From Embleya scabrispora (GTDB lineage: Bacteria; Actinomycetota; Actinomycetes; Streptomycetales; Streptomycetaceae), in contig NZ_MWQN01000004.1 in the NCBI RefSeq assembly GCF_002024165.1, positions 124,001 through 188,000 on the forward strand: DNA of 64,000 bases, written 5' to 3'. The notes beneath the pieces are model-generated. The model ran no database searches. It worked only from the letters and a program-made list of their open reading frames with translations, and was not told where the DNA came from. Position 1 is the first letter of the stretch, and each line of letters opens with the position of its first letter. A program made the position numbers and the translations under genes. Shown piece after piece: positions 1 through 64,000 of this stretch.

Positions 1-1
1 C

Positions 2-727
2 GACGACTCCCTCCGCACGTTCTTCGGAGACCGGACACGGCTGAACGATCGTACGGTCGTCGAGGCGGACGGCGTCACCCGCCTGTGCGGTCTGACCGCC
101 AACTCGCGGCTGTTGGACTGTCCGTGCGGTTACGGTCGCCACAGCGTCGAACTCGCCCGGCGCGGCCTGGACGTGGTCGGCGTCGACATCAACCCCGGCT
201 TCCTCGAAGCGGCCCGGCGCGAGGCCGCGGACGCCGACGTCGCGGCCCACTTCGTCGAGGGCGACATGCGGGAGTTGCCGGACGTGGCACCGGTCGACGC
301 GGTGATCAACATGTTCTACTCCTTCGGGTTCTTCACCCCCGAGGAGGACCTGGCGGTACTTCGCGGCTTCCACGCCGTGTTGAAGCCGACCGGACGTCTG
401 CTGATGCACACGATGGTCACCATCCCCGCGTTGACCGAAGGTCGGATCCCGGCCGAGGAACGACGCCTACTCGCCAGCGGACGCCATCTGGTCTCGCGCC
501 GCCGCCTCGACGCGGACACCCGCCGGGAAGTCGGCCAATGGGCGATCGTCGACGACGAGGGCACCGAACAACCCATGACGCCCTACGACGTGCGGATCTA
601 CGCCCCCGACGAGTTCACCGACCTGTGCCGCGAGGCCGGTTTCGCGTCGACCACCTGTTACGGCGGCTGGGATGGCGCACCCTACGAGGACGCGTCCCCC
701 AACCTGATCGTCATCGCAGACCGGTGA
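2..727 (+). CDS. Class I SAM-dependent methyltransferase (5' partial)
   Basis: The reading frame is open from the first bases of the window to a TGA at 725-727, so the start lies upstream. The visible protein has the Rossmann methyltransferase signature: motif I as LDCPCGYGRHSVELA, an acidic residue ending strand 2 (VVGVDIN), then GDMREL and a post-motif strand (VDAVINMFYSFGFF) typical of small-molecule methyltransferases. The CPCGYG version of the glycine loop is common in actinobacterial members of this family. The C-terminal third (YDVRIYAPDEF...CYGGWDG) fits the same fold. The substrate cannot be read from the sequence. No co-directional partner follows; the next 900 bases contain only a transposase relic. 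Confidence 0.85.
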   Translation, partial: DDSLRTFFGDRTRLNDRTVVEADGVTRLCGLTANSRLLDCPCGYGRHSVELARRGLDVVGVDINPGFLEAARREAADADVAAHFVEGDMRELPDVAPVDAVINMFYSFGFFTPEEDLAVLRGFHAVLKPTGRLLMHTMVTIPALTEGRIPAEERRLLASGRHLVSRRRLDADTRREVGQWAIVDDEGTEQPMTPYDVRIYAPDEFTDLCREAGFASTTCYGGWDGAPYEDASPNLIVIADR

Positions 728-911
728 CACCGACGATCCCGACCCTCCGCCCCGGACACGGTCCCCGGCCCGGGACGGAGGTCACTCCCGCCCCTGGACC
801 CGGAACCACGGGAAGTGTGAACGCCCGCCGTCGGGAGCCGGATTGAAGCCGATCGTTCGAAATCGGTGTCGGTCGGACCAGGGTGTACGCGTCGCGTGCG
901 GATGATCGCGA

Positions 912-1301
912 TCATGTCGAGTGCGTTCCGGAGTCGGGTGGCGGTGGTGTTGCAGTTCTCGGTGAACCTGACACGCCGGCAAGCTCGGCCGCCACCAAAC
1001 GCTCCCCGAATACGGCCAACAGCCAGTCCGCGCGATGACCTTCCGCAACACGGTTTCGGAACTCGGGCAGCACCGAGTGGTCGAATCCGGGGTCGTCCGA
1101 CTCCAAGCCCAGCGCGTACTTCCAGTCGATCCTGCAACGAACCGACTCGGCCGCCTGGTGGGCGGCAGCGGACCGCCGGGGTGGGCGGAGCGTTACGGAC
1201 GGTCCGCCCCATACGACCGGCTGCCGAAGAGCAAGGCCGAGTTGGACGCCTACGACGAACAGGTCGGTGCGGACGGCATGTTGCTCCCGCGCGCGGTTCA
1301 C
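912..1301 (-). pseudogene. IS1182-type transposase relic (N-terminal part)
   Basis: On the minus strand the segment VRCRIDWKYALGLE followed by DDPGFDHSVLPEFRNRV is the hallmark N-terminal block of IS1182-family DDE transposases, and ERLVAAELAG continues the match. Upstream residues (GPSVTLRPPRRSAAAHQAAESV) look like the preceding helix with reading-frame damage. No catalytic DDE core is present, so this is a fragment of the usual roughly 500-residue protein. The flanking stretches 728-911 and 1302-1623 show no gene I can support; minus-strand residues around 1440-1480 (VTVRCPAGH) may be another scrap of a transposase. Confidence 0.6.
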
Positions 1302-1623
1302 GCGCGGACGCCCCGCCGAGACCGCGAGCCCTGACCCCGATGCAGGTCCTGCAGCGGGACCGGCCTTCGCCGGGCCGCGTCCGCCCCGGTCGCCGACAGC
1401 TCACCCAACCCTGAATCGGCACGAGTGCCCGGCCGGGCATCGCACCGTGACCCGCGTTTTTCGAGACCATCGGCGGGAACCACACCCGGTCCGGTACGAC
1501 TGCCCCTTCGGGTAGTCGTACAACCGCTGTGCCCGGGAACCCCGTCCTGCGACGGCGGTGCGATTGTGGCTTGAGGCGACCGCGTCCGGCAGGTCGCTCG
1601 GGCGCGGGCGGCCGGCCGTCACG

Positions 1624-2457
1624 TCACTCCTCGAAGGGTGCGGCGAGCAGGAGATCCTCCACGGTGGGCACCGGGAAGCCCGAGAGGTGACGGCGGCCGA
1701 CTTCGGCGAAGGGGTGCATCAGTACCGACATCGGCTTGGTGCGGCACAGCGAAAGGATGTTCTCCAGGGCGTCCTGTTTGAACCCGGCCCTGGGGAACAC
1801 GGACAGGATTTCGGTGAGAGCGTCGGACGGGAGCCCCTGGATGCCATTCCCGGTGAAATCGAGACCGGAGCCGACGCAGACCATGCCGATCTCCGGCCTC
1901 TTTCGGCTCGCGACACCCGGGTTGGTGTGCAGGGCGATGGCATCCCAGACGACTTCCACCCGTGCGGCCGGCATCCGCCGTTCCCGCAGGAACGTCCGGG
2001 CGGCGTCGGCCCCGTCGACTTCGAAGGGCTCGTGCGGGGTCTGATACGCCTTCACCAACCCGAGGTCGTGCAGAACCGCTGCCACGAAGGCAAGTTCACG
2101 GTCATACCGAACGCCGCGTCGGTCGAACAGGAGTGAGCCGTACAGGTATGTCCGCATGACATGGTTGAAGAGCGTCGCAGAGGAGACCCTTCTAGCGAAC
2201 GCCACCGCAGCCCGGGCCAGTTCGCTGTCGGGGATGCGCACCCCGGCCACGACCGTCGGCAAAGTGGCGGCCGGCGAACCCGAGTTGCCCGGCGAGCGCG
2301 CCGGAACCTCGGCAGCGGCGGCCGGACCTGACAACACGGCGGCGAGTGCGGAGGCCGCGCCGATGGCAGCGACACCGGCACCGCGCTCCAACACCGTGCG
2401 CCGGGTGATGTTCTTCGCCTCATCGACGCTTTCGAACACGAGAGTCCGCCTTTTCAT
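1624..2457 (-). CDS. Tat-exported HD-domain hydrolase (cyanamide hydratase-like)
   Basis: A 277-residue protein with a twin-arginine leader (TRRTVLERGAG followed by a hydrophobic alanine-rich stretch, residues 18-50), so it is probably exported folded. The mature part is an HD-type metal hydrolase: first His in SATLFNHVMRTYLYG, the HD pair in VAAVLHDLGLVKAY, a further His in AIALHTNPG and a distal Asp in GSGLDFTGNG. This spacing fits the cyanamide/urea hydro-lyase-like HD proteins (Ddi2 type), although the natural substrate is unknown. The gene stands alone between transposase relics. No strong Shine-Dalgarno sequence is seen before the ATG. Confidence 0.85.
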   Translation of the reverse strand: MKRRTLVFESVDEAKNITRRTVLERGAGVAAIGAASALAAVLSGPAAAAEVPARSPGNSGSPAATLPTVVAGVRIPDSELARAAVAFARRVSSATLFNHVMRTYLYGSLLFDRRGVRYDRELAFVAAVLHDLGLVKAYQTPHEPFEVDGADAARTFLRERRMPAARVEVVWDAIALHTNPGVASRKRPEIGMVCVGSGLDFTGNGIQGLPSDALTEILSVFPRAGFKQDALENILSLCRTKPMSVLMHPFAEVGRRHLSGFPVPTVEDLLLAAPFEE

Positions 2458-2584
2458 CGAGGTTGGATGCCGAAAGCGTAGGAGCGGCGTCGCCTCGTCC
2501 GGGAGTGGCGAAAGTGTCGAGAACCCGCGGATTCTCGCCAGGAGCGGAATCTTCGACGGTGGTGCCTGCAGCCGGGTTTCAAAG

Positions 2585-3170
2585 GCTGTGCTTCAGGCGG
2601 GCCCACACGCCTTCGGCCGGGGTGAGGTCGGTGCGTAGGTGGGAACCCGGAACACGGTCAGCCAGGCCCGCGTTCGATCAACTCCCGCATCGCGGCGTCG
2701 ACGTCTCGCGGAAGCCCTTGCACCCTTGCGGCTGCGGTGCACCCGGATCCGAAAGATCAACCGGGTACGCAGGACGGGCCTGCAACACACAAGGGCGGCG
2801 ATCGAGATCCGCAAACACCGAAGCGCACGTGGAAGCGATGGGCGATCACCGTCGCCACCCGCGCCACGGTCCAGCGCCGGTCCTCGACCCGGCCGTGCGC
2901 GGCCGGACCCCGTTCCGACTCCGCGTCCGACCAGGCGCGCCAACCCGGCCTCATCCGGGACGGTCTGCCGGACGGCCCCTTGGAACGCCGCGCCTCGACG
3001 CCCCCGACCCACCACTCGGCATGCCAGGCATGAGCGGACTTGCGCGACACTCGCAGTGCCTTGGCGACCAGCGGCGGCGCCAGTCCCTGCGCAAAACATC
3101 CCGGCGGCCCGTAACCGCACTTGCTCCCGCGGGGCCCGCCGTTTCGCGGTCAGGCCGCCGCCGCCGGGTA
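2585..3170 (-). pseudogene. IS630-family transposase relic with internal deletion
   Basis: Read on the minus strand, the helix-turn-helix N-terminus is visible (REQVRLRAA, then after a frame change SRKSAHAWHAEWW...SKGPSGRPSR and VEDRRWTVARVATVIAHRFHVRF), as in IS630/Tc1-type transposases. At 2590-2710 the C-terminal block WLTVFRVPTYAP follows, and a missing base then shifts LTPAEGVWARLKHSL out of frame. The central DDE part between the two blocks is gone. This is therefore an internally deleted, frameshifted relic of a roughly 350-residue protein. The 300 bases between it and the next gene hold no further recognisable sequence. Confidence 0.65.
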
Positions 3171-3528
3171 CCGCATGACACCGGCATACACCCACAGCCG
3201 GCCCCACCGTCACCCAGCCGAAATGCTCGGTAGCCGCGCGGGCGTGTGACGTGGGTCATCGCTGGTGGATGTCACAAGGCGCCGGGGAGCGGCGTCTGGT
3301 GTGCGTGTGGCGGATCCATATGTCGAGCAACAGGCGGACGTCCGCGAGCCGCAGTCGTTGCAGGAAGGACTCGGTCGAAGCCGTGGACGCCGATGGTCAA
3401 GTGAGCGCATCCACCCTGATCGACGGCGACGTAATGACGTCATAACGGTATTGGTCTTGGACGCCATAACTCGTGCGCCATAGCCTCGAGTTGTTCGCGC
3501 AAGACGATCGCAATGAGGAGGTTCCATC

Positions 3529-4020
3529 ATGGGGAACAACAACGCACGACCCCTGCTCTTGAAATTCGCCGCTCTGTCGCTGGTAACAGCCGCAGTCGGC
3601 GTCTTCGCCGTGGGCAGCGCAGATGCCGATACCTCGAAAAAGGGCCGGGTCGAGGTCTTCGAACTCCAGCTCAAGGACCTTGAGTACAAGCCTATCGACC
3701 TCGGCCCGGCCGGGCCGAGCCTGGGCGATATGAGTGCCTACTGCGCCACCGCCGTAGAGAACGGCCGCAAAGTCGGATATGGGGCCGGAACATCTCAGGT
3801 CGTTCACGTCGAGGGCGAGAAGACCACGTCGCAGGCCGTGATCACGCTGGAACTCGAGCGTGGCTCGCTGACCATGCAATCACTGCGGACGAGCGAAGCG
3901 AGTTCGCTCGACATGGCCATCACCGGTGGCACAGGCGCCTTCAATGGTGCCCGGGGCACTGTTCGCTACTGGGACATCGCCACGCCGAAGGAGAGGATGC
4001 GTGTCGAAATCCTGCACTGA
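3529..4020 (+). CDS. Secreted allene-oxide-cyclase/dirigent-like protein
   Basis: 163 residues. The start is set by a strong AGGAGG ribosome-binding site 6-8 bases upstream of the ATG. Residues 1-34 form a Sec signal peptide (NARPLLLKF plus a hydrophobic alanine/valine core, cleaved near SADADT). The mature part has the pattern of small allene oxide cyclase-like barrels (AOC/dirigent superfamily): a beta-rich body ending in ITGGTGAFNGARGTVRY, the signature turn of the family. Bacterial members are secreted proteins of unsettled function, so enzyme activity should not be assumed. The gene is monocistronic, with a 34-bp perfect palindrome 157 bases downstream. Confidence 0.75.
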   Translation: MGNNNARPLLLKFAALSLVTAAVGVFAVGSADADTSKKGRVEVFELQLKDLEYKPIDLGPAGPSLGDMSAYCATAVENGRKVGYGAGTSQVVHVEGEKTTSQAVITLELERGSLTMQSLRTSEASSLDMAITGGTGAFNGARGTVRYWDIATPKERMRVEILH

Positions 4021-4176
4021 GCGCATTCCATCCTGATCTTGCCGGTCACCGGGTGGCTGCGGTCCGCGTGGCCTGATCGCCTACGACGAGGCTCCTGATC
4101 AGGTCACGTTTGCCAAGTCCGCCGGAGAGTCCCGGAACCTACTCACGAAGACAGCAACATCGACCTGCGCAGTCGC

Positions 4177-4210
4177 GTTCCGGTTCGGCGGCCGGCCGCC
4201 GAACCGGAAC
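4177..4210. terminator. 34-bp perfect palindrome, probable terminator
   Basis: Two 17-base arms (GTTCCGGTTCGGCGGCC and its exact complement) meet without a spacer. The folded RNA would be a very stable GC-rich hairpin. There is no T-run after it, which is usual for actinobacterial terminators. It lies downstream of the secreted AOC-like gene. Confidence 0.5.
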
Positions 4211-4765
4211 AGCGATCTTCAAGAGACGGTCGACAAATGAAGAGCGCGACGGACCGCCCGCCGCATAGACCCTCGAACGCCTTCAAGAAGCCTTTCAATA
4301 AGCCGAGTTCGTGGAAAACCCACGACGACGGTTTTGTCGAGTGCCACGATGTCCCCATGAACACCGCACCTGTCAGTTTCCGAAGTCGGCTGCTCCGACG
4401 TCTGAAGTCGCCTGCACGGATTGACGATCTGCGTGGGCGGTCATCTCGACGCGGCGCCGTTTTCGTCCCGCGCGGAGCAAATGGGCCGTCTGGAGCGGGA
4501 TTCCCCCTGGGGCACCGCGACGTATTCCATGCTGGGGGACGCACGTCGCTGCATCGACTGCTGCGCCGGGCGGAAACCTCGATGGGCGCGACCACGCCGC
4601 CGGCACTGGACGCGCAACTGGCCCAGGACGGCCCGCCGAGCCGAGCGCCGCCCGACAGACGAAAGTGGCGCGCCGCCGTCGCCGACACCATCGGCCGCGA
4701 CCCCGACGGGCACAAGCGGACCCGTCCCCGGCCGTGGCCCCGGCCCGACTCCGCGCGAGGCGGTC
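4211..4765. other. Gene-poor interval
   Basis: About 550 bases between the palindrome and the end of the sigma-factor gene. Several frames are open, as expected at this GC content, but none has a ribosome-binding site, a family motif or a consistent codon pattern that I can recognise. Base composition is somewhat lower in GC near 4230-4400, which suggests decayed or foreign DNA. Confidence 0.4.
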
Positions 4766-5704
4766 TCAGCGGGCCAGTTCGGTCTCCGTTTCCACGCGCG
4801 AGAGTTTCCTGGGGTTGCGCACGGCGTAGAAGCCGGTGATGAGTCCGTCCTCGACTCGCAACGCCACGATGCTGTCGATTTCGTCGTTGCGTCGAAGGCG
4901 CAGTGCCGGGTACCCGTTGATCTGGACCGGCTCGGTCGAGACACCGGCGGTGAAGGTGTTCAGCCCGAGCGACAGCAGGCGGGCCACGGCGACCGCTCCC
5001 ACGACGGGCTGCGGCATGGCCTGTACGGAACCCCCGCCGTCGCCCAGGTAAACCACGTCGGGCGCGAGAATGTCGATGAGGTTCCGCAATTCACCGGACT
5101 CGATCGCATGTTGGAACGCGCGCAGCGCGGCCCGGGTATCGGCCGGGGAGACGACGGCGCGGGGTCGGCGGGCGGCGACGTGCGCGCGGGCCCGGTAGGC
5201 GATCTGGCGCACGGCTGCGGGGCTCTTGTCGACTGCTTCGGCGATCTCGTCGTAGCTCAGCACGAAGACTTCCCGCAGAACGAACACCGCCCGTTCGGTC
5301 GGGGTGAGCGTTTCCAACACCAGGAGCATCGCCATCGAGACGCTTTCGGCCAATTCGACGTTGTCGGCAACGTCGGGCGCGGTCAGCAACGGCTCGGGCA
5401 GCCATGGGCCGATGTAGGACTCGCGACGCCGACGCAGCATGCGCAGTCGGTCGAGGGCCTGCCGTGTGGCGATGCGTACCAGAAAGGCGCGGCGGTCGCG
5501 TACCTGCTCGAGATCGACGCCCACCCAGCGCAGCCAGGTTTCCTGCAGGACGTCTTCGGCGTCGGCGGCGGAGCCGAGCATCTCGTAGGCGAGAGTGAAC
5601 AACAGCGCGCGGTGGGCGACGAACGCCTCGGTGGCCGGGTCGATGTGGCCGTCGCCGCCCGTCGGATCGGTCGTCTCCGCTGTCCGTTCGCCACGCTTGT
5701 CCAT
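4766..5704 (-). CDS. sigJ: ECF41-type RNA polymerase sigma factor (SigJ-like)
   Basis: 312 residues starting at an ATG preceded by AGGAG. Region 2 (residues 20-95: HRALLFTLAYEMLGSAADAEDVLQ, then ETWLRW) and region 4 (residues 125-190: LTPTERAVFVLREVF, then SYDEIAEAVDKS) are intact. The C-terminal 130 residues form the SnoaL-like domain that controls ECF41 factors. All three ECF41 hallmarks are present: the linker motif YIGPWLPEP, the DGGG motif and the late NPRKL motif. These factors have no conventional anti-sigma factor; the SnoaL tail acts in cis. An exact ECF41 consensus promoter sits 54 bases upstream. The divergent neighbour is a drug exporter rather than the usual carboxymuconolactone decarboxylase or oxidoreductase partner. 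Confidence 0.93.
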   Translation of the reverse strand: MDKRGERTAETTDPTGGDGHIDPATEAFVAHRALLFTLAYEMLGSAADAEDVLQETWLRWVGVDLEQVRDRRAFLVRIATRQALDRLRMLRRRRESYIGPWLPEPLLTAPDVADNVELAESVSMAMLLVLETLTPTERAVFVLREVFVLSYDEIAEAVDKSPAAVRQIAYRARAHVAARRPRAVVSPADTRAALRAFQHAIESGELRNLIDILAPDVVYLGDGGGSVQAMPQPVVGAVAVARLLSLGLNTFTAGVSTEPVQINGYPALRLRRNDEIDSIVALRVEDGLITGFYAVRNPRKLSRVETETELAR

Positions 5705-5757
5705 TGACGACTCCTGCCTGTTCGCTGTGATCCGCCTTGGCGGCGCTACCCGCATAC

Positions 5758-5784
5758 GACGCTGCCCGCACCCGTGTTGTGACA
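5758..5784 (-). promoter_or_regulatory. ECF41 consensus promoter of the sigma-factor gene
   Basis: On the minus strand TGTCACA (5784-5778) is followed after exactly 16 bases by CGTC (5761-5758). This is the published ECF41 consensus (TGTCACA, N16, CGTC). It faces the sigma-factor gene 54 bases away, so the factor probably drives its own transcription. No equivalent was found facing the exporter gene. Confidence 0.75.
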
Positions 5785-5912
5785 CCGGACCTCGATGGCG
5801 TAGCTCACACGTCGGCCGTGTTACGCGGCCCCGGCCGCCGACGTCTTGTGGTCGTCCGTGTGCCGTACGGACGATCCGCGCGGCACCCAGTACCACGAGT
5901 GAGGACCGATTC

Positions 5913-7415
5913 ATGGAAGTCCCCGCAACCGAGAAGTCCCCGGCCCCGGCGGCCGATCCACGCCGCTGGTCCGCACTGCTGTTCATCGGGCTGGCGCAAC
6001 TCATGATCGTTCTGGACGGCACGGTGGTGAATATCGCGCTGCCGACGCTTCAGCGGGATCTGGGGATATCCGACGGTGATCGTCAGTGGGTCGTCACCGC
6101 GTACACGCTCGCGTTCGGCAGCCTGCTGCTGCTCGGCGGCCGGATCGCGGACTACACCGGCCGCAAGCGGGCCTTCCTGATCGGTCTGCTGGGCTTCGCC
6201 GCCGCCTCCGCGCTCGGTGGCGCCGCAGGCGGCTTCGAGGCGGTACTGATCGCCCGGGCTCTACAGGGCGCTTTCGCCGCGCTGCTCGGCCCGTCCGCGC
6301 TGTCGCTGCTGGCGGTGACGTTCACCGAACCCGAGGAGCGCGCCAAGGCGTTCGGGATCTGGGGCGCCATCACCGCCACCGCCGGCGCGATCGGGTTGCT
6401 CGCGGGCGGCGCGTTGACCGAGTACCTGAACTGGCGCTGGTGCCTGTTCATCAGTGTCCCGATCGCGTTGATCGCGGCGGTCGGCGGGTATGCCCTGCTG
6501 AGCGAGTCGCGCGCGCCGGGCAGGGCCCGGTTCGACATCCCCGGCGTACTGCTGGTGATCGGCGGCCTGGTCGCGATCGTGTACGGCACGAGCCGGGCGG
6601 AGTCCGACGGATGGGGCTCGGCGCGGGTCATCGGCCTCCTGGCCGCCGGGGCGGTGCTGCTCGTGGTCTTCGCCCTGGTCGAGAGCCGGGTGCCGCAGCC
6701 GCTGCTGCCGTTGCGGGTGATCGCCGACCGCACGCGCGGCGGTGCCTACCTGGGCGCGGGCCTGGCCTTCGTCGGCATGTTCGGCGCGTTCTTGTTCATG
6801 ACCTACTACCTGCAGGTCATCAAGGGATTCTCGCCGGTGAAGACGGGCTTGGCGTTCCTCCCGATGACCGGGGCGGTGCTGCTCTCCGCCGGCGGGCTCG
6901 CCTCTCGACTGCTGCCCAAGGTGCCGCCGAGGGCGCTGATCGTACCCGGCATGCTCATCCTCGCTTCGAGCATGCTGTGGATGCTCGGCATGGACACCGA
7001 TACCCCCTACGCTCGTGGCATCCTGGTTGCGGGACTGCTGGCCGGTTTCGGAGCCGGGCTGATCATGCCGGCGGCCTACAACTACGCGACCCACGGCGTC
7101 GATCCCGGCGACGCGGGCATCGCCTCGGCCGGCGTCAACACCGCGCAGCAGATCGGGAGTTCGGTCGGAACCGCACTGCTCAACACGATCGCCGCCGGTA
7201 CCACCGCCGACTACCTGGCCGCACATGCCCGGCAGGGCGCGAGCCCGGCCCTGGCCAGGCACGCGGCGATGGAGGGCTTCCAGAGGGCCGGCACCTGGGC
7301 CGCCGGGATCCTCGCTGTCGGCGCGTTGATCGTCGCCGTACTGATGAACACCCCTCGACCGGCGACCGCCGTCTCCGGGACCGAGACGGCCGAACCGGTG
7401 CCCGCGCACCAATGA
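5913..7415 (+). CDS. DHA2-family (14-TM) MFS drug exporter
   Basis: 500 residues; the ATG follows GAGTGAGGA. The DHA2 signature is clear: TM1 motif LMIVLDGTVVNIALPTLQ, motif A as GGRIADYTGRKRAFLIG, and motif C-like glycine-rich helix 5 (GAITATAGAIGLLAGG). About 14 hydrophobic helices extend to residue 480. These proton antiporters export drugs or secreted metabolites across the cytoplasmic membrane. The gene diverges from the ECF41 factor across a 208-base intergenic region and might respond to the same stress; this is inference from position only. The downstream neighbour is a broken immunity gene on the other strand. Confidence 0.92.
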   Translation: MEVPATEKSPAPAADPRRWSALLFIGLAQLMIVLDGTVVNIALPTLQRDLGISDGDRQWVVTAYTLAFGSLLLLGGRIADYTGRKRAFLIGLLGFAAASALGGAAGGFEAVLIARALQGAFAALLGPSALSLLAVTFTEPEERAKAFGIWGAITATAGAIGLLAGGALTEYLNWRWCLFISVPIALIAAVGGYALLSESRAPGRARFDIPGVLLVIGGLVAIVYGTSRAESDGWGSARVIGLLAAGAVLLVVFALVESRVPQPLLPLRVIADRTRGGAYLGAGLAFVGMFGAFLFMTYYLQVIKGFSPVKTGLAFLPMTGAVLLSAGGLASRLLPKVPPRALIVPGMLILASSMLWMLGMDTDTPYARGILVAGLLAGFGAGLIMPAAYNYATHGVDPGDAGIASAGVNTAQQIGSSVGTALLNTIAAGTTADYLAAHARQGASPALARHAAMEGFQRAGTWAAGILAVGALIVAVLMNTPRPATAVSGTETAEPVPAHQ

Positions 7416-7419
7416 CCTC

Positions 7420-7696
7420 TTGACCCTCACACGGCGCGATGCCGCATCGTGGCCCAACACGAGCGCTCGTGCTCCGGCAGTCTCCATGTCGATCACCGCA
7501 GCGAGACGTCCACCGCGCACGCCCGGTCGTAGTCGGCGGGATCGTCGGTGTCGCCGATGACCATCCGGCTTCGGTGCAACCGCACCATTCCAGAAGCGCC
7601 TATACAGGAAGGACGACGAGCGGCCCGCCCATCGATACGACCCAGTCCATCACCCTGAGTCCGCGACGGGCAGGTTTCGCTTCGTAGGAGATATTC
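7420..7696 (-). pseudogene. Imm21-family immunity protein, broken
   Basis: The minus strand starts with an ATG at 7696 and reads MDWVVSMGGPLVVLPV, then a TAG. The same frame resumes with ALLEWCGCTEAG. After a frame change GMVIGDTDDPADYDRACAVD follows, and after another change AVIDMETAGARALVLGHDAAS. In order these are the conserved blocks of Imm21 (PF15589): W-x-S-M-GGPL, W-x-G-C, DYDRAC and ALVLGD. The gene therefore carries one nonsense mutation and two frameshifts. Imm21 proteins protect against polymorphic toxins; no toxin gene is visible nearby. Confidence 0.6.
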
Positions 7697-8189
7697 ATGG
7701 CGGCAGCGTGCCTCCGCCCCATGACACCGCCCGCCCAATGGCACTCCCTCTTCCCTGAGACAGGGCGCCGGCGATCCGCCGTGAGAGGCTCCTTGCCGAG
7801 CGTCATGGCGAGAATAAAGGTGCTGGTCAACTGGCCGGACCAGGGATCGGCCGCCACCACCATACGAGGGAGTGCGACCACATGGTCGGAGGTGTGACGA
7901 GGCAGACCGAATCCTGGCCGAGCGGGAACTGAGCCTGCGTCAGGCGGTTCTCGGCTTTCTCGTCGACCGGCAGGCCGTCGCCGACCTGAGCGCCGGGACC
8001 GCCTGGCCCGACGTCGTCACCGTCGCCCGCCTCGAAGCGTTTCCTGGAGTGGCGTTGTGTCCGGCTTTGACCACATCGGGCATGGGGATCAGCCTTACCG
8101 TCCCCGGCGCGTCTCGCGTCCGGGGACGACGAAACAGGCCACGTCATCCCCGCAGAACTCAAGTTTCCTCTAGGCCGCGTATCCAGTTG
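7697..8189. other. Interval without a supportable gene
   Basis: Short open frames on both strands show no recognisable family. A plus-strand stretch around 7940-8040 (AVLGFLVDRQAVADL, then WPDVVTVARLEAF) has coding-like character but is neither preceded by a ribosome-binding site nor part of a full-length protein. It is probably another relic. Confidence 0.35.
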
Positions 8190-8735
8190 AGCGCGTATCC
8201 AGTTGAGATCGACAGGTGCTCCGGCTGAGGTCGCCGATCCAGATCATCGCGGCGCGTAGGTGGAGGCCGGTGAGGTAGCTCTCGGGAGTCTTGTCACATC
8301 TGGCGGCAATGCCGCGCCGAGCCTTGAGCCTGTTGATGCACCGCTCGACGGTATTCCTGTTCCTTGTAGAGGCCGGTGTCGGGGTCCAGATGCATCCCGG
8401 CGGCGTCGTGGTGCGCCCGGACGGTGGTCGAGTCCACACTCACCAACGACAGGTCCACGCCGCCCCGCTTCGCCGCTTCCGCGATCAGGGCCTCGAAGAC
8501 ACCGGGCGTCCCGCCACTGCCGGAAACGATCGTGGACGGTCGGCCACGCACCGACCCGCTCCGGCACCTCACGCCACTGCCCACCCGTCCGAACTTCCGG
8601 ATCACACCCTCGAACTGCCGCCGCGGCCGCTCCGGATACGGACCGTACGCACCGATCGGCAGGTACGGCCCGATGAACTCCCACTCTGCGTCCGTCAGTT
8701 GCTTCTCGCCACAACAAGACCGTCTACCGGACCGA
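8190..8735 (-). pseudogene. IS5-family transposase relic with deleted core
   Basis: The minus strand carries, in several frames, the standard blocks of a Streptomyces-type IS5 transposase: RTGGQWREVPERVGAWPTVH, then AEAAKRGGVDLSLVSVDSTT with VRAHHDAAGMH, and the C-terminal block NTVERCINRLKARRGIAARC, then DKTPESYLTGLHLRAAMIWI. The roughly 100 residues that normally separate the HHDAAGMH block from the NTVERCINRLK block are missing, and the joins are out of frame. The element is dead. Confidence 0.75.
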
Positions 8736-9127
8736 CACTACCTTGACGACGAATCCCACAGATCGATCACAACCGGATATGGACCCTGGCTCGGGGGCGA
8801 ACGAGGGCCTTGTTGGGACCACGTCTTGAAGGCGTCGGCGAGGCCGCAATCCTCGATCGACGCTGCGGCCCTCCCCTTGGGGAGAGCCGTTCTCCTGTTG
8901 ACCGGCGGCGGTGCGTCGAGCGGCTCCCTTCCCGACACGAACCCGCACCGAGGCGACCCGATTGGGGCCATCTCGACCTCGGTCAGGACGCCTGGCTTTG
9001 GATGTGAAAACGGGCGGCGGTTGTCCGGTCGTTACCGTCCTTGGACAGCGAAGTTGGTCGACCACGATGCTCTGACCTGCGACGACTGAGTTCATTGTCA
9101 GCAGGAGTAGAGCTCCGAAGTTGATCG
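8736..9127. other. Interval without a supportable gene
   Basis: About 390 bases. Open frames exist on both strands, but none shows a domain motif, start signal or neighbour logic. I see no repeat or hairpin of note. Confidence 0.4.
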
Positions 9128-9646
9128 CTAGGGGCGGATGACGATGGTACTGACTGTGCCGTTGCCCCAGACGGTGGTGTTCATCATCATGCGTCCGTCC
9201 AGCGACACCGCGGTAAATTCCGGCACGAAGTGCGTAGTGAACAGTGTCGCGAACCCGCTCCGTAGCTTGGTCACTTCGCTCGTGACCAGGTCCCAGTCGT
9301 CGAGCAGGCGGACCTGGACCCAGGCCCAGTCGTCATCTTCGGGCTCTCCGTCCGTAGGGTGCGGGTTGTAGTCGACGCCGAGAAGGAACTCCCGGTCCTG
9401 ATTGAAGAGTCCGTATTGCGTTGCCATCCGAAACCAACTCGCGTTGACCTTGTCAGCCATGTCCGGGGCGTCGACATCGGCGATTTCGTCCGTATATGAG
9501 TCGAATCGCCCATGCTCGGGGCGCGCACTCGCCGGCGAGCACCCCGCGGGCAGTGGCGGCAGGGGGACCTCGTCCTGACGCCGTTGCACGAAGTGAAGCC
9601 CGGCAGGTGCGATCAGGGCGGCTATCTCGGTGTCGGTCAGCGTCAC
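9128..9646 (-). CDS. Hypothetical protein, 172 aa
   Basis: A GTG-initiated frame of 172 residues with good codon bias. It is acidic and tryptophan-containing (PEDDDWAWVQVRLLDDWD) and has no signal peptide or membrane helix. It begins with a short helical segment (TLTDTEIAALIAPAGLHFV) and ends in a probable beta-rich stretch (AVSLDGRMMMNTTVWGNGT). I do not recognise the family. It sits between an IS5 relic and a transposon remnant, so it may be cargo of a mobile element. No Shine-Dalgarno sequence is visible, so the start is uncertain. Confidence 0.55.
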   Translation of the reverse strand: MTLTDTEIAALIAPAGLHFVQRRQDEVPLPPLPAGCSPASARPEHGRFDSYTDEIADVDAPDMADKVNASWFRMATQYGLFNQDREFLLGVDYNPHPTDGEPEDDDWAWVQVRLLDDWDLVTSEVTKLRSGFATLFTTHFVPEFTAVSLDGRMMMNTTVWGNGTVSTIVIRP

Positions 9647-9649
9647 GGA

Positions 9650-10040
9650 GGCACGATAGTCGCAGGCAGATCGCGTGATGCGCCATTTTCAGAGCTCCCG
9701 GAGGACCCAGCCGCGAGTTCTATCCTGCACGTAGCGTCTGATGACCCCGTAGGAGATCGAGGTCTCGTGCTCGTCCATGAGCTTCGCCCGGATCTCTGTG
9801 GGGCGGTGCCCCGCTTCGACCATGGAGTCGACGAGGTGCTGGACAGGATCGATGGCGGTCGGTCGACGAGGTAGCGGTTTGCGGGGGCGGGGTTCAGAGC
9901 CGTCCAGGGCGCGGCCCGGACGGTTCGCCAGGAGACGTTGTGGCGCTTTTCCAGAGCTCGCATCGGAGGGCTTCCTGTTCGGCGTCGCGCCGGATGCGCC
10001 GGTAGAGCTCCTTCTTGTCGATCTTCTTGGGCGACAAGGG
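9650..10040 (-). pseudogene. IS21/IstA-like transposase N-terminal relic
   Basis: Frames on the minus strand spell KKELYRRIRRDAE, MRALEKRHNVSWRTVRAA and, after frame changes, a proline/arginine-rich linker and a second helix-turn-helix. This is the double-HTH N-terminus of the actinobacterial IS21-type transposase. The catalytic domain is absent. It directly follows the damaged end of the TniB gene, so two different elements are joined here. Confidence 0.5.
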
Positions 10041-10093
10041 GTTGGAGCTCGCGCGCGCTGCCGCCGGGGTGGTCGGGCATCTGCAGGACTTGT

Positions 10094-10963
10094 TCAAGGA
10101 GTTCGAAGGGGCGGCTGGGGCCAACGCGGCAAGGCGTTCGAGGCGGGGCTGTCCGAACCAGTTCGATGAGCCGGTGAGGAGGCCGTGCAGGTAGCTGGCA
10201 GATAGCGGTCGAGCTGACCAAGCTCCAGGGTGGCCACCAGCCCCTTCCAGTCGGTGCCGAAGGGGAATGGGCGAGTGGGGACAAGTGTGAACCGGCCCGC
10301 GATCTGGGCCCCGCGCGTGCCGGCCAGAAGTTCGCTCTCCTCGACGCCGATGCCCGCGTGGACGAACGTCGCGGGGATGCGCTCGGAGAAGTACTTCAAG
10401 GTGTCGGAGACTTCGGCGCCGGACCGGGTGGTCTGCGAGATGTTGTGAATCTCATCGACCAGAACCAAGCCGGTGCGGGTGTCGGTGCAGACACCGACCA
10501 CCGCCTCGATGATGTCGGTCATGTTCAGCCGGGAGCGGATGGGCAGCCCCAGGAATCGGGCGAACTCCGCAGCGATCATCCGGGCGGTCGCGGCAGGCGG
10601 GACGGTGATGTAGAGCACCGGGATGCGGTCCGGGACACGGGGATGCCGGGCTCGGTCGAGGAGTTCGTGGGGCCGTCCGAGCTGGGTGATGGCGATGGTC
10701 TTGCCGGTACCGGGCAGGCCGGAGACGATCAGGCCGCGGCGGGCGCTGATCGCGTGCCGGTTGAGCAGGACGAGCCGCCGGCCGCAGGTGACCGTCTTCT
10801 CGACGAAGGACGTGGCGACCACGAGCATCCGGGCATGGTGGTCCATGCGGGCCTCGTCGTAGAGGCCCCGCTCTGTCGCAGAAAGCCGCCGCAACTCAGC
10901 GGGCAGCAGCCGGGTTGTGGGTTCGGGCGTGCCGTCGACGAATCTCCGCTCGGAGATGGTCAC
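10094..10963 (-). CDS. tniB: TniB-family AAA+ transposition ATPase (C-terminus altered)
   Basis: It starts at a GTG that overlaps the stop of the TniA fragment (GTGA). The AAA+ core is intact: Walker A GLPGTGKTIAITQ (about residue 75), Walker B LVLVDEIHNIS and a sensor region ATFVHAGIGVEES. TniB is the target-selection ATPase partner of the DDE transposase TniA in Tn5053/Tn7-like elements. After FPFGTDWKGLVATLE the sequence departs from the family; the expected YLHGRTGG-type end appears only in another frame (YLHGLLTGSS). The C-terminus is therefore rearranged and the protein probably non-functional. TniQ is not present. Confidence 0.65.
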   Translation of the reverse strand: MTISERRFVDGTPEPTTRLLPAELRRLSATERGLYDEARMDHHARMLVVATSFVEKTVTCGRRLVLLNRHAISARRGLIVSGLPGTGKTIAITQLGRPHELLDRARHPRVPDRIPVLYITVPPAATARMIAAEFARFLGLPIRSRLNMTDIIEAVVGVCTDTRTGLVLVDEIHNISQTTRSGAEVSDTLKYFSERIPATFVHAGIGVEESELLAGTRGAQIAGRFTLVPTRPFPFGTDWKGLVATLELGQLDRYLPATCTASSPAHRTGSDSPASNALPRWPQPPLRTP

Positions 10964-11340
10964 GGGCGCCTCCAGGGGTCGGCGAGCGGGTCGAACGGGC
11001 CCCGCGGGATGACCTTGGCGAGGTCGGAGTCCGCCTCGTCGTCGGGCGCCGGCTCGATGGCAGGCGGATCGGAGACCGGCCGGTCCGTGGCGGTGGCCCG
11101 GTTGCGGGCGGCGACACGGCGGCCGCGACGGGACCGGTTGGACGGGCGGGCTCTCTCCTCGTCGGGGCCGTTGTGAGCACGGCCGAGCAGGGCTGCTGCC
11201 GCATCCGCGATCTGTTCCTCGGTTCCGCCCGGGGCCTGGGCGCGGGCGTGGTCCCAGGCCGACTCGCCGAACGGGACGCCGACGCGGTGCAGGTGCTTCC
11301 AGAACACAGTGATCCACCGGGCCGGCTGCGCCGGCGAAGC
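10960..11340 (-). pseudogene. tniA: TniA-type transposase, C-terminal fragment
   Basis: About 125 residues that read as the end of an actinobacterial TniA (rve/Mu-type DDE transposase): WITVFWKHLHRVGVPFGESA, then WDHARAQAPGGTEEQIADAA, a basic linker (RPSNRSRRGRRVAARNRAT), then LAKVIPRGPFDPLADPWRR. It overlaps the TniB start by four bases, the normal operon arrangement. The catalytic core is missing; at 11332-11340 the sequence switches to an integrase tail. Confidence 0.55.
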
Positions 11341-11488
11341 TGACGTGCAGTCCTTCAACCTCGCCGAGCCGGCCTTCGCGCTCGGCTTCGGCGATGCGGG
11401 CGATCAGGTTGTCGCGGATCTCGACCAGTCGGCGGCAGCGCGTCAGCGGCTGCGGGAAACCAGTGGCGTCTCTGTGGACGCGCCTCAT
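11332..11488 (-). repeat. Integrase C-terminal fragment, copy 1
   Basis: The minus strand encodes RCRRLVEIRDNLIARIAEAE, then REGRLGEVEGLHVSFAGA, the tail of an actinobacterial tyrosine-type integrase found with transposons. A second copy lies at 12397-12562 in the same orientation. Over the shared 52-base core only a handful of differences are seen. The two copies bracket the methyltransferase gene at 11502-12329. Confidence 0.55.
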
Positions 11489-11501
11489 AGCTTGTGCGTT
11501 C

Positions 11502-12329
11502 GTGACTGATGATCCGGAGACGCGCCCGAATCGATACGACCTCGGCCGAGTGTTCGACGAGGTGCCGGAGCTCTACGACCGGGTCCGGCCGGGATACCCC
11601 GATGAGCTGTTCGCGGATCTTGCCGCTGTCACCGGCTTGGACCACAGGTCGTCGGTGCTGGAGGTGGGCTGTGGTACCGGTCAGGCGACTCGCTCGCTGG
11701 CAGCACGCGGGTGCTCAGTGACCGCCGTCGAGGCGGGCGTGGACATGGCCGCATTCGCTCGCAACCGGCTCGCCTCCTTCCACAACGTCGAAGTCGAGAC
11801 GTCGACGTTCGAGGAGTGGGACAACCGCGGTCGACGCTTCGATGTCCTCGTGGCCGCATCGTCGTGGCACTGGGTGGACCCGTTGATCGGCCGGCGGCGA
11901 GCGCACGACGTGCTCCATCCCGGAGGCTGGATGGCGCTGCTCGGCCACGTCGTTGTCCGCCGGCCAGGAGAGCCGGAGGTGTACGCCGAGACCGCCGATC
12001 TCCACGAGCGGTTCTACCCTGGGAACCCTGATTGGGGTCATCCGCCACTCGAAGAAGACGTGCGCGGCACCGACGAGGGTTGGGGCCCGGTCGACGATCC
12101 CGGAGGATTGTTCGGCCCGACTGTCGTGCGGTGGTATCCGACCGTTCAGTGGTTCGACGGAGAGGGCTTTGCCGATCTCCTACGCTCGCAGTCGCTGTAC
12201 CGGAGGCTCGACCGTGATGTCCGCGAGCCCCTGCTTGACGCCATCGCCGAGCGCATCCGCACGCGGATGGGCGACCGGGCATCACGCCGTTATCTGAGCG
12301 TCCTGCGTGTCGGACAGCGCGCCGGGTGA
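11502..12329 (+). CDS. Class I SAM-dependent methyltransferase
   Basis: 275 residues. Motif I is VLEVGCGTGQATRSLA, followed by VTAVEAGVDMAAFAR (strand 2), the DVLVAASSWHWVDP motif and HVLHPGG-like HDVLHPGGWMALLGHV. This order (a W-H-W-V segment after motif II) matches actinobacterial proteins of the Methyltransf_11/25 type. The N-terminus (NRYDLGRVFDEVPELYDRVR) is complete. The GTG start has no clear Shine-Dalgarno sequence. The gene is intact although it lies between two copies of an integrase tail and among dead transposases. It may be cargo carried in by recombination. The substrate is unknown. Confidence 0.85.
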   Translation: MTDDPETRPNRYDLGRVFDEVPELYDRVRPGYPDELFADLAAVTGLDHRSSVLEVGCGTGQATRSLAARGCSVTAVEAGVDMAAFARNRLASFHNVEVETSTFEEWDNRGRRFDVLVAASSWHWVDPLIGRRRAHDVLHPGGWMALLGHVVVRRPGEPEVYAETADLHERFYPGNPDWGHPPLEEDVRGTDEGWGPVDDPGGLFGPTVVRWYPTVQWFDGEGFADLLRSQSLYRRLDRDVREPLLDAIAERIRTRMGDRASRRYLSVLRVGQRAG

Positions 12330-12396
12330 GGCAGAGGACCGATCCTTGAACTACCGGCCCCGGCCTGATCATCCGCTGGAGAGGGCCTTGTCGGCT

Positions 12397-12562
12397 CACG
12401 CGTACCGAGGGCGACCCGGCCGAAGGCCGGCATGCCGAGGCTGACCGCATGGAATCGGCGCGACTCGGCAGCGAGTTGCGCAAGCTTGTCCTGAGCGCCT
12501 GCAAGGCTGACCTGTAGGCCCTCCACCTCGCCGAGCCGGCCTTCACGCTCGGCTTCGGCGGC
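12397..12562 (-). repeat. Integrase C-terminal fragment, copy 2
   Basis: The minus strand encodes AEAEREGRLGEVEGLQVSLA, then GAQDKLAQLAAESRRFHAVS and LGMPAFG. It extends further towards the integrase C-terminus than copy 1 but lacks the upstream RLVEIRDNL part. The join to the IS21 relic is at about 12563, directly after RQRMET. Confidence 0.55.
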
Positions 12563-13155
12563 GTCTCCATCCGCTGCCGGGCGAACCCGATCACCTGGGC
12601 GACCGCGGCCTTGAGGCTGTCGTAGCGGATCTCCCCGTGCGGGACACCGCCCAGCACGTTCAGCGCGGGCACGTGGCCCTCGAAGAAGGCTTCCTGTCCG
12701 CCGGAGGCGAACACCCGGTGGACCGCCTTGCCCGAATACGACAGCCGCAACGAGAACAGGAAGCAGGTCACCAGCTCGCCGGCCAGCCGGCCGGCCGGAC
12801 CTTGACGTCCCCGAAATCGACCTCGGCCTCCATCCCGCGCTGGTGTGTCTGCGGCACGAACGACTCCCCGACGCCCGGCCTGCGGCCTGCGGGATCTGCG
12901 GCTTCCGGGCCGCGACATGGCGGCGGACCATGGGATACGAGATCCCTACTGCGGCGTGCTCGTCGACCAGCCGATCGAAGACCCGCTTCACGGTGTGTCG
13001 CTGCTTGCGCGGCGCGTCCAGGTCCGCCCGCAACATCGCGTCGACCAGCGGCTTGTACGGATCCAGCAACGTCGCTCTCGGCGGCATGGGCTTGCGCGGT
13101 TCAGCGCCGCGTACAACTCGACCTTGGACTGACGCGGCACCGGCGCCCCCTCAAA
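12563..13155 (-). pseudogene. IS21-family transposase (IstA) relic
   Basis: Blocks in order on the minus strand: SKVELYAAL, then (after a deletion) PPRATLLDPYKPLVDAMLRA and DLDAPRKQRHTVKRVFDRLV, SYPMVRRHVAARKPQI, and in a shifted frame LAGELVTCFLFSLRLSYSGK, HRVFASGGQEAFFEGH and GEIRYDSLKAAVAQVIGFAR. These belong to the HTH and rve (DDE) regions of IstA. The first HTH and everything after the catalytic aspartates are missing. No IstB ATPase remains beside it. Confidence 0.75.
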
Positions 13156-13286
13156 TCGAAGAGCACTTCGATGCCGGCACCGCAAGAACACCGGCGCCTT
13201 CGAAACTGTTGAACATCAACCCCTGGCGAATCGCCAGAACGCCCGTGCACACCGGGCGCTTCAACGTCACCCGCGTCGTCTCCAGG

Positions 13287-13703
13287 TCACGCCGCGGCGT
13301 CTCGCCTCCGGGGCTTTCGGTCGCCCCCGAGCACGCATCGACCGACCCGGGGTCGCCGGCAGTCGCGCGATCGTGTCGCCCAACTCGCGTGTCCCGCCCG
13401 CGTTCCTCCGGGCTCCACCGCGGAGCGGTCCCGCGGCTCGGACGATTCGATGATCGACGCCCGACCCTCCCCGTCCGGCGGCTCGCCCCCGACCGAATCG
13501 GCCTTCCACAATTCGGCACCGGGAACCGTCGGGGACGTCGCAACGGGACCGGAGATCCTCGCGTCCATCTCGTCGAGGACTTCCGCCAGGACCACGCGCC
13601 GGGCCTGAACGGTCTTCAACTGCGCATCGTTTTCCGCGAGTTCCACCGACAGAGTCGCAAAGCGCTCGCGCAGGACGTCGGCCTCCCGGGTGTAGGTCGC
13701 CAC
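13287..13703 (-). other. Possible coiled-coil ORF fragment
   Basis: The first 45 residues (ADVLRERFATLSVELAENDA, then QLKTVQARRVVLAEVLDEMD) form a convincing coiled coil. The remainder becomes arginine/glycine-rich and unlike a folded protein, so the original gene was probably truncated or frameshifted near 13560. I do not recognise the family. The surrounding stretch 13160-13841 otherwise contains nothing I can support. Confidence 0.3.
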
Positions 13704-13841
13704 GACTGGCGGCAGACCGTGCGACCCGGTCGATTCTGTGTAACGTCCCTCAAGTCAACCTCGCTCGTCAACGCCCCCACCAGCACCAGGGGCGCGGGTG
13801 GACTCCGCCGGTTCGAGCCCCTGCGGCGTACCTGTGCGCCG

Positions 13842-14774
13842 TTATTCTTTCGCGAGCCCCAACTCGCCTGGCACATACAGCGGATCGGGCCGGGAGCCGT
13901 TGCGGAAGGACCTCACCCGCACATCCGTCGGCCGCTCGGCGCCCAGCGTACGCAAGGCCGCCACCGCCTTGCGAGCCAGCGACCCGGCACCCGCGTGGAC
14001 GTTCGGCCGACCCAACGTCCACTCCCACTCTCCGGGGTCCAGCCCGGCGACATGTGTCGGCCACCAGCCGGCCGCGAACATCCGCCGGGCCCGCTCGCTC
14101 CCGGGGGCGTCCCGTGTCGGCACGTTCTCGGGATCCAACTCGGGATCCACCGCGCTGGTGGCCATCGTCCCGTCGACCGACGTCATGAACTGCACGACGC
14201 TCTCGTCCGGCCCCTGCATCACCACCGCGGCATCGGTCGGCAACGTCCCCAACACCCAGTCCAGTCGGGGCCGCAAGTCGTCCCATTCGGTACACAGTTC
14301 GGGCGCGCCGAGCGCACTGGGCCGGTCGTCGAACCGCTCCAGCCCCCATCCCACCTCGAACGGGCCGTCGTTACCCCATCCGCGCACCGTCACCCCTTCC
14401 GCGGGCAACGCCAACACGTCACGCAACACGGCGACCACCGACCCACCCCGCACCGCGCGGACCTCCGCGTCGGCATACGAGCGCCAGTCAAGGGTCCATA
14501 TCGGATCGATCACCGTCGACCCCGACCCGTAGTACCAGCCCAAGTCCGTCAGCGCCTGCTCCTGATCCGCCGTCAGCGCCGATGCCCCATCGGGCAGGAA
14601 CACATCGGCCACCACAAAATCACCGTTGCGAGTCATCGTGACCGACGCCCCCTCCGGCACACCGATCCGCACCCGATCCCACGTACGCAGATAGTCATCG
14701 GCAACCACGTCGGCGACACGCGGCACCGCGCCGCTTCCCGGCTCCAACAGCGCTTCCCAGACCGTGAATTCCAT
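13842..14774 (-). CDS. Hypothetical protein, possible TY-Chap-type domains
   Basis: 310 residues from an ATG. It has an acidic N-terminal half with the segment DQEQALTDLGWYYG, then IDPIWTLDW and VVAVLRDVLALPAEGVTVRG. A helix-strand pattern ending in L-x-x-LGW recurs in actinobacterial TY-Chap (type III chaperone-like) proteins. The second half (GTLPTDAAVVMQGPDESVVQ, then VHAGAGSLARKAVAALRTLG) appears to repeat a similar alpha/beta unit. There is no signal peptide or membrane segment. The assignment rests on pattern resemblance only. The gene is monocistronic. Confidence 0.6.
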   Translation of the reverse strand: MEFTVWEALLEPGSGAVPRVADVVADDYLRTWDRVRIGVPEGASVTMTRNGDFVVADVFLPDGASALTADQEQALTDLGWYYGSGSTVIDPIWTLDWRSYADAEVRAVRGGSVVAVLRDVLALPAEGVTVRGWGNDGPFEVGWGLERFDDRPSALGAPELCTEWDDLRPRLDWVLGTLPTDAAVVMQGPDESVVQFMTSVDGTMATSAVDPELDPENVPTRDAPGSERARRMFAAGWWPTHVAGLDPGEWEWTLGRPNVHAGAGSLARKAVAALRTLGAERPTDVRVRSFRNGSRPDPLYVPGELGLAKE

Positions 14775-14937
14775 GCCGCACAGTATGGCCACGCCGTACG
14801 ACAACGGCGGACCCGATGGGCCGTGGTGTCGGGAGTGGATGAGGGGACGGCGTAACCGGCCAGGGAGCGGGGCGGCCCACCCTCCGTGTGCCCGGTCAGC
14901 GCCATTCGCCGGTAGGCGCGCGCCGTCGCGCGCGAGT

Positions 14938-14963
14938 CCTGCGCGCCCCCGGGGACGCGCAGG
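14938..14963. terminator. Hairpin downstream of the dioxygenase gene
   Basis: CCTGCGCG and CGCGCAGG form an 8-bp stem around a C/G-rich 10-base loop that can itself pair. It lies 27 bases beyond the stop codon of the minus-strand dioxygenase gene and fits a rho-independent terminator without a U-tract. Confidence 0.45.
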
Positions 14964-14989
14964 GCGGCAACCGCCTTCCGCTCGTGGGA

Positions 14990-15916
14990 TCAGCTCGATG
15001 CGCCGTGGATTCCGGTCATCAACGCGGCCAGGTCCTCGGGGGCCAGGAAGGAAGGCGGAGGTGGCGGGCCCCAGTTGAACAGGCCCCTGGCTCCCTCCAG
15101 GACTTCCGGCGTCCACAGCTGGTCGTCGACCACGCAGTCCATGTCGGAGTAGTACTCGCTGAAGTTGCCCGCCGGGTCTTTGAGATACCAGAAGAAGTTC
15201 GAGCCGGCGTAGTGCCGGCCCAGACCCCAGACGTGGCGGTCGGGATGGCCCTCCAGCATCGCGGCGGCACCGCGGCCGACTTCGTCGATGTCGTCGACCT
15301 GCCAGGAGGAATGGTGCAGGAAGGCGACCGGCGCGGCCAGGACCAGGATGTTGTGGTGATCGGTGGAACAGCGCAGGAACGCCCCGTGGTCCTTGATGTA
15401 GTCCGAGGCCCTGAAGCCGAGCCCCTCGCGGAAGAAGGCCGTGGTGGCGTCGAGATCGGTGGTGCCGATGACGGCGTGTCCCAGCTTGCGCGGGCGTACT
15501 CGTTCGGTACGCAGGACGCCGGGCGCACGCGAGTCCGTGCGCTCGGCGCGACCGGGACCGTTGTAGGCGGTGGCCGCGACCGGTTCCTGCGTCGGGCGTG
15601 GCGCGATCTCGAGGACGGCGCGCACGGCCGTGGGCCCGTCGTATGCGGTCAGCGCGCCGTCGTCGATGTGGCGGGCGACGCCGAGCCGCTTCAGGCGGGA
15701 GGCGGCGGCCGCCAGGTCGTCGGCGGTGTCGACGCCGATCCTGACCTCCACCAGGCGGCGGGTGGGCGCGTGGACGATCCCGAGTTGGCGTCCGCCGTCC
15801 CGGGTGGCGAACCAGCCGTCTCCCTCCGGAGTGAGGCCGAACTCGGCGTAGTAGGCGGCGGTTTCGGCGACGTTGGGCACCCCCATGATGATGGAGGTCA
15901 GTCGGTGCAGTGCCAC
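14990..15916 (-). CDS. VOC-family extradiol-type dioxygenase
   Basis: 308 residues, two glyoxalase/VOC modules. The N-terminal module (LTSIIMGVPNVAETAAYYAE) is degenerate. The C-terminal module keeps the metal-site context: KLGHAVIGTTDLDATTAFFR with the first His, FLHHSSWQVDDIDEVG with the second, and FFWYLKDPAGNFSEYYSD with the Glu. This architecture matches 2,3-dihydroxybiphenyl/catechol 2,3-dioxygenases, which cleave catechols with Fe(II). The gene follows the FAH-type gene after 32 bases on the same strand, consistent with one meta-cleavage operon. The start is GTG. Confidence 0.85.
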   Translation of the reverse strand: MALHRLTSIIMGVPNVAETAAYYAEFGLTPEGDGWFATRDGGRQLGIVHAPTRRLVEVRIGVDTADDLAAAASRLKRLGVARHIDDGALTAYDGPTAVRAVLEIAPRPTQEPVAATAYNGPGRAERTDSRAPGVLRTERVRPRKLGHAVIGTTDLDATTAFFREGLGFRASDYIKDHGAFLRCSTDHHNILVLAAPVAFLHHSSWQVDDIDEVGRGAAAMLEGHPDRHVWGLGRHYAGSNFFWYLKDPAGNFSEYYSDMDCVVDDQLWTPEVLEGARGLFNWGPPPPPSFLAPEDLAALMTGIHGASS

Positions 15917-15948
15917 GAGAGGACTCCTTCGTCCGTCGACGCCCGGGC

Positions 15949-16788
15949 TCAGGCCACGAAGGTCTGGCGCAGTTCACCGATGCCCTCGATGGTGCTGACG
16001 AGTTCGTCGCCCGGGGCCAACCAGCGTTGCGGGTTTCGGCCGAGGCCGACGCCCGCGGGGGTGCCGGTGAAGATCACGTCGCCCGGCAGGAGCGGCAGCA
16101 CGGCGGAGAGGCGGGCGATGAGGGTGGGCACGGGGAAGATCAGGTCACGGGTGTGGCCTTTTTGGACCTGTTCCCCGTTGATCGCGCAACGCAGTTCGAG
16201 GTCGTCGGGGTTGTCGAACTCGTCCGGCGTCACCAGCCACGGACCCATGGGCGCGAATCCGGGAAAGGACTTGCCGAGGCTGAACTGCGGTGCCGGGCCG
16301 GCCAGTTGCGAGACGCGCTCGGAGATGTCCTGGCCGACCGTCAGCCCGGCGACGTGACTCCAGGCGTCCTCTTCGCGGACATGGTGAGCGGCGCGTCCGA
16401 TCACCGCGACCAGTTCGACCTCCCAGTCGGTGTGGCCGTCCGCCGGCAACTTCACCTCGGTGACGGGTCCGCTGATGCTGGTGGCGAACTTGGTGAAGAC
16501 CGGCGGGAGTTGCTCCGGCACGGCGAAGCCCGACTCGGCGGCGTGGTCCCGGTAGTTCAGGCCGACGGCGAACGTCTGTCGCGGCGCCGGGGCGGGCGCG
16601 CCCAATTCGCGCTGCTCGAACGCCACGCCGGCGGGGAGGTCGCCGGCGGCCCAGGTACGAAACTCCTCCCACCGCTCGTAGAGGGCCTGGGTGTCGGCGG
16701 GGAAGCGTCCGTTGCAGGCTCGTTCGACGTCGACTGCCTTGCCGTCGACGATCAGGACCGGCCGGCCGGAGAGGTTGGCGATACGCAT
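15949..16788 (-). CDS. Fumarylacetoacetate-hydrolase-family protein
   Basis: 279 residues; the ATG follows AGGAG. The FAH fold is clear in the C-terminal 200 residues: FAVGLNYRDHAAESG, FTKFATSISGP, the metal-binding DWEVELVAVIGR, GQDISER, and the late GDVIFTGTPAGVGLGRNP. Family members hydrolyse or decarboxylate acylpyruvates and 2-hydroxymuconate products, which fits the extradiol dioxygenase encoded next in the same operon. The divergent GntR regulator is the likely controller. The substrate cannot be specified from sequence. Confidence 0.9.
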   Translation of the reverse strand: MRIANLSGRPVLIVDGKAVDVERACNGRFPADTQALYERWEEFRTWAAGDLPAGVAFEQRELGAPAPAPRQTFAVGLNYRDHAAESGFAVPEQLPPVFTKFATSISGPVTEVKLPADGHTDWEVELVAVIGRAAHHVREEDAWSHVAGLTVGQDISERVSQLAGPAPQFSLGKSFPGFAPMGPWLVTPDEFDNPDDLELRCAINGEQVQKGHTRDLIFPVPTLIARLSAVLPLLPGDVIFTGTPAGVGLGRNPQRWLAPGDELVSTIEGIGELRQTFVA

Positions 16789-16971
16789 GGGGAGTCTCCT
16801 GAAGGGAGCGAACCGGAGTGGGGTGTTCGGCGCCGCGTCGGCCCGTCCACTCGCGTCCAACAATTGAGCATAATGATTAGCAAGATTTTGCGGCGGCGGC
16901 AGCTACAGCGTCAAGCGTCGAGGCAGAATGCACACGCTCGATACAACCGTCCGACCGAGAGAGCAGAGGGA
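16789..16971. promoter_or_regulatory. Divergent promoter region of the catabolic operon and GntR gene
   Basis: A 183-base intergenic region with a conspicuous A/T-rich island at 16860-16890 (TTGAGCATAATGATTAGCAA at 16864-16883), unusual for this genome. The island has weak dyad character with TTG at each end. It is the most likely site for promoters and for binding of the GntR regulator. Confidence 0.45.
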
Positions 16972-17874
16972 GTGGACGTGCCAGTCGATCCGGACGGCTT
17001 CGTGCCGACCAGGAAGCCGGGAGCCGACTTCGGTGACCACCGCGCCGGGCCCGGCCCGCGCCCGAGCAACGGACCGGCAGGTGCTCGAAGCGCCGGGAGG
17101 TCCCCGCGACCGGCGGGCTCGGGGCTCGCCGAACGGGCGGCGCAGCAGGTCACGAGGTTGATCGAGGCCGCTCCTCCCGGTTCGCGGCTCGGCACGAAGG
17201 AGGAACTACGCACTCTCTGCGGGGTGTCCGTGGGAACCTTCAACGAGGCTCTGCGACTTCTCCAGGCCCGAGGGCTGGTCGGTGTGAAACCCGGGCCGGG
17301 CGGCGGGCTCTTCAGCGCCGAGCAATCTCCCATGGTCCGCCTCGGCAACTCCGTTCTGGCACTCGACGCACAGCAGAACGACGTCGCCGAGGCCGTGCGC
17401 ATCCGTGACGCGCTGGACCCGCTGCTCATCGAAGACGCGCTCTGGTACGCCTCCCCCGCCGAGATCGCCGCGTTGCGCCCCCACGTCACCGCCATGGAGA
17501 ACGCCGTGGACGAGGCCGACCCGGTCGCGTTCGTACACGCCAACTGGCGCCTGCACGCGGCCATCGCGGCGATCAGCCCGAACGCCTTGCTCGGTTCGCT
17601 CTACATACACCTGCTGGAACTGATCGAGACACACACCCTGTCGGTACTGCCGACCGGCGACCAACCGCTGGGCGAGTACATCGCCGACCGCCACGCACTG
17701 CACCGCGACCTGGTGGACGCCCTGGACCGACGTGACCGCGACGAGGCCCTTCGACTCATCCACGAACACAACACCACCCACGACGCCACTCCCAAGCCGT
17801 CGAAGCAGGCTTCGATACCACCCTCGACAAGCCACGCTGTGCCCCGCCGGCCCGGATGGATCTTCGGCTCGTAG
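16972..17874 (+). CDS. GntR-family transcriptional regulator (FadR/FCD type)
   Basis: 300 residues. A GTG preceded by AGAGGG was chosen as start. The winged-helix N-terminus (RAAQQVTRLIEAAPPGSRLG, then TKEELRTLCGVSVGTFNEAL and RLLQARGLV) is followed by an FCD ligand-binding domain with the metal/ligand residues in VAFVHANWRLHAAIAAIS and ADRHALHRDLVDALDRRD. Its position divergent from the FAH/dioxygenase operon suggests local control, with a ring-cleavage product or carboxylate as inducer. The last 18 residues run into the start of a truncated hydrolase and may not belong to the original gene. Confidence 0.88.
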   Translation: MDVPVDPDGFVPTRKPGADFGDHRAGPGPRPSNGPAGARSAGRSPRPAGSGLAERAAQQVTRLIEAAPPGSRLGTKEELRTLCGVSVGTFNEALRLLQARGLVGVKPGPGGGLFSAEQSPMVRLGNSVLALDAQQNDVAEAVRIRDALDPLLIEDALWYASPAEIAALRPHVTAMENAVDEADPVAFVHANWRLHAAIAAISPNALLGSLYIHLLELIETHTLSVLPTGDQPLGEYIADRHALHRDLVDALDRRDRDEALRLIHEHNTTHDATPKPSKQASIPPSTSHAVPRRPGWIFGS

Positions 17875-18389
17875 CACAACTCGAGCAGCAGGCGCATCAC
17901 TTCTCGCAGGGCGGGATGATCGCCACGCTCCTGGCCGGCTCCGAGCCGCGCGCGGCAGCGCCGGCCACCTGGTCCTCCGGGATCGTCGCCTCGCCGTACG
18001 GCGCCTTCGGAGCGCTGGCGCCCGCATTCGCACACGGTGCCGAACACACGCTTGTGGACCTCGGGTTCGGGCAGTTCACGTTCTCCCGCACCTGGTGGGA
18101 CGAGGTGCGGGCGATGGACCTGGCCGCCGCCCTCGCCTCGTACGCCCGACCGCTCCTCGCCATGGCCGGCACCGACGACGACCTGGTGGCACCCGCCGCG
18201 TCCGCTGCGCTCGCCTGTGCAGCCGCGAGCCAGGACGCCACCGTCATGGAGTTCGCCGGCGCCGACCACATCTTCAACGTCCTCGGCCCGGGTACGGACG
18301 TTTCGGCAGCCGTGATCGAGACCACGGTCGACTGGTTCGCCGAGCGTCTCCTCCGGACCGGCGCCCAGATCGCGGAGGGTGCCCGATGA
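17856..18389 (+). pseudogene. Alpha/beta hydrolase, N-terminally truncated
   Basis: 177 residues beginning immediately before the nucleophile elbow (HHFSQGGMIATLLAGS, family form G-x-S-x-G). The remaining core has the acid residue in LLAMAGTDDDLVAP and the catalytic His in EFAGADHIFNVLG. The first 80-100 residues, including the oxyanion strand, are missing, and the fragment overlaps the 3' end of the GntR gene. It probably once hydrolysed an intermediate of the same catabolic pathway. An ATGA overlap at 18386 starts another frame (MTRVEAELFPFPDFEFPVPE), apparently a second truncated gene of at most about 75 residues. Confidence 0.6.
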
Positions 18390-18628
18390 CGCGGGTCGAG
18401 GCCGAGCTCTTCCCGTTTCCGGACTTCGAGTTCCCCGTCCCGGAAGCCCGAACCCACTGTGTCCGCCACCGGGATGCCGTCGTCGCGGTCGGGGGCGCCG
18501 GCGTAGTGCCTCCCATGGGCGCGTCCGCGTACCACCCGCGACGATCGGGAACCGCACGACACCCGGCCCTGGCACGAGAAACCACGCCCGCGCGGACATC
18601 GGATGCCGGTCGCGGCCGGGGCCGAGCT

Positions 18629-19090
18629 TCAGGAGAAGGGGTCCGCCCGGCCGTTCTCCCAGACGACCTCCAACTCGACACGCGCGAAGCGCCAGCCATG
18701 GTCGGTGTGTTCGCACACGCAGTGATACACCGCTCCCACGTCCCAGTGCACCCGGGTATCGGTGCCGTGGCGGTGGACCGCGAGCAGGTTGGCTCGCAGC
18801 CGGACGCGCTCGTCCCCCGTCTCGAAGACGTGGTTGCCGGTCATGTGGTGGGTGCGGTCGAAGCGCCCCAGATCCCGACGCACGAACTCCGCCACATCGG
18901 GAGCCCGGACCTCACCCGACGGCAACGACAACACACCATCGGAGGTGAAGCAGCGGGCGTAACCCTCGAAATCCTTCGTGTCCAGGCAATAATCGAACCG
19001 CGTCAACAGATCGACAATGGCCTGCCGCTCGCGCGGAGCGAGCGGGTGAAAACGCTCGACCAAGAGACTCCCCTTACCTTGTGGGATCAT
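18629..19090 (-). CDS. SnoaL/NTF2-like protein (ring-hydroxylating dioxygenase beta-subunit fold)
   Basis: Up to 153 residues with the NTF2 cone pattern: ERQAIVDLLTRFDYCLDTKD, then FEGYARCFTSDGVLSLPSG, THHMTGNHVFE and a final strand RFARVELEVVWENGRADPF. An AAGGGGAG ribosome-binding site lies inside the annotated start, so translation may begin at the TTG at 19063. SnoaL-like proteins act as small hydratases, isomerases or dioxygenase subunits. The location beside an aromatic-degradation module fits such a role, but the strand arrangement suggests a separate transcript. Confidence 0.8.
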   Translation of the reverse strand: MIPQGKGSLLVERFHPLAPRERQAIVDLLTRFDYCLDTKDFEGYARCFTSDGVLSLPSGEVRAPDVAEFVRRDLGRFDRTHHMTGNHVFETGDERVRLRANLLAVHRHGTDTRVHWDVGAVYHCVCEHTDHGWRFARVELEVVWENGRADPFS

Positions 19091-19506
19091 TCAGACACCC
19101 AGCGTAGCGAAGCCCCCGTCTTCCACGCCGACCGAACATGACCGAGGCCTTCGACCGGTGCGGTCGACGATCGGGGTCGGACGGCCGGGCATTGTTTCGG
19201 CGTGTCCGTCGGTCGGGCCTCGGCGGGTCTCTCGATGTCGGCCGGCGGGTTCGTGTCTGGTTAGCGTGGACGCTCATCCGCCGCTCCGGTTGCGTCTCGG
19301 GATCTTGTCGGTCGCCGAGCGACGTCGGTACGAAGGCGTTTTCGCCCTGGGGAACGTGGGTCCGGGGCGTGAGGGGTGTGATGTTCCGCATGCCGCCCCA
19401 GCGGCCAGTTCCACGAACCCGGACTGCCCGTACGGGTTCAGCGCCGGCATCACCCACGCGCCGGTCGCGGTGATCACGAAGTCGAACGCTCGTACGGCGG
19501 AGCGTC
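19091..19506. other. Interval with a possible relic only
   Basis: About 415 bases. A minus-strand stretch at 19384-19500 (FDFVITATGAWVMPALNPYG, then QSGFVELAAGAACG) looks coding but has no start and no recognised family. Nothing else can be supported. Confidence 0.35.
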
Positions 19507-20733
19507 CTACCGGTGGGACGAGCGGGTTGTCGGCGGTCCGTTCGGGGAGGCGAGGTGGAGGCCGATCCGGGTGACGGCTTCGGCGAAGCGGGCGGGTTCG
19601 GCCAGGCTCGTCAAGCGGATGTGGTCGCCCTTCGGGTGGTGCAGGCCGCTGCCGGGGGCGACCAACACCCCTTGCGTGCGCAGGAGTTCGCGGGCGAACG
19701 GCCCGTCTCGGCGGCCCGGCGGCAGGCGGGGGAAGAGGTAGAACGCCCCTCGTGGCCGGACGCAGCCGACGTCGGGCAGCCCGCGCAGCGCCCGCCACGC
19801 GCTCCGGTGTCGTTCGCGCAGCACACCGCCGGGCCCGGTCAACTCCCTCGCGGTCTGCTCGATGTCGCGCAGGGCGGGCACGATCGCGTGTTGCGCGGGT
19901 ACGTTGGGGCACAGGCGCAGCGACGCGATCAGGTGGAGTGCGCGCGCGTATTCGGCGGTGTGTCGGCGTGGACCGGTGAGCAGCATCCAGCCGACGCGGA
20001 ATCCGGGCACCCGATGGGTCTTGGACAGGCCGCCGAAGGTGAGGCAGGCCAGGTCGGGCGCGAGGCCGGCGAGGACGGTGTGCGGGGCGTCGTAGAGGAT
20101 GTGGGCGTAGATCTCGTCGGACAGCAGCGTCAGGCCGTGTGCGCGGGCGTGTTCGACCATGGCGTGGAGCACGGGGGCGGGCCACACCGCGCCGGTGGGG
20201 TTGTGGGGCGAGTTGACGACGAGCGCCACCGTCCGTGGTCCGGTCCGGGCGCTCAGGTCGGCGAGGTCGGGGATCCAGTCGGCGTTCTCGTCACAGCGGT
20301 AGTGCACCGGTGTTCCGCCGGCCAGGGTCACGGCCGCGGCCCACAGCGGGTATCCCGGGGCCGGCAGCAGGACTTGGTCGCCGGGGTCGAGCAGGGCGTG
20401 CAGGGCGACCTGGACGAGTTCCGAGACGCCGTTGCCGAGGGTGACGTCGTCGGGGTCGATGTCGTCGATTCCGCGGTCCCGGTAGTAGGCGGTGACCGCG
20501 TCTCGGGCCTGCGGTATGCCCTGGGAGTGGGCGTATCCGCACGAGGCGTCGAGGTTGCGCCGCACGGCGTCGAGCACGGCCGCCGGCGCGGCGACGCCGT
20601 GTTCCGCCGGGTCGCCCAGGTGGAGGCGGATGATGTCGCGCCCCTCCGCCTCGAGTTCGTCGGCGAGAGCGGCCAGCGGGCCGCGGATGTCGTAGGAGAT
20701 GGTGGAGATACGGGCGGCGGTCTTGAGGGCCAT
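19507..20733 (-). CDS. PLP-dependent aminotransferase class I/II
   Basis: 408 residues; the ATG follows AGGAA. Fold-type I features: substrate loop IIRLHLGDPAEHG, VSELVQVALHALLDPGDQVL, then LPAPGYPLW, N177 in VNSPHNPTG, D206 and Y209 in SDEIYAHILYD, the Schiff-base lysine K238 in GGLSKTHRVPGFRVGW, and the carboxylate-binding Arg in DHIRLTSL. It is closest in pattern to AlaA-like alanine/aspartate aminotransferases. As the last gene after the FAD oxidase and A-T-R synthetase on the same strand, it may aminate the aldehyde released by the reductase domain or supply the amino acid substrate. A hairpin precedes it. Confidence 0.9.
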   Translation of the reverse strand: MALKTAARISTISYDIRGPLAALADELEAEGRDIIRLHLGDPAEHGVAAPAAVLDAVRRNLDASCGYAHSQGIPQARDAVTAYYRDRGIDDIDPDDVTLGNGVSELVQVALHALLDPGDQVLLPAPGYPLWAAAVTLAGGTPVHYRCDENADWIPDLADLSARTGPRTVALVVNSPHNPTGAVWPAPVLHAMVEHARAHGLTLLSDEIYAHILYDAPHTVLAGLAPDLACLTFGGLSKTHRVPGFRVGWMLLTGPRRHTAEYARALHLIASLRLCPNVPAQHAIVPALRDIEQTARELTGPGGVLRERHRSAWRALRGLPDVGCVRPRGAFYLFPRLPPGRRDGPFARELLRTQGVLVAPGSGLHHPKGDHIRLTSLAEPARFAEAVTRIGLHLASPNGPPTTRSSHR

Positions 20734-20754
20734 GGTGGGATTCCTGGGGATGTG

Positions 20755-20791
20755 CGCGGGCCCGGTGGCGTCCACCGCCGCCGGGCCCGCG
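20755..20791. terminator. GC hairpin between FAD oxidase and aminotransferase genes
   Basis: CGCGGGCCCGG and CCGGGCCCGCG form an 11-bp perfect stem with a 15-base loop. It lies just beyond the stop of the FAD oxidase gene and 22 bases before the aminotransferase start. It could terminate or attenuate transcription inside the cluster. Confidence 0.45.
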
Positions 20792-20827
20792 CGTCGACGC
20801 CGCGTCGGCGCCGCGCGGGAGGGCCGG

Positions 20828-22096
20828 TCAGTGTCGGGCGGCACCGGCGGTGAGCAGGGCGTACCGACCTGCGGTGGAGATCAGTGGGCACACCGCGTCG
20901 ATCGCCGAGCGCACCGCTCCCTCCTGGCTGTCGGCGGTCGCGAGGTGGCTTCCCGCGAAGTACACGCCGTGGCGGCCCTGATGGACCCCGAGCGCGTGGG
21001 TCGCCAACGATCCGGCGACGGTGGGGCGCAGTTGTCGGTATTCGGCGCGGGCGATGACGTCGTGCGGCTCGTCGCGGTGGGTGACCCAACTTTTGAAGAT
21101 GTCGGCGCCCAGGACCGGACCCAGCCACACCGTGCTCTCGGCCCACGGATCGTCCACGGTGACGCAGGTGGTGGACCAGTGCGCCCGGTCGGGCGGCATG
21201 TGGACGGGGTCGCGGTGCAGGACCACGGTCGTGGGGACGTACTCGTACGACGCCAAGTGGGTTGCCGGGGCCTGGAGATCGGGGCAGCCGCGGAGCAGGT
21301 CCCGGGCTTGCGGGGCCTGCGTCGCGACGACGACCGCGTCGTAGCCGGTGGTTGCGGTCGCGTCGCGTACGTGCGGCCGGCCGTCCCGGATCTCGATCGA
21401 GTGCGCGGGCGTGCCGACGCGGACGGCGGTGTGGAGCGAGGCGGCGATCCGGCCGGCGACCTCCCCCAGTCCGGTGGCGAGCAGATGCCACACGGGTGCG
21501 GCGTCGGGGTGTTCGGGGGAGGCTCCGGTGGTCCAGACGGCGAGCGCCCGGGCGGGCATCTCGGCGGCCTGGTCGAGTGTGCAGCCGACGAGGGAGGCGC
21601 ACCATGCCAGGAAGGTGCCCCGTACCTCGTCGGGCGGCAGTGTGGCGGCCAGTTCGGCGACGGTGGTGGTGACGGGGCCGTTCTCGGCGTCCAGGCGGAC
21701 CACGTCGGCGAGCAGTGTCGCGAACGTCGCCGCGGCCGGGCCGCCCACCGGGGTACGGCCGGTGGCCCCGTCCGCCGGGGAGTCCGCGGTGACCAACGTC
21801 GGTGTCGCGTGTCCCGCCCGTGCGAACGTGGCGGTCATCGGGACGTTCAGGGTGTGGTCGGCCGCCAGCCCCAGGGCCCGGCGCAGGGCGGTGTGACAGG
21901 GGTATGCGGTGGGGGAAAGCAGTTGGGCGCCGAGGTCGACGGGCAGGGCGCCGTCGCCGGCGCCCTTGACGGGGATCGTGTGGATGTTGCCGCCGACCCG
22001 GTCGGCGGCCTCGTGGACGGTGACTCGATGTTCCTCGTCGAGCAGCCAGGCGGCGGTCAACCCGGCGATGCCCGCGCCGATGACGGCGATGCGCAT
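20828..22096 (-). CDS. FAD-dependent amine oxidase-like oxidoreductase
   Basis: 422 residues. The dinucleotide-binding N-terminus MRIAVIGAGIAGLTAAWLL is followed by the GG motif (HEAADRVGGNIHTIP) typical of the NAD(P)-binding/flavin amine oxidase superfamily. The C-terminal FAD motif is GVYFAGSHLATADSQEGAVR. Such proteins oxidise C-N or C-C bonds, sometimes in carotenoid or alkaloid pathways. The gene starts 25 bases after the synthetase stop codon, so the two are co-transcribed. A plausible role is oxidation of the amine or cyclic imine made from the synthetase product; this is inference. Confidence 0.88.
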   Translation of the reverse strand: MRIAVIGAGIAGLTAAWLLDEEHRVTVHEAADRVGGNIHTIPVKGAGDGALPVDLGAQLLSPTAYPCHTALRRALGLAADHTLNVPMTATFARAGHATPTLVTADSPADGATGRTPVGGPAAATFATLLADVVRLDAENGPVTTTVAELAATLPPDEVRGTFLAWCASLVGCTLDQAAEMPARALAVWTTGASPEHPDAAPVWHLLATGLGEVAGRIAASLHTAVRVGTPAHSIEIRDGRPHVRDATATTGYDAVVVATQAPQARDLLRGCPDLQAPATHLASYEYVPTTVVLHRDPVHMPPDRAHWSTTCVTVDDPWAESTVWLGPVLGADIFKSWVTHRDEPHDVIARAEYRQLRPTVAGSLATHALGVHQGRHGVYFAGSHLATADSQEGAVRSAIDAVCPLISTAGRYALLTAGAARH

Positions 22097-22121
22097 GTTC
22101 TTCTCCCTGTGTTGGATGCGG

Positions 22122-25100
22122 TCAGCGCGCGTGCGGTCGATCCGGGTGGTCGGGCGGCTGCAGGAAGCCGGACGAGACGAAGTAGCGCAGATACATGTCC
22201 AGCAGGTCGGCGTCGACCGGAGGGCAGGTCAATCCGGAGTCGGCCAGGGCCTCGTCGAGATTGGCGCGGCCGAAGTCCGGGAAGGTGCCGGCGAAGTACA
22301 TCTCCTTCACCGAGATGTCCGCGTCGTGCGCGGACTCCAGGAACATCGGCATGAACGGCGCCATCGGCTGGTCGGGATCGCGTGCGGTCAGGGCCGCCAT
22401 GTACGAGACCCATTCGTCGTAGGAGACGGTGCGAATGGGGTAGCCCATCGCGCGCAGCCGCTCCACCAACGCTCCCAGCCGCGCGTCATGCGGGTTGGCG
22501 ATGTTGTAGGCGTGTCCCCACGCGGCCTGTCGGGCCAGGATGTGCACGATGGCCCGGGCGGTGTAGTCGACGGGTACGAAGTCCAGCGGCAGCGGGATGT
22601 CGGGGGCCAGGCCCGTCTCGGCGATGCTGCGAAACAGCGCGCACATCATCGTGTCGGTGTTCCAGATGCCTTCGTCGGTGGTCCCGGTGATCTCGTAGGG
22701 TCGGTACACGGCCGTCGCGAGGCCCTGTTGCGCGGCCTGTGCCACCAGCCGCTCGGCCACCCACTTGCTCTCGGGGTAGCCCAGCGAGATCCGGTCGCCG
22801 AAGCGCAGCGGTTCGTCCTCCTCCACCCGGTCGACGCCGGAGACGCCGAAGCCGGCGATCACCGCGATGGTGGACACGTAGTGCAGGATCTTGGCGGTGC
22901 CGCGCGAGGCGAGGTCCAGCACGGTGCGGGTGCCGCCCACGTTGCTCTCGCGCAGTGCGGCGTAGGGGTAGGCGAAGTTCACCTGCGAACCGGCGTGCAG
23001 GATCGTGTCGACCGACTCGCTCAGCGCGTCGAACGCGGCCTCGTCGAGGCCGAACCGCGGCTGCTTCAGGTCGCCGAGCACGAGGGTGACGCGTTCGTCC
23101 AGGCGTGTGGGGTCGAGCCCGTAGCGACGCATGCGCGCGGCCAGTCGGCGCCGGCCCCGGTCTTCGTTCGGTGCCCGGACCAGGCACACGACCTTCTCGG
23201 CGAGTCCGTCGTCGAGAAGGGCGTCGAGCAGGTAGGTGCCCAGGAACCCGGTGGAGCCGGTGAGGAACACCAGTCGGCCGGTGGTGGGCGGTTCCTGCGC
23301 GGAGGGAAAACGCCGCTCGGGGTCCAACCGCGCCTCGGCCTCGAAGTCCACCGCGTCCTCGGCGGTGTCCTGGCCCGGGTCCTCGATCAGTGACGCGACA
23401 CGGGCGGCGAACGCGCCCAGTGTCGGGTTGTCGAGCAGGACGCGGATCAGGAACCGGCTGTGCCCGGGATCGAGGTCGAAACGGGCACGACAGGCCGCCG
23501 CGACGCGGGTCGCCTGGAGCGAGTTCCCGCCCAGGGCGAAGAAGTCCGTGTCGCGGCCGATGGTCTCGACCCCGACGACCTCCGACCACACCTCGGCCGT
23601 CGTCTTTTCCACGGGTGTGCGCGGATCGGGGCCCTCGGCGGTGTCGGCCTCGGCCCGCTCCTGCGCCTCGCGCAGCAGCCGCCGCCGGTCGAGCTTGCCC
23701 GAGTCGGCCAGCGGCAGCGAGGAGCGCACCAGGATGGGCCGCGGCACCATGTACTCGGGCAGCCGGTCGCGCAGGTAGTCGCGCAATTCCCCGGGCAGTT
23801 CGCCGGCGTCGGCGTCCTCGGCGGCGGTGACCCAGGCGATCAGCGATTCCCGGTCGCCTTCGTGCGAGGCGACCGCCGCCGCCTCGCGTACGTGGTCGTG
23901 CTTGGTCAGGTGCGCCTCGATCTCGTCGAGTTCGATCCGGTAGCCGCGGACCTTGACCTGGCGGTCGCGCCGTCCGAGGAATTCCAGGACACCGTCCTCG
24001 CGCCACCGGGCCAGGTCGCCGGTGCGGTACAGCCGCCCGGTGGCGTCCGGGGTGAAGGGATCGTTCACGAAGTGGTCCTCGGTCGCCTTCGGCCTGCCGA
24101 GGTATTCCAGGGCCACGCCGTCGCCGCCGACCCACAGTTCGCCGCTCTCGCCCGCGTCGGCGAGTTCGCCGTCGGAGGTGAGCACGTACGCGGTGGAGTT
24201 GGCGACCGGCGTGCCGATCGGCACCGTCCGGGCGTCCGGGGCGAGTTCGGTGATCTCGTGCACGGTGGACAGCGACGCGTTCTCGGTGGGCCCGTAGCCG
24301 TTGAGCAGCGCCCCGGGAGGGCCCTCGGCCAGGACCTGACGCACCGCTTCCGGCGAGAGCGCATCCCCGCCCGCGATCAGCATGCGCAGACCGGAGAACA
24401 TCGCCGGGCGCACCATGGCCATCTGGTGGAACAGCCCCGCGCTCAGCCACATGACCGTCACGTGCTCCGCGCGCAACACCTCCGCCAGCGAGTCGGCCGC
24501 CAGGAGCGCGTCGACCTCCGCCACGACCAGGCACGCCCCGTTGAGCAGGGCGGCGAACATCTCGAAACAGGAGACGTCGAACGTCGGATTGGTGGTGGCC
24601 AACAGCACGTCGCGCGACGACAGGCGCAGGCGCGGGTCGCCCTCGCGCACCAGCCGCACCTGACCCCGGTGCGAGACGACCACGCCCTTGGGCTCGCCGG
24701 TGGAGCCGGACGTGTAGATGACGTAGGCGGGGTCGTCGGGGCCGACCCGGACCGAACGCGCGGCGCCCGTGGACTCCGGCAGATCGTGTACGTCCACCAC
24801 GGCCGGGCCCTCGGCCAGGTCGTCCAGCGACGCGCGGTGGCGCTCGTCACTGATCGCGACCCGCACCTCGGCGTCGGTGAGCGTCTGGGTCAAGCGGCGT
24901 TCGGGGTAGTCCGGATCCAGGGGCAGGTAGGCCGCGCCGGCGCTGAGCACGCCCAGGACCGCGGTGACGCACTCGATCGACCGCGGCAGTACCACCGCCA
25001 CCACGTCGCCCGGCCGTACGCCCTCGGCGACCAGCCGGTCGGCCAACCGCTCCACGTCCGAGCGCAGTTCGCGATAGGTCAGGCGACGGTCGCCGCGCAC

Positions 25101-25253
25101 GATCGCGGGTGCGTCCGGGGTGCGCTGCGCCTGGCGGGCGAACAGTTCGTGCACGGTCGCCTCGCGCGGATAGTCGGTGTGCACATCGTTGATCTCCCGC
25201 ACCACGGCCACATGGCGCGCGCGCGAGGTGTCGTCCCGGTCGGGGGCTGACAT
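22122..25253 (-). CDS. Mono-module NRPS: adenylation-thiolation-thioester reductase
   Basis: 1043 residues. Adenylation domain (about 30-525): A3 YTSGSTGEPKGVV (180-192), FDVSCFEMFAALLNG (D226 binds the amino group), A5 NGYGPTENAS, A7 YRTGDLARW, A8 RQVKVRGYRIELDEIE and the catalytic lysine K520 in SGKLDRR. Thiolation domain: FFALGGNSLQ with S578 for phosphopantetheine. Reductase domain (about 660-1035): GSTGFLGTYLLDALL for NADPH and YPESKW (Y-x-x-x-K). There is no condensation domain. The enzyme should activate one amino acid and release it reductively as an aldehyde or alcohol, like Lys2-type or carboxylic acid reductases. The D226 context argues for an alpha-amino acid substrate. A 44-codon frame precedes it. 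Confidence 0.95.
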   Translation of the reverse strand: MSAPDRDDTSRARHVAVVREINDVHTDYPREATVHELFARQAQRTPDAPAIVRGDRRLTYRELRSDVERLADRLVAEGVRPGDVVAVVLPRSIECVTAVLGVLSAGAAYLPLDPDYPERRLTQTLTDAEVRVAISDERHRASLDDLAEGPAVVDVHDLPESTGAARSVRVGPDDPAYVIYTSGSTGEPKGVVVSHRGQVRLVREGDPRLRLSSRDVLLATTNPTFDVSCFEMFAALLNGACLVVAEVDALLAADSLAEVLRAEHVTVMWLSAGLFHQMAMVRPAMFSGLRMLIAGGDALSPEAVRQVLAEGPPGALLNGYGPTENASLSTVHEITELAPDARTVPIGTPVANSTAYVLTSDGELADAGESGELWVGGDGVALEYLGRPKATEDHFVNDPFTPDATGRLYRTGDLARWREDGVLEFLGRRDRQVKVRGYRIELDEIEAHLTKHDHVREAAAVASHEGDRESLIAWVTAAEDADAGELPGELRDYLRDRLPEYMVPRPILVRSSLPLADSGKLDRRRLLREAQERAEADTAEGPDPRTPVEKTTAEVWSEVVGVETIGRDTDFFALGGNSLQATRVAAACRARFDLDPGHSRFLIRVLLDNPTLGAFAARVASLIEDPGQDTAEDAVDFEAEARLDPERRFPSAQEPPTTGRLVFLTGSTGFLGTYLLDALLDDGLAEKVVCLVRAPNEDRGRRRLAARMRRYGLDPTRLDERVTLVLGDLKQPRFGLDEAAFDALSESVDTILHAGSQVNFAYPYAALRESNVGGTRTVLDLASRGTAKILHYVSTIAVIAGFGVSGVDRVEEDEPLRFGDRISLGYPESKWVAERLVAQAAQQGLATAVYRPYEITGTTDEGIWNTDTMMCALFRSIAETGLAPDIPLPLDFVPVDYTARAIVHILARQAAWGHAYNIANPHDARLGALVERLRAMGYPIRTVSYDEWVSYMAALTARDPDQPMAPFMPMFLESAHDADISVKEMYFAGTFPDFGRANLDEALADSGLTCPPVDADLLDMYLRYFVSSGFLQPPDHPDRPHAR

Positions 25254-25294
25254 GGGGGATTCCCGTCTTTTGGTGGAGGGTCGCTGAAACGTCT

Positions 25295-25429
25295 TCACCG
25301 TTTTCCATGACTCGATGCATTGCCGGCGAATATTGTCCGGAAATCCTTGGGATCCATCCGTGGAAACGGCTCTGGTGATTCTCCGGCCACTCCCTTCACC
25401 TGCGTGTCGTATTTCTTGGTTTCGATCAT
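25295..25429 (-). CDS. Candidate 44-aa peptide before the synthetase gene
   Basis: An ATG frame of 44 residues beginning MIETKKYDTQVKG and ending FAGNASSHGKR, 41 bases upstream of the synthetase start on the same strand. Only a little over half of its codons end in G or C, far below the neighbours, and no Shine-Dalgarno sequence is seen. It may be a small leader or precursor peptide, or simply part of an A/T-richer untranslated leader. I treat it as unproven. Confidence 0.25.
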   Translation of the reverse strand: MIETKKYDTQVKGVAGESPEPFPRMDPKDFRTIFAGNASSHGKR

Positions 25430-25833
25430 CGGAATCACGCCGGCGGCACGCTTCGAGAAATATGTGATCGAATATCGAGAGCAGCCGCGGTGGTGTATCC
25501 AACTTTCCCGGAGTCGATCCATCCGCCAGCACCCCGACCTGCGGATTTCGACCCATCCGTGGCGTGCGAAACATGGCGGGTCCGCCCCGGGGGCGTCGCG
25601 TCGGGGCGAAACCGGAACCCGTCCTGTCGATATCGAATTCCCACACTCGGGCAACCGGGGTTCGATTGGTATCGATGCGGCCGGGTAGCCGCCCCGGCAC
25701 AGGAGACCGCCATCGGCGGACCGGTCCGAAGATCGGTTCGGGAATCGATCCATGGACCGGCCATCGGCGGCTCTTTTCGATTTCAAAACTCCCGAGAAGG
25801 CGACCTCGCCGGGCACCGGCCTCAGAAAGGACC
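25430..25833. promoter_or_regulatory. Divergent promoter region, synthetase versus TenA-like gene
   Basis: Around 400 bases of unusually A/T-rich DNA for this genome between divergent genes. It includes the self-complementary GGACCGGTCC near 25720. No cluster-situated regulator is encoded nearby, so a global or distant factor must act here. No gene can be supported in it. Confidence 0.4.
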
Positions 25834-26484
25834 ATGATGAGTGTCGAGCAGCTGATCGAAACCATGCGACCCGATGTCGAACGGTGCATCGAGGGCAACG
25901 AGACCGTCGCACGCGTACGCGCCGGAGACGTGGACCGGGAACTGCTCCAGCGCCTGGTGATCGCGGAGTTCAACTGCCAGGAGGCCGAACTGGTCACCTA
26001 CGGGCTCCTGGTCGCGCGCCACCACGACGACGCGCCGTTGAACCTCTTCGCCCTCGTCGTGCAAACTCTGGCGCAGGCACGCCTGTTGCTGGCCGAGGCG
26101 GCTCGGTCGGTCGACCTGCGGCCCGAGGAATTCTCCGTCTCCACCAGCGGACGCCTGGCCCGCGCCGTCGGCAGTCTGATCGCGCCGGGCATGCTCGGCA
26201 AGCCCGGCGGGGTGGCGCTGTACGTGCACAGCGACCTGGCCGTCTGGTGTCCGCTCTACGGCCGAATCGCCGCCGCGGGGCGCAAGTTGGGCAACATACC
26301 GGTACCGCTCATCGAGTACATGGAGTGGTGGGGAAGCGAACCTGCCCCGGAGTTCGTCGACAAGTCCGCCGAGACGATCGCCTACGGGCTGGAGCACGGC
26401 GAGGACCCCGAGGACATCCTCGAGGCCGCCCGCCAACTCGACTCGATCGTCGCCGACTACTGGGGGTTCGTGCACGACAAGTGA
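25834..26484 (+). CDS. TenA/haem-oxygenase-fold protein
   Basis: 216 residues; the ATG follows AGAAAGGACC. It is all-helical with the TenA-like pattern: QRLVIAEFNCQEAELVTYGL, then LVARHHDD, a long middle helix, PLYGRIAAAGRKLGNIPVPL, then IEYMEWWGSEP, and a final helix LDSIVADYWGFVHDK. Glu/His/Asp residues are spread over four helices, so a metal-dependent member of this fold (as in haem-oxygenase-like diiron oxidases) is possible, but the classical ligand spacing is not clear enough to claim it. It is divergent from the A-T-R synthetase and probably belongs to its pathway. Confidence 0.65.
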   Translation: MMSVEQLIETMRPDVERCIEGNETVARVRAGDVDRELLQRLVIAEFNCQEAELVTYGLLVARHHDDAPLNLFALVVQTLAQARLLLAEAARSVDLRPEEFSVSTSGRLARAVGSLIAPGMLGKPGGVALYVHSDLAVWCPLYGRIAAAGRKLGNIPVPLIEYMEWWGSEPAPEFVDKSAETIAYGLEHGEDPEDILEAARQLDSIVADYWGFVHDK

Positions 26485-26625
26485 CCCGGACGACACCGCC
26501 CGGGACACGATCGCGGCACTGGGAGCGATCGCAGGGCGTTCGGTGGCCTCTCGTCATGTCGGATCCCGGGCCCGTCCCCCGGGGGTACCGCTGCCCCGGG
26601 ATCGGGCGTCGGGGGGCGGGTCCGG

Positions 26626-27156
26626 TCAGGTCGTCGTGCGGGCGGGCGCGGTGAGTCGTTCGGGGTCGAGGCCCGTCGCGGTCACCGTCCCGTGCGCGTC
26701 GATCACGCCGAACGCCGGATACCCCGTGATCGCGAAGGCGGTACCCAGCGGGCGTTCGGGCGACGCCTCGACCACGACGCGAGCGATGTCGCGAAGGGCC
26801 GCCACCTGTGCGCGGGTCGTCGCGACGTCACCGTGCAGCACGGCGAGCACGCTGCGACCGCTCTCGCGTCGGGCCGTCTCGACGAACCGCGGCAAACGCT
26901 CGGTACACGCGCGACAGTTCGGCGAGAAGAACCCGAACAACGTTTCGCCCAGGCCTTCTCGCGTGATCGTCTCACCGGTCGTGGTCACCGCGGAGAAGTG
27001 CGGCACGGTCGAACCGACGGACAGCAGGAGATCCGCGGCCCCGGGGCGCGAATGATCGCGCTGTGCGCGGAGTTTGCGGACGATCCCGAAGGTCAGCAGC
27101 AGATTCAGCAGGCACAACACCGTGAGGACCACGACGGCGGCGATCAGGAACGGCAT
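26626..27156 (-). CDS. Membrane-anchored TlpA/thioredoxin-like protein
   Basis: 176 residues. Residues 1-26 are one membrane helix (FLIAAVVVLTVLCLLNLLLT), leaving the rest probably outside the membrane. The thioredoxin-like domain starts at GSTVPHFSAVTTTGE and carries the redox pair C81/C84 in FFSPNCRACTERLP, the usual position after the first beta strand. The cis-Pro region is TGYPAFGVID. The gene follows the MauE-like gene after four bases, with GGGAGG inside the upstream coding end. With that partner it forms a disulfide-exchange unit. Its divergence from two Cys-rich peptide genes suggests it forms or isomerises their disulfides. Confidence 0.88.
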   Translation of the reverse strand: MPFLIAAVVVLTVLCLLNLLLTFGIVRKLRAQRDHSRPGAADLLLSVGSTVPHFSAVTTTGETITREGLGETLFGFFSPNCRACTERLPRFVETARRESGRSVLAVLHGDVATTRAQVAALRDIARVVVEASPERPLGTAFAITGYPAFGVIDAHGTVTATGLDPERLTAPARTTT

Positions 27157-27160
27157 GGCG

Positions 27161-27706
27161 TTACCTCCCGATGGGGCCAGGGGCGGAACCGAGATCGAAC
27201 AGTTCGGCCAGTTCGTCGGTGGAGATCAGTACGAGTGCTCCGATCACCGCGCACGACACCGCCGTCAGGGCGCCGGCGAGGTGCGTCGGGTTCGACGCTC
27301 CGGCCGCGCCGAGGGCCAGTCCGGTTCCGGCGACCGTGATCAGCACGGCGTTGCGCACCACGTGCCGGCGGCCGATCGGCGTCGCGGACGCGCCGAAGCA
27401 CGCGCACGACGCGTTCGTTCCCCGGCGCAGCGCGCCGAGGATGGCGATCGTGAAGGCCGTCAACAGCGGCAGGGCGAGGGCGAATCCCACGAATCCGTTC
27501 GGTGGTGCCGCGAGCGACAGTGCCGCGGCGATCTCGCCCACGACCACGGCGATCGCGATCGAGCGCGCCCGCCGGGCCGGCGCTCCCAGTTCCCTCGTGG
27601 CCTCGACGAAAGCGCGAAATGCCTCGCCACCACGTAGTTTTCCGCCTGCGGAGGCCACCAGGACGAGGCCCAGGAGCACGCGGCACGCGAGTAACGCGTA
27701 TCCCAT
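27161..27706 (-). CDS. MauE/DoxX-type redox-associated membrane protein
   Basis: 181 residues with four to five hydrophobic helices (starting ACRVLLGLVLVASAGGKLRG) and the diagnostic C-x-C-F-G motif (C101, C103) after the third helix, as in MauE proteins. MauE-like proteins shuttle electrons between the membrane and periplasmic thiol oxidoreductases. An AGGG ribosome-binding site precedes the ATG. The gene is first in a two-gene unit with the thioredoxin-like protein and diverges from the Cys-rich peptide/exporter operon over about 470 bases. Confidence 0.87.
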   Translation of the reverse strand: MGYALLACRVLLGLVLVASAGGKLRGGEAFRAFVEATRELGAPARRARSIAIAVVVGEIAAALSLAAPPNGFVGFALALPLLTAFTIAILGALRRGTNASCACFGASATPIGRRHVVRNAVLITVAGTGLALGAAGASNPTHLAGALTAVSCAVIGALVLISTDELAELFDLGSAPGPIGR

Positions 27707-27953
27707 CGATCGCCCTCGCTTCCCTCCACCGGACCGACCGATCGAGGCAATGTAACGCGTTGCCGGCGTTCGCGACAGAGCCGGCGAACGCCGTGTCCGC
27801 GCGCCGCCCGAGGCGGCCTGCGATACGGCAACTTCGTTGTGTGTCAGGCGTGTTCACGGCATGAACCGTTCCGCTCCGGGGTACCGGGCGGGCGGCGCCG
27901 GTACGCGGCCCGCGCCGAGTGGGCATCGGCGAGCACACGTTGGACGACACTAT

Positions 27954-27971
27954 TGCGGTCCGTCGACCGCA
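27954..27971. promoter_or_regulatory. Inverted repeat between the two peptide-system operons
   Basis: TGCGGTC and GACCGCA are perfect 7-base arms around CGTC. It lies 248 bases upstream of the MauE-like start and 205 bases upstream of the first peptide, the only clear dyad noticed in the intergenic region, so it could be a shared operator. The rest of 27707-28175 holds no supportable gene. Confidence 0.35.
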
Positions 27972-28175
27972 CGCCCTAACGTCTCGTTCCGGTGAAGGCG
28001 CTCGACGGCTTTCCCGGTTCCACCCGTGCCGGAAGGTCCGCGATGAACGCGTGATCGAAACCCTGGGTGCTGAAATCGGCGTGATCGCTTTTCGGAACGA
28101 CCGTTCGGGCACGTCCCCGATGACGATCGGCGCAGCAACGCCGATCCACTGGACGACGGACTTCGGAGGTTCACG

Positions 28176-28346
28176 ATGAAGGGCACCATCGCAAGACTCG
28201 GTGACCGGCTCCTGGAACTCGCCCTCGGCCGGGGGCAGGCAGGCGCCTGCTACGACGACATGGGCCAAACGTGTGCGTGTGTCGACGGCTACGAGTATCG
28301 CTACGACTGCTGGGACCGCTGCCTCCCGACCCGCTTCCCCTGCTGA
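28176..28346 (+). CDS. Cys-rich precursor-like peptide 1 (56 aa, six Cys)
   Basis: A GGAGG ribosome-binding site seven bases before the ATG supports translation. The N-terminal 24 residues form an amphipathic, Cys-free leader-like helix (IARLGDRLLELALGRGQAG). The C-terminal 32 residues contain all six cysteines: C25, C33, C35, C45, C49 and C56, the last being the final residue, together with many Tyr/Asp. There is no ordinary signal peptide. Ten bases downstream lies a clear paralogue, followed without a gap by an exporter and a signal peptidase. This arrangement is that of a leader-bearing secreted peptide whose core is held by three disulfides. I know of no named family with this pattern. 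Confidence 0.7.
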   Translation: MKGTIARLGDRLLELALGRGQAGACYDDMGQTCACVDGYEYRYDCWDRCLPTRFPC

Positions 28347-28356
28347 AGGCGGCACG

Positions 28357-28524
28357 ATGAGGGCGATCGTGGCAAGGTTCGATCGGCTCCCGGGACTGGT
28401 CTCGGGACGGGAGCCGGCCGGCGTGTGCGTCATGGGCATGGTCCGGGCATGCGCGTGTCGGGGCGGCGTCGAGGACCGCCACGACCGCCCGGGCACCTGC
28501 GTACGAACCGGCTTCCCCCGCTGA
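28357..28524 (+). CDS. Cys-rich precursor-like peptide 2 (55 aa, four Cys)
   Basis: A paralogue of the preceding peptide that aligns over its whole length with one residue of offset. The leader is IVARFDRLPGLVSGREPAG. Shared core features are C24, the CAC motif (C32, C34), an Asp at 43, C48, and T-x-F-P near the end. The two cysteines missing relative to peptide 1 (its C45 and C56) are both arginines here (R44, R55), each one transition away (TGC to CGC). The stop codon overlaps the ATG of the ABC exporter as TGATG, so the two are translationally coupled. Confidence 0.65.
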   Translation: MRAIVARFDRLPGLVSGREPAGVCVMGMVRACACRGGVEDRHDRPGTCVRTGFPR

Positions 28525-30398
28525 TGTCGACCTCGGCCGGGACCGGCGAGGGTGACACGTCACCGGCGGCCCGACTGCGGCCCCGAGCGGCGAAAGTCGC
28601 GTTGACCCTCCAGTTTCGGGCGGCGCCGGTCGGGGCCACGCTCATGTTCGCCGCGACGGTGGCGGTCGGCGTGCTGCCGGCCGCTGCCGCGTGGCTCACC
28701 AAGCTCTTGTTCGACGAACTCGCGCGCGGCGATCACATCGACAAGGGCCGTGTCGTCGCGCTCGCCGTCGCGGTGGCGGGGATCGGCGCGGTCGCGACGG
28801 TACTCGTCCAACTCACCGGCTATCTCAATGAGTTGGTGCGACGCAGACTGGTGGCGACGGTCGAGCGCGACCTGTTCGCCAAGGTCGACGAGTTCCGGGG
28901 CCTGCGCCGGTTCGAGGACCCCGCGTTCCATGATCGCCTGCGGCTCGCGCAGCAGGCATCGCAGGACGCGCCGCACAACATCACCATGTTCACGCAGGAG
29001 GTGTTGCGCTCGGTCGCGTCCCTGGGCGCGTTCGTCGGCGTGCTCTTCGCGGTGTGGCCGCCGATGGTGGGGCTGCTCCTGCTCTGCGGCGGCGCCGCGC
29101 TCCTGGCACGTCTGTCCATGGCACGGCGCCAGGTCGCGGTCTGGGAGATGACGTCCGGGCGCCAACGCCGGCGGTTGTTCTACCGATCCCTGCTGATCGA
29201 CCCGCGCGCGGCCAAGGAGATCCGGCTGTTCGGACTCGGCGGTTTCCTGCACGCGCGGCTGGTGCGCGCACTCGCCGACGCCACCGACGCCGAACTCGCG
29301 GTCGCGCGTCGCACCGCGCTCGTGCAATCGGGATTCGCCGCCCTGAACGCGCTCGTCGCGGGTCTGGGCATGGTCGTCGTCGTGATCGGCGCCGCCGACG
29401 GCCGATTCGGCGTCGGGGACGTGACGCTCTTCGTCGCCGCGTCGGCGGGCGTGCAGGGCGCGTTCACCGGCGTGGTCATGCAGGCGGGCCTGGCCGCGTC
29501 GGGAGTGCGCCTCCTCGGCCACTACCTCGCGCTCATGGACACGCCCGACGACCTGCCCGGAGGCGCCGATCCGGTACCGGCCCTGCGCGATCGCATCGAG
29601 TTCCGCGATGTGTGGTTCCGCTACGACGCCGACGGGCCGTGGGTGCTGCGCGGCGTCGATCTCGTCGTGCCGGCCGGCCACACGATCGGTCTGGTGGGGC
29701 GCAACGGCGCCGGCAAGAGCACGCTGATCAAACTGCTGTGTCGGTTCTACGACCCCGAACGCGGCACGATCCGCTGGGACGGTGTCGACATCCGCACGAT
29801 GAGCGTGGTCGAACTGCGCCGCCGTGTCGGCGCGACCTTCCAGGACTACATGGCGTACGACCTGACCGCCGCCGAGAACATCGGCGTCGGCGACGTCGCG
29901 CACCGCGAGGACCGGGCACGGGTGCGCGAGAGCGCGAACCTCGCCGGCATCGACGCCGACCTCGCGCGCCTTCCCGACGGATACGACACCCAGCTCAGCC
30001 GCGTCCATCGCGACGAGGACGACGCCAGGGGCGGCGTCACGCTTTCGGGCGGACAGTGGCAGCGGGTCGCGCTGGCCCGCTCGCTGATGCGCCGAGACAC
30101 CGACCTGCTCATCCTCGACGAACCGAGCGCGGGCCTGGACCCGGAGGCCGAACATCGGGTACACCGCACGCTGCGCCGGCATCGTCGGGGGCGAACGAGC
30201 CTGCTCGTGTCGCACCGCCTCGGCGCACTGCGCGACGCCGACACGATCGCGGTGCTCGACAACGGCCGCATCGTCGAATCGGGACGCCACGACGAGCTGA
30301 TGGCATTGCCCGACGGGCACTACGCCCGGCTGTTCGCGCTCCAGGCCGCCGGATACGCGGGCCACGCGGGGCCGACGATCGTCGAGGAGACGCGGTGA
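28524..30398 (+). CDS. ABC exporter, fused TMD-NBD (peptide export)
   Basis: 624 residues. It has six membrane helices in residues 30-330 and a nucleotide-binding domain with Walker A GRNGAGKST (392-400), Q-loop TFQDYMAYDL, signature LSGGQWQRVALARSL, Walker B LLILDEPSAGLDPE and switch His in LLVSHRLG. There is no N-terminal C39 peptidase domain, so leader removal must be done by another enzyme. The start codon overlaps the stop of the second Cys-rich peptide, and the stop overlaps the start of the S26 peptidase (GTGA). The strict coupling makes the peptides the likely cargo. Confidence 0.93.
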   Translation: MSTSAGTGEGDTSPAARLRPRAAKVALTLQFRAAPVGATLMFAATVAVGVLPAAAAWLTKLLFDELARGDHIDKGRVVALAVAVAGIGAVATVLVQLTGYLNELVRRRLVATVERDLFAKVDEFRGLRRFEDPAFHDRLRLAQQASQDAPHNITMFTQEVLRSVASLGAFVGVLFAVWPPMVGLLLLCGGAALLARLSMARRQVAVWEMTSGRQRRRLFYRSLLIDPRAAKEIRLFGLGGFLHARLVRALADATDAELAVARRTALVQSGFAALNALVAGLGMVVVVIGAADGRFGVGDVTLFVAASAGVQGAFTGVVMQAGLAASGVRLLGHYLALMDTPDDLPGGADPVPALRDRIEFRDVWFRYDADGPWVLRGVDLVVPAGHTIGLVGRNGAGKSTLIKLLCRFYDPERGTIRWDGVDIRTMSVVELRRRVGATFQDYMAYDLTAAENIGVGDVAHREDRARVRESANLAGIDADLARLPDGYDTQLSRVHRDEDDARGGVTLSGGQWQRVALARSLMRRDTDLLILDEPSAGLDPEAEHRVHRTLRRHRRGRTSLLVSHRLGALRDADTIAVLDNGRIVESGRHDELMALPDGHYARLFALQAAGYAGHAGPTIVEETR

Positions 30399-30976
30399 CC
30401 GGAAGCCGGCGCGAGACGACGAGCGCGCGGGCGGCGCCCGGCGGCATGGTGGGGTCGGCCGTTGTCGCGACGGTGATCCTGGTGCTGGCCGGAGCACGCG
30501 CGTTGCGCTCGCGCCTCGCACTCGTCCGGGTGACCGGCACGAGCATGGCGCCGACGTTCGCCGACGGCGACCGCGTGCTGGTCGACTGCGCCGCGCCGGT
30601 ACGTCGGGGGGACGTCGTCGTGTTCCGCAACCCGACCGCCGCCCTGGGCGCGGATCGGGATCCGCGCTGGCTGGTCAAACGGGTCGCGGCGGTGCCCGGC
30701 GATCCCGTACCGGTCGAGATGCGCGACGTCGTACGCGCCCCGAACGACGGTGTCGTGCCCGCGGGTTCGCTGGTGGTGCGCGGGGACGCGCCGCGTTCCC
30801 ACGACTCACGCCACTTCGGATACGTGCCGGCGTCCACCGTCCTGGGCGTGGTCGGGGCCGGCCCCCGAATCCCCTGGCCCGTGGCCCGCGGGCGGTGGCG
30901 TCGTCCCGATCGATCCGCGAACACCCGCCCGCACACGGCACCTCTCCCCCGCGCCGGACAATCCCCCGGCCGGTGA
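30395..30976 (+). CDS. S26-family signal peptidase
   Basis: 193 residues from a GTG that overlaps the exporter stop. One N-terminal membrane helix (residues 18-35) anchors the enzyme. Box B holds the nucleophile S50 (VTGTSMAPTFADGDRVLVD), box D the general-base lysine K95 (RWLVKRVAAVPGD), and box E is GDAPRSHDSRHFGYVP. It is therefore a complete type I signal peptidase of the small actinobacterial type. The main housekeeping enzymes lie elsewhere, so a copy coupled to an exporter lacking a peptidase domain is likely dedicated to trimming the Cys-rich peptides. Confidence 0.92.
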   Translation: MTGSRRETTSARAAPGGMVGSAVVATVILVLAGARALRSRLALVRVTGTSMAPTFADGDRVLVDCAAPVRRGDVVVFRNPTAALGADRDPRWLVKRVAAVPGDPVPVEMRDVVRAPNDGVVPAGSLVVRGDAPRSHDSRHFGYVPASTVLGVVGAGPRIPWPVARGRWRRPDRSANTRPHTAPLPRAGQSPGR

Positions 30977-31098
30977 CATCGTGGCCCCGGTCGACGCCAC
31001 CGGACCTCTCGTCCACGAGTTCTCACGGGACTACGGCATCGGAAAGCCGCACTTCCTCGCCCGCTCAGCCCCGGTGAGCTCCGCACCCGGCTCGCCGA

Positions 31099-33093
31099 TC
31101 AGCGGATCGACGGCTTCGGGCCTTCCCCGGAGCGGGTCAGGGACCAGGCATGGGCGAACAGATCGGGCAGGGTGCGTTCTACCGTGGGCCGGGAGGTGAT
31201 CACGTGGCCCCCCGGAGTGAGGTTGACCCCGAGAAGGTGTGCCTTCCATTCCTCCATCAGCGGAATCGCCCCCGTCGCGGCCCCCACCCATGCGCCGGGC
31301 AGGAAGAGGGTGCGTCCGGCACGGGTGCGCTTGTCCTGGACGACGAGGTCGGTGTCGGCCAGCGCGGCCCGTGCCTTGCGATGGCGAGCCGGGCCCCACT
31401 GGTTCCAGCGCCGGGTATGGGCGTCGGTGGGCGCCTCCAGCACGAGGAGTTGCAGGTACAGCGTGGCCGCGTCGGCGTCCAGGCCCAGTTCCTCGGCGAC
31501 CTGTGCAACCAGGTCCGGCGCGGACGCGCCGGGATTCGCCTCGTACCGGCCAGGGGGCAGGGCGTCGGAGGCGACCCGCTCCGCGATGGCGTCGAAGTAG
31601 GTGCCGCGTATGCGGTCGACCGCCACGACGCCGGTGACCCTGTTCGAACCGAGCCGGCGCAAAACCTGCGAACGGGCATCGTCGCCGAGGTGGGCCGGTC
31701 GGAAGTAGGCCGTCGGCCTCGGAGTCCAATTGGTGTACTTCTCCGCCGGGTTGAGGAAAGCCACGGTGAGCCCGTCGTCGACGGACGGACGCTGGAAGGG
31801 CTCGGGGCCCTCGTAAGGCGTCGTCCCGAACAACTGCTCCAACCCGTCCATCATGACCACGGATTCGTCGAAGTCCGCGCTCTCGTACAAAAGCACGCCG
31901 GGGTGTTCGAGCCGCTCCCGAAGAGCCGCGATCACCGCGGGGATGCCGGATCGGACCGGGTCGCCGGCCGGCAGCTCGGCGTACAACACCGGGACGAGGT
32001 TCGCGATGTCCTCGATCAGGCAGTGCATGTCCAAGGATTTCGACTGGTCCGCGGGGCGTACGCCGTTGTGGCTGTCGCGCAGGGGAAGATCCAGGTCGGT
32101 GGTCAGCATCGGTTCGTCGCCGGGGCTCGCGAACGCCGCGCACAGGGTGGCCGCCGCCGTCCTGCCACCCAGACCCCCCACGTGTACCAGGGTCTCGTGC
32201 GGAATGGCGACGTGCTTGCCGTATGCGGCCTGCCACGCGGCGGCGATGCGGCCCGCGAGGTCGCGGGGGCCGGTGGGCTCCCACAGTGACTCGGGGTCGT
32301 CCGGCAGGACGTCGGCGAACACCTCCAGCTGTGCCTGCGCGGGCAGCGACCCCAACTCCCCGAATCCGATCTCGCATTCGGCGACCTTGAGCGACATGAC
32401 CCGGCGTTCGTGGTTCGCGGACCGCGCGGCCACTTGGTCGAAGTCGCCCGGACTACCGGCCAAGAGCATTGCGGCGCCGGGGCGGGAGAGCCCGGTGGCC
32501 CGGCTCAGTTCGTCCACCGCGGCGGGGTCCCACGGCATCGGACCCCGGGTGCGCACGAGATGCACCAACCGGTGCAACTGCTGTGCGGTGCCCCAGCCGC
32601 GTGAAGGCTCGGCCGCGTCCTCCAGAACGCCCAGGCCGGGCGGCTGGGCGTCACCGGTCCGCAGTTCGAGCGCGAGACGGCGGCCGTAGGGCGGTCCGAC
32701 CACCACCGTCGCCCCACGCTCGTCGCGCGCGCCGACACCCTCGCGGACCCGACCGATGCGCAGGCGCGCTCCGGGGTCGGCGAAGACCGTATCCGCCCAC
32801 GACTCCAGCAGCGTGAGGAGCCGTTCGCGGCGTTCGGGCCGGACGGCGGGTGTGGCCGCACGGAGCGCGAGCACGCCGATCCGCCCGATGCAGCGGACCC
32901 ACAGCCCCTCCAGGACCACCGGAGGACCACCCGTGCCCGTGCCCACCGGCGGATCCCACGTGCGGGTGAGGTAGCCGGCGGTGGACTCGATGCCGGCGAG
33001 GACGGGCATGAGCCCGTCCTCGCCGCAGCGAATCAAGCGTCGCAGCGTGCTGTCGGTGCGGTAGTCGTCCACCCTGTTCGCGGAATGCGTCAT
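31099..33093 (-). CDS. Large protein of unknown function (664 aa)
   Basis: A 664-residue soluble protein with no Walker motif, signal peptide or membrane helix. Its C-terminal part (DAATLYLQLLVLEAPT, then TRRWNQWGPARHRKARAALA, DTDLVVQDKRTRAGRTLFLP and PTVERTLPDLFAHAW) resembles the end of large actinobacterial proteins encoded near MoxR/DUF4132 clusters, from memory only. The middle contains VGGLGGRTAAATLCAAFASP. It starts 9 bases after the stop of the 103-residue gene, so the two form an operon. It converges on the peptide-export operon. Confidence 0.6.
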   Translation of the reverse strand: MTHSANRVDDYRTDSTLRRLIRCGEDGLMPVLAGIESTAGYLTRTWDPPVGTGTGGPPVVLEGLWVRCIGRIGVLALRAATPAVRPERRERLLTLLESWADTVFADPGARLRIGRVREGVGARDERGATVVVGPPYGRRLALELRTGDAQPPGLGVLEDAAEPSRGWGTAQQLHRLVHLVRTRGPMPWDPAAVDELSRATGLSRPGAAMLLAGSPGDFDQVAARSANHERRVMSLKVAECEIGFGELGSLPAQAQLEVFADVLPDDPESLWEPTGPRDLAGRIAAAWQAAYGKHVAIPHETLVHVGGLGGRTAAATLCAAFASPGDEPMLTTDLDLPLRDSHNGVRPADQSKSLDMHCLIEDIANLVPVLYAELPAGDPVRSGIPAVIAALRERLEHPGVLLYESADFDESVVMMDGLEQLFGTTPYEGPEPFQRPSVDDGLTVAFLNPAEKYTNWTPRPTAYFRPAHLGDDARSQVLRRLGSNRVTGVVAVDRIRGTYFDAIAERVASDALPPGRYEANPGASAPDLVAQVAEELGLDADAATLYLQLLVLEAPTDAHTRRWNQWGPARHRKARAALADTDLVVQDKRTRAGRTLFLPGAWVGAATGAIPLMEEWKAHLLGVNLTPGGHVITSRPTVERTLPDLFAHAWSLTRSGEGPKPSIR

Positions 33094-33102
33094 GCGACAT
33101 CC

Positions 33103-33414
33103 CTATCGGATCGCGCCGACGCCACCGAGTTTCGAGCCGACCTGTCCGGAGAACCGGTGTTCCGAGCGCAGGCCCTGGTAGAACCGGTGCCTGTACTCCT
33201 CGCAGTGGTCGTTGTACGTGGGTTCCGTGCCGATGGCGAGGTGGCCGACGGCGGGCTCCTGCCGGGAGTAGAACCACTTGTCGGAGCCGTCGTCGAGTTC
33301 CCGGTATCTGTTCGCGAGGGCCGGCATGGCAAGCTTGCCCGTGCCGGAGCCCTTGTAGGCGACGCGCCATCGGGAGGCGCCCGTACCGTTGGTCCAGCTG
33401 TACCAGCTCGTCAT
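33103..33414 (-). CDS. Small Trp/Tyr-rich hypothetical protein (103 aa)
   Basis: 103 residues, rich in Trp, Tyr, Arg and Gly (WYSWTNGTGASRWRVAYKG at the start, DHCEEYRHRFYQGLRSEHRF near the end). It has no signal peptide or membrane segment. It is the first gene of a pair with the 664-residue protein. The pairing of a small aromatic-rich protein with a very large partner resembles substrate/processing or effector/immunity arrangements, but no family is recognised. Confidence 0.55.
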   Translation of the reverse strand: MTSWYSWTNGTGASRWRVAYKGSGTGKLAMPALANRYRELDDGSDKWFYSRQEPAVGHLAIGTEPTYNDHCEEYRHRFYQGLRSEHRFSGQVGSKLGGVGAIR

Positions 33415-33451
33415 ACGGACTGCGACCCCGCGGGTCCGGACCGAGGCGGCG

Positions 33452-34771
33452 TCACGGTGTCGTGGTCGGCGTCGGGCGGGCAGGCAACGGGTCGCCGGTC
33501 CGTCCGGGCTTATATGCGGGAGTGGTGTCGGGGTGGTCGGGGTCGACGGCGGCTTCGAGTGCGTCGAGTTCGGCGAGCCAGTGGACGGGGAGTTCGTCGA
33601 CGTCGGGCAGGCTCGGGTCGGCGATCACGGCCAGGTGCGCGGTTCCGGCGTATTCGGCCAGGCAGACGGACAAGTGGTGGCCCGGGGGCAGGAACATGAG
33701 CGGCAACAGGGTGTGAATGTGATGACCGTGGAGTTCGAGGGGGCGTGCGGGGCCGGGGACATGGGTGGCGACCAGGGTGATGCGTCGCGGGTGCAGGGCC
33801 CGTGCCAGGACCCGACCGTGCCAACGGGTCGGCAGGGTCTCGAACAGGGCGTCCGCGTCCGGGTCCAGGCGGTCGATTCGGATGTTCGCGGTGGCCAGGT
33901 GAGTGGCGGCCAATCGCTCGCCGGCGGTGGGCAGCCGGCAGGGCAGGACGACGGGGACGCCACGGTGGAAATTGCCCACCGCGTTGCTCGTGTCGCGTCG
34001 CCGGGCGTCGAGGGGGACCATCGCCCGTACGGTGCCGCGGGTGTCGTCGGGCAGCCACGGTCGCAGGGCGCCGGCGAGGGCGGCCAGGTAGACGTCGTTG
34101 AGGCTGGTGCGGCTCGCGCGCGCGATGGCCTTCAGCCGAGGCAGCGGGGTGTGGACCCAGCGCCGACGTGGTGGGCCGGTCGGTGCCTGGACGCGTGCGG
34201 GGCCGAGGGTGATCGAGCGCGCCGGCAGCGCGATGTCGGCTGCCGCGCCCAGCAGGGCACGCATCCGGCCGGGTGTCCAGGAGGGCGACGACCCGGGGGG
34301 TGTGCGGCGGCGCGGAAGGCCGGCTTCCCCCAGCGCGGCGAGCATGACCCCGATCAGCGACATGCCGTCGAGGAGGCCGTGGTGAGCGCGCAGGAGCAGG
34401 GCGAACTCGTTGTCCCGGTGGCCGTGCAGCAGGGTCACACCCCAGGTGACGTCCGTGAGTGGCCGGGCGCACACGCGCTCGATCCCCGCGTGCAGCGCAA
34501 CGTCGCCGCCGTGGGTGGGCAGCACCACTTCGTCGAAGTGGTCGGTGGGCTCGGCCGGGCCGCGCGCGTTCGCGCCGGGCGGGCGGGCCCGGTCGCACAG
34601 TGGCGGGTGGGCGGCGCGGGCCAGGTCGATCAGCGCGTGCAGTTCGAGGGTCGAAGGTGTGGGGCCGGCGACCAAGGCCACCCCGCCGATCTCCATGCTG
34701 GAATGCGGGTGCGCCGCCGCGTAGTCGAACCAGCGTTCGCCCGCCGCCGCCCCCTTGTCATGCCCGAGCAC
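33452..34771 (-). CDS. WS/DGAT-family O-acyltransferase
   Basis: 439 residues. The active-site motif HHxxxDG is intact as RAHHGLLDGMSLIG (H130, H131, D135). Further family blocks are SLNDVYLAALAGALRPWL, MVPLDARRRDTSNAVGNFHR and THVPGPARPLELHG. Actinobacterial members transfer acyl groups from acyl-CoA to long-chain alcohols or diacylglycerol to give wax esters or triacylglycerol. The proline/threonine-rich C-terminus after residue 415 is probably disordered. The gene appears monocistronic. Confidence 0.87.
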   Translation of the reverse strand: MLGHDKGAAAGERWFDYAAAHPHSSMEIGGVALVAGPTPSTLELHALIDLARAAHPPLCDRARPPGANARGPAEPTDHFDEVVLPTHGGDVALHAGIERVCARPLTDVTWGVTLLHGHRDNEFALLLRAHHGLLDGMSLIGVMLAALGEAGLPRRRTPPGSSPSWTPGRMRALLGAAADIALPARSITLGPARVQAPTGPPRRRWVHTPLPRLKAIARASRTSLNDVYLAALAGALRPWLPDDTRGTVRAMVPLDARRRDTSNAVGNFHRGVPVVLPCRLPTAGERLAATHLATANIRIDRLDPDADALFETLPTRWHGRVLARALHPRRITLVATHVPGPARPLELHGHHIHTLLPLMFLPPGHHLSVCLAEYAGTAHLAVIADPSLPDVDELPVHWLAELDALEAAVDPDHPDTTPAYKPGRTGDPLPARPTPTTTP

Positions 34772-34849
34772 GATGTTCTCCGGTGGGTGTCGTCCGTGTG
34801 GTGATGGTGTGGGTGCGTAGGCGGTGGCGGCGTGTGGACGCGTTCGTGG

Positions 34850-35455
34850 TCACCGGGTGCCCGACGAGATCGTCGTCATCGCAGCCGACGCTTCGGGCGA
34901 GTCGGGGCGGTCGTCGGGGATCGCGGCGGCGACCTCGCGCACCAAGGCCCAGGCGTCGCGTACCGAGGTCTGCGAGGCCAGACGTGAGCCCAGGGCGGCG
35001 CGCAGGACGTAGCGGCCGTCGACGGTGGTGGGAGTGAGCAGGATTCGCCGGGTGGCGTCCAGGTCCGTGCGCAGACGTTCGGTGCGCGTGTTTTCGCCTT
35101 CGAGGCGGAAGCACACCAGTCCGAGTGTGTGCGAGACGAGTTCGAAGCCGGGGCTGTCCCGGACCAGGTCGGCGAACAAAGCGGCGAGCGAGAGCTGTTC
35201 GCGGATGTGCGTGCGCAGGCCCTCGATGCCGTGGGTGCGCAGGACGAACCACAGTTTCAAGGCCCGGAAGGGGTGCATGAGCGGCACCTGCCAGTCCCGG
35301 AAGTCGGTGACGTGGCCCGAGTCGCTGGCCTGGTTGCGCAGGAAGTCCGGGCGGATGTCCATGGCCGCGGTCAGGCTGCGTCGGTCGGCCACCCACATGG
35401 CGTCGCAGGGCGGCCCGGTCAGCAACCACTTCGCTGGATCCAGGGGCACCGACTG
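34850..35455 (-). pseudogene. Pyridoxal-dependent (aromatic amino acid) decarboxylase, 3' fragment
   Basis: About 200 C-terminal residues of a group II PLP decarboxylase: the PLP-lysine region reads LDPAKWLLTGPPCDAMWV, followed by MDIRPDFLRNQASDSGHVTD and FRDWQVPLMHPFRALKLWFV. In the family the Schiff-base lysine normally stands in NxHKWL; here the His is Ala. The first 280 or so residues, including the start, are absent. The sequence breaks at about 35455, where an opposite-strand gene fragment begins. Confidence 0.75.
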
Positions 35456-36034
35456 TTCTTCACCCTCACCCAGGCCACCGTCATCGCTCTGCGACACGCC
35501 CTGAACGCCCCTTCGCCCGCCGAGACGGCCCACGGCCTGGACAGCGCCGCGCACTTTCTGCGCGCCTGTGCGTCCGCCCTGCGGATCACCGCGTCCTTCG
35601 GCGTCGACGACTACCACGAGACCGTCCGGCCCTCGATGGCCCCACCGCATGTCCGCCGAACGGGGTTCTCCGGCCTGTGGTCGGCCGATCACCGGGTCCT
35701 GGTGCGGTGCCTGCGCGAGTGGGGTCTGGCCGCACCGACGAAGTCCGCCACCCTGCGGCCCGCCCACCGACGCCTGGTCCAGGTCCTGACCGAAGTGCAC
35801 CATGCCCATGTGGGCGTCTGCTCGCGCTTCGTCGGCTCCGGACCCTCCCTGCTCCGCGGCGCGGAACCGGGAGTGCAGGCGCTCGAACGCCTGTGTCGGC
35901 GCCGCCGCGCCGGTCTGGACGTCGCGCCCGCCGGCACGCCGGCCCGACTGCCCGACGCCCGGGACGGGATCATCACCGCTGCGCGGAATTCGTCCCGTGA
36001 CGGCCGCGCCCGCTACCTCGGGGGCGAGAGGTAG
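35456..36034 (+). pseudogene. PrnB/IDO-TDO-like haem protein, 3' fragment
   Basis: An open frame without a start that begins at the same breakpoint. FFTLTQATVIALRHALNAP, then YHETVRPSMAPPHVRRTGFS with GLWSADHRVL, and VLTEVHHAHVGVCSRFVGSG with PSLLRG follow in order. This pattern (M-x-PP before G-F-S-G-L-W-x-x-D-H, and a late histidine cluster) recalls the monodechloroaminopyrrolnitrin-synthase-like branch of the tryptophan dioxygenase superfamily. The N-terminal half is missing. The 3' end overlaps the metallo-hydrolase gene by 22 bases tail to tail. Confidence 0.45.
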
Positions 36035-36810
36035 GCGTCGACCAGTTCGTGGAGGCGGGCGCCGTCGAAGCTGCCCTCGTGTCCGGCGTGTACGACGTCG
36101 ACGTCCATCCCGAGGAGTCGGTGCATGCTGGAGCGGTAGGCGGCGACGTCGCTTCCGAGGAGGTCGTCGAGGAGGAACTCGTCGTAGACGACGTCGCCGG
36201 AGAAGAGGATGCGGTTTTCCCGGTCGTGGAGTCCTATGCTTCCGGGGCTGTGCCCGGGCAGGTGCAGTACGTGGAGCACGCGGTCGCCGAGGTCGATCTC
36301 GTCGCCCTCGGCCAGGGCCCTGGTCACGGCGGTGGGGAGCAACCGGTAGGTGGAGGTGTCGTAGTCGGCGTCGGGTACCGCGCCGACGAGCAACGGCGGC
36401 AGGTCGTCCGTGTAGAGGGCGGACATTCCGACCATGCCCGCCAGTTCGTCGGTGACCAGCGACCCGCGGCCCGCCTCGGCGACCGGTTCGGCGTCGTGTG
36501 CCCAGCATTGGGTGAACTCGTGTGCGGAGCCCATGTGGTCCAGGTGGGCGTGGGTGAGTACGACGACGGGCTCGCGGTGTGTGCCGACCAACTCGGGGAG
36601 CGCGCTCCGCAGGGACGCCACTCCCAGCCCGGTGTCGATCAGCAGGTCGTGGTCGCGGCCCCGGATGTGCCAGGTGTTCGCCCGCAGCAGGGGGTGCACG
36701 TGCGGCTCGGTGACGAGTGTGATCGCCTCGTCGATACGGGTGGCCGTGAACCACGGGGTGGCCACGGGCAGGGGCGCCGCCGTGGTTGTCACTCGACGGA
36801 TTTCGTTCAT
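36013..36810 (-). CDS. MBL-fold metallo-hydrolase
   Basis: 265 residues. The zinc motif HxHxDH is intact (H87, H89, D91, H92 in VLTHAHLDHMGSAHEF), the third His is in HVLHLPGHSPGSIGLHD, the bridging Asp in ILFSGDVVYDE and the last His in DVVHAGHEGSFDG. It is therefore likely an active binuclear-metal hydrolase of the glyoxalase II/lactonase type. Its ATG overlaps the probable end of the upstream permease (ATGA if the permease frame is restored), so the two were co-transcribed and functionally linked. Confidence 0.88.
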   Translation of the reverse strand: MNEIRRVTTTAAPLPVATPWFTATRIDEAITLVTEPHVHPLLRANTWHIRGRDHDLLIDTGLGVASLRSALPELVGTHREPVVVLTHAHLDHMGSAHEFTQCWAHDAEPVAEAGRGSLVTDELAGMVGMSALYTDDLPPLLVGAVPDADYDTSTYRLLPTAVTRALAEGDEIDLGDRVLHVLHLPGHSPGSIGLHDRENRILFSGDVVYDEFLLDDLLGSDVAAYRSSMHRLLGMDVDVVHAGHEGSFDGARLHELVDAYLSPPR

Positions 36811-37956
36811 GGTTTCGCTGCTTTCTCCGGGGCCGGCGGGGTGACGGGCGTTCGCGTGGGGCGGGTGGTCGGGGGTAGAGCACGGTCGTCAATACCGCGT
36901 AGAACAGTGCGTAGCAGGCGAGGGCGGTGCCCAGCAGGCCGTCGACGACCACGGCGGTGGAGCGGCGCCATGCGAACCCGGCGGCTTGCAGGCAGAGGCC
37001 GGAACTGTACATGGTCATCACGTTGTTGGTGATCGAGCCGAGCACGATGACCAGAAGGAACAGTGGGTGGAACCAGCCGGGCAGGATCGTCTGGAGGGAG
37101 GTCTGGGGTCGGTCATGTCGACGGCGGTTCCGGCGAGGACGCCGAGCACGCCGAGCGCGACCGAGGGAATGAACCCGCCCAACGCGGTATACAGGGCAAC
37201 GGCGCGACGGGAGGAGTCCTCGGGGAGGTAGCGCGCGTAGTCGGCGCTCATGCTCCACGACAACGGTGCGGCGGCGATGAGGCTGACGCCCGAGACGGCC
37301 ACGGCCCACAGGGACCATCCGGTCGGCGCGAACGACGGTTCGGGTGAGTAGTCCCAGTGGGCGTGAGCGAGTACGTAGGCGCCCAGGACTGTCATGACGG
37401 TGGTCGGCAGTGCCGTGAAGTACGGGCTCAGGCGCACGATGGTGGCGTGCCCGTAGGTGCTCAGGGACAGGGTGGCCGCGGCGACGACCAGGACGACGAC
37501 GATCCGCAGCGGCCGGTCGGCCGACAGGCCGATCCGCTCGGCGAGGGCGAAGCCGGCCAGCGCGCCGACGGACAGGTTGACGGCCTGGTAGGCGATGAAG
37601 GTGGGCAGGTTGAACACCGCGACGTTCACCCGGTTCCCGCGGGTGCCGAACATGCTTCGTGTCACCACGCTGCTGGGGGTACCGGAGGACACCCCGCTGA
37701 TCGCGAGCAGCCCGATCAGGCCCCAGAACAAGGTGCCCACGACGACGACCGCGATGCCCTGCCACGCGTCGAGGCCCAGCAGCACGAGCAGCCCACCGAG
37801 CAGCAGGCACAGGTAGTTGACGTTCGACGAAGCCCACACGGCGAGCAGCTCGCGCGGCCGACCGCGCCGGTCCGCCGGCGGGACGTGGTCGATGCCGAGG
37901 CTTTCGACCCGACCGAACTCGTCGACGGGGTCGGGTCTGGCGGGAGTGGTGGACAT
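36807..37956 (-). pseudogene. NCS1 cytosine/purine permease, frameshifted
   Basis: Begins MSTTPARPDPVDEFGRVESL and continues through clear NCS1 features (LLAVWASSNVNYLCLLLGGL, VSSGTPSSVVTRSMFGTRGN, then SWSMSADYARYLP). At 37105-37108, within a run of four G (plus strand), one base appears missing. The protein then continues in the next frame as TSLQTILPGWFHPLFLLVIV, then LGSITNNVMTMYSSGLCLQA and AGFAWRRSTAVVVDGLLG. A second shift near 36880 would bring the frame to a TGA overlapping the hydrolase ATG. At about 380 residues it would still lack the last helices of the family. Either a pseudogene or two homopolymer sequencing errors. Confidence 0.75.
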
Positions 37957-37997
37957 GGAGCCTCCGGACGGACGAGGCTTGCGCCTGCCGCACTGTA

Positions 37998-38022
37998 GAG
38001 CATGTGCTCAATAGTGTTGAGC
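37998..38022. promoter_or_regulatory. Nested palindromes, probable TetR operator
   Basis: GAGCA-TG-TGCTC (37998-38009) overlaps GCTCAA-TAGTG-TTGAGC (38006-38022). Both are perfect. They lie 24 bases before the TetR start and 42 bases before the permease start, in the only divergent promoter region of the group. They are the likely binding site through which the TetR protein represses itself and the permease/hydrolase genes. Confidence 0.65.
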
Positions 38023-38045
38023 GGTGATTCAATATGCTGTGCGGC

Positions 38046-38705
38046 ATGACGTCAAGACCCGAGTCGAAAGCACGGCGCAAATCGCCGCAGGACCGTCGCG
38101 CGGAGATCGTCGCCACGGCGACCCGAATGGCGCTGGAGATCGGACTCGAACAACTGACGCTGCGTCGGGTCGCCGAACGGCTGGGCGTGGCCAACAGCCT
38201 GGTCAGCCACTACTTTCCGTCGGTGGACGAGTTGCTCGCCGAGGCGTTCGACGCCGCCGCGCGCCAGGAGATCGACCGGGTCTACGCAGCCGCCGAGGCG
38301 GACCCGGATCCGGTGCGACGGGTGCTGGAAATCGTGGACGACTACGTCACCGGCGACCGGGAACGGATGGCCACGCTGTGGTTGGGGGCCTGGTACAACG
38401 GCCGCACCCGCCCGGCACTGCACGCCGCGGTGACCGAACTCATGAACGCCGAAATCGGCAGACTGGCCGCGCTGATCGAGGCCGGCAACGCCGAGGGGTC
38501 CTTTCGCGCGCCCGATCCGGTGTCCGGCGCGATCCGTATCCTCGCGGTGTGTGACGGGCTGAGCATCCAGGCGGTCATGCGCGCTCCGTGGGACCACACC
38601 GCGGCCCGCGAACTCGTATACATCGTCACCGAGCGGGAACTCGGTCTCCCCGCCGGCACATTCGACGCCGCCCGGTCGCGCGGTGGGGCGGACACGCCGT
38701 CGTAG
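38046..38705 (+). CDS. TetR-family transcriptional regulator (BetI-like)
   Basis: 219 residues. The HTH region is RRAEIVATATRMALEIGLEQ, then LTLRRVAERLGVANSLVSHY and FPSVDELLAEAF, close to the BetI type. The C-terminal domain has the TetR_C_6-like LGAWYNGRTRPALHAAVTEL. An in-frame ATG at 38034 also exists, but the one used here is next to the operator palindromes and gives the usual length. Expected target: the divergent permease/metallo-hydrolase genes. Confidence 0.9.
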   Translation: MTSRPESKARRKSPQDRRAEIVATATRMALEIGLEQLTLRRVAERLGVANSLVSHYFPSVDELLAEAFDAAARQEIDRVYAAAEADPDPVRRVLEIVDDYVTGDRERMATLWLGAWYNGRTRPALHAAVTELMNAEIGRLAALIEAGNAEGSFRAPDPVSGAIRILAVCDGLSIQAVMRAPWDHTAARELVYIVTERELGLPAGTFDAARSRGGADTPS

Positions 38706-38849
38706 ACCGCCGAAGCGAATGCCCCTCCTGCGGGGCTTCGGGCCGGAGTCGGGGCACGCCGACAGCCTCGGTGGCCGGCGAGAGTGCGCCACCGAGGCTG
38801 CCGGCCGGGCCGGAGCGGTTTCCGGGGGGTGCTTGCTCGGAAGCGCCAG

Positions 38850-39170
38850 TCGACGCGTTCGTGACCGCGGTCGACGATGTCGCCGAAGCGGCCGCCGAGG
38901 AACCCGAGGGGTTCACCGGCGCGTTCGCACACCTCCAGCACGCGTCCGATCACCACGATGTGGTCGCCGGCCGTAAAGTGCCGTTCGACGTCGCACTCCG
39001 GATGCGCGAACGCGTCGGGGACGACCGGTACCCGGTGTCTTCCGTGGATCACGTCCAGGCCGGCGAAGTGGTCCTCGCCCCGAGGCGCGAAGCGCAGCGC
39101 GAGGTGTTCCTGGCGAGCGGACAGGATGTCGACGGCGAAGCGCCCGGATTTGGTATCCCGGCCGCGCCGA
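38850..39170 (-). pseudogene. Flavin reductase-domain relic
   Basis: The minus strand reads FAVDILSARQEHLALRFAPR, then VPVVPDAFAHPECDVERHFT and AGDHIVVIGRVLEVCERAGE with PLGFLGGRFGDIV. This is the second half of an HpaC-like FMN reductase (the H-F-x-x-G-D-H-I-V-V-x-G-R-V block). The N-terminal FMN-binding half and start codon are missing; upstream it is joined to MFS transporter sequence. Confidence 0.6.
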
Positions 39171-39189
39171 CGAACGGCCCGCGCGCCGA

Positions 39190-39661
39190 CGTTCGGCGGC
39201 ACCGGCCGGCGCGGGCGCGGTGCGGCGCTGCCCGGCGAAGGCCAGTCCCCCGGCCACCACGAACGTCGCGGCCAAGGCCGTGCCGTGTGCCGCCCGGCCG
39301 CCCGCGTCGGCCGCGCCGACCAGGGCCGGTCCGGCCAGGTAGCACAGGCCGTTGCCGAGCGCTGTCGGTCAGGACCGGCAGCGCGCCCACCGCGACTCTG
39401 TGGCCCAGCAGGAGCAGCGGCAGTATCCGGGTCTGGCCGAAGTGGTCGATCAACCGGGCGAGTTGTGGTCCGCAGTGCCTCGGCGACGGCGAAGCCGGCG
39501 GTGACCAGGCCGGCCGTGGCATAGGAGCCGGTTCGGCCGTGTACCAGCCAGACGATGCCCAGTCCGGTCGTCGCGATGCCGATGCGGCCGAGGGTGGCGG
39601 TGAGGAAGAAGGCCGCGGCACCGGGGGTGCGCAGCAGGCTGCGATAGGTCGCCGACGACAC
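39190..39661 (-). pseudogene. MFS transporter relic with internal deletion
   Basis: Starts MSSATYRSLLRTPGAAAFFL, then TATLGRIGIATTGLGIVWLV (helix 1 and motif), continues in shifted frames with ARLIDHFGQTRILPLLLLGH, and jumps to a late segment (ALGNGLCYLAGPALVGAADA, then TALAATFVVAGGLAFAGQRR). Only the first two or three and the last two helices remain. It fuses into the flavin reductase relic. At least two frame changes are needed to read it. Confidence 0.55.
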
Positions 39662-39666
39662 GGCGG

Positions 39667-39969
39667 GTGCCCTTCGCTGCCCAGGGCGCCGAAGACCCCG
39701 GGTGGTCCGCCCCGCGCCGACCCGTGGTCAAAGGTTTCCTGGCCGCGGCCCCCGCCTGCACCGAGGCGTTACTCGGTGGCGATCCCGACCCCGAAGCGCA
39801 GGCGATGTGCCACGCCCTCGGCGCCGTCGCGCGAGGATTCGCCCCCGCGACGCCGGAGGCCCTCGCCCGGGACGGGGAACTCGCCCTGGCCACCGAGCAG
39901 AGAGCCCGCACGGACGACCTGGTAATCGAACTCGACACGAGAACCCTCGACATCCTCGCGAACGCCTGA
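39667..39969 (+). CDS. Hypothetical protein, 100 aa
   Basis: A short frame with an Ala-rich helical body (ACTEALLGGDPDPEAQAMCH, then ALGAVARGFAPATPEALARD). No ribosome-binding site is evident and the N-terminus overlaps the MFS relic promoter region. It could be the remaining C-terminal part of a larger helical regulator. I do not recognise it. Confidence 0.3.
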   Translation: MPFAAQGAEDPGWSAPRRPVVKGFLAAAPACTEALLGGDPDPEAQAMCHALGAVARGFAPATPEALARDGELALATEQRARTDDLVIELDTRTLDILANA

Positions 39970-40152
39970 ACGCGCGGGCCTCGATCGTCGCCGTGACCGT
40001 GCTCGCGCACGATCCGGCCGTCGGGGACACCGTGTCGGACCTCCCGACCGACGCTGTCGGCCACGCGCTCCGCCCCCGCTCCCCGAGCGCGCGGAATACC
40101 GAACGCGCCCCGACCGTGGGCGTGCCGCCGCAGCCCGGCCGCAGGGCCGGAC

Positions 40153-40479
40153 TCAGGTGAGGTCGAAGGTGAGGTTCACGGAGCCGTCCCCGTCCGACCC
40201 CTCCGTGAAGGTGAGGACTCCGTCCTCCGCCTCGACGATTCGCACCACGATCCCGCCGCGATCCTCGCCGGGAAACGCAAGGGAGAAGAGGGGATCCATC
40301 TCCATGAGGAAATCCCAGCCCTCACGTTCGGTCGTGCCGAGGCCCTCGACATGGCGACCGGTTCCCCGCCACCCGCCGACCGCGTCGACCGTGACGGTGA
40401 TGTCGATGTCGTACATCCCCAGGCACATCGAACCATTGGCCCACCACTCGAGCCGCGCCCGACCCACGAACCGATTCAT
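40153..40479 (-). CDS. Hypothetical protein, 108 aa
   Basis: An ATG frame with strong codon bias: NRFVGRARLEWWANGSMCLG, then MYDIDITVTVDAVGGWRGTG and GIVVRIVEAEDGVLTFTEGS. Mostly beta strands, ending in LTFDLT. It resembles small actinobacterial proteins of unknown function that adopt a beta-barrel or sandwich. No export signal. Neighbours give no functional hint, although it precedes the trypsin-NACHT island. Confidence 0.5.
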   Translation of the reverse strand: MNRFVGRARLEWWANGSMCLGMYDIDITVTVDAVGGWRGTGRHVEGLGTTEREGWDFLMEMDPLFSLAFPGEDRGGIVVRIVEAEDGVLTFTEGSDGDGSVNLTFDLT

Positions 40480-41020
40480 GAACACACCATGCACGACGCC
40501 CGATCCGCTCCATCCACCGGACCCACGCCCGCGACGGTCCTGCGACCCGCACTCCGACGAGCGAACGGCCGGCCTCGGCGCGGCCCTCGACGCCGGACGC
40601 CCTTTGGCGCCAGGGCGGTTCCCCACCGCCGAGCCCCGCGAACGCCTGCACACCGACCTCGCCCGCGCCTGCCGACAACTCGGCAAACCCGATCGGCTCG
40701 CTGATGGCGCGGCGATGGACGGCCGTCTCTCGTGTCAGGATCCGTTGCTGACGTTGTTGCGCGCACGACACGCCATTCGCGACGGTCGCCACCATGTCTC
40801 CGGACTATCGGCGCGGCGCATCGACGTGGCCGGCGGTACAGCAGCCGGGACGATCCGCCGGACGATCGCGCGGTGGATCCCTCACGCGCGTGTCCGCGGC
40901 GTGCGCCGCCGGCCGGGCCGGAGTTCTCTGATCGCCTGACGACGCCAAATGGCGGCGGCTACCCTCGGTTTCCGGGGAGCGCGGACCGCCTTCGGCGTCC
41001 GCGAGACGGACGGGGGAACC
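40480..41020. other. Interval without a supportable gene
   Basis: 540 bases upstream of the trypco2/NACHT operon. A plus-strand frame around 40540-40780 (ERLHTDLARACRQLGKPDRL) has coding flavour but no start or family. The operon promoter must lie in the last 200 bases. Confidence 0.35.
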
Positions 41021-41377
41021 ATGGGCGCCGATCAGGCGGGTATCGAACTCGCCAGCGCTGTACAGTCGTTGCGCGACGAGTTGATCGAGGCTGCGGCCCG
41101 GGGCGCCGGCCGGAACGTACGGTTCACGGTGGAGACCATCGAGTTGGAGTTCACCGTGGAGTTGCGGGAGGACACCACAGGCAAGGCCGGCGTCAAGGCC
41201 TGGGTGATCTCCGCGGGGGCGGAGGCGTCGCTGGGCAGGACGAACACGCACCGCGTGAAACTGGCGCTGAGCGCCAGGGACACCACGACCGGCCGCGCGC
41301 TGGAGATCGGCAACCCCGACCGCGGCAGCACCTCGGGCTTCACGCACGAGAATCCGGGCGACGACGGCGGCAGCTGA
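41021..41377 (+). CDS. Trypco2-family protein
   Basis: 118 residues with the trypco2 pattern: an N-terminal helix IELASAVQSLRDELIEAAAR, then strands NVRFTVETIELEFTVELRED, a helical turn and KAWVISAGAEASLGRTNTHR, then VKLALSARD. Trypco2 domains are described in predicted bacterial conflict systems together with trypsin-like peptidases and STAND/NACHT NTPases. That is exactly what follows here: the stop codon overlaps the start of the trypsin-NACHT gene (TGATG). It is probably the substrate or adaptor of the peptidase. Confidence 0.75.
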   Translation: MGADQAGIELASAVQSLRDELIEAAARGAGRNVRFTVETIELEFTVELREDTTGKAGVKAWVISAGAEASLGRTNTHRVKLALSARDTTTGRALEIGNPDRGSTSGFTHENPGDDGGS

Positions 41378-43779
41378 TGCACCCGCACCGCTCGCGCGTT
41401 GCCGCCGTGTTCGGTACCGGCCAGGGCAGCGGATATCTGCTGAGCCCGCGCCTGATCCTCACGTCCGCTCACGTCGTGGGCGGCACGACTGCCGACGCGA
41501 TCGCGATCGGCGGGGCCGGGGAGGTGTCCTGCGATGTCGTGTGGCGACGCAAGGACGCGCAGTGCGACGCGGCGTTGCTGATGGCCCGCGCCGATCTCCT
41601 GCCGGACAACGCGCCGGACGTCTTCGCCGCCCCGCTCCGCTGGGGCGAATTCACGACCTTACGCCCGTGGGACGACGGCCAGACCATCGGATTCCCCCAG
41701 GTGCAGCGCGGTGACCGGAACCAACTCGACACCGAGCATGTGACGGGGCGGATCAAACCGGGGTCGTCGCTGCTTCGCGGTCGGTACGTACTGGAGGCGA
41801 CCGGCACGGCACCGGATTCCGCATCGGCGTGGTCGGGCCTGTCCGGTGCCGCTCTCTTCGCCGGCACGGCGTTGGTGGCGGTGGTGGATCAGGCGCCGAT
41901 CGGGTGGGGCCACGGGCGAGTGGAAGCGGTCCCGGTCCGCGTGATCGCCGACGACCGCGGTTTCCAGGCGGCCGTGCGCATGTACGGAGAGCTGGACGTC
42001 GTCGTGGAAACACTGGACCCGGTCCCCGACGACGAGCGCCGTGACCGCGCGTTCGAAACGGAATATCGGGCATACATCGCCCGCCGCCACGCGAATGTCG
42101 AGACGCTCGGGGACACCGAGAGCGACCGGATCGTGCTGCCGCTCGACTCCGCTTTTCTGGCTCTCGAGTTGGCCCGGACGTCTCCGCGCATTCGCCTGGA
42201 CGGGGTCGACCCCGGCGCGGAGACCGACGTCGGAAAGCGCATGCATGAAGCGATGTCCGGCCGCACGCGCATCCTGCTACAGGGCGCGGCCGGTTCCGGC
42301 AAGACGACGCTCATGCAGTGGCTCGCGGTGCGCACGGCTCAAGGGGACCTGCCACCGGAGCTGAGTCGGCTGGAGAACCGAGTTCCTTTCGTGATCCCCC
42401 TGCGTGCCCTCGGCGACATGCGACGCGGCCCCGAGGCCGAGCAGTTGCCGAGCGCCCTGGGGTACCCGGCCGCGGCCGCCCAGCCGCCGAACTGGTCGGC
42501 GCGGCTCTTCAGGCAAGGGCGCGGCCTGCTCCTGGTGGACGGCATCGACGAGATCCTCCGCGAACACCGCCCCAGGGTGCGCTCGTGGCTGGAGGGCTTC
42601 CTGTCGCTGTATCCGGAGACCGCGGTGGTGGCGACGTCCCGGACCTCGGCGATTCCGTACGACTGGCTACCGGGGTACGCGTTCACGACGCTGAGCGTGC
42701 TGCCCATGAGCCCGGCGGACGTGGACCGCTTCATCGATCGTTGGTTCGGCGCCATGGCCGACAAGCCGGAGTGGCACTGGGCCAGAGACCAGGTCGAGGG
42801 AACCGGCGCCCGAGTACGGGAGCAACTGGCTACCCGGCCCAACCTTGCCCAGCTGGCCGCCAATCCCCGGCTGTGCACGCTGATCTGCAAAACGGCGCTG
42901 CTCAGCGGCCACAGACCGCCGGAGAGTCCGCTGTCGCTCCACGAAGCCGCTCTGGACCTCCTGCTGCACCGACGTGACGCGCAGCGGGGATTCGCCGCCA
43001 CCGAAGGCGTCCACTTGCATCATTCCGAGCAGGGGCTGCTTTTCGAGGCGCTGGCCTCGTGGATGGTGGTCAACGACCAAACGGACATGGGATACCCGCG
43101 GGCCCGGAAGATCATCAGACGCGCCGGTCCGCGCAGCCTTCGCACCAAGTACACCGAGGCAGTCCTACAGCACCTGGTGGTGCGCAGCGGAATCCTGCGC
43201 GACGTCGGGGACGACAGCTTCGCCTTCGAACACAGCACCTTCCGCGACTACTTCGCGGGCCGGGCGTTCGCGGCAGACGGCCATGTCGGTTTTCTGGTGA
43301 AGAACGCGCACGATCCGGCCTACGAAGACGTCGTCCGCATGACGGCCGGGCACTGCCAGGGCCGCGACGCCGACTCCCTGTTGGCGGCGCTGGTCGCCCG
43401 TGGCGACCGCGAGCCCGTTCACCGGATGCGCCTCCACGTACTGGCGGCCTCATGCCTCGACTACACGGTCCAGGTCGACCCGGCGGTGCGCGCGGCCGTT
43501 TCCCGGCGCGTCGAGGTGCTGATGCCTCCGGACGACGACGCGGCCGCCGATGTACTGGCGGAGGTCGGACCGATGGCGCTGCCCCTGCTGCCGACTCCGG
43601 ACGGTCTCTCCGCCGATCAGGCGCGCGCCGTCGTCCTGACGGCGTGCAAGATCGGCGGCCCGGGAGCGGTTGCCGTGCTGGAACGCTTCGCGGCGTTCGA
43701 CGACTCCGTGGTCCGGGAACGCGTGCGCTGGGGGCGCGAACGCGTCGGCTCGCCGCCGGCATCAGCGTTCGCGGACTGA
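41377..43779 (+). CDS. Trypsin-like peptidase fused to NACHT NTPase
   Basis: 800 residues. The N-terminal trypsin fold has the triad H32 (LILTSAHVVGG), D64 (QCDAALLMA) and S156 (WSGLSGAALFAG). The NACHT module follows: Walker A QGAAGSGKTTLMQWLA (from 302), Walker B LLLVDGIDEILRE (384-396), the sensor arginine segment VVATSRTSAIPYDWLPGY, and a winged-helix/helical region with FAFEHSTFRDYFAGRAFA, the conserved end of NACHT domains. The C-terminal 130 residues are helical and may form a short sensor superstructure. Such proteins act as NLR-like immune sensors; activation of the peptidase on ligand binding is the expected mechanism. It is coupled to the trypco2 gene. Confidence 0.92.
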   Translation: MHPHRSRVAAVFGTGQGSGYLLSPRLILTSAHVVGGTTADAIAIGGAGEVSCDVVWRRKDAQCDAALLMARADLLPDNAPDVFAAPLRWGEFTTLRPWDDGQTIGFPQVQRGDRNQLDTEHVTGRIKPGSSLLRGRYVLEATGTAPDSASAWSGLSGAALFAGTALVAVVDQAPIGWGHGRVEAVPVRVIADDRGFQAAVRMYGELDVVVETLDPVPDDERRDRAFETEYRAYIARRHANVETLGDTESDRIVLPLDSAFLALELARTSPRIRLDGVDPGAETDVGKRMHEAMSGRTRILLQGAAGSGKTTLMQWLAVRTAQGDLPPELSRLENRVPFVIPLRALGDMRRGPEAEQLPSALGYPAAAAQPPNWSARLFRQGRGLLLVDGIDEILREHRPRVRSWLEGFLSLYPETAVVATSRTSAIPYDWLPGYAFTTLSVLPMSPADVDRFIDRWFGAMADKPEWHWARDQVEGTGARVREQLATRPNLAQLAANPRLCTLICKTALLSGHRPPESPLSLHEAALDLLLHRRDAQRGFAATEGVHLHHSEQGLLFEALASWMVVNDQTDMGYPRARKIIRRAGPRSLRTKYTEAVLQHLVVRSGILRDVGDDSFAFEHSTFRDYFAGRAFAADGHVGFLVKNAHDPAYEDVVRMTAGHCQGRDADSLLAALVARGDREPVHRMRLHVLAASCLDYTVQVDPAVRAAVSRRVEVLMPPDDDAAADVLAEVGPMALPLLPTPDGLSADQARAVVLTACKIGGPGAVAVLERFAAFDDSVVRERVRWGRERVGSPPASAFAD

Positions 43780-43941
43780 TCGGGGCCTGATGGATGGGAT
43801 CGTCGTTTGATGTGATGTGGATGTCCGTGGTGGCCTGACCGATGGCCGGTGAGTTGCGTGGCGACGCACGGTCGGAACCGTTGCAAGGTCGGCTACTGAC
43901 GACATGAGGCAGCGGGCTACCAACCGCCCCGAGCAAATCCG

Positions 43942-44805
43942 GTGGCACCGACAGCCTCCGGCGACAAGACTGCACCGGTGAATCCCCTGTCACCGCCGTC
44001 CGACCCGCTCCTCCTGCCGGTACGGGATCCGCGCGCCCGCGACGTCGTTCTCGACTATGCGGGCATGCACGCCCTGGTTGCCGAGCTGGTTCTGCCCGGC
44101 GACGCGCCGATGTACGTCATGAGCGCGATGGAAACCTCCCGCGAGCTCATCCGGCACTCCTACTACCGGTACGAGTTCGCCACCGTCGCGGTCACGCATT
44201 CCCTGTTCGCCCTGGAGCACGTCCTCGCCGAGCGCCTGGCCACGAACGGACCGCTCCACGTCCTCATCCAGCGGGCCGCCGACGCAGGGCTCATCACGGC
44301 CGGACTCGCCGCCGAACTCGACCGCGCCCGGCTGCTGCGCGACAAGCTCACGCAGGGCGCCGAGTCAAGTGCCGCAGTCCGCCCGCTGGGGGCCGTCGCA
44401 CTGGTGCGTGCCGTCTTCGACGCCGTCTCCCTGCTCCTTCGCCCACCGTCCTCGGCAAAGGCGACAGCCGCCGACGCGGGCGGAGCACAGCCCGAACGGG
44501 GACTCGCCCGGCTGTGGGAGGACCACCTGCGTGCACTGTTCCCCGACGGCTTCCGCGGCGTGGACTTCGACGGCGTGGACCTGGTCCTCCTGGACGCCGA
44601 CGTCGCCGGCCTCGTGCACACGGAACTGAACGGCGGACTCGACGACAGTGGCATCGCCTACATCTGGGGCTGCATCGCCGACCTCGACAAGATCGTTCCT
44701 CTGATCAACGAGGAGTACTGTGCCTCCTACTTCTCGAAACTTCGGACGATGGCCCAGGTCGCGGCAGCGCCCTACATCCCCACCGCGACCGACCACGGGG
44801 GGTGA
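43942..44805 (+). CDS. HEPN-like protein of unknown function (287 aa)
   Basis: A helical N-terminal half reads SRELIRHSYYRYEFATVAVT, then HSLFALEHVLAERLATNGPL and ELDRARLLRDKLTQGAES, the layout of DUF4145/HEPN-type domains, though the usual R-x4-6-H end is degenerate (RDKLTQG). The C-terminal half (GVDFDGVDLVLLDADVAGLV, then YIWGCIADLDKIVPLINEEY) is alpha/beta. GTG starts at 43942 and 43978 are both possible, and neither has a strong ribosome-binding site. It lies 160 bases after the trypsin-NACHT gene and could be part of the same defence island. Confidence 0.55.
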   Translation: MAPTASGDKTAPVNPLSPPSDPLLLPVRDPRARDVVLDYAGMHALVAELVLPGDAPMYVMSAMETSRELIRHSYYRYEFATVAVTHSLFALEHVLAERLATNGPLHVLIQRAADAGLITAGLAAELDRARLLRDKLTQGAESSAAVRPLGAVALVRAVFDAVSLLLRPPSSAKATAADAGGAQPERGLARLWEDHLRALFPDGFRGVDFDGVDLVLLDADVAGLVHTELNGGLDDSGIAYIWGCIADLDKIVPLINEEYCASYFSKLRTMAQVAAAPYIPTATDHGG

Positions 44806-45024
44806 AACAGACTCGGGTCGTCCGGCATCGATCCGCCCACTGTCGAGAGTGCAGCAGACTCATTCACCCACGACCTTCGTGTCGATCGGATGCGTCCTTG
44901 GTCGGAGCACGTGATCGAGCGAAGGCCGTTTCCACGTCCGGCGAACTCCCGGACGAGTGAACTCGTTCGATAGGCGTTCGAGATCGTGGCACCATGGGCC
45001 GCGTGACGACGAACCGAAGGGCCC

Positions 45025-45417
45025 ATGCCGCGTAGACAGCCGGCTCGCATCCGAGCCTGCTTCCCTCTCCACCTGGCCTCAAGGCCCATAATCGACGGGG
45101 TCTCCGCGCGGTCTCTCTCCGAGATCGCTCACCTCGAACGCACCCGGAACTACCTGCAACCAGGGGATGTCACCGCTGCTGTGCGCCTGTGGAGAGACCA
45201 CGTCCACCGCTCCGAGCGCCAGTTGTGGCACGACTACGAGTGGGCCAACGTCCACTGGTACTGCTGCGGCAATCCTTGGGAGGCCCGCGCCCTCCTCGAC
45301 GCGGTGATGCATGCGATGTCGCCCCGAGGCGCCCGCGAACTCCGGAGGATCATCATCAATCGGCTTGACGCCGACTACCGGCTTCCCATGCCGCCGCATG
45401 ACGGAGGCGGAGGTTGA
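45025..45417 (+). CDS. Hypothetical protein, 130 aa
   Basis: An ATG frame with a basic N-terminus and a helical core LQPGDVTAAVRLWRDHVHRS, then ERQLWHDYEWANVHWYCCGN and PWEARALLDAVMHAMSPRGA. Trp/His/Tyr-rich, no membrane segment. It resembles short proteins found near defence or toxin loci in actinobacteria, but I recognise no named family. A TTG frame of 74 codons overlaps its stop (45414) and may be a partner; it is too weak to list separately. Confidence 0.5.
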   Translation: MPRRQPARIRACFPLHLASRPIIDGVSARSLSEIAHLERTRNYLQPGDVTAAVRLWRDHVHRSERQLWHDYEWANVHWYCCGNPWEARALLDAVMHAMSPRGARELRRIIINRLDADYRLPMPPHDGGGG

Positions 45418-45639
45418 AACGTAAGCTCGGTAACCTGCGGATCCAGGCCCCGGCGTGCGTCGGCCGGATGTCTCGTGAGACATACCGAGCTCGACCCACG
45501 CCTGCCGAGTTGGAGCGGTTCCTCCTCCCGGTCGCGCGCCTCCGGCTCGTCCCACGGCGCCTCGCGCGTTGCGAAGTGGCTCGTGATCGGGGTGGGCTCA
45601 TAGCACGGGCGCGGCGGTACAACCAGCTACTTTCGTAGC

Positions 45640-46370
45640 CGCGTCGTGCAACCTTGGCGGGTTCCCGTGTGAGCCCGGTCGTTGCAATCGTGTAATCGTT
45701 CGTACGCACCGCGTATGAGAGACCCGCACGGGCACTCGTGGACCGATCGGCCGCGCGTCGCGATGGCCCTCGTTTTGGGCCTGACTTCGCCGAACGCACC
45801 ACCGCACCACCGCACCACCCCCGACCCTGGCGCCGCACGAGGTCGACATCAGCGAACGAACCCACTACGGGAGGCATCGATGTGATCAACCGATCCCGGG
45901 CCGTGGCACCCGAGGCGCCGGCGTCGCCCTTCGGCACTACACGCGTGTTGTCGATGTACAGGCACGACGCACCGGCGTCCGAGTACTTCGGACCGACGTG
46001 AAGGCGAGCATGCAGCCGTCGGCGGCGAGCGCGTGGGCCAGGTACCTGGAACCCCCGGTGTCCGGAGAGGAACTCGGGTCGGAGAAAGGTATTGCTCGGG
46101 CGTGAGAGCGAACGTGCGCGCAGCACGATTTCCCCTTCGTTTCCTCGGTCCGCGACGACGCCTGGGCCGGGACCGACTCGCGTCGGAACAGCCATTTGCG
46201 CCGGACCGCCTGCGGCACTCCGAACGAGTTTGAATCAGCTGGACGGACTTGATGCGGCGCCGTGCAGGCGGTGAAGTTTCCAACGGCAACCCGGCGGAGT
46301 TCCCGGCCTGTCGGGCGGGTGGTATTCGGAAACAAGTCGGTACACCAATGGTCGTTGGGATCTCATAAAA
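45640..46370. other. Long interval, possible relic
   Basis: 730 bases with no convincing gene. On the minus strand LHVGPKYSDAGASCLYIDNT and YLAHALAADGCMLAF, in different frames around 45930-46060, could be leftovers of a secreted Cys-containing protein related to the neighbouring I36-type gene. GC content falls towards 46320-46450. Confidence 0.35.
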
Positions 46371-46447
46371 AGAAAAAGTGTCATCGCTTCTTTCGTTCCC
46401 TTATGCGTACGTACTCAGGGAAAGGAATTGGCGATGACACTTTTCTT
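46371..46447. repeat. A/T-rich inverted repeat able to fold into a long hairpin
   Basis: AAAAGTGTCATCGC (46374-46387) is the exact reverse complement of GCGATGACACTTTT (46431-46444). The 43-base loop contains a second pairing, TTCCCT with AGGGAA, and the self-complementary CGTACG. The element is far more A/T-rich than its surroundings. It might be a small RNA, a processed 3' end or a MITE-like element. Confidence 0.5.
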
Positions 46448-46567
46448 GCCGTTGTGCCGATATCTTCCACCGCGGAGCACTCCACTCGGCAGGGGCTGAT
46501 TATCCAAGATTCGTCGGGGAATGCGGCAGATCGTGTGGATGGCACTCCTGGGCGGCCACGGCACGAT

Positions 46568-46603
46568 GGTGCCCTGTCCGCTCGTGCGAGCGGACAGGGC
46601 ACC
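46568..46603. terminator. Strong rho-independent-type terminator
   Basis: GGTGCCCTGTCCGCTCG and its exact complement form a 17-bp stem with only TG at the apex. It begins 28 bases beyond the stop codon of the minus-strand I36-type gene and can also terminate transcripts from the other side. Confidence 0.7.
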
Positions 46604-46630
46604 ACCAGTTCGGGTTCTCGGCAGCGCAGG

Positions 46631-47008
46631 TCAGCAACCGCCACGCGAGATGGAGCTGATGACGTCGTTGAACTGCCACTCGTAGGCCAGCAAGGACGAA
46701 ACGACCTGGCGAGGCCCGATTTCACGCCGCGAGCCCGTGTACGTGCCGTCGGAATATACGCACCATGCGTCATCCGTGTTGTTGATGATCGCGGTGGTCT
46801 TGTCGTCGAGGTCCCGGTCGAACAGTTGGCTCTGGCTCCTGGTGAAACCGGCGAAAACCGCCTGGAAATTTTCGTCTTCGAAGAGGCAGAAGCGGTTGCT
46901 GCTGCACTGTTCGGGAGACGCGGCGGCAGGGCTTGCCGACAGTCCGGCAAATGCAAGACTGGCGATCATTAAGGCGGCAGAGGCCGCTGCGGACTTCCGA
47001 ATGTTCAC
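46631..47008 (-). CDS. Secreted peptidase inhibitor, family I36-like
   Basis: 125 residues starting at a GTG preceded by GGAGGG. Residues 1-34 are a Sec signal peptide (RKSAAASAALMIASLAFAG, cleaved after SPAAA). The mature part has four cysteines and the family opening CSSNRFCLFEDENFQAVFAG, followed by a beta/gamma-crystallin-like pattern (FNDVISSISRGGC) typical of I36 (SMI-type) metalloprotease inhibitors and related secreted proteins. It forms a monocistronic unit with a strong terminator. Confidence 0.85.
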   Translation of the reverse strand: MNIRKSAAASAALMIASLAFAGLSASPAAASPEQCSSNRFCLFEDENFQAVFAGFTRSQSQLFDRDLDDKTTAIINNTDDAWCVYSDGTYTGSRREIGPRQVVSSLLAYEWQFNDVISSISRGGC

Positions 47009-47727
47009 TACTACCCTCCGGGGTGGAGTCAACCTTGCCCGAGTGCAAGGAGGGGTTCAGCATATGGTCAACCAGGTGAATGCGCTATGCGCCTGACGGC
47101 CTTTTCTGGTTCTGTCGCGATTTCCGTGAAATCCGGAATGCGATCTTTCCGGTTCTTGAACATGCGGTGTTTCCATATCCGAGACGACCGCCATTCTCGG
47201 CCCTCGCGGTACGCATGCCGGATTCGGCCCCGCCGGCCATGGCACATCGCGCGGGCCGGAAGGTGGCGCAATTCCTGCACGGTGAGTCGGCGGTTCATCG
47301 GGCGCCGGTAGGGGTCGACCCTTGGTCGACGCGAACGCCGTGTCCGAGTGGAGATCGTGCCGCACGCCGTCTCATTCCCGCCCCGGGTCGGACACACGGG
47401 GCAAGCCCCTGATCGGGTGCCGCACGCCGCCCGCCACTCGAACGTGTGAGTTCGAAGGCGACCAGGCGGACGGACCCGGCCCCGAACGCCAGGATCGTAT
47501 CCAGGTTCGACACATGCGCCCGTCCGGTGCGGTTGCCGCCCCGGATCCGGCGCGTTCTCGGAGCACCTACCGGCCGCCCAGACGGAGGACACCATGAACA
47601 CCGAGCCCGATCCCGCCCATTGCCCCGGATTCGAACAGCGACGGCGGTTCCCGCTCGCCTCCCCGCCCTCCGGAACGCAGCAGTGCAACGCGCGTCGCTC
47701 GGCACGACCGGGGACGAGGTCGGGGGC
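47009..47727. other. Interval without a supportable gene
   Basis: About 720 bases. It must contain the promoters of the I36-type gene (minus) and of the ABC-type gene (plus). A minus-strand frame from about 47305 (NRRLTVQELRHLPARAMCHG) lacks a ribosome-binding site and a family. I see no strong repeats. Confidence 0.4.
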
Positions 47728-49547
47728 ATGAGCACCGGCGGTGACGTGGACGGCATCCGCCCGGACGCGGTGCCCGGCCCGCACGCCGCGGAGCTTCCGC
47801 TGCCGCCCGCCGCGGTGCCGGGCGGGCCGCGCGACGGTGACATCGCCGACGACCTGACGGAGGCGTACTGGTCCGTCTACGACGGCGCCGCGTCCACGGC
47901 CACCGTGGGACAAGTCCTCGCGCGGGTGCCGCGGATCATGCGCCGGATCGGCCGGCTGGCCTGGAACGCGGATCGGAACGCGACCATGGCGGTCGTGGGC
48001 TTGCAGCTCGCCTCCGCCGCGATGACGGCCTTCGGGCTCCTGGCCTCGGTGGCGGTACTGCGGGAGCTGTTCGCCCACGGGCCCACCCCGGACAGGGTCC
48101 GCGCGGCCGTCCCCCAACTCCTGGTCGTCGTCGGCTTCTTGAGTGCCCGGGCGCTCCTGGAGGCGGGTGTCGCCGTCGGGCAGGCCAGGGTGACCCCGGA
48201 GATCCGCACCGCTCTGGAGTGCGAGTTCCTCGCCCTGACCGTGCACGTACGGCTCGAGGTCGTCGACGACGCCGACTGGCACGACGAGGCCTACCGCGCC
48301 AACGACCGCGGCTTGTTCTACGCCCGGCAGATCGTCGGCCAGGTCGTCTCCCTGGCCGCGGCACTGCTCGCGCTCGTAGGCACCGCCGGCGTGCTGGGCG
48401 TCCTCCATCCCGCCTTGTTGCCACTGCTTTTGCTGTCCGTCCTGCCGGTCGGCGCGGCGGCCGTGCACAGCGCCCGCGCGCGCTTTCACTCCTTCAAACG
48501 GTGGAACACCCTGCAGCGCAGGGTGCGGGTCTTCTCCTGGCTGCTGTTGGAGAGGGACGCCGCCGCCGAACTTCGCTCGGACACCACCCAGCGAGCGCTC
48601 CTGGAGGAGCACCGACGGCTGACGACACGGATCGCCGAGGAGGACACCCGCCTGGGTGTAAGTGCGGCCCGGCCGGCCCTGGCGGGTCGAGCCGTCGGCG
48701 GGATCGGCATCGGCATCACCTACACGGCGCTCGGCACGATGCTCATCGCGGGATGGCTGCCGCCGGCCGCCGGCGCGGGTGGACGAGGTGTCCTTCACCT
48801 ACCCGGGCAAGGACACCCCGGCCCTCGACGGCGTCTCCATGACCCTGCGGGCAGGTCGCACGGTGGCGTTCGTCGGCGTCAACGGCTCCGGCAAGTCCAC
48901 CTGCGCGCGGCTGCTCGCCGGACTGTACGAACCCCACGCGGGCACCGTGTGCTGGGACGGCGTGAACGTGCTGGACATGGGCGCCGAGTCGCTGCAGGCC
49001 CGGGTCGGCTGCGTGCTCCAGGACCCGCTCCGGTTCCCGTTCAGCGCGCTGGCCAACCTGACACTCTCGCGCGGCACCCTCACCGAGTCCGACCCGCAGC
49101 GGGCCCTGGACGCCGCGCGAGCCTCCGGCGCCGACCAGGTCATCGCCGCACTGCCCGGCCGATGGGAGGCACTGCTTGTCCAAACGATTCCGCGGCGGAC
49201 AGGAACTGTCCACCGGCCAGTGGGCGAAGATCGCCGTCGCCCGCGGCCTGTACAAGAACGCCCCCGTCCTGCTGCTGGACGAACCCACCGCCGGCATGGA
49301 CCCCCGCGCCGAACACGCCGTGTACGAAGCGGTATTGCGGGACAATCCGCGCCCCGATCGGATCACGGTGCTCATCTCCCACCGCCTGGCGAGCGTGGTC
49401 GCCTGCGACCGCATCTACGTCTTCGACGGTGGCCGCATCACCGAGAGCGGCACCCACCCGGAACTGCTGGCCCTCGGCGGCGACTACGCCGCCATGTTCA
49501 CCCTCCAGGCCGCCGGCTACCGCGCCGAAGCCGAGGAAACGGCATGA
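47728..49547 (+). pseudogene. ABC exporter (fused TMD-NBD) with deletion and two frameshifts
   Basis: From the ATG the membrane domain is readable up to about 48780 (TM helices, VFSWLLLERDAAAELRSD, GIGITYTALGTMLIAGWLPP). The sixth helix and linker are missing. The NBD then begins in the next frame: VDEVSFTYPGKDTPALDGVS, GVNGSGKSTCARLLAGLYEP, VGCVLQDPLRFPFSALANLT. At about 49170 another one-base shift occurs, after which FRGGQELSTGQWAKIAVARG and LLLDEPTAGMDP (Walker B) complete the domain. The signature and switch motifs are intact within their pieces, so inactivation was recent or partly due to sequencing error. Confidence 0.75.
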
Positions 49548-50250
49548 CGCCCAACCACCGCAACCCCGCCCCGCCGCGCCCGTCGGCGCCCGGCCGGAGA
49601 ACTTCACCACACACTGCCACGCCACCGACGGCCCGATGTGCGCGAACCCTTGACTTCGCGGAAGGCAAGGATTCCGGGCGCTGGGTGCGCGCGAGCGGGA
49701 ATCTCTCGCCGAGCGCACCCCCCGCTCCCGACGGCGGCGGCCGGGTTCTGGACGTGGGATGCCGCATCGCACGCGTTCACGCCGTAGCCGAGATCGGCCG
49801 GGTGCACGGCCCACTTCCCTCGCCCGGCCCGCGAGGAGCACGCCGACCTCGAGGGCGTGCGTTGATTGCGCCTGGACATCGAGCGGGACGACCCGGCGCC
49901 GCTGCACGGGGAGAGGGGTACGACCTGATCATGCTGCGGCCGACATACCCCGTCCTGAAGGACCGCGCTCGCGTAATGCACGGGCCGGGCGGACGGCTTC
50001 GCGACGCTGGCGCGCTCGTCGGCGGCGCATCGCCTGGGACAAGGACGAGATCGGCCCGGTCTGCGCGGGCTGGGAAAGGGCGCAGCGGCTCGACACGGTC
50101 GTCACCGACGACGCCGGCCGGGTTTTGCTTGGCCGGTCGAGGTGCGGCAAGTCCAGCGGCGCGGAGGGTGCTCCGTCGAGGTGGCCCGGCTACGCGAGGC
50201 GCGGCACCGTTTCGAGGCGGGATCCGGCGGCTATAACGCCGAGTTGACCA
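49548..50250 (+). pseudogene. Decayed region: methyltransferase and NUDIX-like scraps
   Basis: An ATG at 49544 overlaps the exporter stop, but the frame soon loses coherence. Recognisable scraps, in changing frames, are GGRVLDVGC (methyltransferase motif I), YDLIMLRPTYPVLKDRARVM, AWDKDEIGPVCAGWERAQRL (a methyltransferase C-terminus) and TVVTDDAGRVLLGRSR (start of a NUDIX domain). I infer a former SAM-methyltransferase gene followed by a NUDIX hydrolase, both destroyed. Nothing intact remains up to 50440. Confidence 0.4.
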
Positions 50251-50439
50251 ACCGACGCGGCCCTGGGCACGCCCGCGCACCTCGTGCCCCGCGACGGCTT
50301 CGACGCCCGCGTGGCCACCTACAACTGCCCGGAACGCCGCCCCCGTATGGCGGGATCAACCGGCCGAGGGCAGCCGGCCGGTCCTGCCGTTGGAAACGGG
50401 CGGCCACACCTCGACCGTTCCCGAACTCCATTGCAGTGT

Positions 50440-50820
50440 GCGGCCGTTGACGACGGCATCCCAGTCGGACTGGCGAGCGTGTTCGCGGCCTCCGTGGACC
50501 GGCCGTGACACTTCGTCAAGGACGCGATCCGTTCGACGAACGCCCCTTTCCCGCAAGTGATTTCGTCACACACGAAGCGGCGCACACGCACGGGGACGGA
50601 CACACACCGTCGCCGAGCGGCCGATCCGCGAGCCGTCGTGGGTGGGCGTCGTGCACCTTGCCGCCCTCACATCCACACCCGGGGCAACGCGCCGTCGGGA
50701 GCCCACAGTGCGCGTCGACCCGGACCCCGTCCACCATCGGGTCCCGGACCTCCAGCCACACCAACCCTCTGAACCCTCCGGCGTCCTCCGTGCAGAAGAC
50801 GTTGAACGCCCGACCTCACT
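50440..50820 (-). pseudogene. ISL3-family transposase relic (zinc-finger end)
   Basis: The minus strand shows the N-terminal zinc-ribbon of ISL3 transposases: PTARCPGCGCEGGKVHDAHP followed by RRLADRPLGDG, then in the next frame PVRVRRFVCDEITCGKGAFV and ERIASLTKCH. The CxxC...CxxxxC spacing matches the family. The catalytic domain is absent. Confidence 0.65.
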
Positions 50821-50937
50821 CGGGGCACCGGTTGTTCGGAAGCAATCGTCTCGGAATGCGCGCCACAGCCCGGTCGGCCACCGGGGACGGGACACCTTCG
50901 TGTCCATCGCGGCCGGCTTCGGGAGTCCCGGGCCCGC

Positions 50938-51510
50938 TCAGTGGGCCGTCGGAGCCGGCAGCGTGACGGTCTCGCGCAGCTCGTCGGCGGCCTGGGTGAT
51001 GAGCTGTGAGAGGGAGGCGTCCGGGTCGGTCAGCCAGCGGGACGCGGCGCGCCGGTGGATCGCCAGCACCACGTCGATGACGAAGCGTGCCTTGCCGGGC
51101 TCGACGCCGCGGCGCTCGAGCGCCCGCGTCAGCGCGTCGGCGATGTCGGCGAGCTTGATCAGATCGCGCTCGGCCAGTGCCGGGTTGGCGGCGATCACTC
51201 TGGCGCGGCGCAGCAGGTACTCGCGCGGGCGAAAGATCTCCTCGGTGGTTCTCAGCGCGGTGAGCAGCGCTTCGAGCGGCGTGAGGTCCGGGTCGGTCGC
51301 CTCGAACTGGGCGACGAGGTGGGTCTCGAGCTGGTTGCCGGCGAAGAGGACTTCCCGCTTGTCGGGGAAGTAGCGGTAGAAGGAGCGCTCCTTCAGGCCG
51401 GCGGCGACCGCGATCTGCGCGACCGAGGTGCGCTCGAACCCCTGCGTCTCGAACAGCTCGAGTGCCGCGCGTTCGAGCCGGCCCTGTGCGTCGGATTCCC
51501 ATCTCGGCAT
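50938..51510 (-). CDS. TetR-family transcriptional regulator
   Basis: 190 residues. The HTH region reads RLERAALELFETQGFERTSV, then AQIAVAAGLKERSFYRYFPD and KREVLFAG; the C-terminal half is a helical ligand domain of the mycofactocin/TetR_C_17-like kind. It diverges from a quinone oxidoreductase gene across an 82-base region that carries two copies of a 16-base palindrome, so it almost certainly represses itself and that gene. The likely effector is a quinone-like or electrophilic compound. Confidence 0.9.
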   Translation of the reverse strand: MPRWESDAQGRLERAALELFETQGFERTSVAQIAVAAGLKERSFYRYFPDKREVLFAGNQLETHLVAQFEATDPDLTPLEALLTALRTTEEIFRPREYLLRRARVIAANPALAERDLIKLADIADALTRALERRGVEPGKARFVIDVVLAIHRRAASRWLTDPDASLSQLITQAADELRETVTLPAPTAH

Positions 51511-51524
51511 GCCCGTCAGGATAC

Positions 51525-51575
51525 GACAACAGAAGCTGTCATCGACTGATAGGGTCGATGACAACAGATGCTGTC
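51525..51575. promoter_or_regulatory. Two 16-base palindromic operators
   Basis: GACAACAGAAGCTGTC (51525-51540) and GACAACAGATGCTGTC (51560-51575) are near-identical imperfect dyads 35 bases apart, that is between three and four helical turns. Both lie in the divergent promoter region of the TetR and oxidoreductase genes. Confidence 0.75.
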
Positions 51576-51592
51576 ATCACTGGGAGATGGTC

Positions 51593-52543
51593 ATGAAGGC
51601 TCTTCAATTCGACCGGTTCGGTTCCCCGGACGTGATCGTGCTCCGCGACGTCCCTCAGCCGGAGCCGGGCCCCGGTCAGATCCGGATCGCCGTGCGGGCG
51701 TGTGGCCTGACACCGGCCGACTGGCACGTCGTCGACGGTCTCCTCGCCGACCGTCTGCCGCCGCTGCCGCGCGGGCTCGGCTTGGAGGTCGCGGGCACCG
51801 TCGACGCGCTCGGTGAGGGCGTCACCGGCGTCCGGGTCGGCGAGCGCGTGTTCGGCCCGGCCACCTTCGACGGCCCGACGGCCGGCGCCGCCGAGTACGC
51901 GCTGATGCCGGCGTGGGCACGCATCCCCGAAGGCGTCACCGCCGAGCAGGCCGCCGCGCTGCCGATGGCGGCCGAGACGGCGTGGCGCGCGCTCGACGAC
52001 CTCGGCGTCCGACCGGGTGAGCTGCTGCTCGTCCACGGCGCGGGTACCACCGTGGGTGAGGCGGCGGTGCGCTTCGCGCTGCACCGGGGAATTCGGGTGA
52101 TTGCCACCGCCGGGCCGAATCGGACCGCCGCCCTGGAAGGGATCGGCGCCCGGGTGGCCGCCTACGGCGAGGGCATGGCCGAACGCGTCTGCGCACTGGC
52201 CGGGGGCCCGATCGACCGCGCCCTGGACACGTCGCCGACCGGGGGCCGGATCGACCGCGCCGACCGGCCCAGCCCGGCCGGCGGCTCGCTGCCGACCCTG
52301 ATCGGGCTGACCGGGGAACCCGACCGCGTCCTGACCGTCTCGGACTTCGCCGCCGCGGCCGAGCTGGGCGTCCGGATCACCACCGAGATCCGCTACGACC
52401 GGATGGACGAGTTCGCCCGGCTCGCCGGCGAAGGCATCCTGGTCGTACCGGTCGCCCGCACCTACACGCTCGACCGGATCCAGGAAGCGGCCGAGCTCAG
52501 TCGGTCCCGCCGACCCGGCGGCAAGCTCATACTCGTCCTGTGA
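51593..52543 (+). CDS. Zinc-independent quinone oxidoreductase (MDR family)
   Basis: 316 residues; the ATG follows GGGAG. MDR fold: MKALQFDRFGSPDVIVLRDV, the catalytic-domain segment GLTPADWHVVDGLLADRLPP, RGLGLEVAGTVDALGEGVTG, and the nucleotide-binding motif LLVHGAGTTVGEAAVRFALH (AxxGxxG type). The zinc-ligand cysteines of alcohol dehydrogenases are absent, as in quinone oxidoreductases that use NADPH. Regulated by the divergent TetR protein through two palindromes. Confidence 0.9.
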   Translation: MKALQFDRFGSPDVIVLRDVPQPEPGPGQIRIAVRACGLTPADWHVVDGLLADRLPPLPRGLGLEVAGTVDALGEGVTGVRVGERVFGPATFDGPTAGAAEYALMPAWARIPEGVTAEQAAALPMAAETAWRALDDLGVRPGELLLVHGAGTTVGEAAVRFALHRGIRVIATAGPNRTAALEGIGARVAAYGEGMAERVCALAGGPIDRALDTSPTGGRIDRADRPSPAGGSLPTLIGLTGEPDRVLTVSDFAAAAELGVRITTEIRYDRMDEFARLAGEGILVVPVARTYTLDRIQEAAELSRSRRPGGKLILVL

Positions 52544-53260
52544 TCGCCCTGCCGGGCCGACAAAGCCAGACCACCCCGACGAGGTCTTGGTGCGGAGCGG
52601 CGAGTTGCAACGAGCCGCTTGCCAACGGGCGCCCACGCGGACCGTCGCCCTCGAACTCGCGGTGAGGCAGGCGCCACCGTCGCGGATCGCCATCGATGTT
52701 GCGCGAGCGTCGGGCCCGGCGGAGCGAGTACCCGAGCAGGCGCAACGGGTCGCGCAGGGGCTCGTAGTTGGTTTCTCCATGGAGGATCCTCTGTCTCTCG
52801 CCCGCCTCGCGGGGTGGGACCCACGAACTCCCCTGCTGCGACGGCCGAACCGCGAGAACGGCCGGTCGGCGAACGAGCCCGGCGCAAGCCCAGTACCTCG
52901 CGGAACCGTTGCCTCCAGTGACGCCGAACGTTGCCGATATCGAGGACCCCCAACTCCCAGGAACGACATATTCGGCCGAACACGCAAGGGCACCGACAGG
53001 TCGACGGCGCGCGAAGGAGCCGACCCGAGTGCAGCGCGGCGCGAGGCCTCGGCGGGGGCGGGCGTCGACAGGCTCCGGTAACGCCGGTCCCACGCGTGGG
53101 GCCCTGCGGTCGCGGTGCCGGACCGTGCATCACCGCGGCTCGGCTCGTCAAGGAAACATGCGGAAAGACGGGAACGGCGCGCCGGCGGTGAGCCCTGGCG
53201 TGACGAAATGAGACCGGAGCGCGACGAGTTCGGCGACAGGGCAATGCGTGGAGTTGAGGG
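52544..53260. other. Interval without a supportable gene
   Basis: About 720 bases. Long frames exist on the minus strand, but their residue composition is arginine/serine/glycine-rich in the way of antisense or non-coding high-GC DNA. A short stretch around 52650-52790 (RILHGETNYEPLRDPLRLLG) is the only part with protein-like character. Confidence 0.35.
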
Positions 53261-53262
53261 TG

Positions 53263-53470
53263 ATGACGGGTGGTGCGGTGGCGGTGCGCGGGTCGCGGTC
53301 GAAGATCTTCCGCCTGGAACGCGGCGAGAGCCCGCCCAAGCACCACGACGTGATGGACCTGTTGCGCGCCTACGGGGTGCGTGAGGGCGCGACACTGGCC
53401 ACTGTCGAGGACCTGCTGTGCAGAACCGACGAAAAACCCTGGTGGCATCGCTACGCCGACGTCAGTCGGG
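53263..53470 (+). pseudogene. XRE-family regulator relic (Scr1/DUF5753 type)
   Basis: RSKIFRLERGESPPKHHDVM, then DLLRAYGVREGATLATVEDL and CRTDEKPWWHRYADV form the second half of the XRE helix-turn-helix and the W-W-H linker seen in Streptomyces DUF5753 regulators. The first HTH helices are lost and the protein stops being readable at the junction with an opposite-strand methyltransferase relic. Confidence 0.6.
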
Positions 53471-53650
53471 GTGGACGGCCCGGGCGACCTGGTGGACGTT
53501 GTCGCGTGTCGACAGGCAGGAGCCGTGGTCGAGGGATTGCCGGATCCCGTGCTCGCGTGCCAGCACGCGCACCGCCCGGGTGGTCGTCGGTGTCGCCGAG
53601 GAGGTAGTCGTACATGCGGGCGACGCTGGGGGGTCTCGTGTCGATCGGGG
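53462..53650 (-). pseudogene. PF04672 (DUF574) SAM methyltransferase relic
   Basis: IDTRPPSVARMYDYLLGD is the N-terminal signature of the actinobacterial S-adenosyl methyltransferase family PF04672. After a frame change, REHGIRQSLDHGSCLSTRDN and VHQVARAVHPD continue it (family form GIRQFLDIGTGLPT). Everything beyond is missing. In actinobacteria this family is often adjacent to XRE/DUF5753 genes, as here. Confidence 0.6.
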
Positions 53651-54009
53651 GCGGCCCGGAATCGGCATCCTGGTCCAGGGTGTCCCCTCGACGTCCGCGC
53701 CACTCCCCCGCCAGGGTGACACGCCCCCATGCTGGGGAACCGAGCATCCGGGGGCGGGCAACTCCTGTGGGTGAACGAGGGTTGCCGGGACCTGTTCGTG
53801 CGGCGCCGGCGCGGATCGGGCGCGTGTGGGCGCGTGGCGGGGTGCGCGGCGTCGAGTTCTCCCGAGGGTCATCACGAGCACTCGTCGTCCTCCGCGATCG
53901 GCCTCCTGCCGTGCGCCCCGGATCGGTGCGGCTCGGACGCGGGATGACCGGTTCCGGGCGGGTCTCGGTGGCCGGATGGTGTCGCAGGCGGGGCCTATGC
54001 TGCGCCGCC

Positions 54010-55362
54010 GTGGACGCTGAAGATCTCGACTATCGGACCCGGACCCAGTCCGGGTGTATTCCTCCGCATCTGGTCGCCCGCCTTCTCGACCTCGGGCACC
54101 ACGAGGTGGTGGCGGCCTGGGCGGCGCGCGGGGAGTGGTTTTGTGCGCGCGAGCACGCACGGTTGCTGAGCACGCAGGGCCGCCACGTCGAGGCGGTGCG
54201 GGTGCTCGACCCCTACCTGGCTACGGGGTGGTGGACGGCGGCCGAGGCGGCGGCCGAAGTGCTGGAGGGGTGGGGGAAGGCCGACGAGGCGATCGCGCTG
54301 GTGCGCCCGCGCGCCGAGGGCGGGAGCTCGCCGGAACTGGCGTTCTGCGCGCGTCTGCTCGCCCGGCACGATCGCGCCGACGAGGCGTTCTCGCTGCTCG
54401 CCCCCCACATCGCGGACCGGATCGCCGCAGCGGCGCTGGTCGACGTCGCCGCGGTCGCCGGTCGCGACGAGGAGGCCGCCGAGCTGTTGACCGCCCGCAT
54501 CCGGGCCGCGCGCGACTGTGATCGCTGCGGCCTGCCGGCGTGCGGCCGCGGCGGTGTCGCCCCGTCGAACGCGGTCGAACTGCTCGCGGAGATCCGCGAA
54601 CGCCAGGGCCGGATCGACGACGCCGTCGCCCTCCTGCGCACCCGCGACATCACGTCGGTCGGCAACCGCGACCGGCTCGCCGACCTGCTCGCGCGGCACG
54701 GCCGGTTCGAGGAACTGCGCGCCTACGCGACGGTCGAACACCACGGCCACGCGGCGGCGCGTCTGGTGGAGTGGCTCGAGGAACGCGGCGACGTGGAAGG
54801 CGCGATCACGGTGCTCCGGGATCGCGTCGACGCGCGGGCCGGGTTCTCCCATCCCGAGGTGTGTCTCGCGCAGTTGCTGGAGCGGCACGGCCGCGTCGAC
54901 GAGGCGATCGCGGTGATGCGCGCACTCGTCGACGCCGACCCGGAGGACTGGACGGTGTCCATCCTGTGCACCATGTACGCCGACCACGGCCGCGCCCGGG
55001 AAGGCCTGGCCCACCTCGACGACATCCTCCCGGGGCAGCAGGACTGGGAGTTCTTCGGCAGCCGGATCGACCTGCTTGCCGCATGCGGGCTGCACGAGGA
55101 GGCGATCACCCAAGCGCGCGCACACCCCGAGGGTGACAGCTGGTACGCGGCGTGGACCATCGCCGAGACGCTCGCCGACGCCGGCCGGCTCGAAGAGGCC
55201 GTGACCGAGCTCGAACGACACCCCACCGCCAACCCGACCTTCCTGGACCGGTATCTGATCGACCTCGGCCGCATCGAGGAAGCCGTGGCGCGCCTCCGAC
55301 GACCCCACCCCAGGCCGACCTGGCCCGCCGCAACCACGTACACGGACTGCCCCCCGTTCTGA
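54010..55362 (+). CDS. Tetratricopeptide-like repeat protein (450 aa)
   Basis: From a GTG, a protein of 450 residues built almost entirely of helical repeats of about 34 residues, each with a G-R-x-D/E-E-A-I/V-x-L core (for example LLERHGRVDEAIAVMRALVD, AETLADAGRLEEAVTELERH, LAEIRERQGRIDDAVALLRT). A cysteine cluster (CDRCGLPAC, near residue 160) interrupts the repeats and could bind a metal. No signal peptide, enzyme motif or helix-turn-helix is seen. Such proteins are scaffolds or fratricide-type regulators in actinobacteria; the role is unknown. The last 15 residues are Pro/Trp-rich. Confidence 0.75.
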   Translation: MDAEDLDYRTRTQSGCIPPHLVARLLDLGHHEVVAAWAARGEWFCAREHARLLSTQGRHVEAVRVLDPYLATGWWTAAEAAAEVLEGWGKADEAIALVRPRAEGGSSPELAFCARLLARHDRADEAFSLLAPHIADRIAAAALVDVAAVAGRDEEAAELLTARIRAARDCDRCGLPACGRGGVAPSNAVELLAEIRERQGRIDDAVALLRTRDITSVGNRDRLADLLARHGRFEELRAYATVEHHGHAAARLVEWLEERGDVEGAITVLRDRVDARAGFSHPEVCLAQLLERHGRVDEAIAVMRALVDADPEDWTVSILCTMYADHGRAREGLAHLDDILPGQQDWEFFGSRIDLLAACGLHEEAITQARAHPEGDSWYAAWTIAETLADAGRLEEAVTELERHPTANPTFLDRYLIDLGRIEEAVARLRRPHPRPTWPAATTYTDCPPF

Positions 55363-55439
55363 ACGTCGGTGGACTGCGACCTCCGGCGCGCGATCGTCAC
55401 GTCGACGACGCCGGGCTTCGAGGCGTCCCCGCCGCGGCT

Positions 55440-55610
55440 ATGGTCCTGCCACCGGGTAACACCCCGTCCGATGCCATCGCCGCCGCGGGCGATGCCCAGA
55501 GCCGGGTTGTGGTCACCGCTCGTATCGGCGTTGGGGCCCTCGCGCTCGGCGGCGCCGTCGCCTTCTTCGTGATCCGCCATCGCCGCCGCACCGACTCCTC
55601 CTCCATCTGA
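55440..55610 (+). CDS. Small single-pass membrane protein (56 aa)
   Basis: An ATG frame with a polar N-terminus and one clear membrane helix (TARIGVGALALGGAVAFFVI) followed by a basic tail (RHRRRTDSSS), giving N-out, C-in topology by the positive-inside rule. No Shine-Dalgarno sequence is evident. It lies 77 bases after the TPR gene on the same strand. Function unknown. Confidence 0.4.
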   Translation: MVLPPGNTPSDAIAAAGDAQSRVVVTARIGVGALALGGAVAFFVIRHRRRTDSSSI

Positions 55611-55794
55611 CTACACATCATGGGCCCGCCTCGGCCCGCCGGCGGGGCAGGGCACGCCACCATCGCCCGGCGAAACCGGAAGTGGGCCTACCGGTAGAGG
55701 TGTCGATGTGCGGGGCACGTCCCGCCGAAGTGGTTGGGACGGCTCTGTCCCCGCCACCCGGCTTCTCCGCGTATGGAGCGCTTCGTGACCACGA

Positions 55795-55896
55795 CGGTGC
55801 TCCGGTGCGGGCGAGCCCGACCAGCGTCCTCACCGGGCCGTCGGCACAGAGCACGGCGTCCGCCAGGTCGCGTCCGGCCCGCAAAGCGCCCATCGT
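55795..55896 (-). pseudogene. Transposase scrap (NF041680/IS701-like)
   Basis: About 34 residues on the minus strand, LADAVLCADGPVRTLVGLAR preceded by RHATMGALRAGRD. The L-C-A-D-G-P-V block is characteristic of a common Streptomyces transposase (usually LVLCADGPVxTLVxLSLAPEH). Only this scrap remains. The rest of 55611-55940 contains nothing recognisable. Confidence 0.4.
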
Positions 55897-55940
55897 GGCG
55901 TGGCGTACAAAGCCGATCGCAACTCCGTACAGGCCCCTGG

Positions 55941-56456
55941 TCAGGGCTGGTGGTCGTCCGACGCGTCGAGGCTCGGCGGGTGTGGGGTGTGGTGGTCCAG
56001 CAGGCGGGTGAGCATGCGGACGAACTGGTCGCGTTCGGCGGGGGCCAGGGGCGCGAGCAGTTGTTCGTGGAGGTCGTCCAGGGTGCGGTCGAGGAGGGCG
56101 AGGCGGCTGTTGCCCCGGTCGGTGATCGTGATGACGTTGCGCCGGCGGTCGTCGGGATCGGGTGTGCGCTCGACGAGATCGCGTTCGGCCAGGTCGTTGA
56201 GGACGCCGACCATGTCGCTGCGGTAGATACCGGTGCGTCGGCTCAGCGTCGCCTGGCTGGCCGGGCCGTACTCCTCCAACGAGGCCAGCACCGCGTAGTG
56301 CCACTTGCGGGCGTCGAGGCGGGCCAAGCCCTCGACGATCAGTCGATCCGATTGCGTGGACAGCCGTGCCAGCAGTCGGCTCGCCTGTTTGCGCAGCCTG
56401 TCCGGCGTCCGTCTCTCGCGGTCGGAAACGTCCATCGCTTCGGCGTCGCTGGTCAT
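55941..56456 (-). CDS. MarR-family transcriptional regulator
   Basis: 171 residues with the winged helix: WHYAVLASLEEYGPASQATL, then SRRTGIYRSDMVGVLNDLAE and RDLVERTPDPDDRRRNVITI, including the D-x-R-R-R wing. It diverges from the haloalkane dehalogenase-like gene, with a perfect 17-base palindrome 21 bases upstream of its start. Expected to repress itself and the dehalogenase. Confidence 0.92.
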   Translation of the reverse strand: MTSDAEAMDVSDRERRTPDRLRKQASRLLARLSTQSDRLIVEGLARLDARKWHYAVLASLEEYGPASQATLSRRTGIYRSDMVGVLNDLAERDLVERTPDPDDRRRNVITITDRGNSRLALLDRTLDDLHEQLLAPLAPAERDQFVRMLTRLLDHHTPHPPSLDASDDHQP

Positions 56457-56477
56457 GGCGGTGATCCTACCCCGTTG

Positions 56478-56494
56478 CGTTAGTCGGACTAACG
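56478..56494. promoter_or_regulatory. MarR operator palindrome
   Basis: CGTTAGTC-G-GACTAACG, 8-base perfect arms around one base, lies between the divergent MarR and dehalogenase genes. A related half-site (ACGTTAGTGTCATAAAC) follows at about 56517-56533. Confidence 0.75.
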
Positions 56495-56606
56495 ATGTAG
56501 GTTCGTTCATGCCAGAAACGTTAGTGTCATAAACATTTGTCAGACGAACGAACAGGGTAACGGCGCGATTCGGGCCCCGTCACGTCCAGCCCTTGAGGAG
56601 CACCGC

Positions 56607-57461
56607 ATGGCCATGATCGACGTCCTCGACTCGACCATCCACTACGAGGACCACGGCAGCGGCGCCGCCGTCGTCTTCCTGCACGGCAACCCCGCCTCCT
56701 CCCACACGTGGCGAAACGTGCTGCCCCTGGTCGGACCGGGCCGGTTGATCGCCCCCGACCTGATCGGCATGGGCCGCTCGGGCAAGCCCGTCGGCGACTA
56801 CCGGTTCGATGACCACGCCCGCTACCTGGACGCGTTCCTCGATGCGCTCGGCCTCGACGAGATCGTGCTCGTCGGCCACGACTGGGGCGGCTCGCTCGCC
56901 TTCGACTGGGCGGCCCGACACCCGGACCGGGTGCGCGGCCTCGCCTTCTTCGAGACGATCGTCCGTCCGATCGCCTCGACCGAGCTTTCCGAACAGGCCC
57001 GTGCCCGCTCGGTGAAGCTCCGCTCCGATGAGGGCGAGACGCTGGTCCTCGACGGGCACTTCATGGTGAACGCGGCCTACACCGGGGGTGTGCTCACCCC
57101 GCTCGGCGAGGAGGACATCGAGGTCTACCGGGCCCCGTACACCACCCGCGAGAGCCGTCGTCCGCTGTTGAACTGGACCCGCTCCCTGCCGATCGACGGC
57201 GAACCCGCCGACGTGACCGCCCGAATCCGGGCGTACGGCCCCTGGTTGGCCGACAGTCACGACGTTCCCAAGCTTCTGCTCACCTTCGACTCCGCACCGA
57301 CCCTCCTCATCACCCCCGAGGTCGCCGCCTGGTGCCGGGACAACATCGCCGCTCTCCGGGTCGAGCACATCGGCCCCGCCGGCCACCACGCCACCGAGGA
57401 CCAGCCCGAGGCAATCGCCAAAGCCGTTTCCTCCTGGCTGGATGAACACCGCCTTCGCTAG
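56607..57461 (+). CDS. dhaA: Haloalkane dehalogenase-like alpha/beta hydrolase
   Basis: 284 residues. The nucleophile is Asp rather than Ser: D92 in LVGHDWGGSLAFDWA, with W93 next to it. Together with N28 in LHGNPASSHTWRN these are the halide-binding residues of DhaA-type (subfamily II) haloalkane dehalogenases. The catalytic His is in GPAGHHATEDQPEAI. The enzyme should hydrolyse a carbon-halogen bond to an alcohol and halide; the true substrate in this organism is unknown. The cap domain spans roughly residues 130-215. The gene is divergent from, and probably controlled by, the MarR regulator. Confidence 0.9.
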   Translation: MAMIDVLDSTIHYEDHGSGAAVVFLHGNPASSHTWRNVLPLVGPGRLIAPDLIGMGRSGKPVGDYRFDDHARYLDAFLDALGLDEIVLVGHDWGGSLAFDWAARHPDRVRGLAFFETIVRPIASTELSEQARARSVKLRSDEGETLVLDGHFMVNAAYTGGVLTPLGEEDIEVYRAPYTTRESRRPLLNWTRSLPIDGEPADVTARIRAYGPWLADSHDVPKLLLTFDSAPTLLITPEVAAWCRDNIAALRVEHIGPAGHHATEDQPEAIAKAVSSWLDEHRLR

Positions 57462-57543
57462 GCAGGTTCGCCGAACAGGAAGCTCGATCGAAATCTCGGG
57501 ACCGGTTCCCCCGCGTCGGCGGCGAAACCGGTCGCGTTTCGCC

Positions 57544-58023
57544 TCATGGCCCTGATCCCGGAGCCCGGAGTGAGTGCGACTGCGGTGAACAGGGCATCTC
57601 GGTTCCACGACCACAAGCTCCACGGCCTGCCCCGCGACGAGCGCGAGCAGGCCGATCGCGTCCGCCGTGCTCGCGGTCGGGCAGGTTCCCCGGCAGCAGG
57701 AACGCGTCGCGGACCAAGGCGTCCACCGGGTCGGCTCGGGCGGCCGGGTCCTCATACACCCGCGCGATGGCCTGCAACCGAGCTCGCGGCGATGTCGTGT
57801 CGGCGATCACGGTCGCGGGCCGGGCCGCGAGATCCTCGAACCCGCGCCGGGCGATCGCGGAGAGCAGGGCGTGGTGCGTGGGGAGGTACCGACGCGGCGC
57901 CCCGTGCGGCACGTTCGCCCGGCGGGCGATCTCGCGCAGCCCCAGCGACGCGGAGCCCTCGGTCGTTACCAGGTCCACTCCGGCATCGATCAACCGCTCC
58001 CGCAGGGAGCTCCCGCTTTCCAT
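57544..58023 (-). pseudogene. TetR-family regulator, frameshifted near its C-terminus
   Basis: The N-terminal HTH is intact: SLRERLIDAGVDLVTTEGSA, then LGLREIARRANVPHGAPRRY and LPTHHALLSAIA. The ligand domain continues to VDALVRDAFLLPGNLP and then loses frame at about 57670; the expected helix (ADAIGLLALVAGQAVELVVV) follows in another frame. The protein as read would have a scrambled last 40 residues. The DNA-binding half could still be made. A 13-base palindrome overlaps the start codon. Confidence 0.65.
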
Positions 58024-58035
58024 AGACACTGTCTA
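58023..58035. promoter_or_regulatory. Palindrome at the TetR start
   Basis: TAGACA-C-TGTCTA, perfect 6-base arms. It includes the first base of the ATG at 58023-58021 and the preceding leader, where a bound repressor would block transcription or early elongation of the TetR gene. Confidence 0.5.
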
Positions 58036-58186
58036 CTCTCGATGGCCGAGCCGGCTGTTCCCGCTGTTCCCGCCAAAGGGCACCCGGCGGTCATCGCCGC
58101 GCGTCGCCGTGGGCGGTCTCCTCGATCCGGCCCACGTAGCCGCCGAGTGCGCGAGGGCACCGTGATCGGCGCCCCGCTGCTCTGCG

Positions 58187-58837
58187 TCACCGAGTGTGTC
58201 CCGCGTCGCGGGCCAGAAGGGCGGCCTGTACGCGGTTGGTCACGCCGAGGGCGGTCAGGATGCGACTGACGAGGGCCTTGACCGTGCTCTCGCGCATCCC
58301 GAGCGTCCGCGCGATGTCGGCGTTGGTGTCCCCCTCGGCGAGCAGGGCCAGGACGTCCCGCTCCCGCGAGGTCAGGTCGGTGATGCGCGCCCGGGCAGCG
58401 GCCGTTCGCGGGCCGCTTCCCTGGTGGAAACGGTCGATCAATCGCCGGGCGGCGGCCGGGTGGAGCATCGCGGATCCGGCTGCGACGAGGTGCACGGCGC
58501 GCAGGATCTCGGTCGGGTCGGTGTCCTTGAGCAGGAAGCCGTCGGTGCCGGCGGCGAGTGCGTCGTAGACGTATTCGTCCAGGTCGAAGGTGGTGAGCGT
58601 GATGACCTTCGGGGGGTGCGGCAAGGCGCGCAGCAACGTGGTGGCGGCGATCCCGTCCAGGCCCGGCATGCGCACGTCGACGAGGGCGACGTCGATGCGG
58701 CGCGCGGATGCCTGCTCCACCGCCTGCCGGCCGTCGACGGCCTGGGCGACGACCTCGATGCCGTCGTCGCCGTCGAGAAGGTCGTGCAGGCCGAGGCGGA
58801 CGAGGGCGTCGTCGTCGACGATCATGGCGCGGATCAC
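58187..58837 (-). CDS. NarL/LuxR-type response regulator
   Basis: 216 residues from a GTG (a TTG four codons upstream is also possible). Receiver domain: acidic pocket MIVDDDALVRLGL, phospho-acceptor Asp in VALVDVRMPGLDGI, Thr in VITLTTFDLDEYV and Lys in GFLLKDTDP. LuxR HTH: LTSRERDVLALLAEGDTNAD, then IARTLGMRESTVKALVSRIL. It follows the sensor kinase gene after 18 bases, forming one two-component operon. Confidence 0.93.
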   Translation of the reverse strand: MIRAMIVDDDALVRLGLHDLLDGDDGIEVVAQAVDGRQAVEQASARRIDVALVDVRMPGLDGIAATTLLRALPHPPKVITLTTFDLDEYVYDALAAGTDGFLLKDTDPTEILRAVHLVAAGSAMLHPAAARRLIDRFHQGSGPRTAAARARITDLTSRERDVLALLAEGDTNADIARTLGMRESTVKALVSRILTALGVTNRVQAALLARDAGHTR

Positions 58838-58855
58838 GGCAGGAGCCAATCTGTT

Positions 58856-60091
58856 CTACGGTCTCGACGGTTTTGGTCGGTTCAAGAGGTGCCGGTGGCC
58901 CCGGTCGCGTCCGAGGCGCCGGTGCTTGCGGTCCCCTCCCCCGTCTCGCCCGCCGGGTGCGGGATGCGGGATGCGGGCCGCCAGCCGCCGGCCGCCGACA
59001 TCGGCGGGGCCGGCGTCGAGGTGTCCGCCGAGTGCCTGCACCCGCTCGCGGAGGCCGACCAGACCGAAGCCGGAGGGCACCGGCCCGGGAGCGGAGCGAG
59101 CGCCGGGGGAGTTGGTGACCTCGATCAGCGTGGCCGGCGCTCGGTAGTCGACCCGGATCCGGACGCGGGCCTCCGGGGCATGCTTGCGGGCGTTGGTCAG
59201 CGCCTCCAGAATCACCCGGACAACGGCGAGCCGGTGTGCCGCGGGCGCGTGGTCGGGTTTGCCCTCGACGACCGAGTCGATGTGCTGCCCGACGGTACGG
59301 GCCTGCTCGATCAACTCCTCCACGTCACGCAGGGCCGGCTCGGTCTTCCCGCCGCCGGGAGCGGTATCCGCATCGGCATCGACGTCACGCAGGGCGCCCA
59401 GTACATCGCGCAGGTCGGTCAACGCATCGGTGGACGCCGTAGGCAGCAGTCCGAGCCGATCGATCACGGTAGCCGGCAAAGGCTCCTTGCGGGTGGCCAG
59501 GACACCGGCGTGCAGTGCGATCAGGCTGAGCCGGTGGGCGAGTACGTCGTGCATCTCCGCGGCGATCGCGAACCGCTCGGCGGTACGCGCGGCCTGCTCG
59601 CGCAACTCCCGCTCCACCCGGAGCTGTTGTACCTGAGCGTGCAGCGCCGCCACCAGGCGGTGGCGGTTGCCCATCCACAACCCCGCCACCACGGCCGGCA
59701 CCAAAAACAGGCTCGACCCGTACTGTTGCGGCCGGCCCAGGGACATCTCCGGATGCACGAGGGCGTTCCCGCCCAGCGCGGCGGCGGCGCAGACCACGGC
59801 CGCCGGCACCCGCTCCTCGACGGCGAGGTCGAACAGGGCGACCAGGAGCAGTGGAAGCAACGGCCATCCCCACACCCTCGCCGCCACAGCCGTCAGGACC
59901 GGAGCGACCCACCCGTGCTCGCGGCGCCGGAGCAGTGCCAGAGCACACACCACGACCGCCGCGCTGCGCGGTTCGAAGTACCGGCCGTCGTCACTCGCCG
60001 CGCCGTTGCGCACGGCCACCACGGTGAGCATCGCCACCAGGGCGCAGCGGCCGTATGCGGTCCATCGCCGACTTCGTCTCCAGTCCCTCAT
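58856..60091 (-). CDS. Two-component sensor histidine kinase (NarL-partner, HisKA_3)
   Basis: 411 residues; the ATG was chosen over a GTG 33 bases upstream. The N-terminal 150 residues contain four to five membrane helices (LVAMLTVVAVR, VWGWPLLPLLLVALFDLAV). The phospho-acceptor His is in ERFAIAAEMHDVLAHRLSLI, followed by an HATPase domain with the N box as RVILEALTNARKHAPEARV and the G box SGFGLVGLRERVQALGG. Extracellular loops are short, so it probably senses a membrane or cell-envelope signal. It pairs with the downstream response regulator. Confidence 0.92.
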   Translation of the reverse strand: MRDWRRSRRWTAYGRCALVAMLTVVAVRNGAASDDGRYFEPRSAAVVVCALALLRRREHGWVAPVLTAVAARVWGWPLLPLLLVALFDLAVEERVPAAVVCAAAALGGNALVHPEMSLGRPQQYGSSLFLVPAVVAGLWMGNRHRLVAALHAQVQQLRVERELREQAARTAERFAIAAEMHDVLAHRLSLIALHAGVLATRKEPLPATVIDRLGLLPTASTDALTDLRDVLGALRDVDADADTAPGGGKTEPALRDVEELIEQARTVGQHIDSVVEGKPDHAPAAHRLAVVRVILEALTNARKHAPEARVRIRVDYRAPATLIEVTNSPGARSAPGPVPSGFGLVGLRERVQALGGHLDAGPADVGGRRLAARIPHPAPGGRDGGGDRKHRRLGRDRGHRHLLNRPKPSRP

Positions 60092-60222
60092 CAGCGCATC
60101 TAGGCACGCGGCACGTGCACGCACCTTCGACGTTCGGCCACGCCGACCCCCTCCTTTCGTCGGGAGTGACCGGCGTACAAGAGCGGATTCGCGGAATCGA
60201 CGGCGTTCCTGACGTCGACGTC

Positions 60223-60915
60223 ATGAACGAGCGAACCCCTTCTCCCCGTCTCGACCCCAGCCGCGTGCGGCTCGGCGCCGAGGGCCGTATGTTCCTCCGC
60301 GAGGCGGCCCGCGATCTGCGCACGGTCGGCGCTGTCGCACCCAGCGGTCCGGCCCTGGCCCGGCTGCTCACGGACCCGCTGACCGAGCGGGGCGCACGTT
60401 CGCTGCGCGTCCTGGAGGTGGGTGCGGGCACCGGCTCGGTCACCCGGGTTCTCCTGTCGCGACTGCCGGCCGGCAGTCGGCTCGGCATCGTCGAGCCCAA
60501 TCCGCGCTTCGTCGGCCGATTGCGCGATCTGGTCCGCGGGCACGAACGGGTGCGCGTGCACGAGGCGTTCGTCGAGGAATTGGGCATCCATCGACGCTAC
60601 GACGTGATCGTCTCCGGCCTTCCGTTCACGAACTTCACCGCCGACCGGGTCGAGGCGATCATGACCCGATACCTGCAACTGCTCGAACCCGACGGCACGC
60701 TGACCTACTTCGCCTACCGCGCCACCCGCCATGCCAGGACGCTGCTGTCCTCCCCCGCCGAGGCCCATCGCCATCGCACGGTGGAGGACGTCCTGGCGAC
60801 CTACCGCCGGCACCACCCCACCGCGTGCCGAACCGCCTGGACCAACCTCCCCCCGGCCGGAGCCTGGCGCCTGACCCCGGCACCCGAGCCGCTCCGCACC
60901 CCCGTGGTCCGGTGA
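60223..60915 (+). CDS. SAM-dependent methyltransferase (phospholipid/rRNA dimethylase-like)
   Basis: 230 residues. Motif I is VLEVGAGTGSVTRVLLSRL, then LGIVEPNPRFVGRL, and the post-motif DVIVSGLPFTNFTADRVEAI, with N-L/G-L-P-x-x-x-F as in PmtA-type phosphatidylethanolamine N-methyltransferases and KsgA relatives. The sequence continues ELLEPDGTLTYFAY-like, and RTAWTNLPPA is near the end. A lipid or small amine is the likely substrate. Its 5' region is antisense to the kinase promoter region, so the two are divergent. Confidence 0.85.
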   Translation: MNERTPSPRLDPSRVRLGAEGRMFLREAARDLRTVGAVAPSGPALARLLTDPLTERGARSLRVLEVGAGTGSVTRVLLSRLPAGSRLGIVEPNPRFVGRLRDLVRGHERVRVHEAFVEELGIHRRYDVIVSGLPFTNFTADRVEAIMTRYLQLLEPDGTLTYFAYRATRHARTLLSSPAEAHRHRTVEDVLATYRRHHPTACRTAWTNLPPAGAWRLTPAPEPLRTPVVR

Positions 60916-61141
60916 ATGTTCTGCGGTGTCCGTCGATGAGCGACATCGCGACGGTAGGGGTACTGCGTTTTGACCGCCCCCCGAGGTGGACCGCGCAGCC
61001 GAGCGCGCCGTCCTCGGCGCCGCCGCAGGCTCGTCTCACTCGATGTCGTCGGTGCATGGGTGCAGCACGGCTTGACGGCGGCCTCGCCTCCCGGGTGTGT
61101 CCGAGCCCGACTGTCGGTGCCGGATGGAAGGCTGTTGCGCC

Positions 61142-61741
61142 ATGATCGAATCGAATCCGAAAGCAGATCTTCTTCGTTACCTGCAAGACGGCCGGGACGC
61201 CTTGGTATGGAAGCTGGACGGCCTCTCGGAATACGACATCCGCCGCCCGTTGACCCCCACCGGCACGAATCTGCTGGGGCTGGTCAAACACGTCGCCAGT
61301 GTGGAACTGGGGTACTTCGGCGACACCTTCGGACGGCCTTTCTTCGACAAGGAGCCGCCGCCCTGGTGGTACACGGAGGACGCGGAGCCCAACGCGGACA
61401 TGTGGGCCACCGCGGACGAGTCGCGCGCGGACATCGTCGGGCTGTATCACCGTGCGTGGGAGCACTCGGACAGCACCATCGCAAACTTGACGCTCGACGC
61501 GATCGGTCGCGTTCCGTGGTGGCCGCAGGAACGGCAAGAGGTGACACTGCACCACATCCTGGTGCGCGTGATCTCCGATACCCAACGCCACGCCGGGCAC
61601 GCCGACATCGTGCGAGAGCTCATCGACGGCTCCGTCGGCCGTCTGCAAGGCCAGGGCGACATGCCCCCAGGCGATCGGGCATGGTGGGAGAACCACCGGC
61701 GCCGGCTGGAGCGCGTGGCGCGGGAGGCCGGTGACAGCTGA
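61142..61741 (+). CDS. DinB-family (DUF664) metal-binding protein
   Basis: 199 residues, four-helix DinB fold: PKADLLRYLQDGRDALVWKL, the first His in GLVKHVASVELGYFGDTFGR, a central TEDAEPNADMWATADESRAD, and the other two ligands in TLHHILVRVISDTQRHAGHA. The three-histidine metal site is complete. Members are thiol-dependent S-transferases (mycothiol users) or of unknown function. A GGAAGG lies about 12 bases before the ATG. Confidence 0.88.
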   Translation: MIESNPKADLLRYLQDGRDALVWKLDGLSEYDIRRPLTPTGTNLLGLVKHVASVELGYFGDTFGRPFFDKEPPPWWYTEDAEPNADMWATADESRADIVGLYHRAWEHSDSTIANLTLDAIGRVPWWPQERQEVTLHHILVRVISDTQRHAGHADIVRELIDGSVGRLQGQGDMPPGDRAWWENHRRRLERVAREAGDS

Positions 61742-62667
61742 TCTCGTCCCACGAATCCGACAAGATCGCGTGAGCAAGCGAAGACGCAGCGCGGGACGGG
61801 ACGTCGAAGCCGTTGCGTGGAAGAGCCGTCGGTGGACACACCCGCGGTACGGGTGTCGGGGTGGGTGTGAGTCGCCAGGCGGCCAGGCGCAGGCAGCTCG
61901 CCGGGTCGCGCGGGCCGGTGGCGCACGAGCGGAATCGGCAGCGCGGGGAGGGCAACGTCGAACCGACGGTATGGCACCGAACGAAACCGATCCGGGATCG
62001 CGCCGGCCCTTGGCGGTACGCCTAGGGGTCCCGGCCCGCCCACCGCGGCGAACGTGGCGCCGATCCGGACGCGGAGGACACGACACGTGCGAGCGCCCGT
62101 GTGGGTCAGCATGACGCGGTCATGACCACTGCCGACAGTAATCCGCCGGCGGACACACCATCAGCGTCACCGGCACGCAAATCGACCGCATAGCAGCCTA
62201 GGTGGACGACCAGCGCAGACAAGAGAACGGTTGGGGCACCTGACGGTGTATCTGGCACTCGCGGCCCTCTTCTTCGAGTTCGGCACATTCGCCGACCCGC
62301 GGGACCACTTCGCCGCGCCGTCCCCCACCGACGCCGCCCGGTCGAAGCTGCGCGACCGGTGCCGGCCCGGCCGGTGATCCGCCGCGAACGGCCCCGGGAC
62401 GCGTGTGCGTCCCGGGGCCGGTCCACTGTGTCCCCTTCGGTCCGTAGGCGGGCTTCGACGTCGGCCCCGACTCGGTGACCGTTGGCCGCTCGGCCCCGGC
62501 TCCCGCCGCTCCCGCGCCGCACGCGGTGCACCGGCGGTCGCCGACGTGGGCGGTTGCCCAACACGACCGGACTGCCGCTGTCGCACGAACCGGCGCTGCC
62601 GAGTCGGCGCCCCCGAGCCGGTGATCGCGGCCCGGCGGAACCACCGCAGGCAGGGCCGTGGGCCGCG
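61742..62667. other. Long interval, at most one small ORF
   Basis: About 925 bases. The only stretch with gene-like features is a GTG frame at about 62248-62379 (VYLALAALFFEFGTFADPRD, then HFAAPSPTDAARSKLRDRC), which would encode a small protein with one hydrophobic segment. It has no clear ribosome-binding site. The rest shows nothing I can support. Confidence 0.35.
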
Positions 62668-63213
62668 TCAGGGCCGGCTCGGGCGCGGCCAAACGGGTCC
62701 GGGGCCGGGCTGTGTTCCTTCGCGCTGCTCGGCGAGGAGGGTGTTCAGTGCGGCGCGCAGAATCGCCGTGTCCACGTCGAGCAGAATCGGCAGCTTCACG
62801 GGCGGCAACGGACCGGCGGCGCTGCCGCGTTCGACCAGCACGTAGCTTTGCGGTGCCCGCCCTGCGGCGATCCCGGTCCGGAACTCGGCCACGTCCTCCC
62901 ATGCCACGAGGCGCCGCCCGCGGACCGCGATGCCGTCCGCGTCGACCCGCAGCCGCACACGCGGCACGACCAGCCACACGATCCACACGACGACGGGCAC
63001 CAGCAGCACCGCCATCATCGGGACGAGCACCTTCGGCATGTCCGGATTCGGACTCGCGAACGACCCCGCCATCGCCGCGAGCAACGGCACCGTGCAGCCG
63101 GCAATGACCGCGAGCGCCTTCGTGGAGGTCCGCGCTTCGAACGCGCCGTCGCGCCGAACGCCTTCGAGGACGCGACGCATTGCTTGCCATTCGTCCAGCG
63201 GGCTGCGCTCCAT
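62668..63213 (-). CDS. Membrane protein with PH-like domain
   Basis: 181 residues: a short cytoplasmic N-terminus, two membrane helices (ALAVIAGCTVPLLAAMAGSF and VPMMAVLLVPVVVWIVWLVV), then a bacterial PH-like domain beginning LRVDADGIAVRGRRLVAWED, then VAEFRTG. This order (two helices followed by D-x-D/E-G-I-x-x-R...WxDV) is common in actinobacterial PH-domain membrane proteins of unknown role. The C-terminus is Pro/Arg-rich and probably disordered. Confidence 0.7.
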   Translation of the reverse strand: MERSPLDEWQAMRRVLEGVRRDGAFEARTSTKALAVIAGCTVPLLAAMAGSFASPNPDMPKVLVPMMAVLLVPVVVWIVWLVVPRVRLRVDADGIAVRGRRLVAWEDVAEFRTGIAAGRAPQSYVLVERGSAAGPLPPVKLPILLDVDTAILRAALNTLLAEQREGTQPGPGPVWPRPSRP

Positions 63214-63487
63214 GCGGCCACGCTAGCGGCACCCTCAGACCTCCCTTCGTCCGTCCCCGCTCACCCTCCCCCCTGGTCGCCACCGAGACGCCGTCGGCGG
63301 GAAGGGCACTCGAAGAAATCCGCTCCTTCCGGCCTCCCGCAATGCCGCGACGCCGACGCGGACCGCCCCCGAAGCACCCGTTCGCGGCCCTGTGCTCCGT
63401 GCACAATCATGACGTCATGCTTCCTCCGCGACTGCTATGGCGTGATGACCTCGGCGGATACCCCGTCTCGACATCCAGGACATCGTG

Positions 63488-63757
63488 ATGGAGGTCGTGC
63501 GGGATCCGTCGTTCCACGAGCCGTCGCAGACGGACGTGTGCGGTTGGTTCGTGCGGGTGTGTCTCACCCACGACCGCGCCTACGCCCGGGGCGGGTGCGG
63601 CGGGGGCGAGCATCTCGTCGCCTTGGTCTGCTCCGTACACGGTCCGGAGAACTTCGAGGCCCACCCGCTCATGCACCGCTTCCCACCGGATTCACACCGC
63701 CCCGACCCCGGGTCAGTACGCCGAACTCCGGAACGACCTGTACTCGGAGGGGTGTGA
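63488..63757 (+). CDS. Hypothetical protein, about 90 aa
   Basis: An ATG/GTG frame (63485 or 63488) with protein-like content: MEVVRDPSFHEPSQTDVCGW, then FVRVCLTHDRAYARGGCGGG and EHLVALVCSVHGPENFEAHP. It has four cysteines and several histidines, possibly a metal site. The last 25 residues look like read-through. A sequence in another frame just upstream (LPPRLLWRDDLGGYPV) may be its displaced N-terminus. I recognise no family. Confidence 0.35.
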   Translation: MEVVRDPSFHEPSQTDVCGWFVRVCLTHDRAYARGGCGGGEHLVALVCSVHGPENFEAHPLMHRFPPDSHRPDPGSVRRTPERPVLGGV

Positions 63758-63918
63758 CCACCCGACCAGCCGCAACGCCGTCACGATCTGCGGCCGCCGT
63801 GATCGCCAAGAGTGCGGCCGCCCGCCCGACGGTGATCCTGTCCCCGCAGCCGGGGCTGCGAACAACCGGGCGCCTATGAACCGCGACTGGTACGCAGGTG
63901 GTACGCGATGATGTGCGG

Positions 63919-64000
63919 GTGAATGGAGACCTGCCCGTACCGACGCCCGTCGTCCTGGGCATCGACGACCTGCGAAGGCTGCCGAGGGCCACGCGGATCG
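63919..64000 (+). CDS. Start of an unidentified gene (3' partial)
   Basis: A GTG frame (alternative GTG at 63913) stays open to the end of the window and begins VNGDLPVPTPVVLGIDDLRR. Too short to identify. Confidence 0.3.
   Translation, partial: MNGDLPVPTPVVLGIDDLRRLPRATRI

Follow-up and report, generated by a model that had tools for sequence, protein, structure and literature searches.

A widespread bacterial gene cassette, present in Embleya scabrispora, predicted to export, trim and oxidise Cys-rich peptides

Gene clusters in which mauE adjoins a Cys-rich precursor peptide have been flagged as candidate RiPPs by decRiPPter (Kloosterman et al., 2020; PMC7794033). In the available portion of that paper, the families come from Streptomyces, encode MauE (one family also MauD) and have a predicted precursor with at least eight Cys; the genes were suggested to modify the precursor, a speculated role of MauE in disulfide formation was mentioned, and no product is reported (PMC7794033). 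Among the literature matches listed, whose scope mostly excludes subscription journals, this is the only paper that joins mauE to precursor peptides, and none of these matches gives a named class or an isolated product. As far as the available text of the respective papers extends, a DoxX protein and a CxxC thioredoxin are encoded near a Cys-containing secreted peptide in class I lasso clusters (SviE/SviF and HumE/HumF; PMC9266682, PMC7168211), dedicated thiol-disulfide oxidoreductases serve secreted bacterial peptides of the glycocin type, e.g., sublancin (PMC9266682), and the staphylococcal bacteriocin TMcin combines a leader protease, a dedicated disulfide enzyme and an ABC exporter (PMC13252029). 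The locus described here shares each of these arrangements in outline.

The window, that is, the whole 64,000-nt stretch that was analysed (Embleya scabrispora, GCF_002024165.1, NZ_MWQN01000004.1, positions 124,001-188,000, forward strand), contains six reading frames of interest, all found where an earlier note on this DNA had placed them. On the forward strand, GGAGG lies six bases 5' of the ATG of the peptide 1 precursor (28176-28346; 56 aa, 6 Cys), which comprises a predicted leader, MKGTIARLGDRLLELALGRGQAGA (28176-28247; 27.5 bits against the leader profile), and a predicted core of 32 aa (28248-28343). A 10-base gap separates it from peptide 2 (28357-28524; 55 aa, 4 Cys), a diverged and probably degenerate copy, the frame of which is joined by a TGATG overlap to that of an ABC exporter (28524-30398; 624 aa) and thence by a GTGA overlap to that of an S26 signal-peptidase-like protein, the predicted leader peptidase (30395-30976). 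On the reverse strand are a MauE/DoxX-type membrane protein, predicted to act as an electron or disulfide relay (27161-27706), and a membrane-anchored TlpA/MauD-like thioredoxin (26626-27156). The genes for MauE and peptide 1 diverge from an intergenic region (27707-28175, from gene coordinates) that presumably holds the promoters, and this divergent layout is repeated in L041 and L042.

The functional residues claimed in the earlier note were borne out. The exporter, described there as lacking a peptidase domain, has membrane and ATPase domains, and the Pfam scan showed ABC domains only (ABC_tran found, ABC_membrane below cut-off) and no peptidase domain. The S26 protein (Peptidase_S26, E 2.5e-22) has its Ser in GTSMAPT and its Lys in KRVAAVPGD, so that the catalytic dyad is intact as had been stated. 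MauE (Pfam E 3.6e-25) carries the CxC in SCACFG, and the TlpA-like protein has a hydrophobic N-terminus and the CxxC motif CRAC, its best thioredoxin-like Pfam matches being 2e-4, below cut-off. The claim that no RiPP tailoring gene of the lanthionine cyclase, YcaO or radical SAM type is present also holds, with 8, 1 and 23 matches, respectively, in the genome and none in the window.

Cinnamycin-type lantibiotics have an AxA leader end that is cut by a type I signal peptidase, and they carry thioether rings; the leader end is shared, whereas the window differs in having no LanC match. Glycocins employ a C39-type exporter and a glycosyltransferase, unlike the window exporter, which has no peptidase domain; C39 double-glycine features are likewise absent, the leaders having [AV]xA before the core. 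As described in the available text, lasso clusters differ in having B and C maturation enzymes and a macrolactam (PMC9266682, PMC7168211), and no B or C enzyme was recognised in 40 recurrent neighbouring frames or in 19 Pfam-scanned window proteins. TMcin, so far as its available description goes, shares the logic but differs in its transmembrane-helix peptide, S2P protease, DsbA-type TmcD, escort protein, single disulfide and unrelated genes (PMC13252029); the window peptide has no hydrophobic helix and the linked protease is an S26 enzyme. Compared by description only, the decRiPPter mauE families are likely to be the same cassette as that described here; in both, mauE adjoins a Cys-rich precursor. 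The decRiPPter threshold of at least eight Cys is above the six and four of the window peptides, while other members of the cassette have eight or ten, and the leader, the S26 protein with AxA, even Cys parity, six-Cys cores and a spread beyond Streptomyces do not appear in the available portion of that account (PMC7794033). The earlier note had found no RiPP class that it could name for the locus; the literature matches listed supply none, although the decRiPPter candidates exist (PMC7794033).

By gene content, the window locus represents a cassette that is widespread. A first sample of 80 named loci was picked by MauE alone, with a search alignment of 7 closer rows that biases the sample towards MauE with CFGASx[AT]P. 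An exporter scoring at least 300 bits was present in 63 of these loci, all of which encoded TlpA and 61 of which encoded S26 (none was found in L071). A Cys-rich leader-bearing peptide was found in 62 of the 63, 61 by leader profile and 1 (L108) by eye, and the sole exporter locus without one, L075, is cut by a contig end 1.3 kb ahead of MauE. The second sample comprised 12 cassettes from a plasmid collection, chosen by exporter only; they came from 12 of 29 records, leaving out repeats of S. clavuligerus (15) and S. atratus (2) and the second places in some records, two of which, L123 and L124, were taken as orthologues of the window. MauE, TlpA, S26 and a leader-bearing peptide were present in all 12, and a Streptomyces clavuligerus plasmid has the full gene set with two peptides. 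It should be noted that the plasmid sample was selected without the leader profile but was read with it. The earlier note had said that loci conserving the enzymes without the peptides would speak against its proposal; this check did not refute it, since L075 alone among the 63 named exporter loci, and none of the 12 plasmid cassettes, was without a peptide.

Of the 17 MauE loci without an exporter at 300 bits, a peptide is retained in L050, L065, L087 and L070 (the last of which is cut by a contig end), and L050 and L065 also have MauE, TlpA and S26, such an exporter being absent from the fetched stretch. L066 and L083 resemble broken window-type cassettes and the remaining 11 have MauE without a cassette in the stretch, so that 13 of the 80 loci have neither a full exporter nor a peptide. 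Among the homologues, MauE keeps CxC (as CxCFG) in 75 of 75, TlpA keeps CxxC in 74 of 75 (CxxT in L040), and S26 keeps Ser and Lys in all 73 aligned. The locus had been called self-contained: the window does hold all parts, but all four close Embleya orthologues, with exporters 77-79% identical to that of the window, lack MauE at the locus and encode one at another place in their record or genome.

The leader, with the consensus LGDRLLxRLVPKATAxA, is conserved across the family, and behind it the cores vary widely in sequence. All 78 distinct leaders contain [AV]xA (71 AxA and 7 VxA), a site of signal-peptidase type, compared with 50 on average and at most 63 of 78 when leaders were shuffled. 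These leader and cut-site statistics are partly circular, as the profile derives from leaders with Cys at their end. The peptides score at least 23 bits and the next frame, without Cys, 15 bits; the longest leader run without charged residues or His has a median of 6 and a maximum of 13, which speaks against a hydrophobic Sec signal peptide. The number of Cys is even in 94 of the 95 cores (82 of the 83 that are distinct, and 50 of the 51 clusters formed at 60% identity), with the L057 core (7 Cys) being odd, and in 15 of 15 peptides of the plasmid sample; among 3,700 other small frames with at least 4 Cys, 62% are even. Across 19 pairs of related peptides pN/pS was 0.39 and every Cys was kept in all 19, and as judged from these substitutions the family is under purifying selection. 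The window peptides are less constrained and have changed faster: against their orthologues pN/pS was 0.64-0.92, a comparison in which silent sites are partly saturated, versus 0.27-0.47 among the orthologues themselves.

The earlier note described two tandem Cys-rich peptides. Both frames are present, but peptide 2 has diverged and was not found by the leader profile scan. Set against 12 orthologous peptides, all with six Cys, it is missing Cys 4 and Cys 6 as well as a single residue of the leader and the Ala that precedes the predicted cleavage site; its count of four Cys is still even, and the paired loss hints weakly at a Cys4-Cys6 bond. Peptide 2 is thus probably a copy in decay.

In the structural model of peptide 1, residues 31-56 form three strands with pLDDT 82-87. 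Modelled cores past residue 30 (pLDDT 82-91) are small beta-sheets, the first 20 residues of the leaders reach only 45-49, and the models as a whole are of modest confidence (pTM 0.41 and 0.44). Nothing credible was found for the peptide family in Pfam or NCBIfam, PDB sequences gave no significant match, and comparison of the models yielded a best Foldseek E of 1.9 and no VIA-align Z of at least 2. Two small locust serine-protease inhibitors of 33-35 residues came up with E values of 4.8 and 9.4, no better than chance, and are recorded as a lead only. A descent of CHVVGG peptides from the methylamine dehydrogenase light chain was considered and dropped, with no profile match over cut-off.

It is very probable that the cassette makes, exports, trims and oxidises disulfide-rich peptides as a dedicated production line. 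Export, trimming and oxidation to a putatively disulfide-knotted product had been proposed in the earlier note. The sequences show the gene set, the conserved leader, purifying selection on the family, leaders ending in [AV]xA, Cys in even numbers and undamaged catalytic residues, the last three of which are consistent with export, trimming and oxidation. The ribosome would produce a precursor of about 55-80 aa with a charged amphipathic leader and a core of 31-58 aa with even Cys. The ABC exporter would recognise the leader and move the precursor out, the S26 protein, bound to the membrane and acting at its outer face, would cut after [AV]xA, and outward-facing MauE and the TlpA-like protein would pass electrons such that the Cys of the core pair into disulfides, presumably three in the core of window peptide 1. 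With three disulfides and a cut after AxA, the calculated monoisotopic neutral mass of window core 1 would be 3840.433 (3846.480 reduced), and those of cores A and B of the S. clavuligerus plasmid 4913.219 and 4797.026. According to the available text, the disulfides of lasso peptides still formed when the DoxX or the thioredoxin gene was mutated (PMC9266682); by analogy, this would count against oxidation by MauE and TlpA.

Several other explanations were weighed. Export and oxidation might proceed as proposed with a housekeeping signal peptidase, rather than the linked S26 protein, cutting the leader. AxA is a generic type I signal peptidase motif, no S26 was found in L071, and the order of the genes is not fixed, S26 preceding the peptide in 9 of 65 cassettes of one layout. 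A housekeeping enzyme is nevertheless unlikely in view of the S26 protein that accompanies all 12 plasmid cassettes and 61 of the 63 named ones, and of the retention of Ser and Lys in 73 of 73 aligned. Rather improbable is that the Cys bind metal (Cu or Zn), the peptides being exported metallothionein-like carriers whose thiols are kept reduced by MauE and TlpA. Even Cys in 82 of 83 distinct cores and the small beta-sheets of the models argue against such carriers, as does the lack of a recognised metal transporter in the 40 most recurrent neighbour frames, most of them without further annotation. In their favour, some cores have CxC and CxxC pairs, relatives of TlpA and MauD can work as reductases, and P0005 very weakly matches HvfX, a Cu-binding RiPP maturation family (E 0.082).

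The family names and the Pfam MauE match might suggest that MauE and TlpA serve methylamine dehydrogenase or cytochrome maturation and adjoin the peptides by accident. The linkage recurs in many genera, and the light chain (PF02975) has no match over cut-off in this genome or in 9 cassette genomes, which makes an accident of this kind very improbable. Hardly credible, finally, is that the small frames arise by chance in GC-rich DNA: they are very short and without a credible Pfam or NCBIfam match, but they have a conserved leader, a ribosome site and purifying selection, and hypothetical proteins are annotated at the peptide position in five of five annotated plasmid records.

In a survey of the 40 most recurrent frames near the 63 cassettes and the window, many were antisense to the exporter. 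A BTAD/SARP-type regulator recurs in 24 of 63 cassettes (three examples confirmed by Pfam), no copy being found at L009, L041 or the window; a few further frames are shared by about 10 loci. No immunity gene was recognised by inspection of these 40 frames. The role of the product is most likely, as a guess, that of an antagonistic or signalling secreted peptide, and for antagonism itself the chances appear about even.

In dozens of related bacteria the cassette, as followed through its sequences, is found again with peptides that differ each time. We consider it fairly probable that it represents a large and unnamed class of ribosomal natural products, in which an export-trim-oxidise cassette and a constant leader deliver hypervariable disulfide miniproteins, much as in venom peptides, and which extends over chromosomes and plasmids of Actinomycetota and as far as Myxococcota. 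Disulfide-rich miniproteins are stable, drug-like scaffolds that are mostly known from animals and plants. A constant leader in front of widely different cores would amount to a general bacterial route to such miniproteins, and would give a search rule (leader and even Cys with MauE, TlpA, ABC exporter and S26) of a kind that Pfam and NCBIfam do not have for the peptides. The cassette would also offer a handle on the function of MauE-type proteins, and the idea lends itself to direct tests in strains that are in culture, Streptomyces clavuligerus among them.

Re-reading of the window's frames confirmed the six genes of the earlier note at their places. Four of them form a tight chain on the plus strand: peptide 1 (28176-28346; 56 aa with 6 Cys) and peptide 2 (28357-28524; 55 aa with 4 Cys) are followed by the genes of an ABC exporter (28524-30398) and of a peptidase of family S26 (30395-30976). 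The minus strand encodes MauE (27161-27706) together with a TlpA/MauD-like protein that is anchored in the membrane (26626-27156). Pfam ABC_tran, Peptidase_S26 and MauE matched with clear scores, and by Pfam the exporter lacks a peptidase domain, as had been stated. The TlpA/MauD-like protein gave a weak thioredoxin-like Pfam match (AhpC-TSA, 2.2e-4) and an NCBIfam MauD match (7.1e-6), each under its cut-off, and neither peptide matched Pfam. Elsewhere in the same genome (10.96 Mb, 8 contigs), a second complete cassette (locus L009) encodes a peptide (53 aa, 6 Cys), MauE, TlpA, an exporter 50% identical to the window's, and S26, all on one strand.

The window also holds a second ABC exporter (47446-49653 and 49176-49547, both plus strand), the end of which shares 51% identity with the cassette exporter; its ATPase is split over two frames near 49180, and it is a pseudogene or a sequencing error. 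A small natural-product cluster (19507-25997, minus strand) encodes a single-module A-PCP-reductase enzyme, an aminotransferase and a flavin amine oxidase. A TniB-type AAA protein, a transposon part, lies at 10094-11488 (minus strand), and a protein at 40732-43779 (plus strand) combines a trypsin-like peptidase with a NACHT domain, a layout that occurs in STAND defence proteins.

With the window MauE as query, matches were found in 16 of 41 relatives. L009 and 20 further loci were then examined; 20 of these 21 encoded an exporter sharing 43-55% identity with that of the window, and 20 encoded S26. A scan with a MauE alignment of a collection in which each of 84,980 species is represented by a single genome yielded 87 relatives, and 80 named loci were kept, from Streptomyces, Nonomuraea, Embleya, Actinomadura, Streptosporangium, Micromonospora, others, and the myxobacterium Corallococcus sicarius. 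The exporter profile scored at least 300 bits in 63 of the 80; TlpA was present in all 63 and S26 in 61, the two lacking it being L074, where the contig ends, and L071, where none was found. Within the class, MauE matched at 1e-12 in 50 of 394 genomes drawn, not every one of which need be a cassette. The C. sicarius cassette (L108, 8095-11849) is complete, and the system therefore crosses phyla. Gene order varies, with 21 layouts among 65 cassettes, 28 of which read peptide-MauE-TlpA-ABC-S26. Two Streptomyces loci, L041 and L042 (S. olivochromogenes and Streptomyces sp. NBC_01549), have two peptides in the same divergent arrangement as the window. Two further loci (L050, L065) encode a peptide, MauE, TlpA and S26 with no such exporter within the stretch, and would therefore need another export carrier if active.

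The earlier note had held that conserved enzymes without peptides would count against its proposal; a leader-bearing Cys-rich peptide was found in 62 of the 63 exporter loci, the sole exception being L075, whose stretch starts 1.3 kb before MauE. A profile from 16 leaders was iterated over every six-frame segment from 102 stretches, among which several of the initial 21 coincide with named loci, and it detected peptides in 61 of the 63; the C. sicarius peptide (61 aa with 8 Cys), whose leader ends in SAGA ahead of the first Cys, was read by eye. In all, 95 peptides scored at least 23 bits, and the next-best frame scored 15 bits and had no Cys. The core Cys count was even in 94 of the 95 cores; when only distinct cores are counted it was even in 82 of 83, and after clustering at 60% identity in 50 of 51 clusters. 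The odd exception is L057 with 7 Cys. Since 62% of 3,700 other small frames with at least 4 Cys in the same DNA were even, such parity would not be expected by chance (~1e-9, a guide only, since clusters are related). Single linkage at 40% gave 11 clusters, and the commonest Cys count was even in all. Purifying selection acts on the peptides (pN/pS 0.39, 19 independent pairs), with all Cys retained in every pair. In Streptomyces macrolidinus (L083, 9833-10303, plus strand), the end of MauE continues in frame into a peptide-like leader, apparently through a deletion.

The consensus of the 77-leader alignment is approximately L-G-D-R-L-L-x-R-L-V-P-K-A-T-A-x-A. Small residues at -3 and -1 mark a type I signal peptidase site, and before the first core Cys 71 of 78 distinct leaders have AxA and 7 have VxA; tail-shuffled leaders gave [AV]xA in 50 on average and 63 at most, versus 78 of 78 observed. 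The leaders are charged along their whole length, and a long hydrophobic stretch is missing from most of them; judged from composition, a Sec signal is therefore unlikely and the ABC exporter would be their natural carrier. These leader and cut-site numbers are partly circular because the profile was built from such leaders, and a plasmid collection was therefore searched with exporter proteins only. Twelve cassettes were read, from 12 of the 29 records matched by exporter, leaving out S. clavuligerus and S. atratus repeats and a further locus in Nonomuraea gerenzanensis. Each of the 12 encoded MauE, TlpA and S26 together with one or more peptides bearing the leader, in a sample that includes near-copies of earlier loci (S. 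atratus, NBC_01727), an identical pair (NBC_01562 and NBC_01340) and some chromosome-sized records. Its 15 peptides had 4, 6 or 8 core Cys and none an odd count; 13 reached at least 20 bits and two scored 16. In five annotated plasmid records the peptides are labelled hypothetical proteins and adjoin ABC, S26 and MauE/DoxX or TlpA genes; transposase or integrase genes close by in four of the five suggest that the cassette is mobile.

Across 75 cassettes, Ser and Lys were retained in all 73 S26 proteins, the MauE CxC in all 75 and the TlpA CxxC in 74 (L040 has CxxT). Structure models gave low-confidence leaders and small beta-sheets past residue 30, where pLDDT was 82-87 for window peptide 1 (6 sequences) and 83-91 for a second subfamily (16 sequences), with whole-model pTM of only 0.41 and 0.44. 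The peptide 1 model had no fold match among solved structures, and neither subfamily had a significant match among their sequences.

The earlier description of the locus as self-contained does not extend to four Embleya-group orthologues (L123, L124, L137, L138), which encode two peptides, TlpA, S26 and an exporter with 77-79% identity to the window's while MauE is absent from each locus. MauE is present elsewhere in each record or genome, and is therefore probably either able to work from a different cassette or dispensable. Six Cys are found in all 12 orthologous peptides (two each from these four loci, L041 and L042); window peptide 2 alone has four, with Cys 4 and Cys 6 replaced by Arg, one leader residue missing and Val before the expected cut. 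Per site, the window peptides differ less from each other (pS 0.38, pN 0.32) than from those peptides of L123 and L124 with which they were compared (pS 0.53-0.67, pN 0.43-0.51), and their amino acids change faster (pN/pS 0.64-0.92 versus 0.27-0.47 among orthologues, with silent sites partly saturated). Peptide 1 shares 50-51% local identity with one peptide of a relative's genome (G002). From these comparisons, peptide 1 is read as the working gene and peptide 2 as a copy that has diverged and is probably decaying. If both lost Cys were partners, their replacement points to a Cys 4-Cys 6 bond, a pairing that one in five random pairs would match too.

Such loci have been partly anticipated. 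For Streptomyces, the decRiPPter study described three candidate RiPP families that combine mauE, and in one family mauD as well, with a precursor containing 8 or more Cys, and its authors suggested that these genes help to modify the precursor; these are loci of the same kind (PMC7794033). DoxX and thioredoxin pairs are known in class I lasso peptide clusters; mutants there still formed disulfides, and an effect on export was reported for one of them (PMC9266682, PMC7168211). TMcin shares the cassette's logic but has unrelated parts (PMC13252029). Among the matches listed from the open full-text literature, no named class or isolated product was found for the cassette. The cassette is real, conserved and partly anticipated by decRiPPter, and as a set of genes it would be well explained by the proposal that disulfide-rich peptides are exported, trimmed and oxidised. 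The findings that stand out most as new are the common leader, the parity of the Cys counts, the [AV]xA leader end in the company of an intact S26, and the spread of the cassette on plasmids and beyond Actinomycetota.
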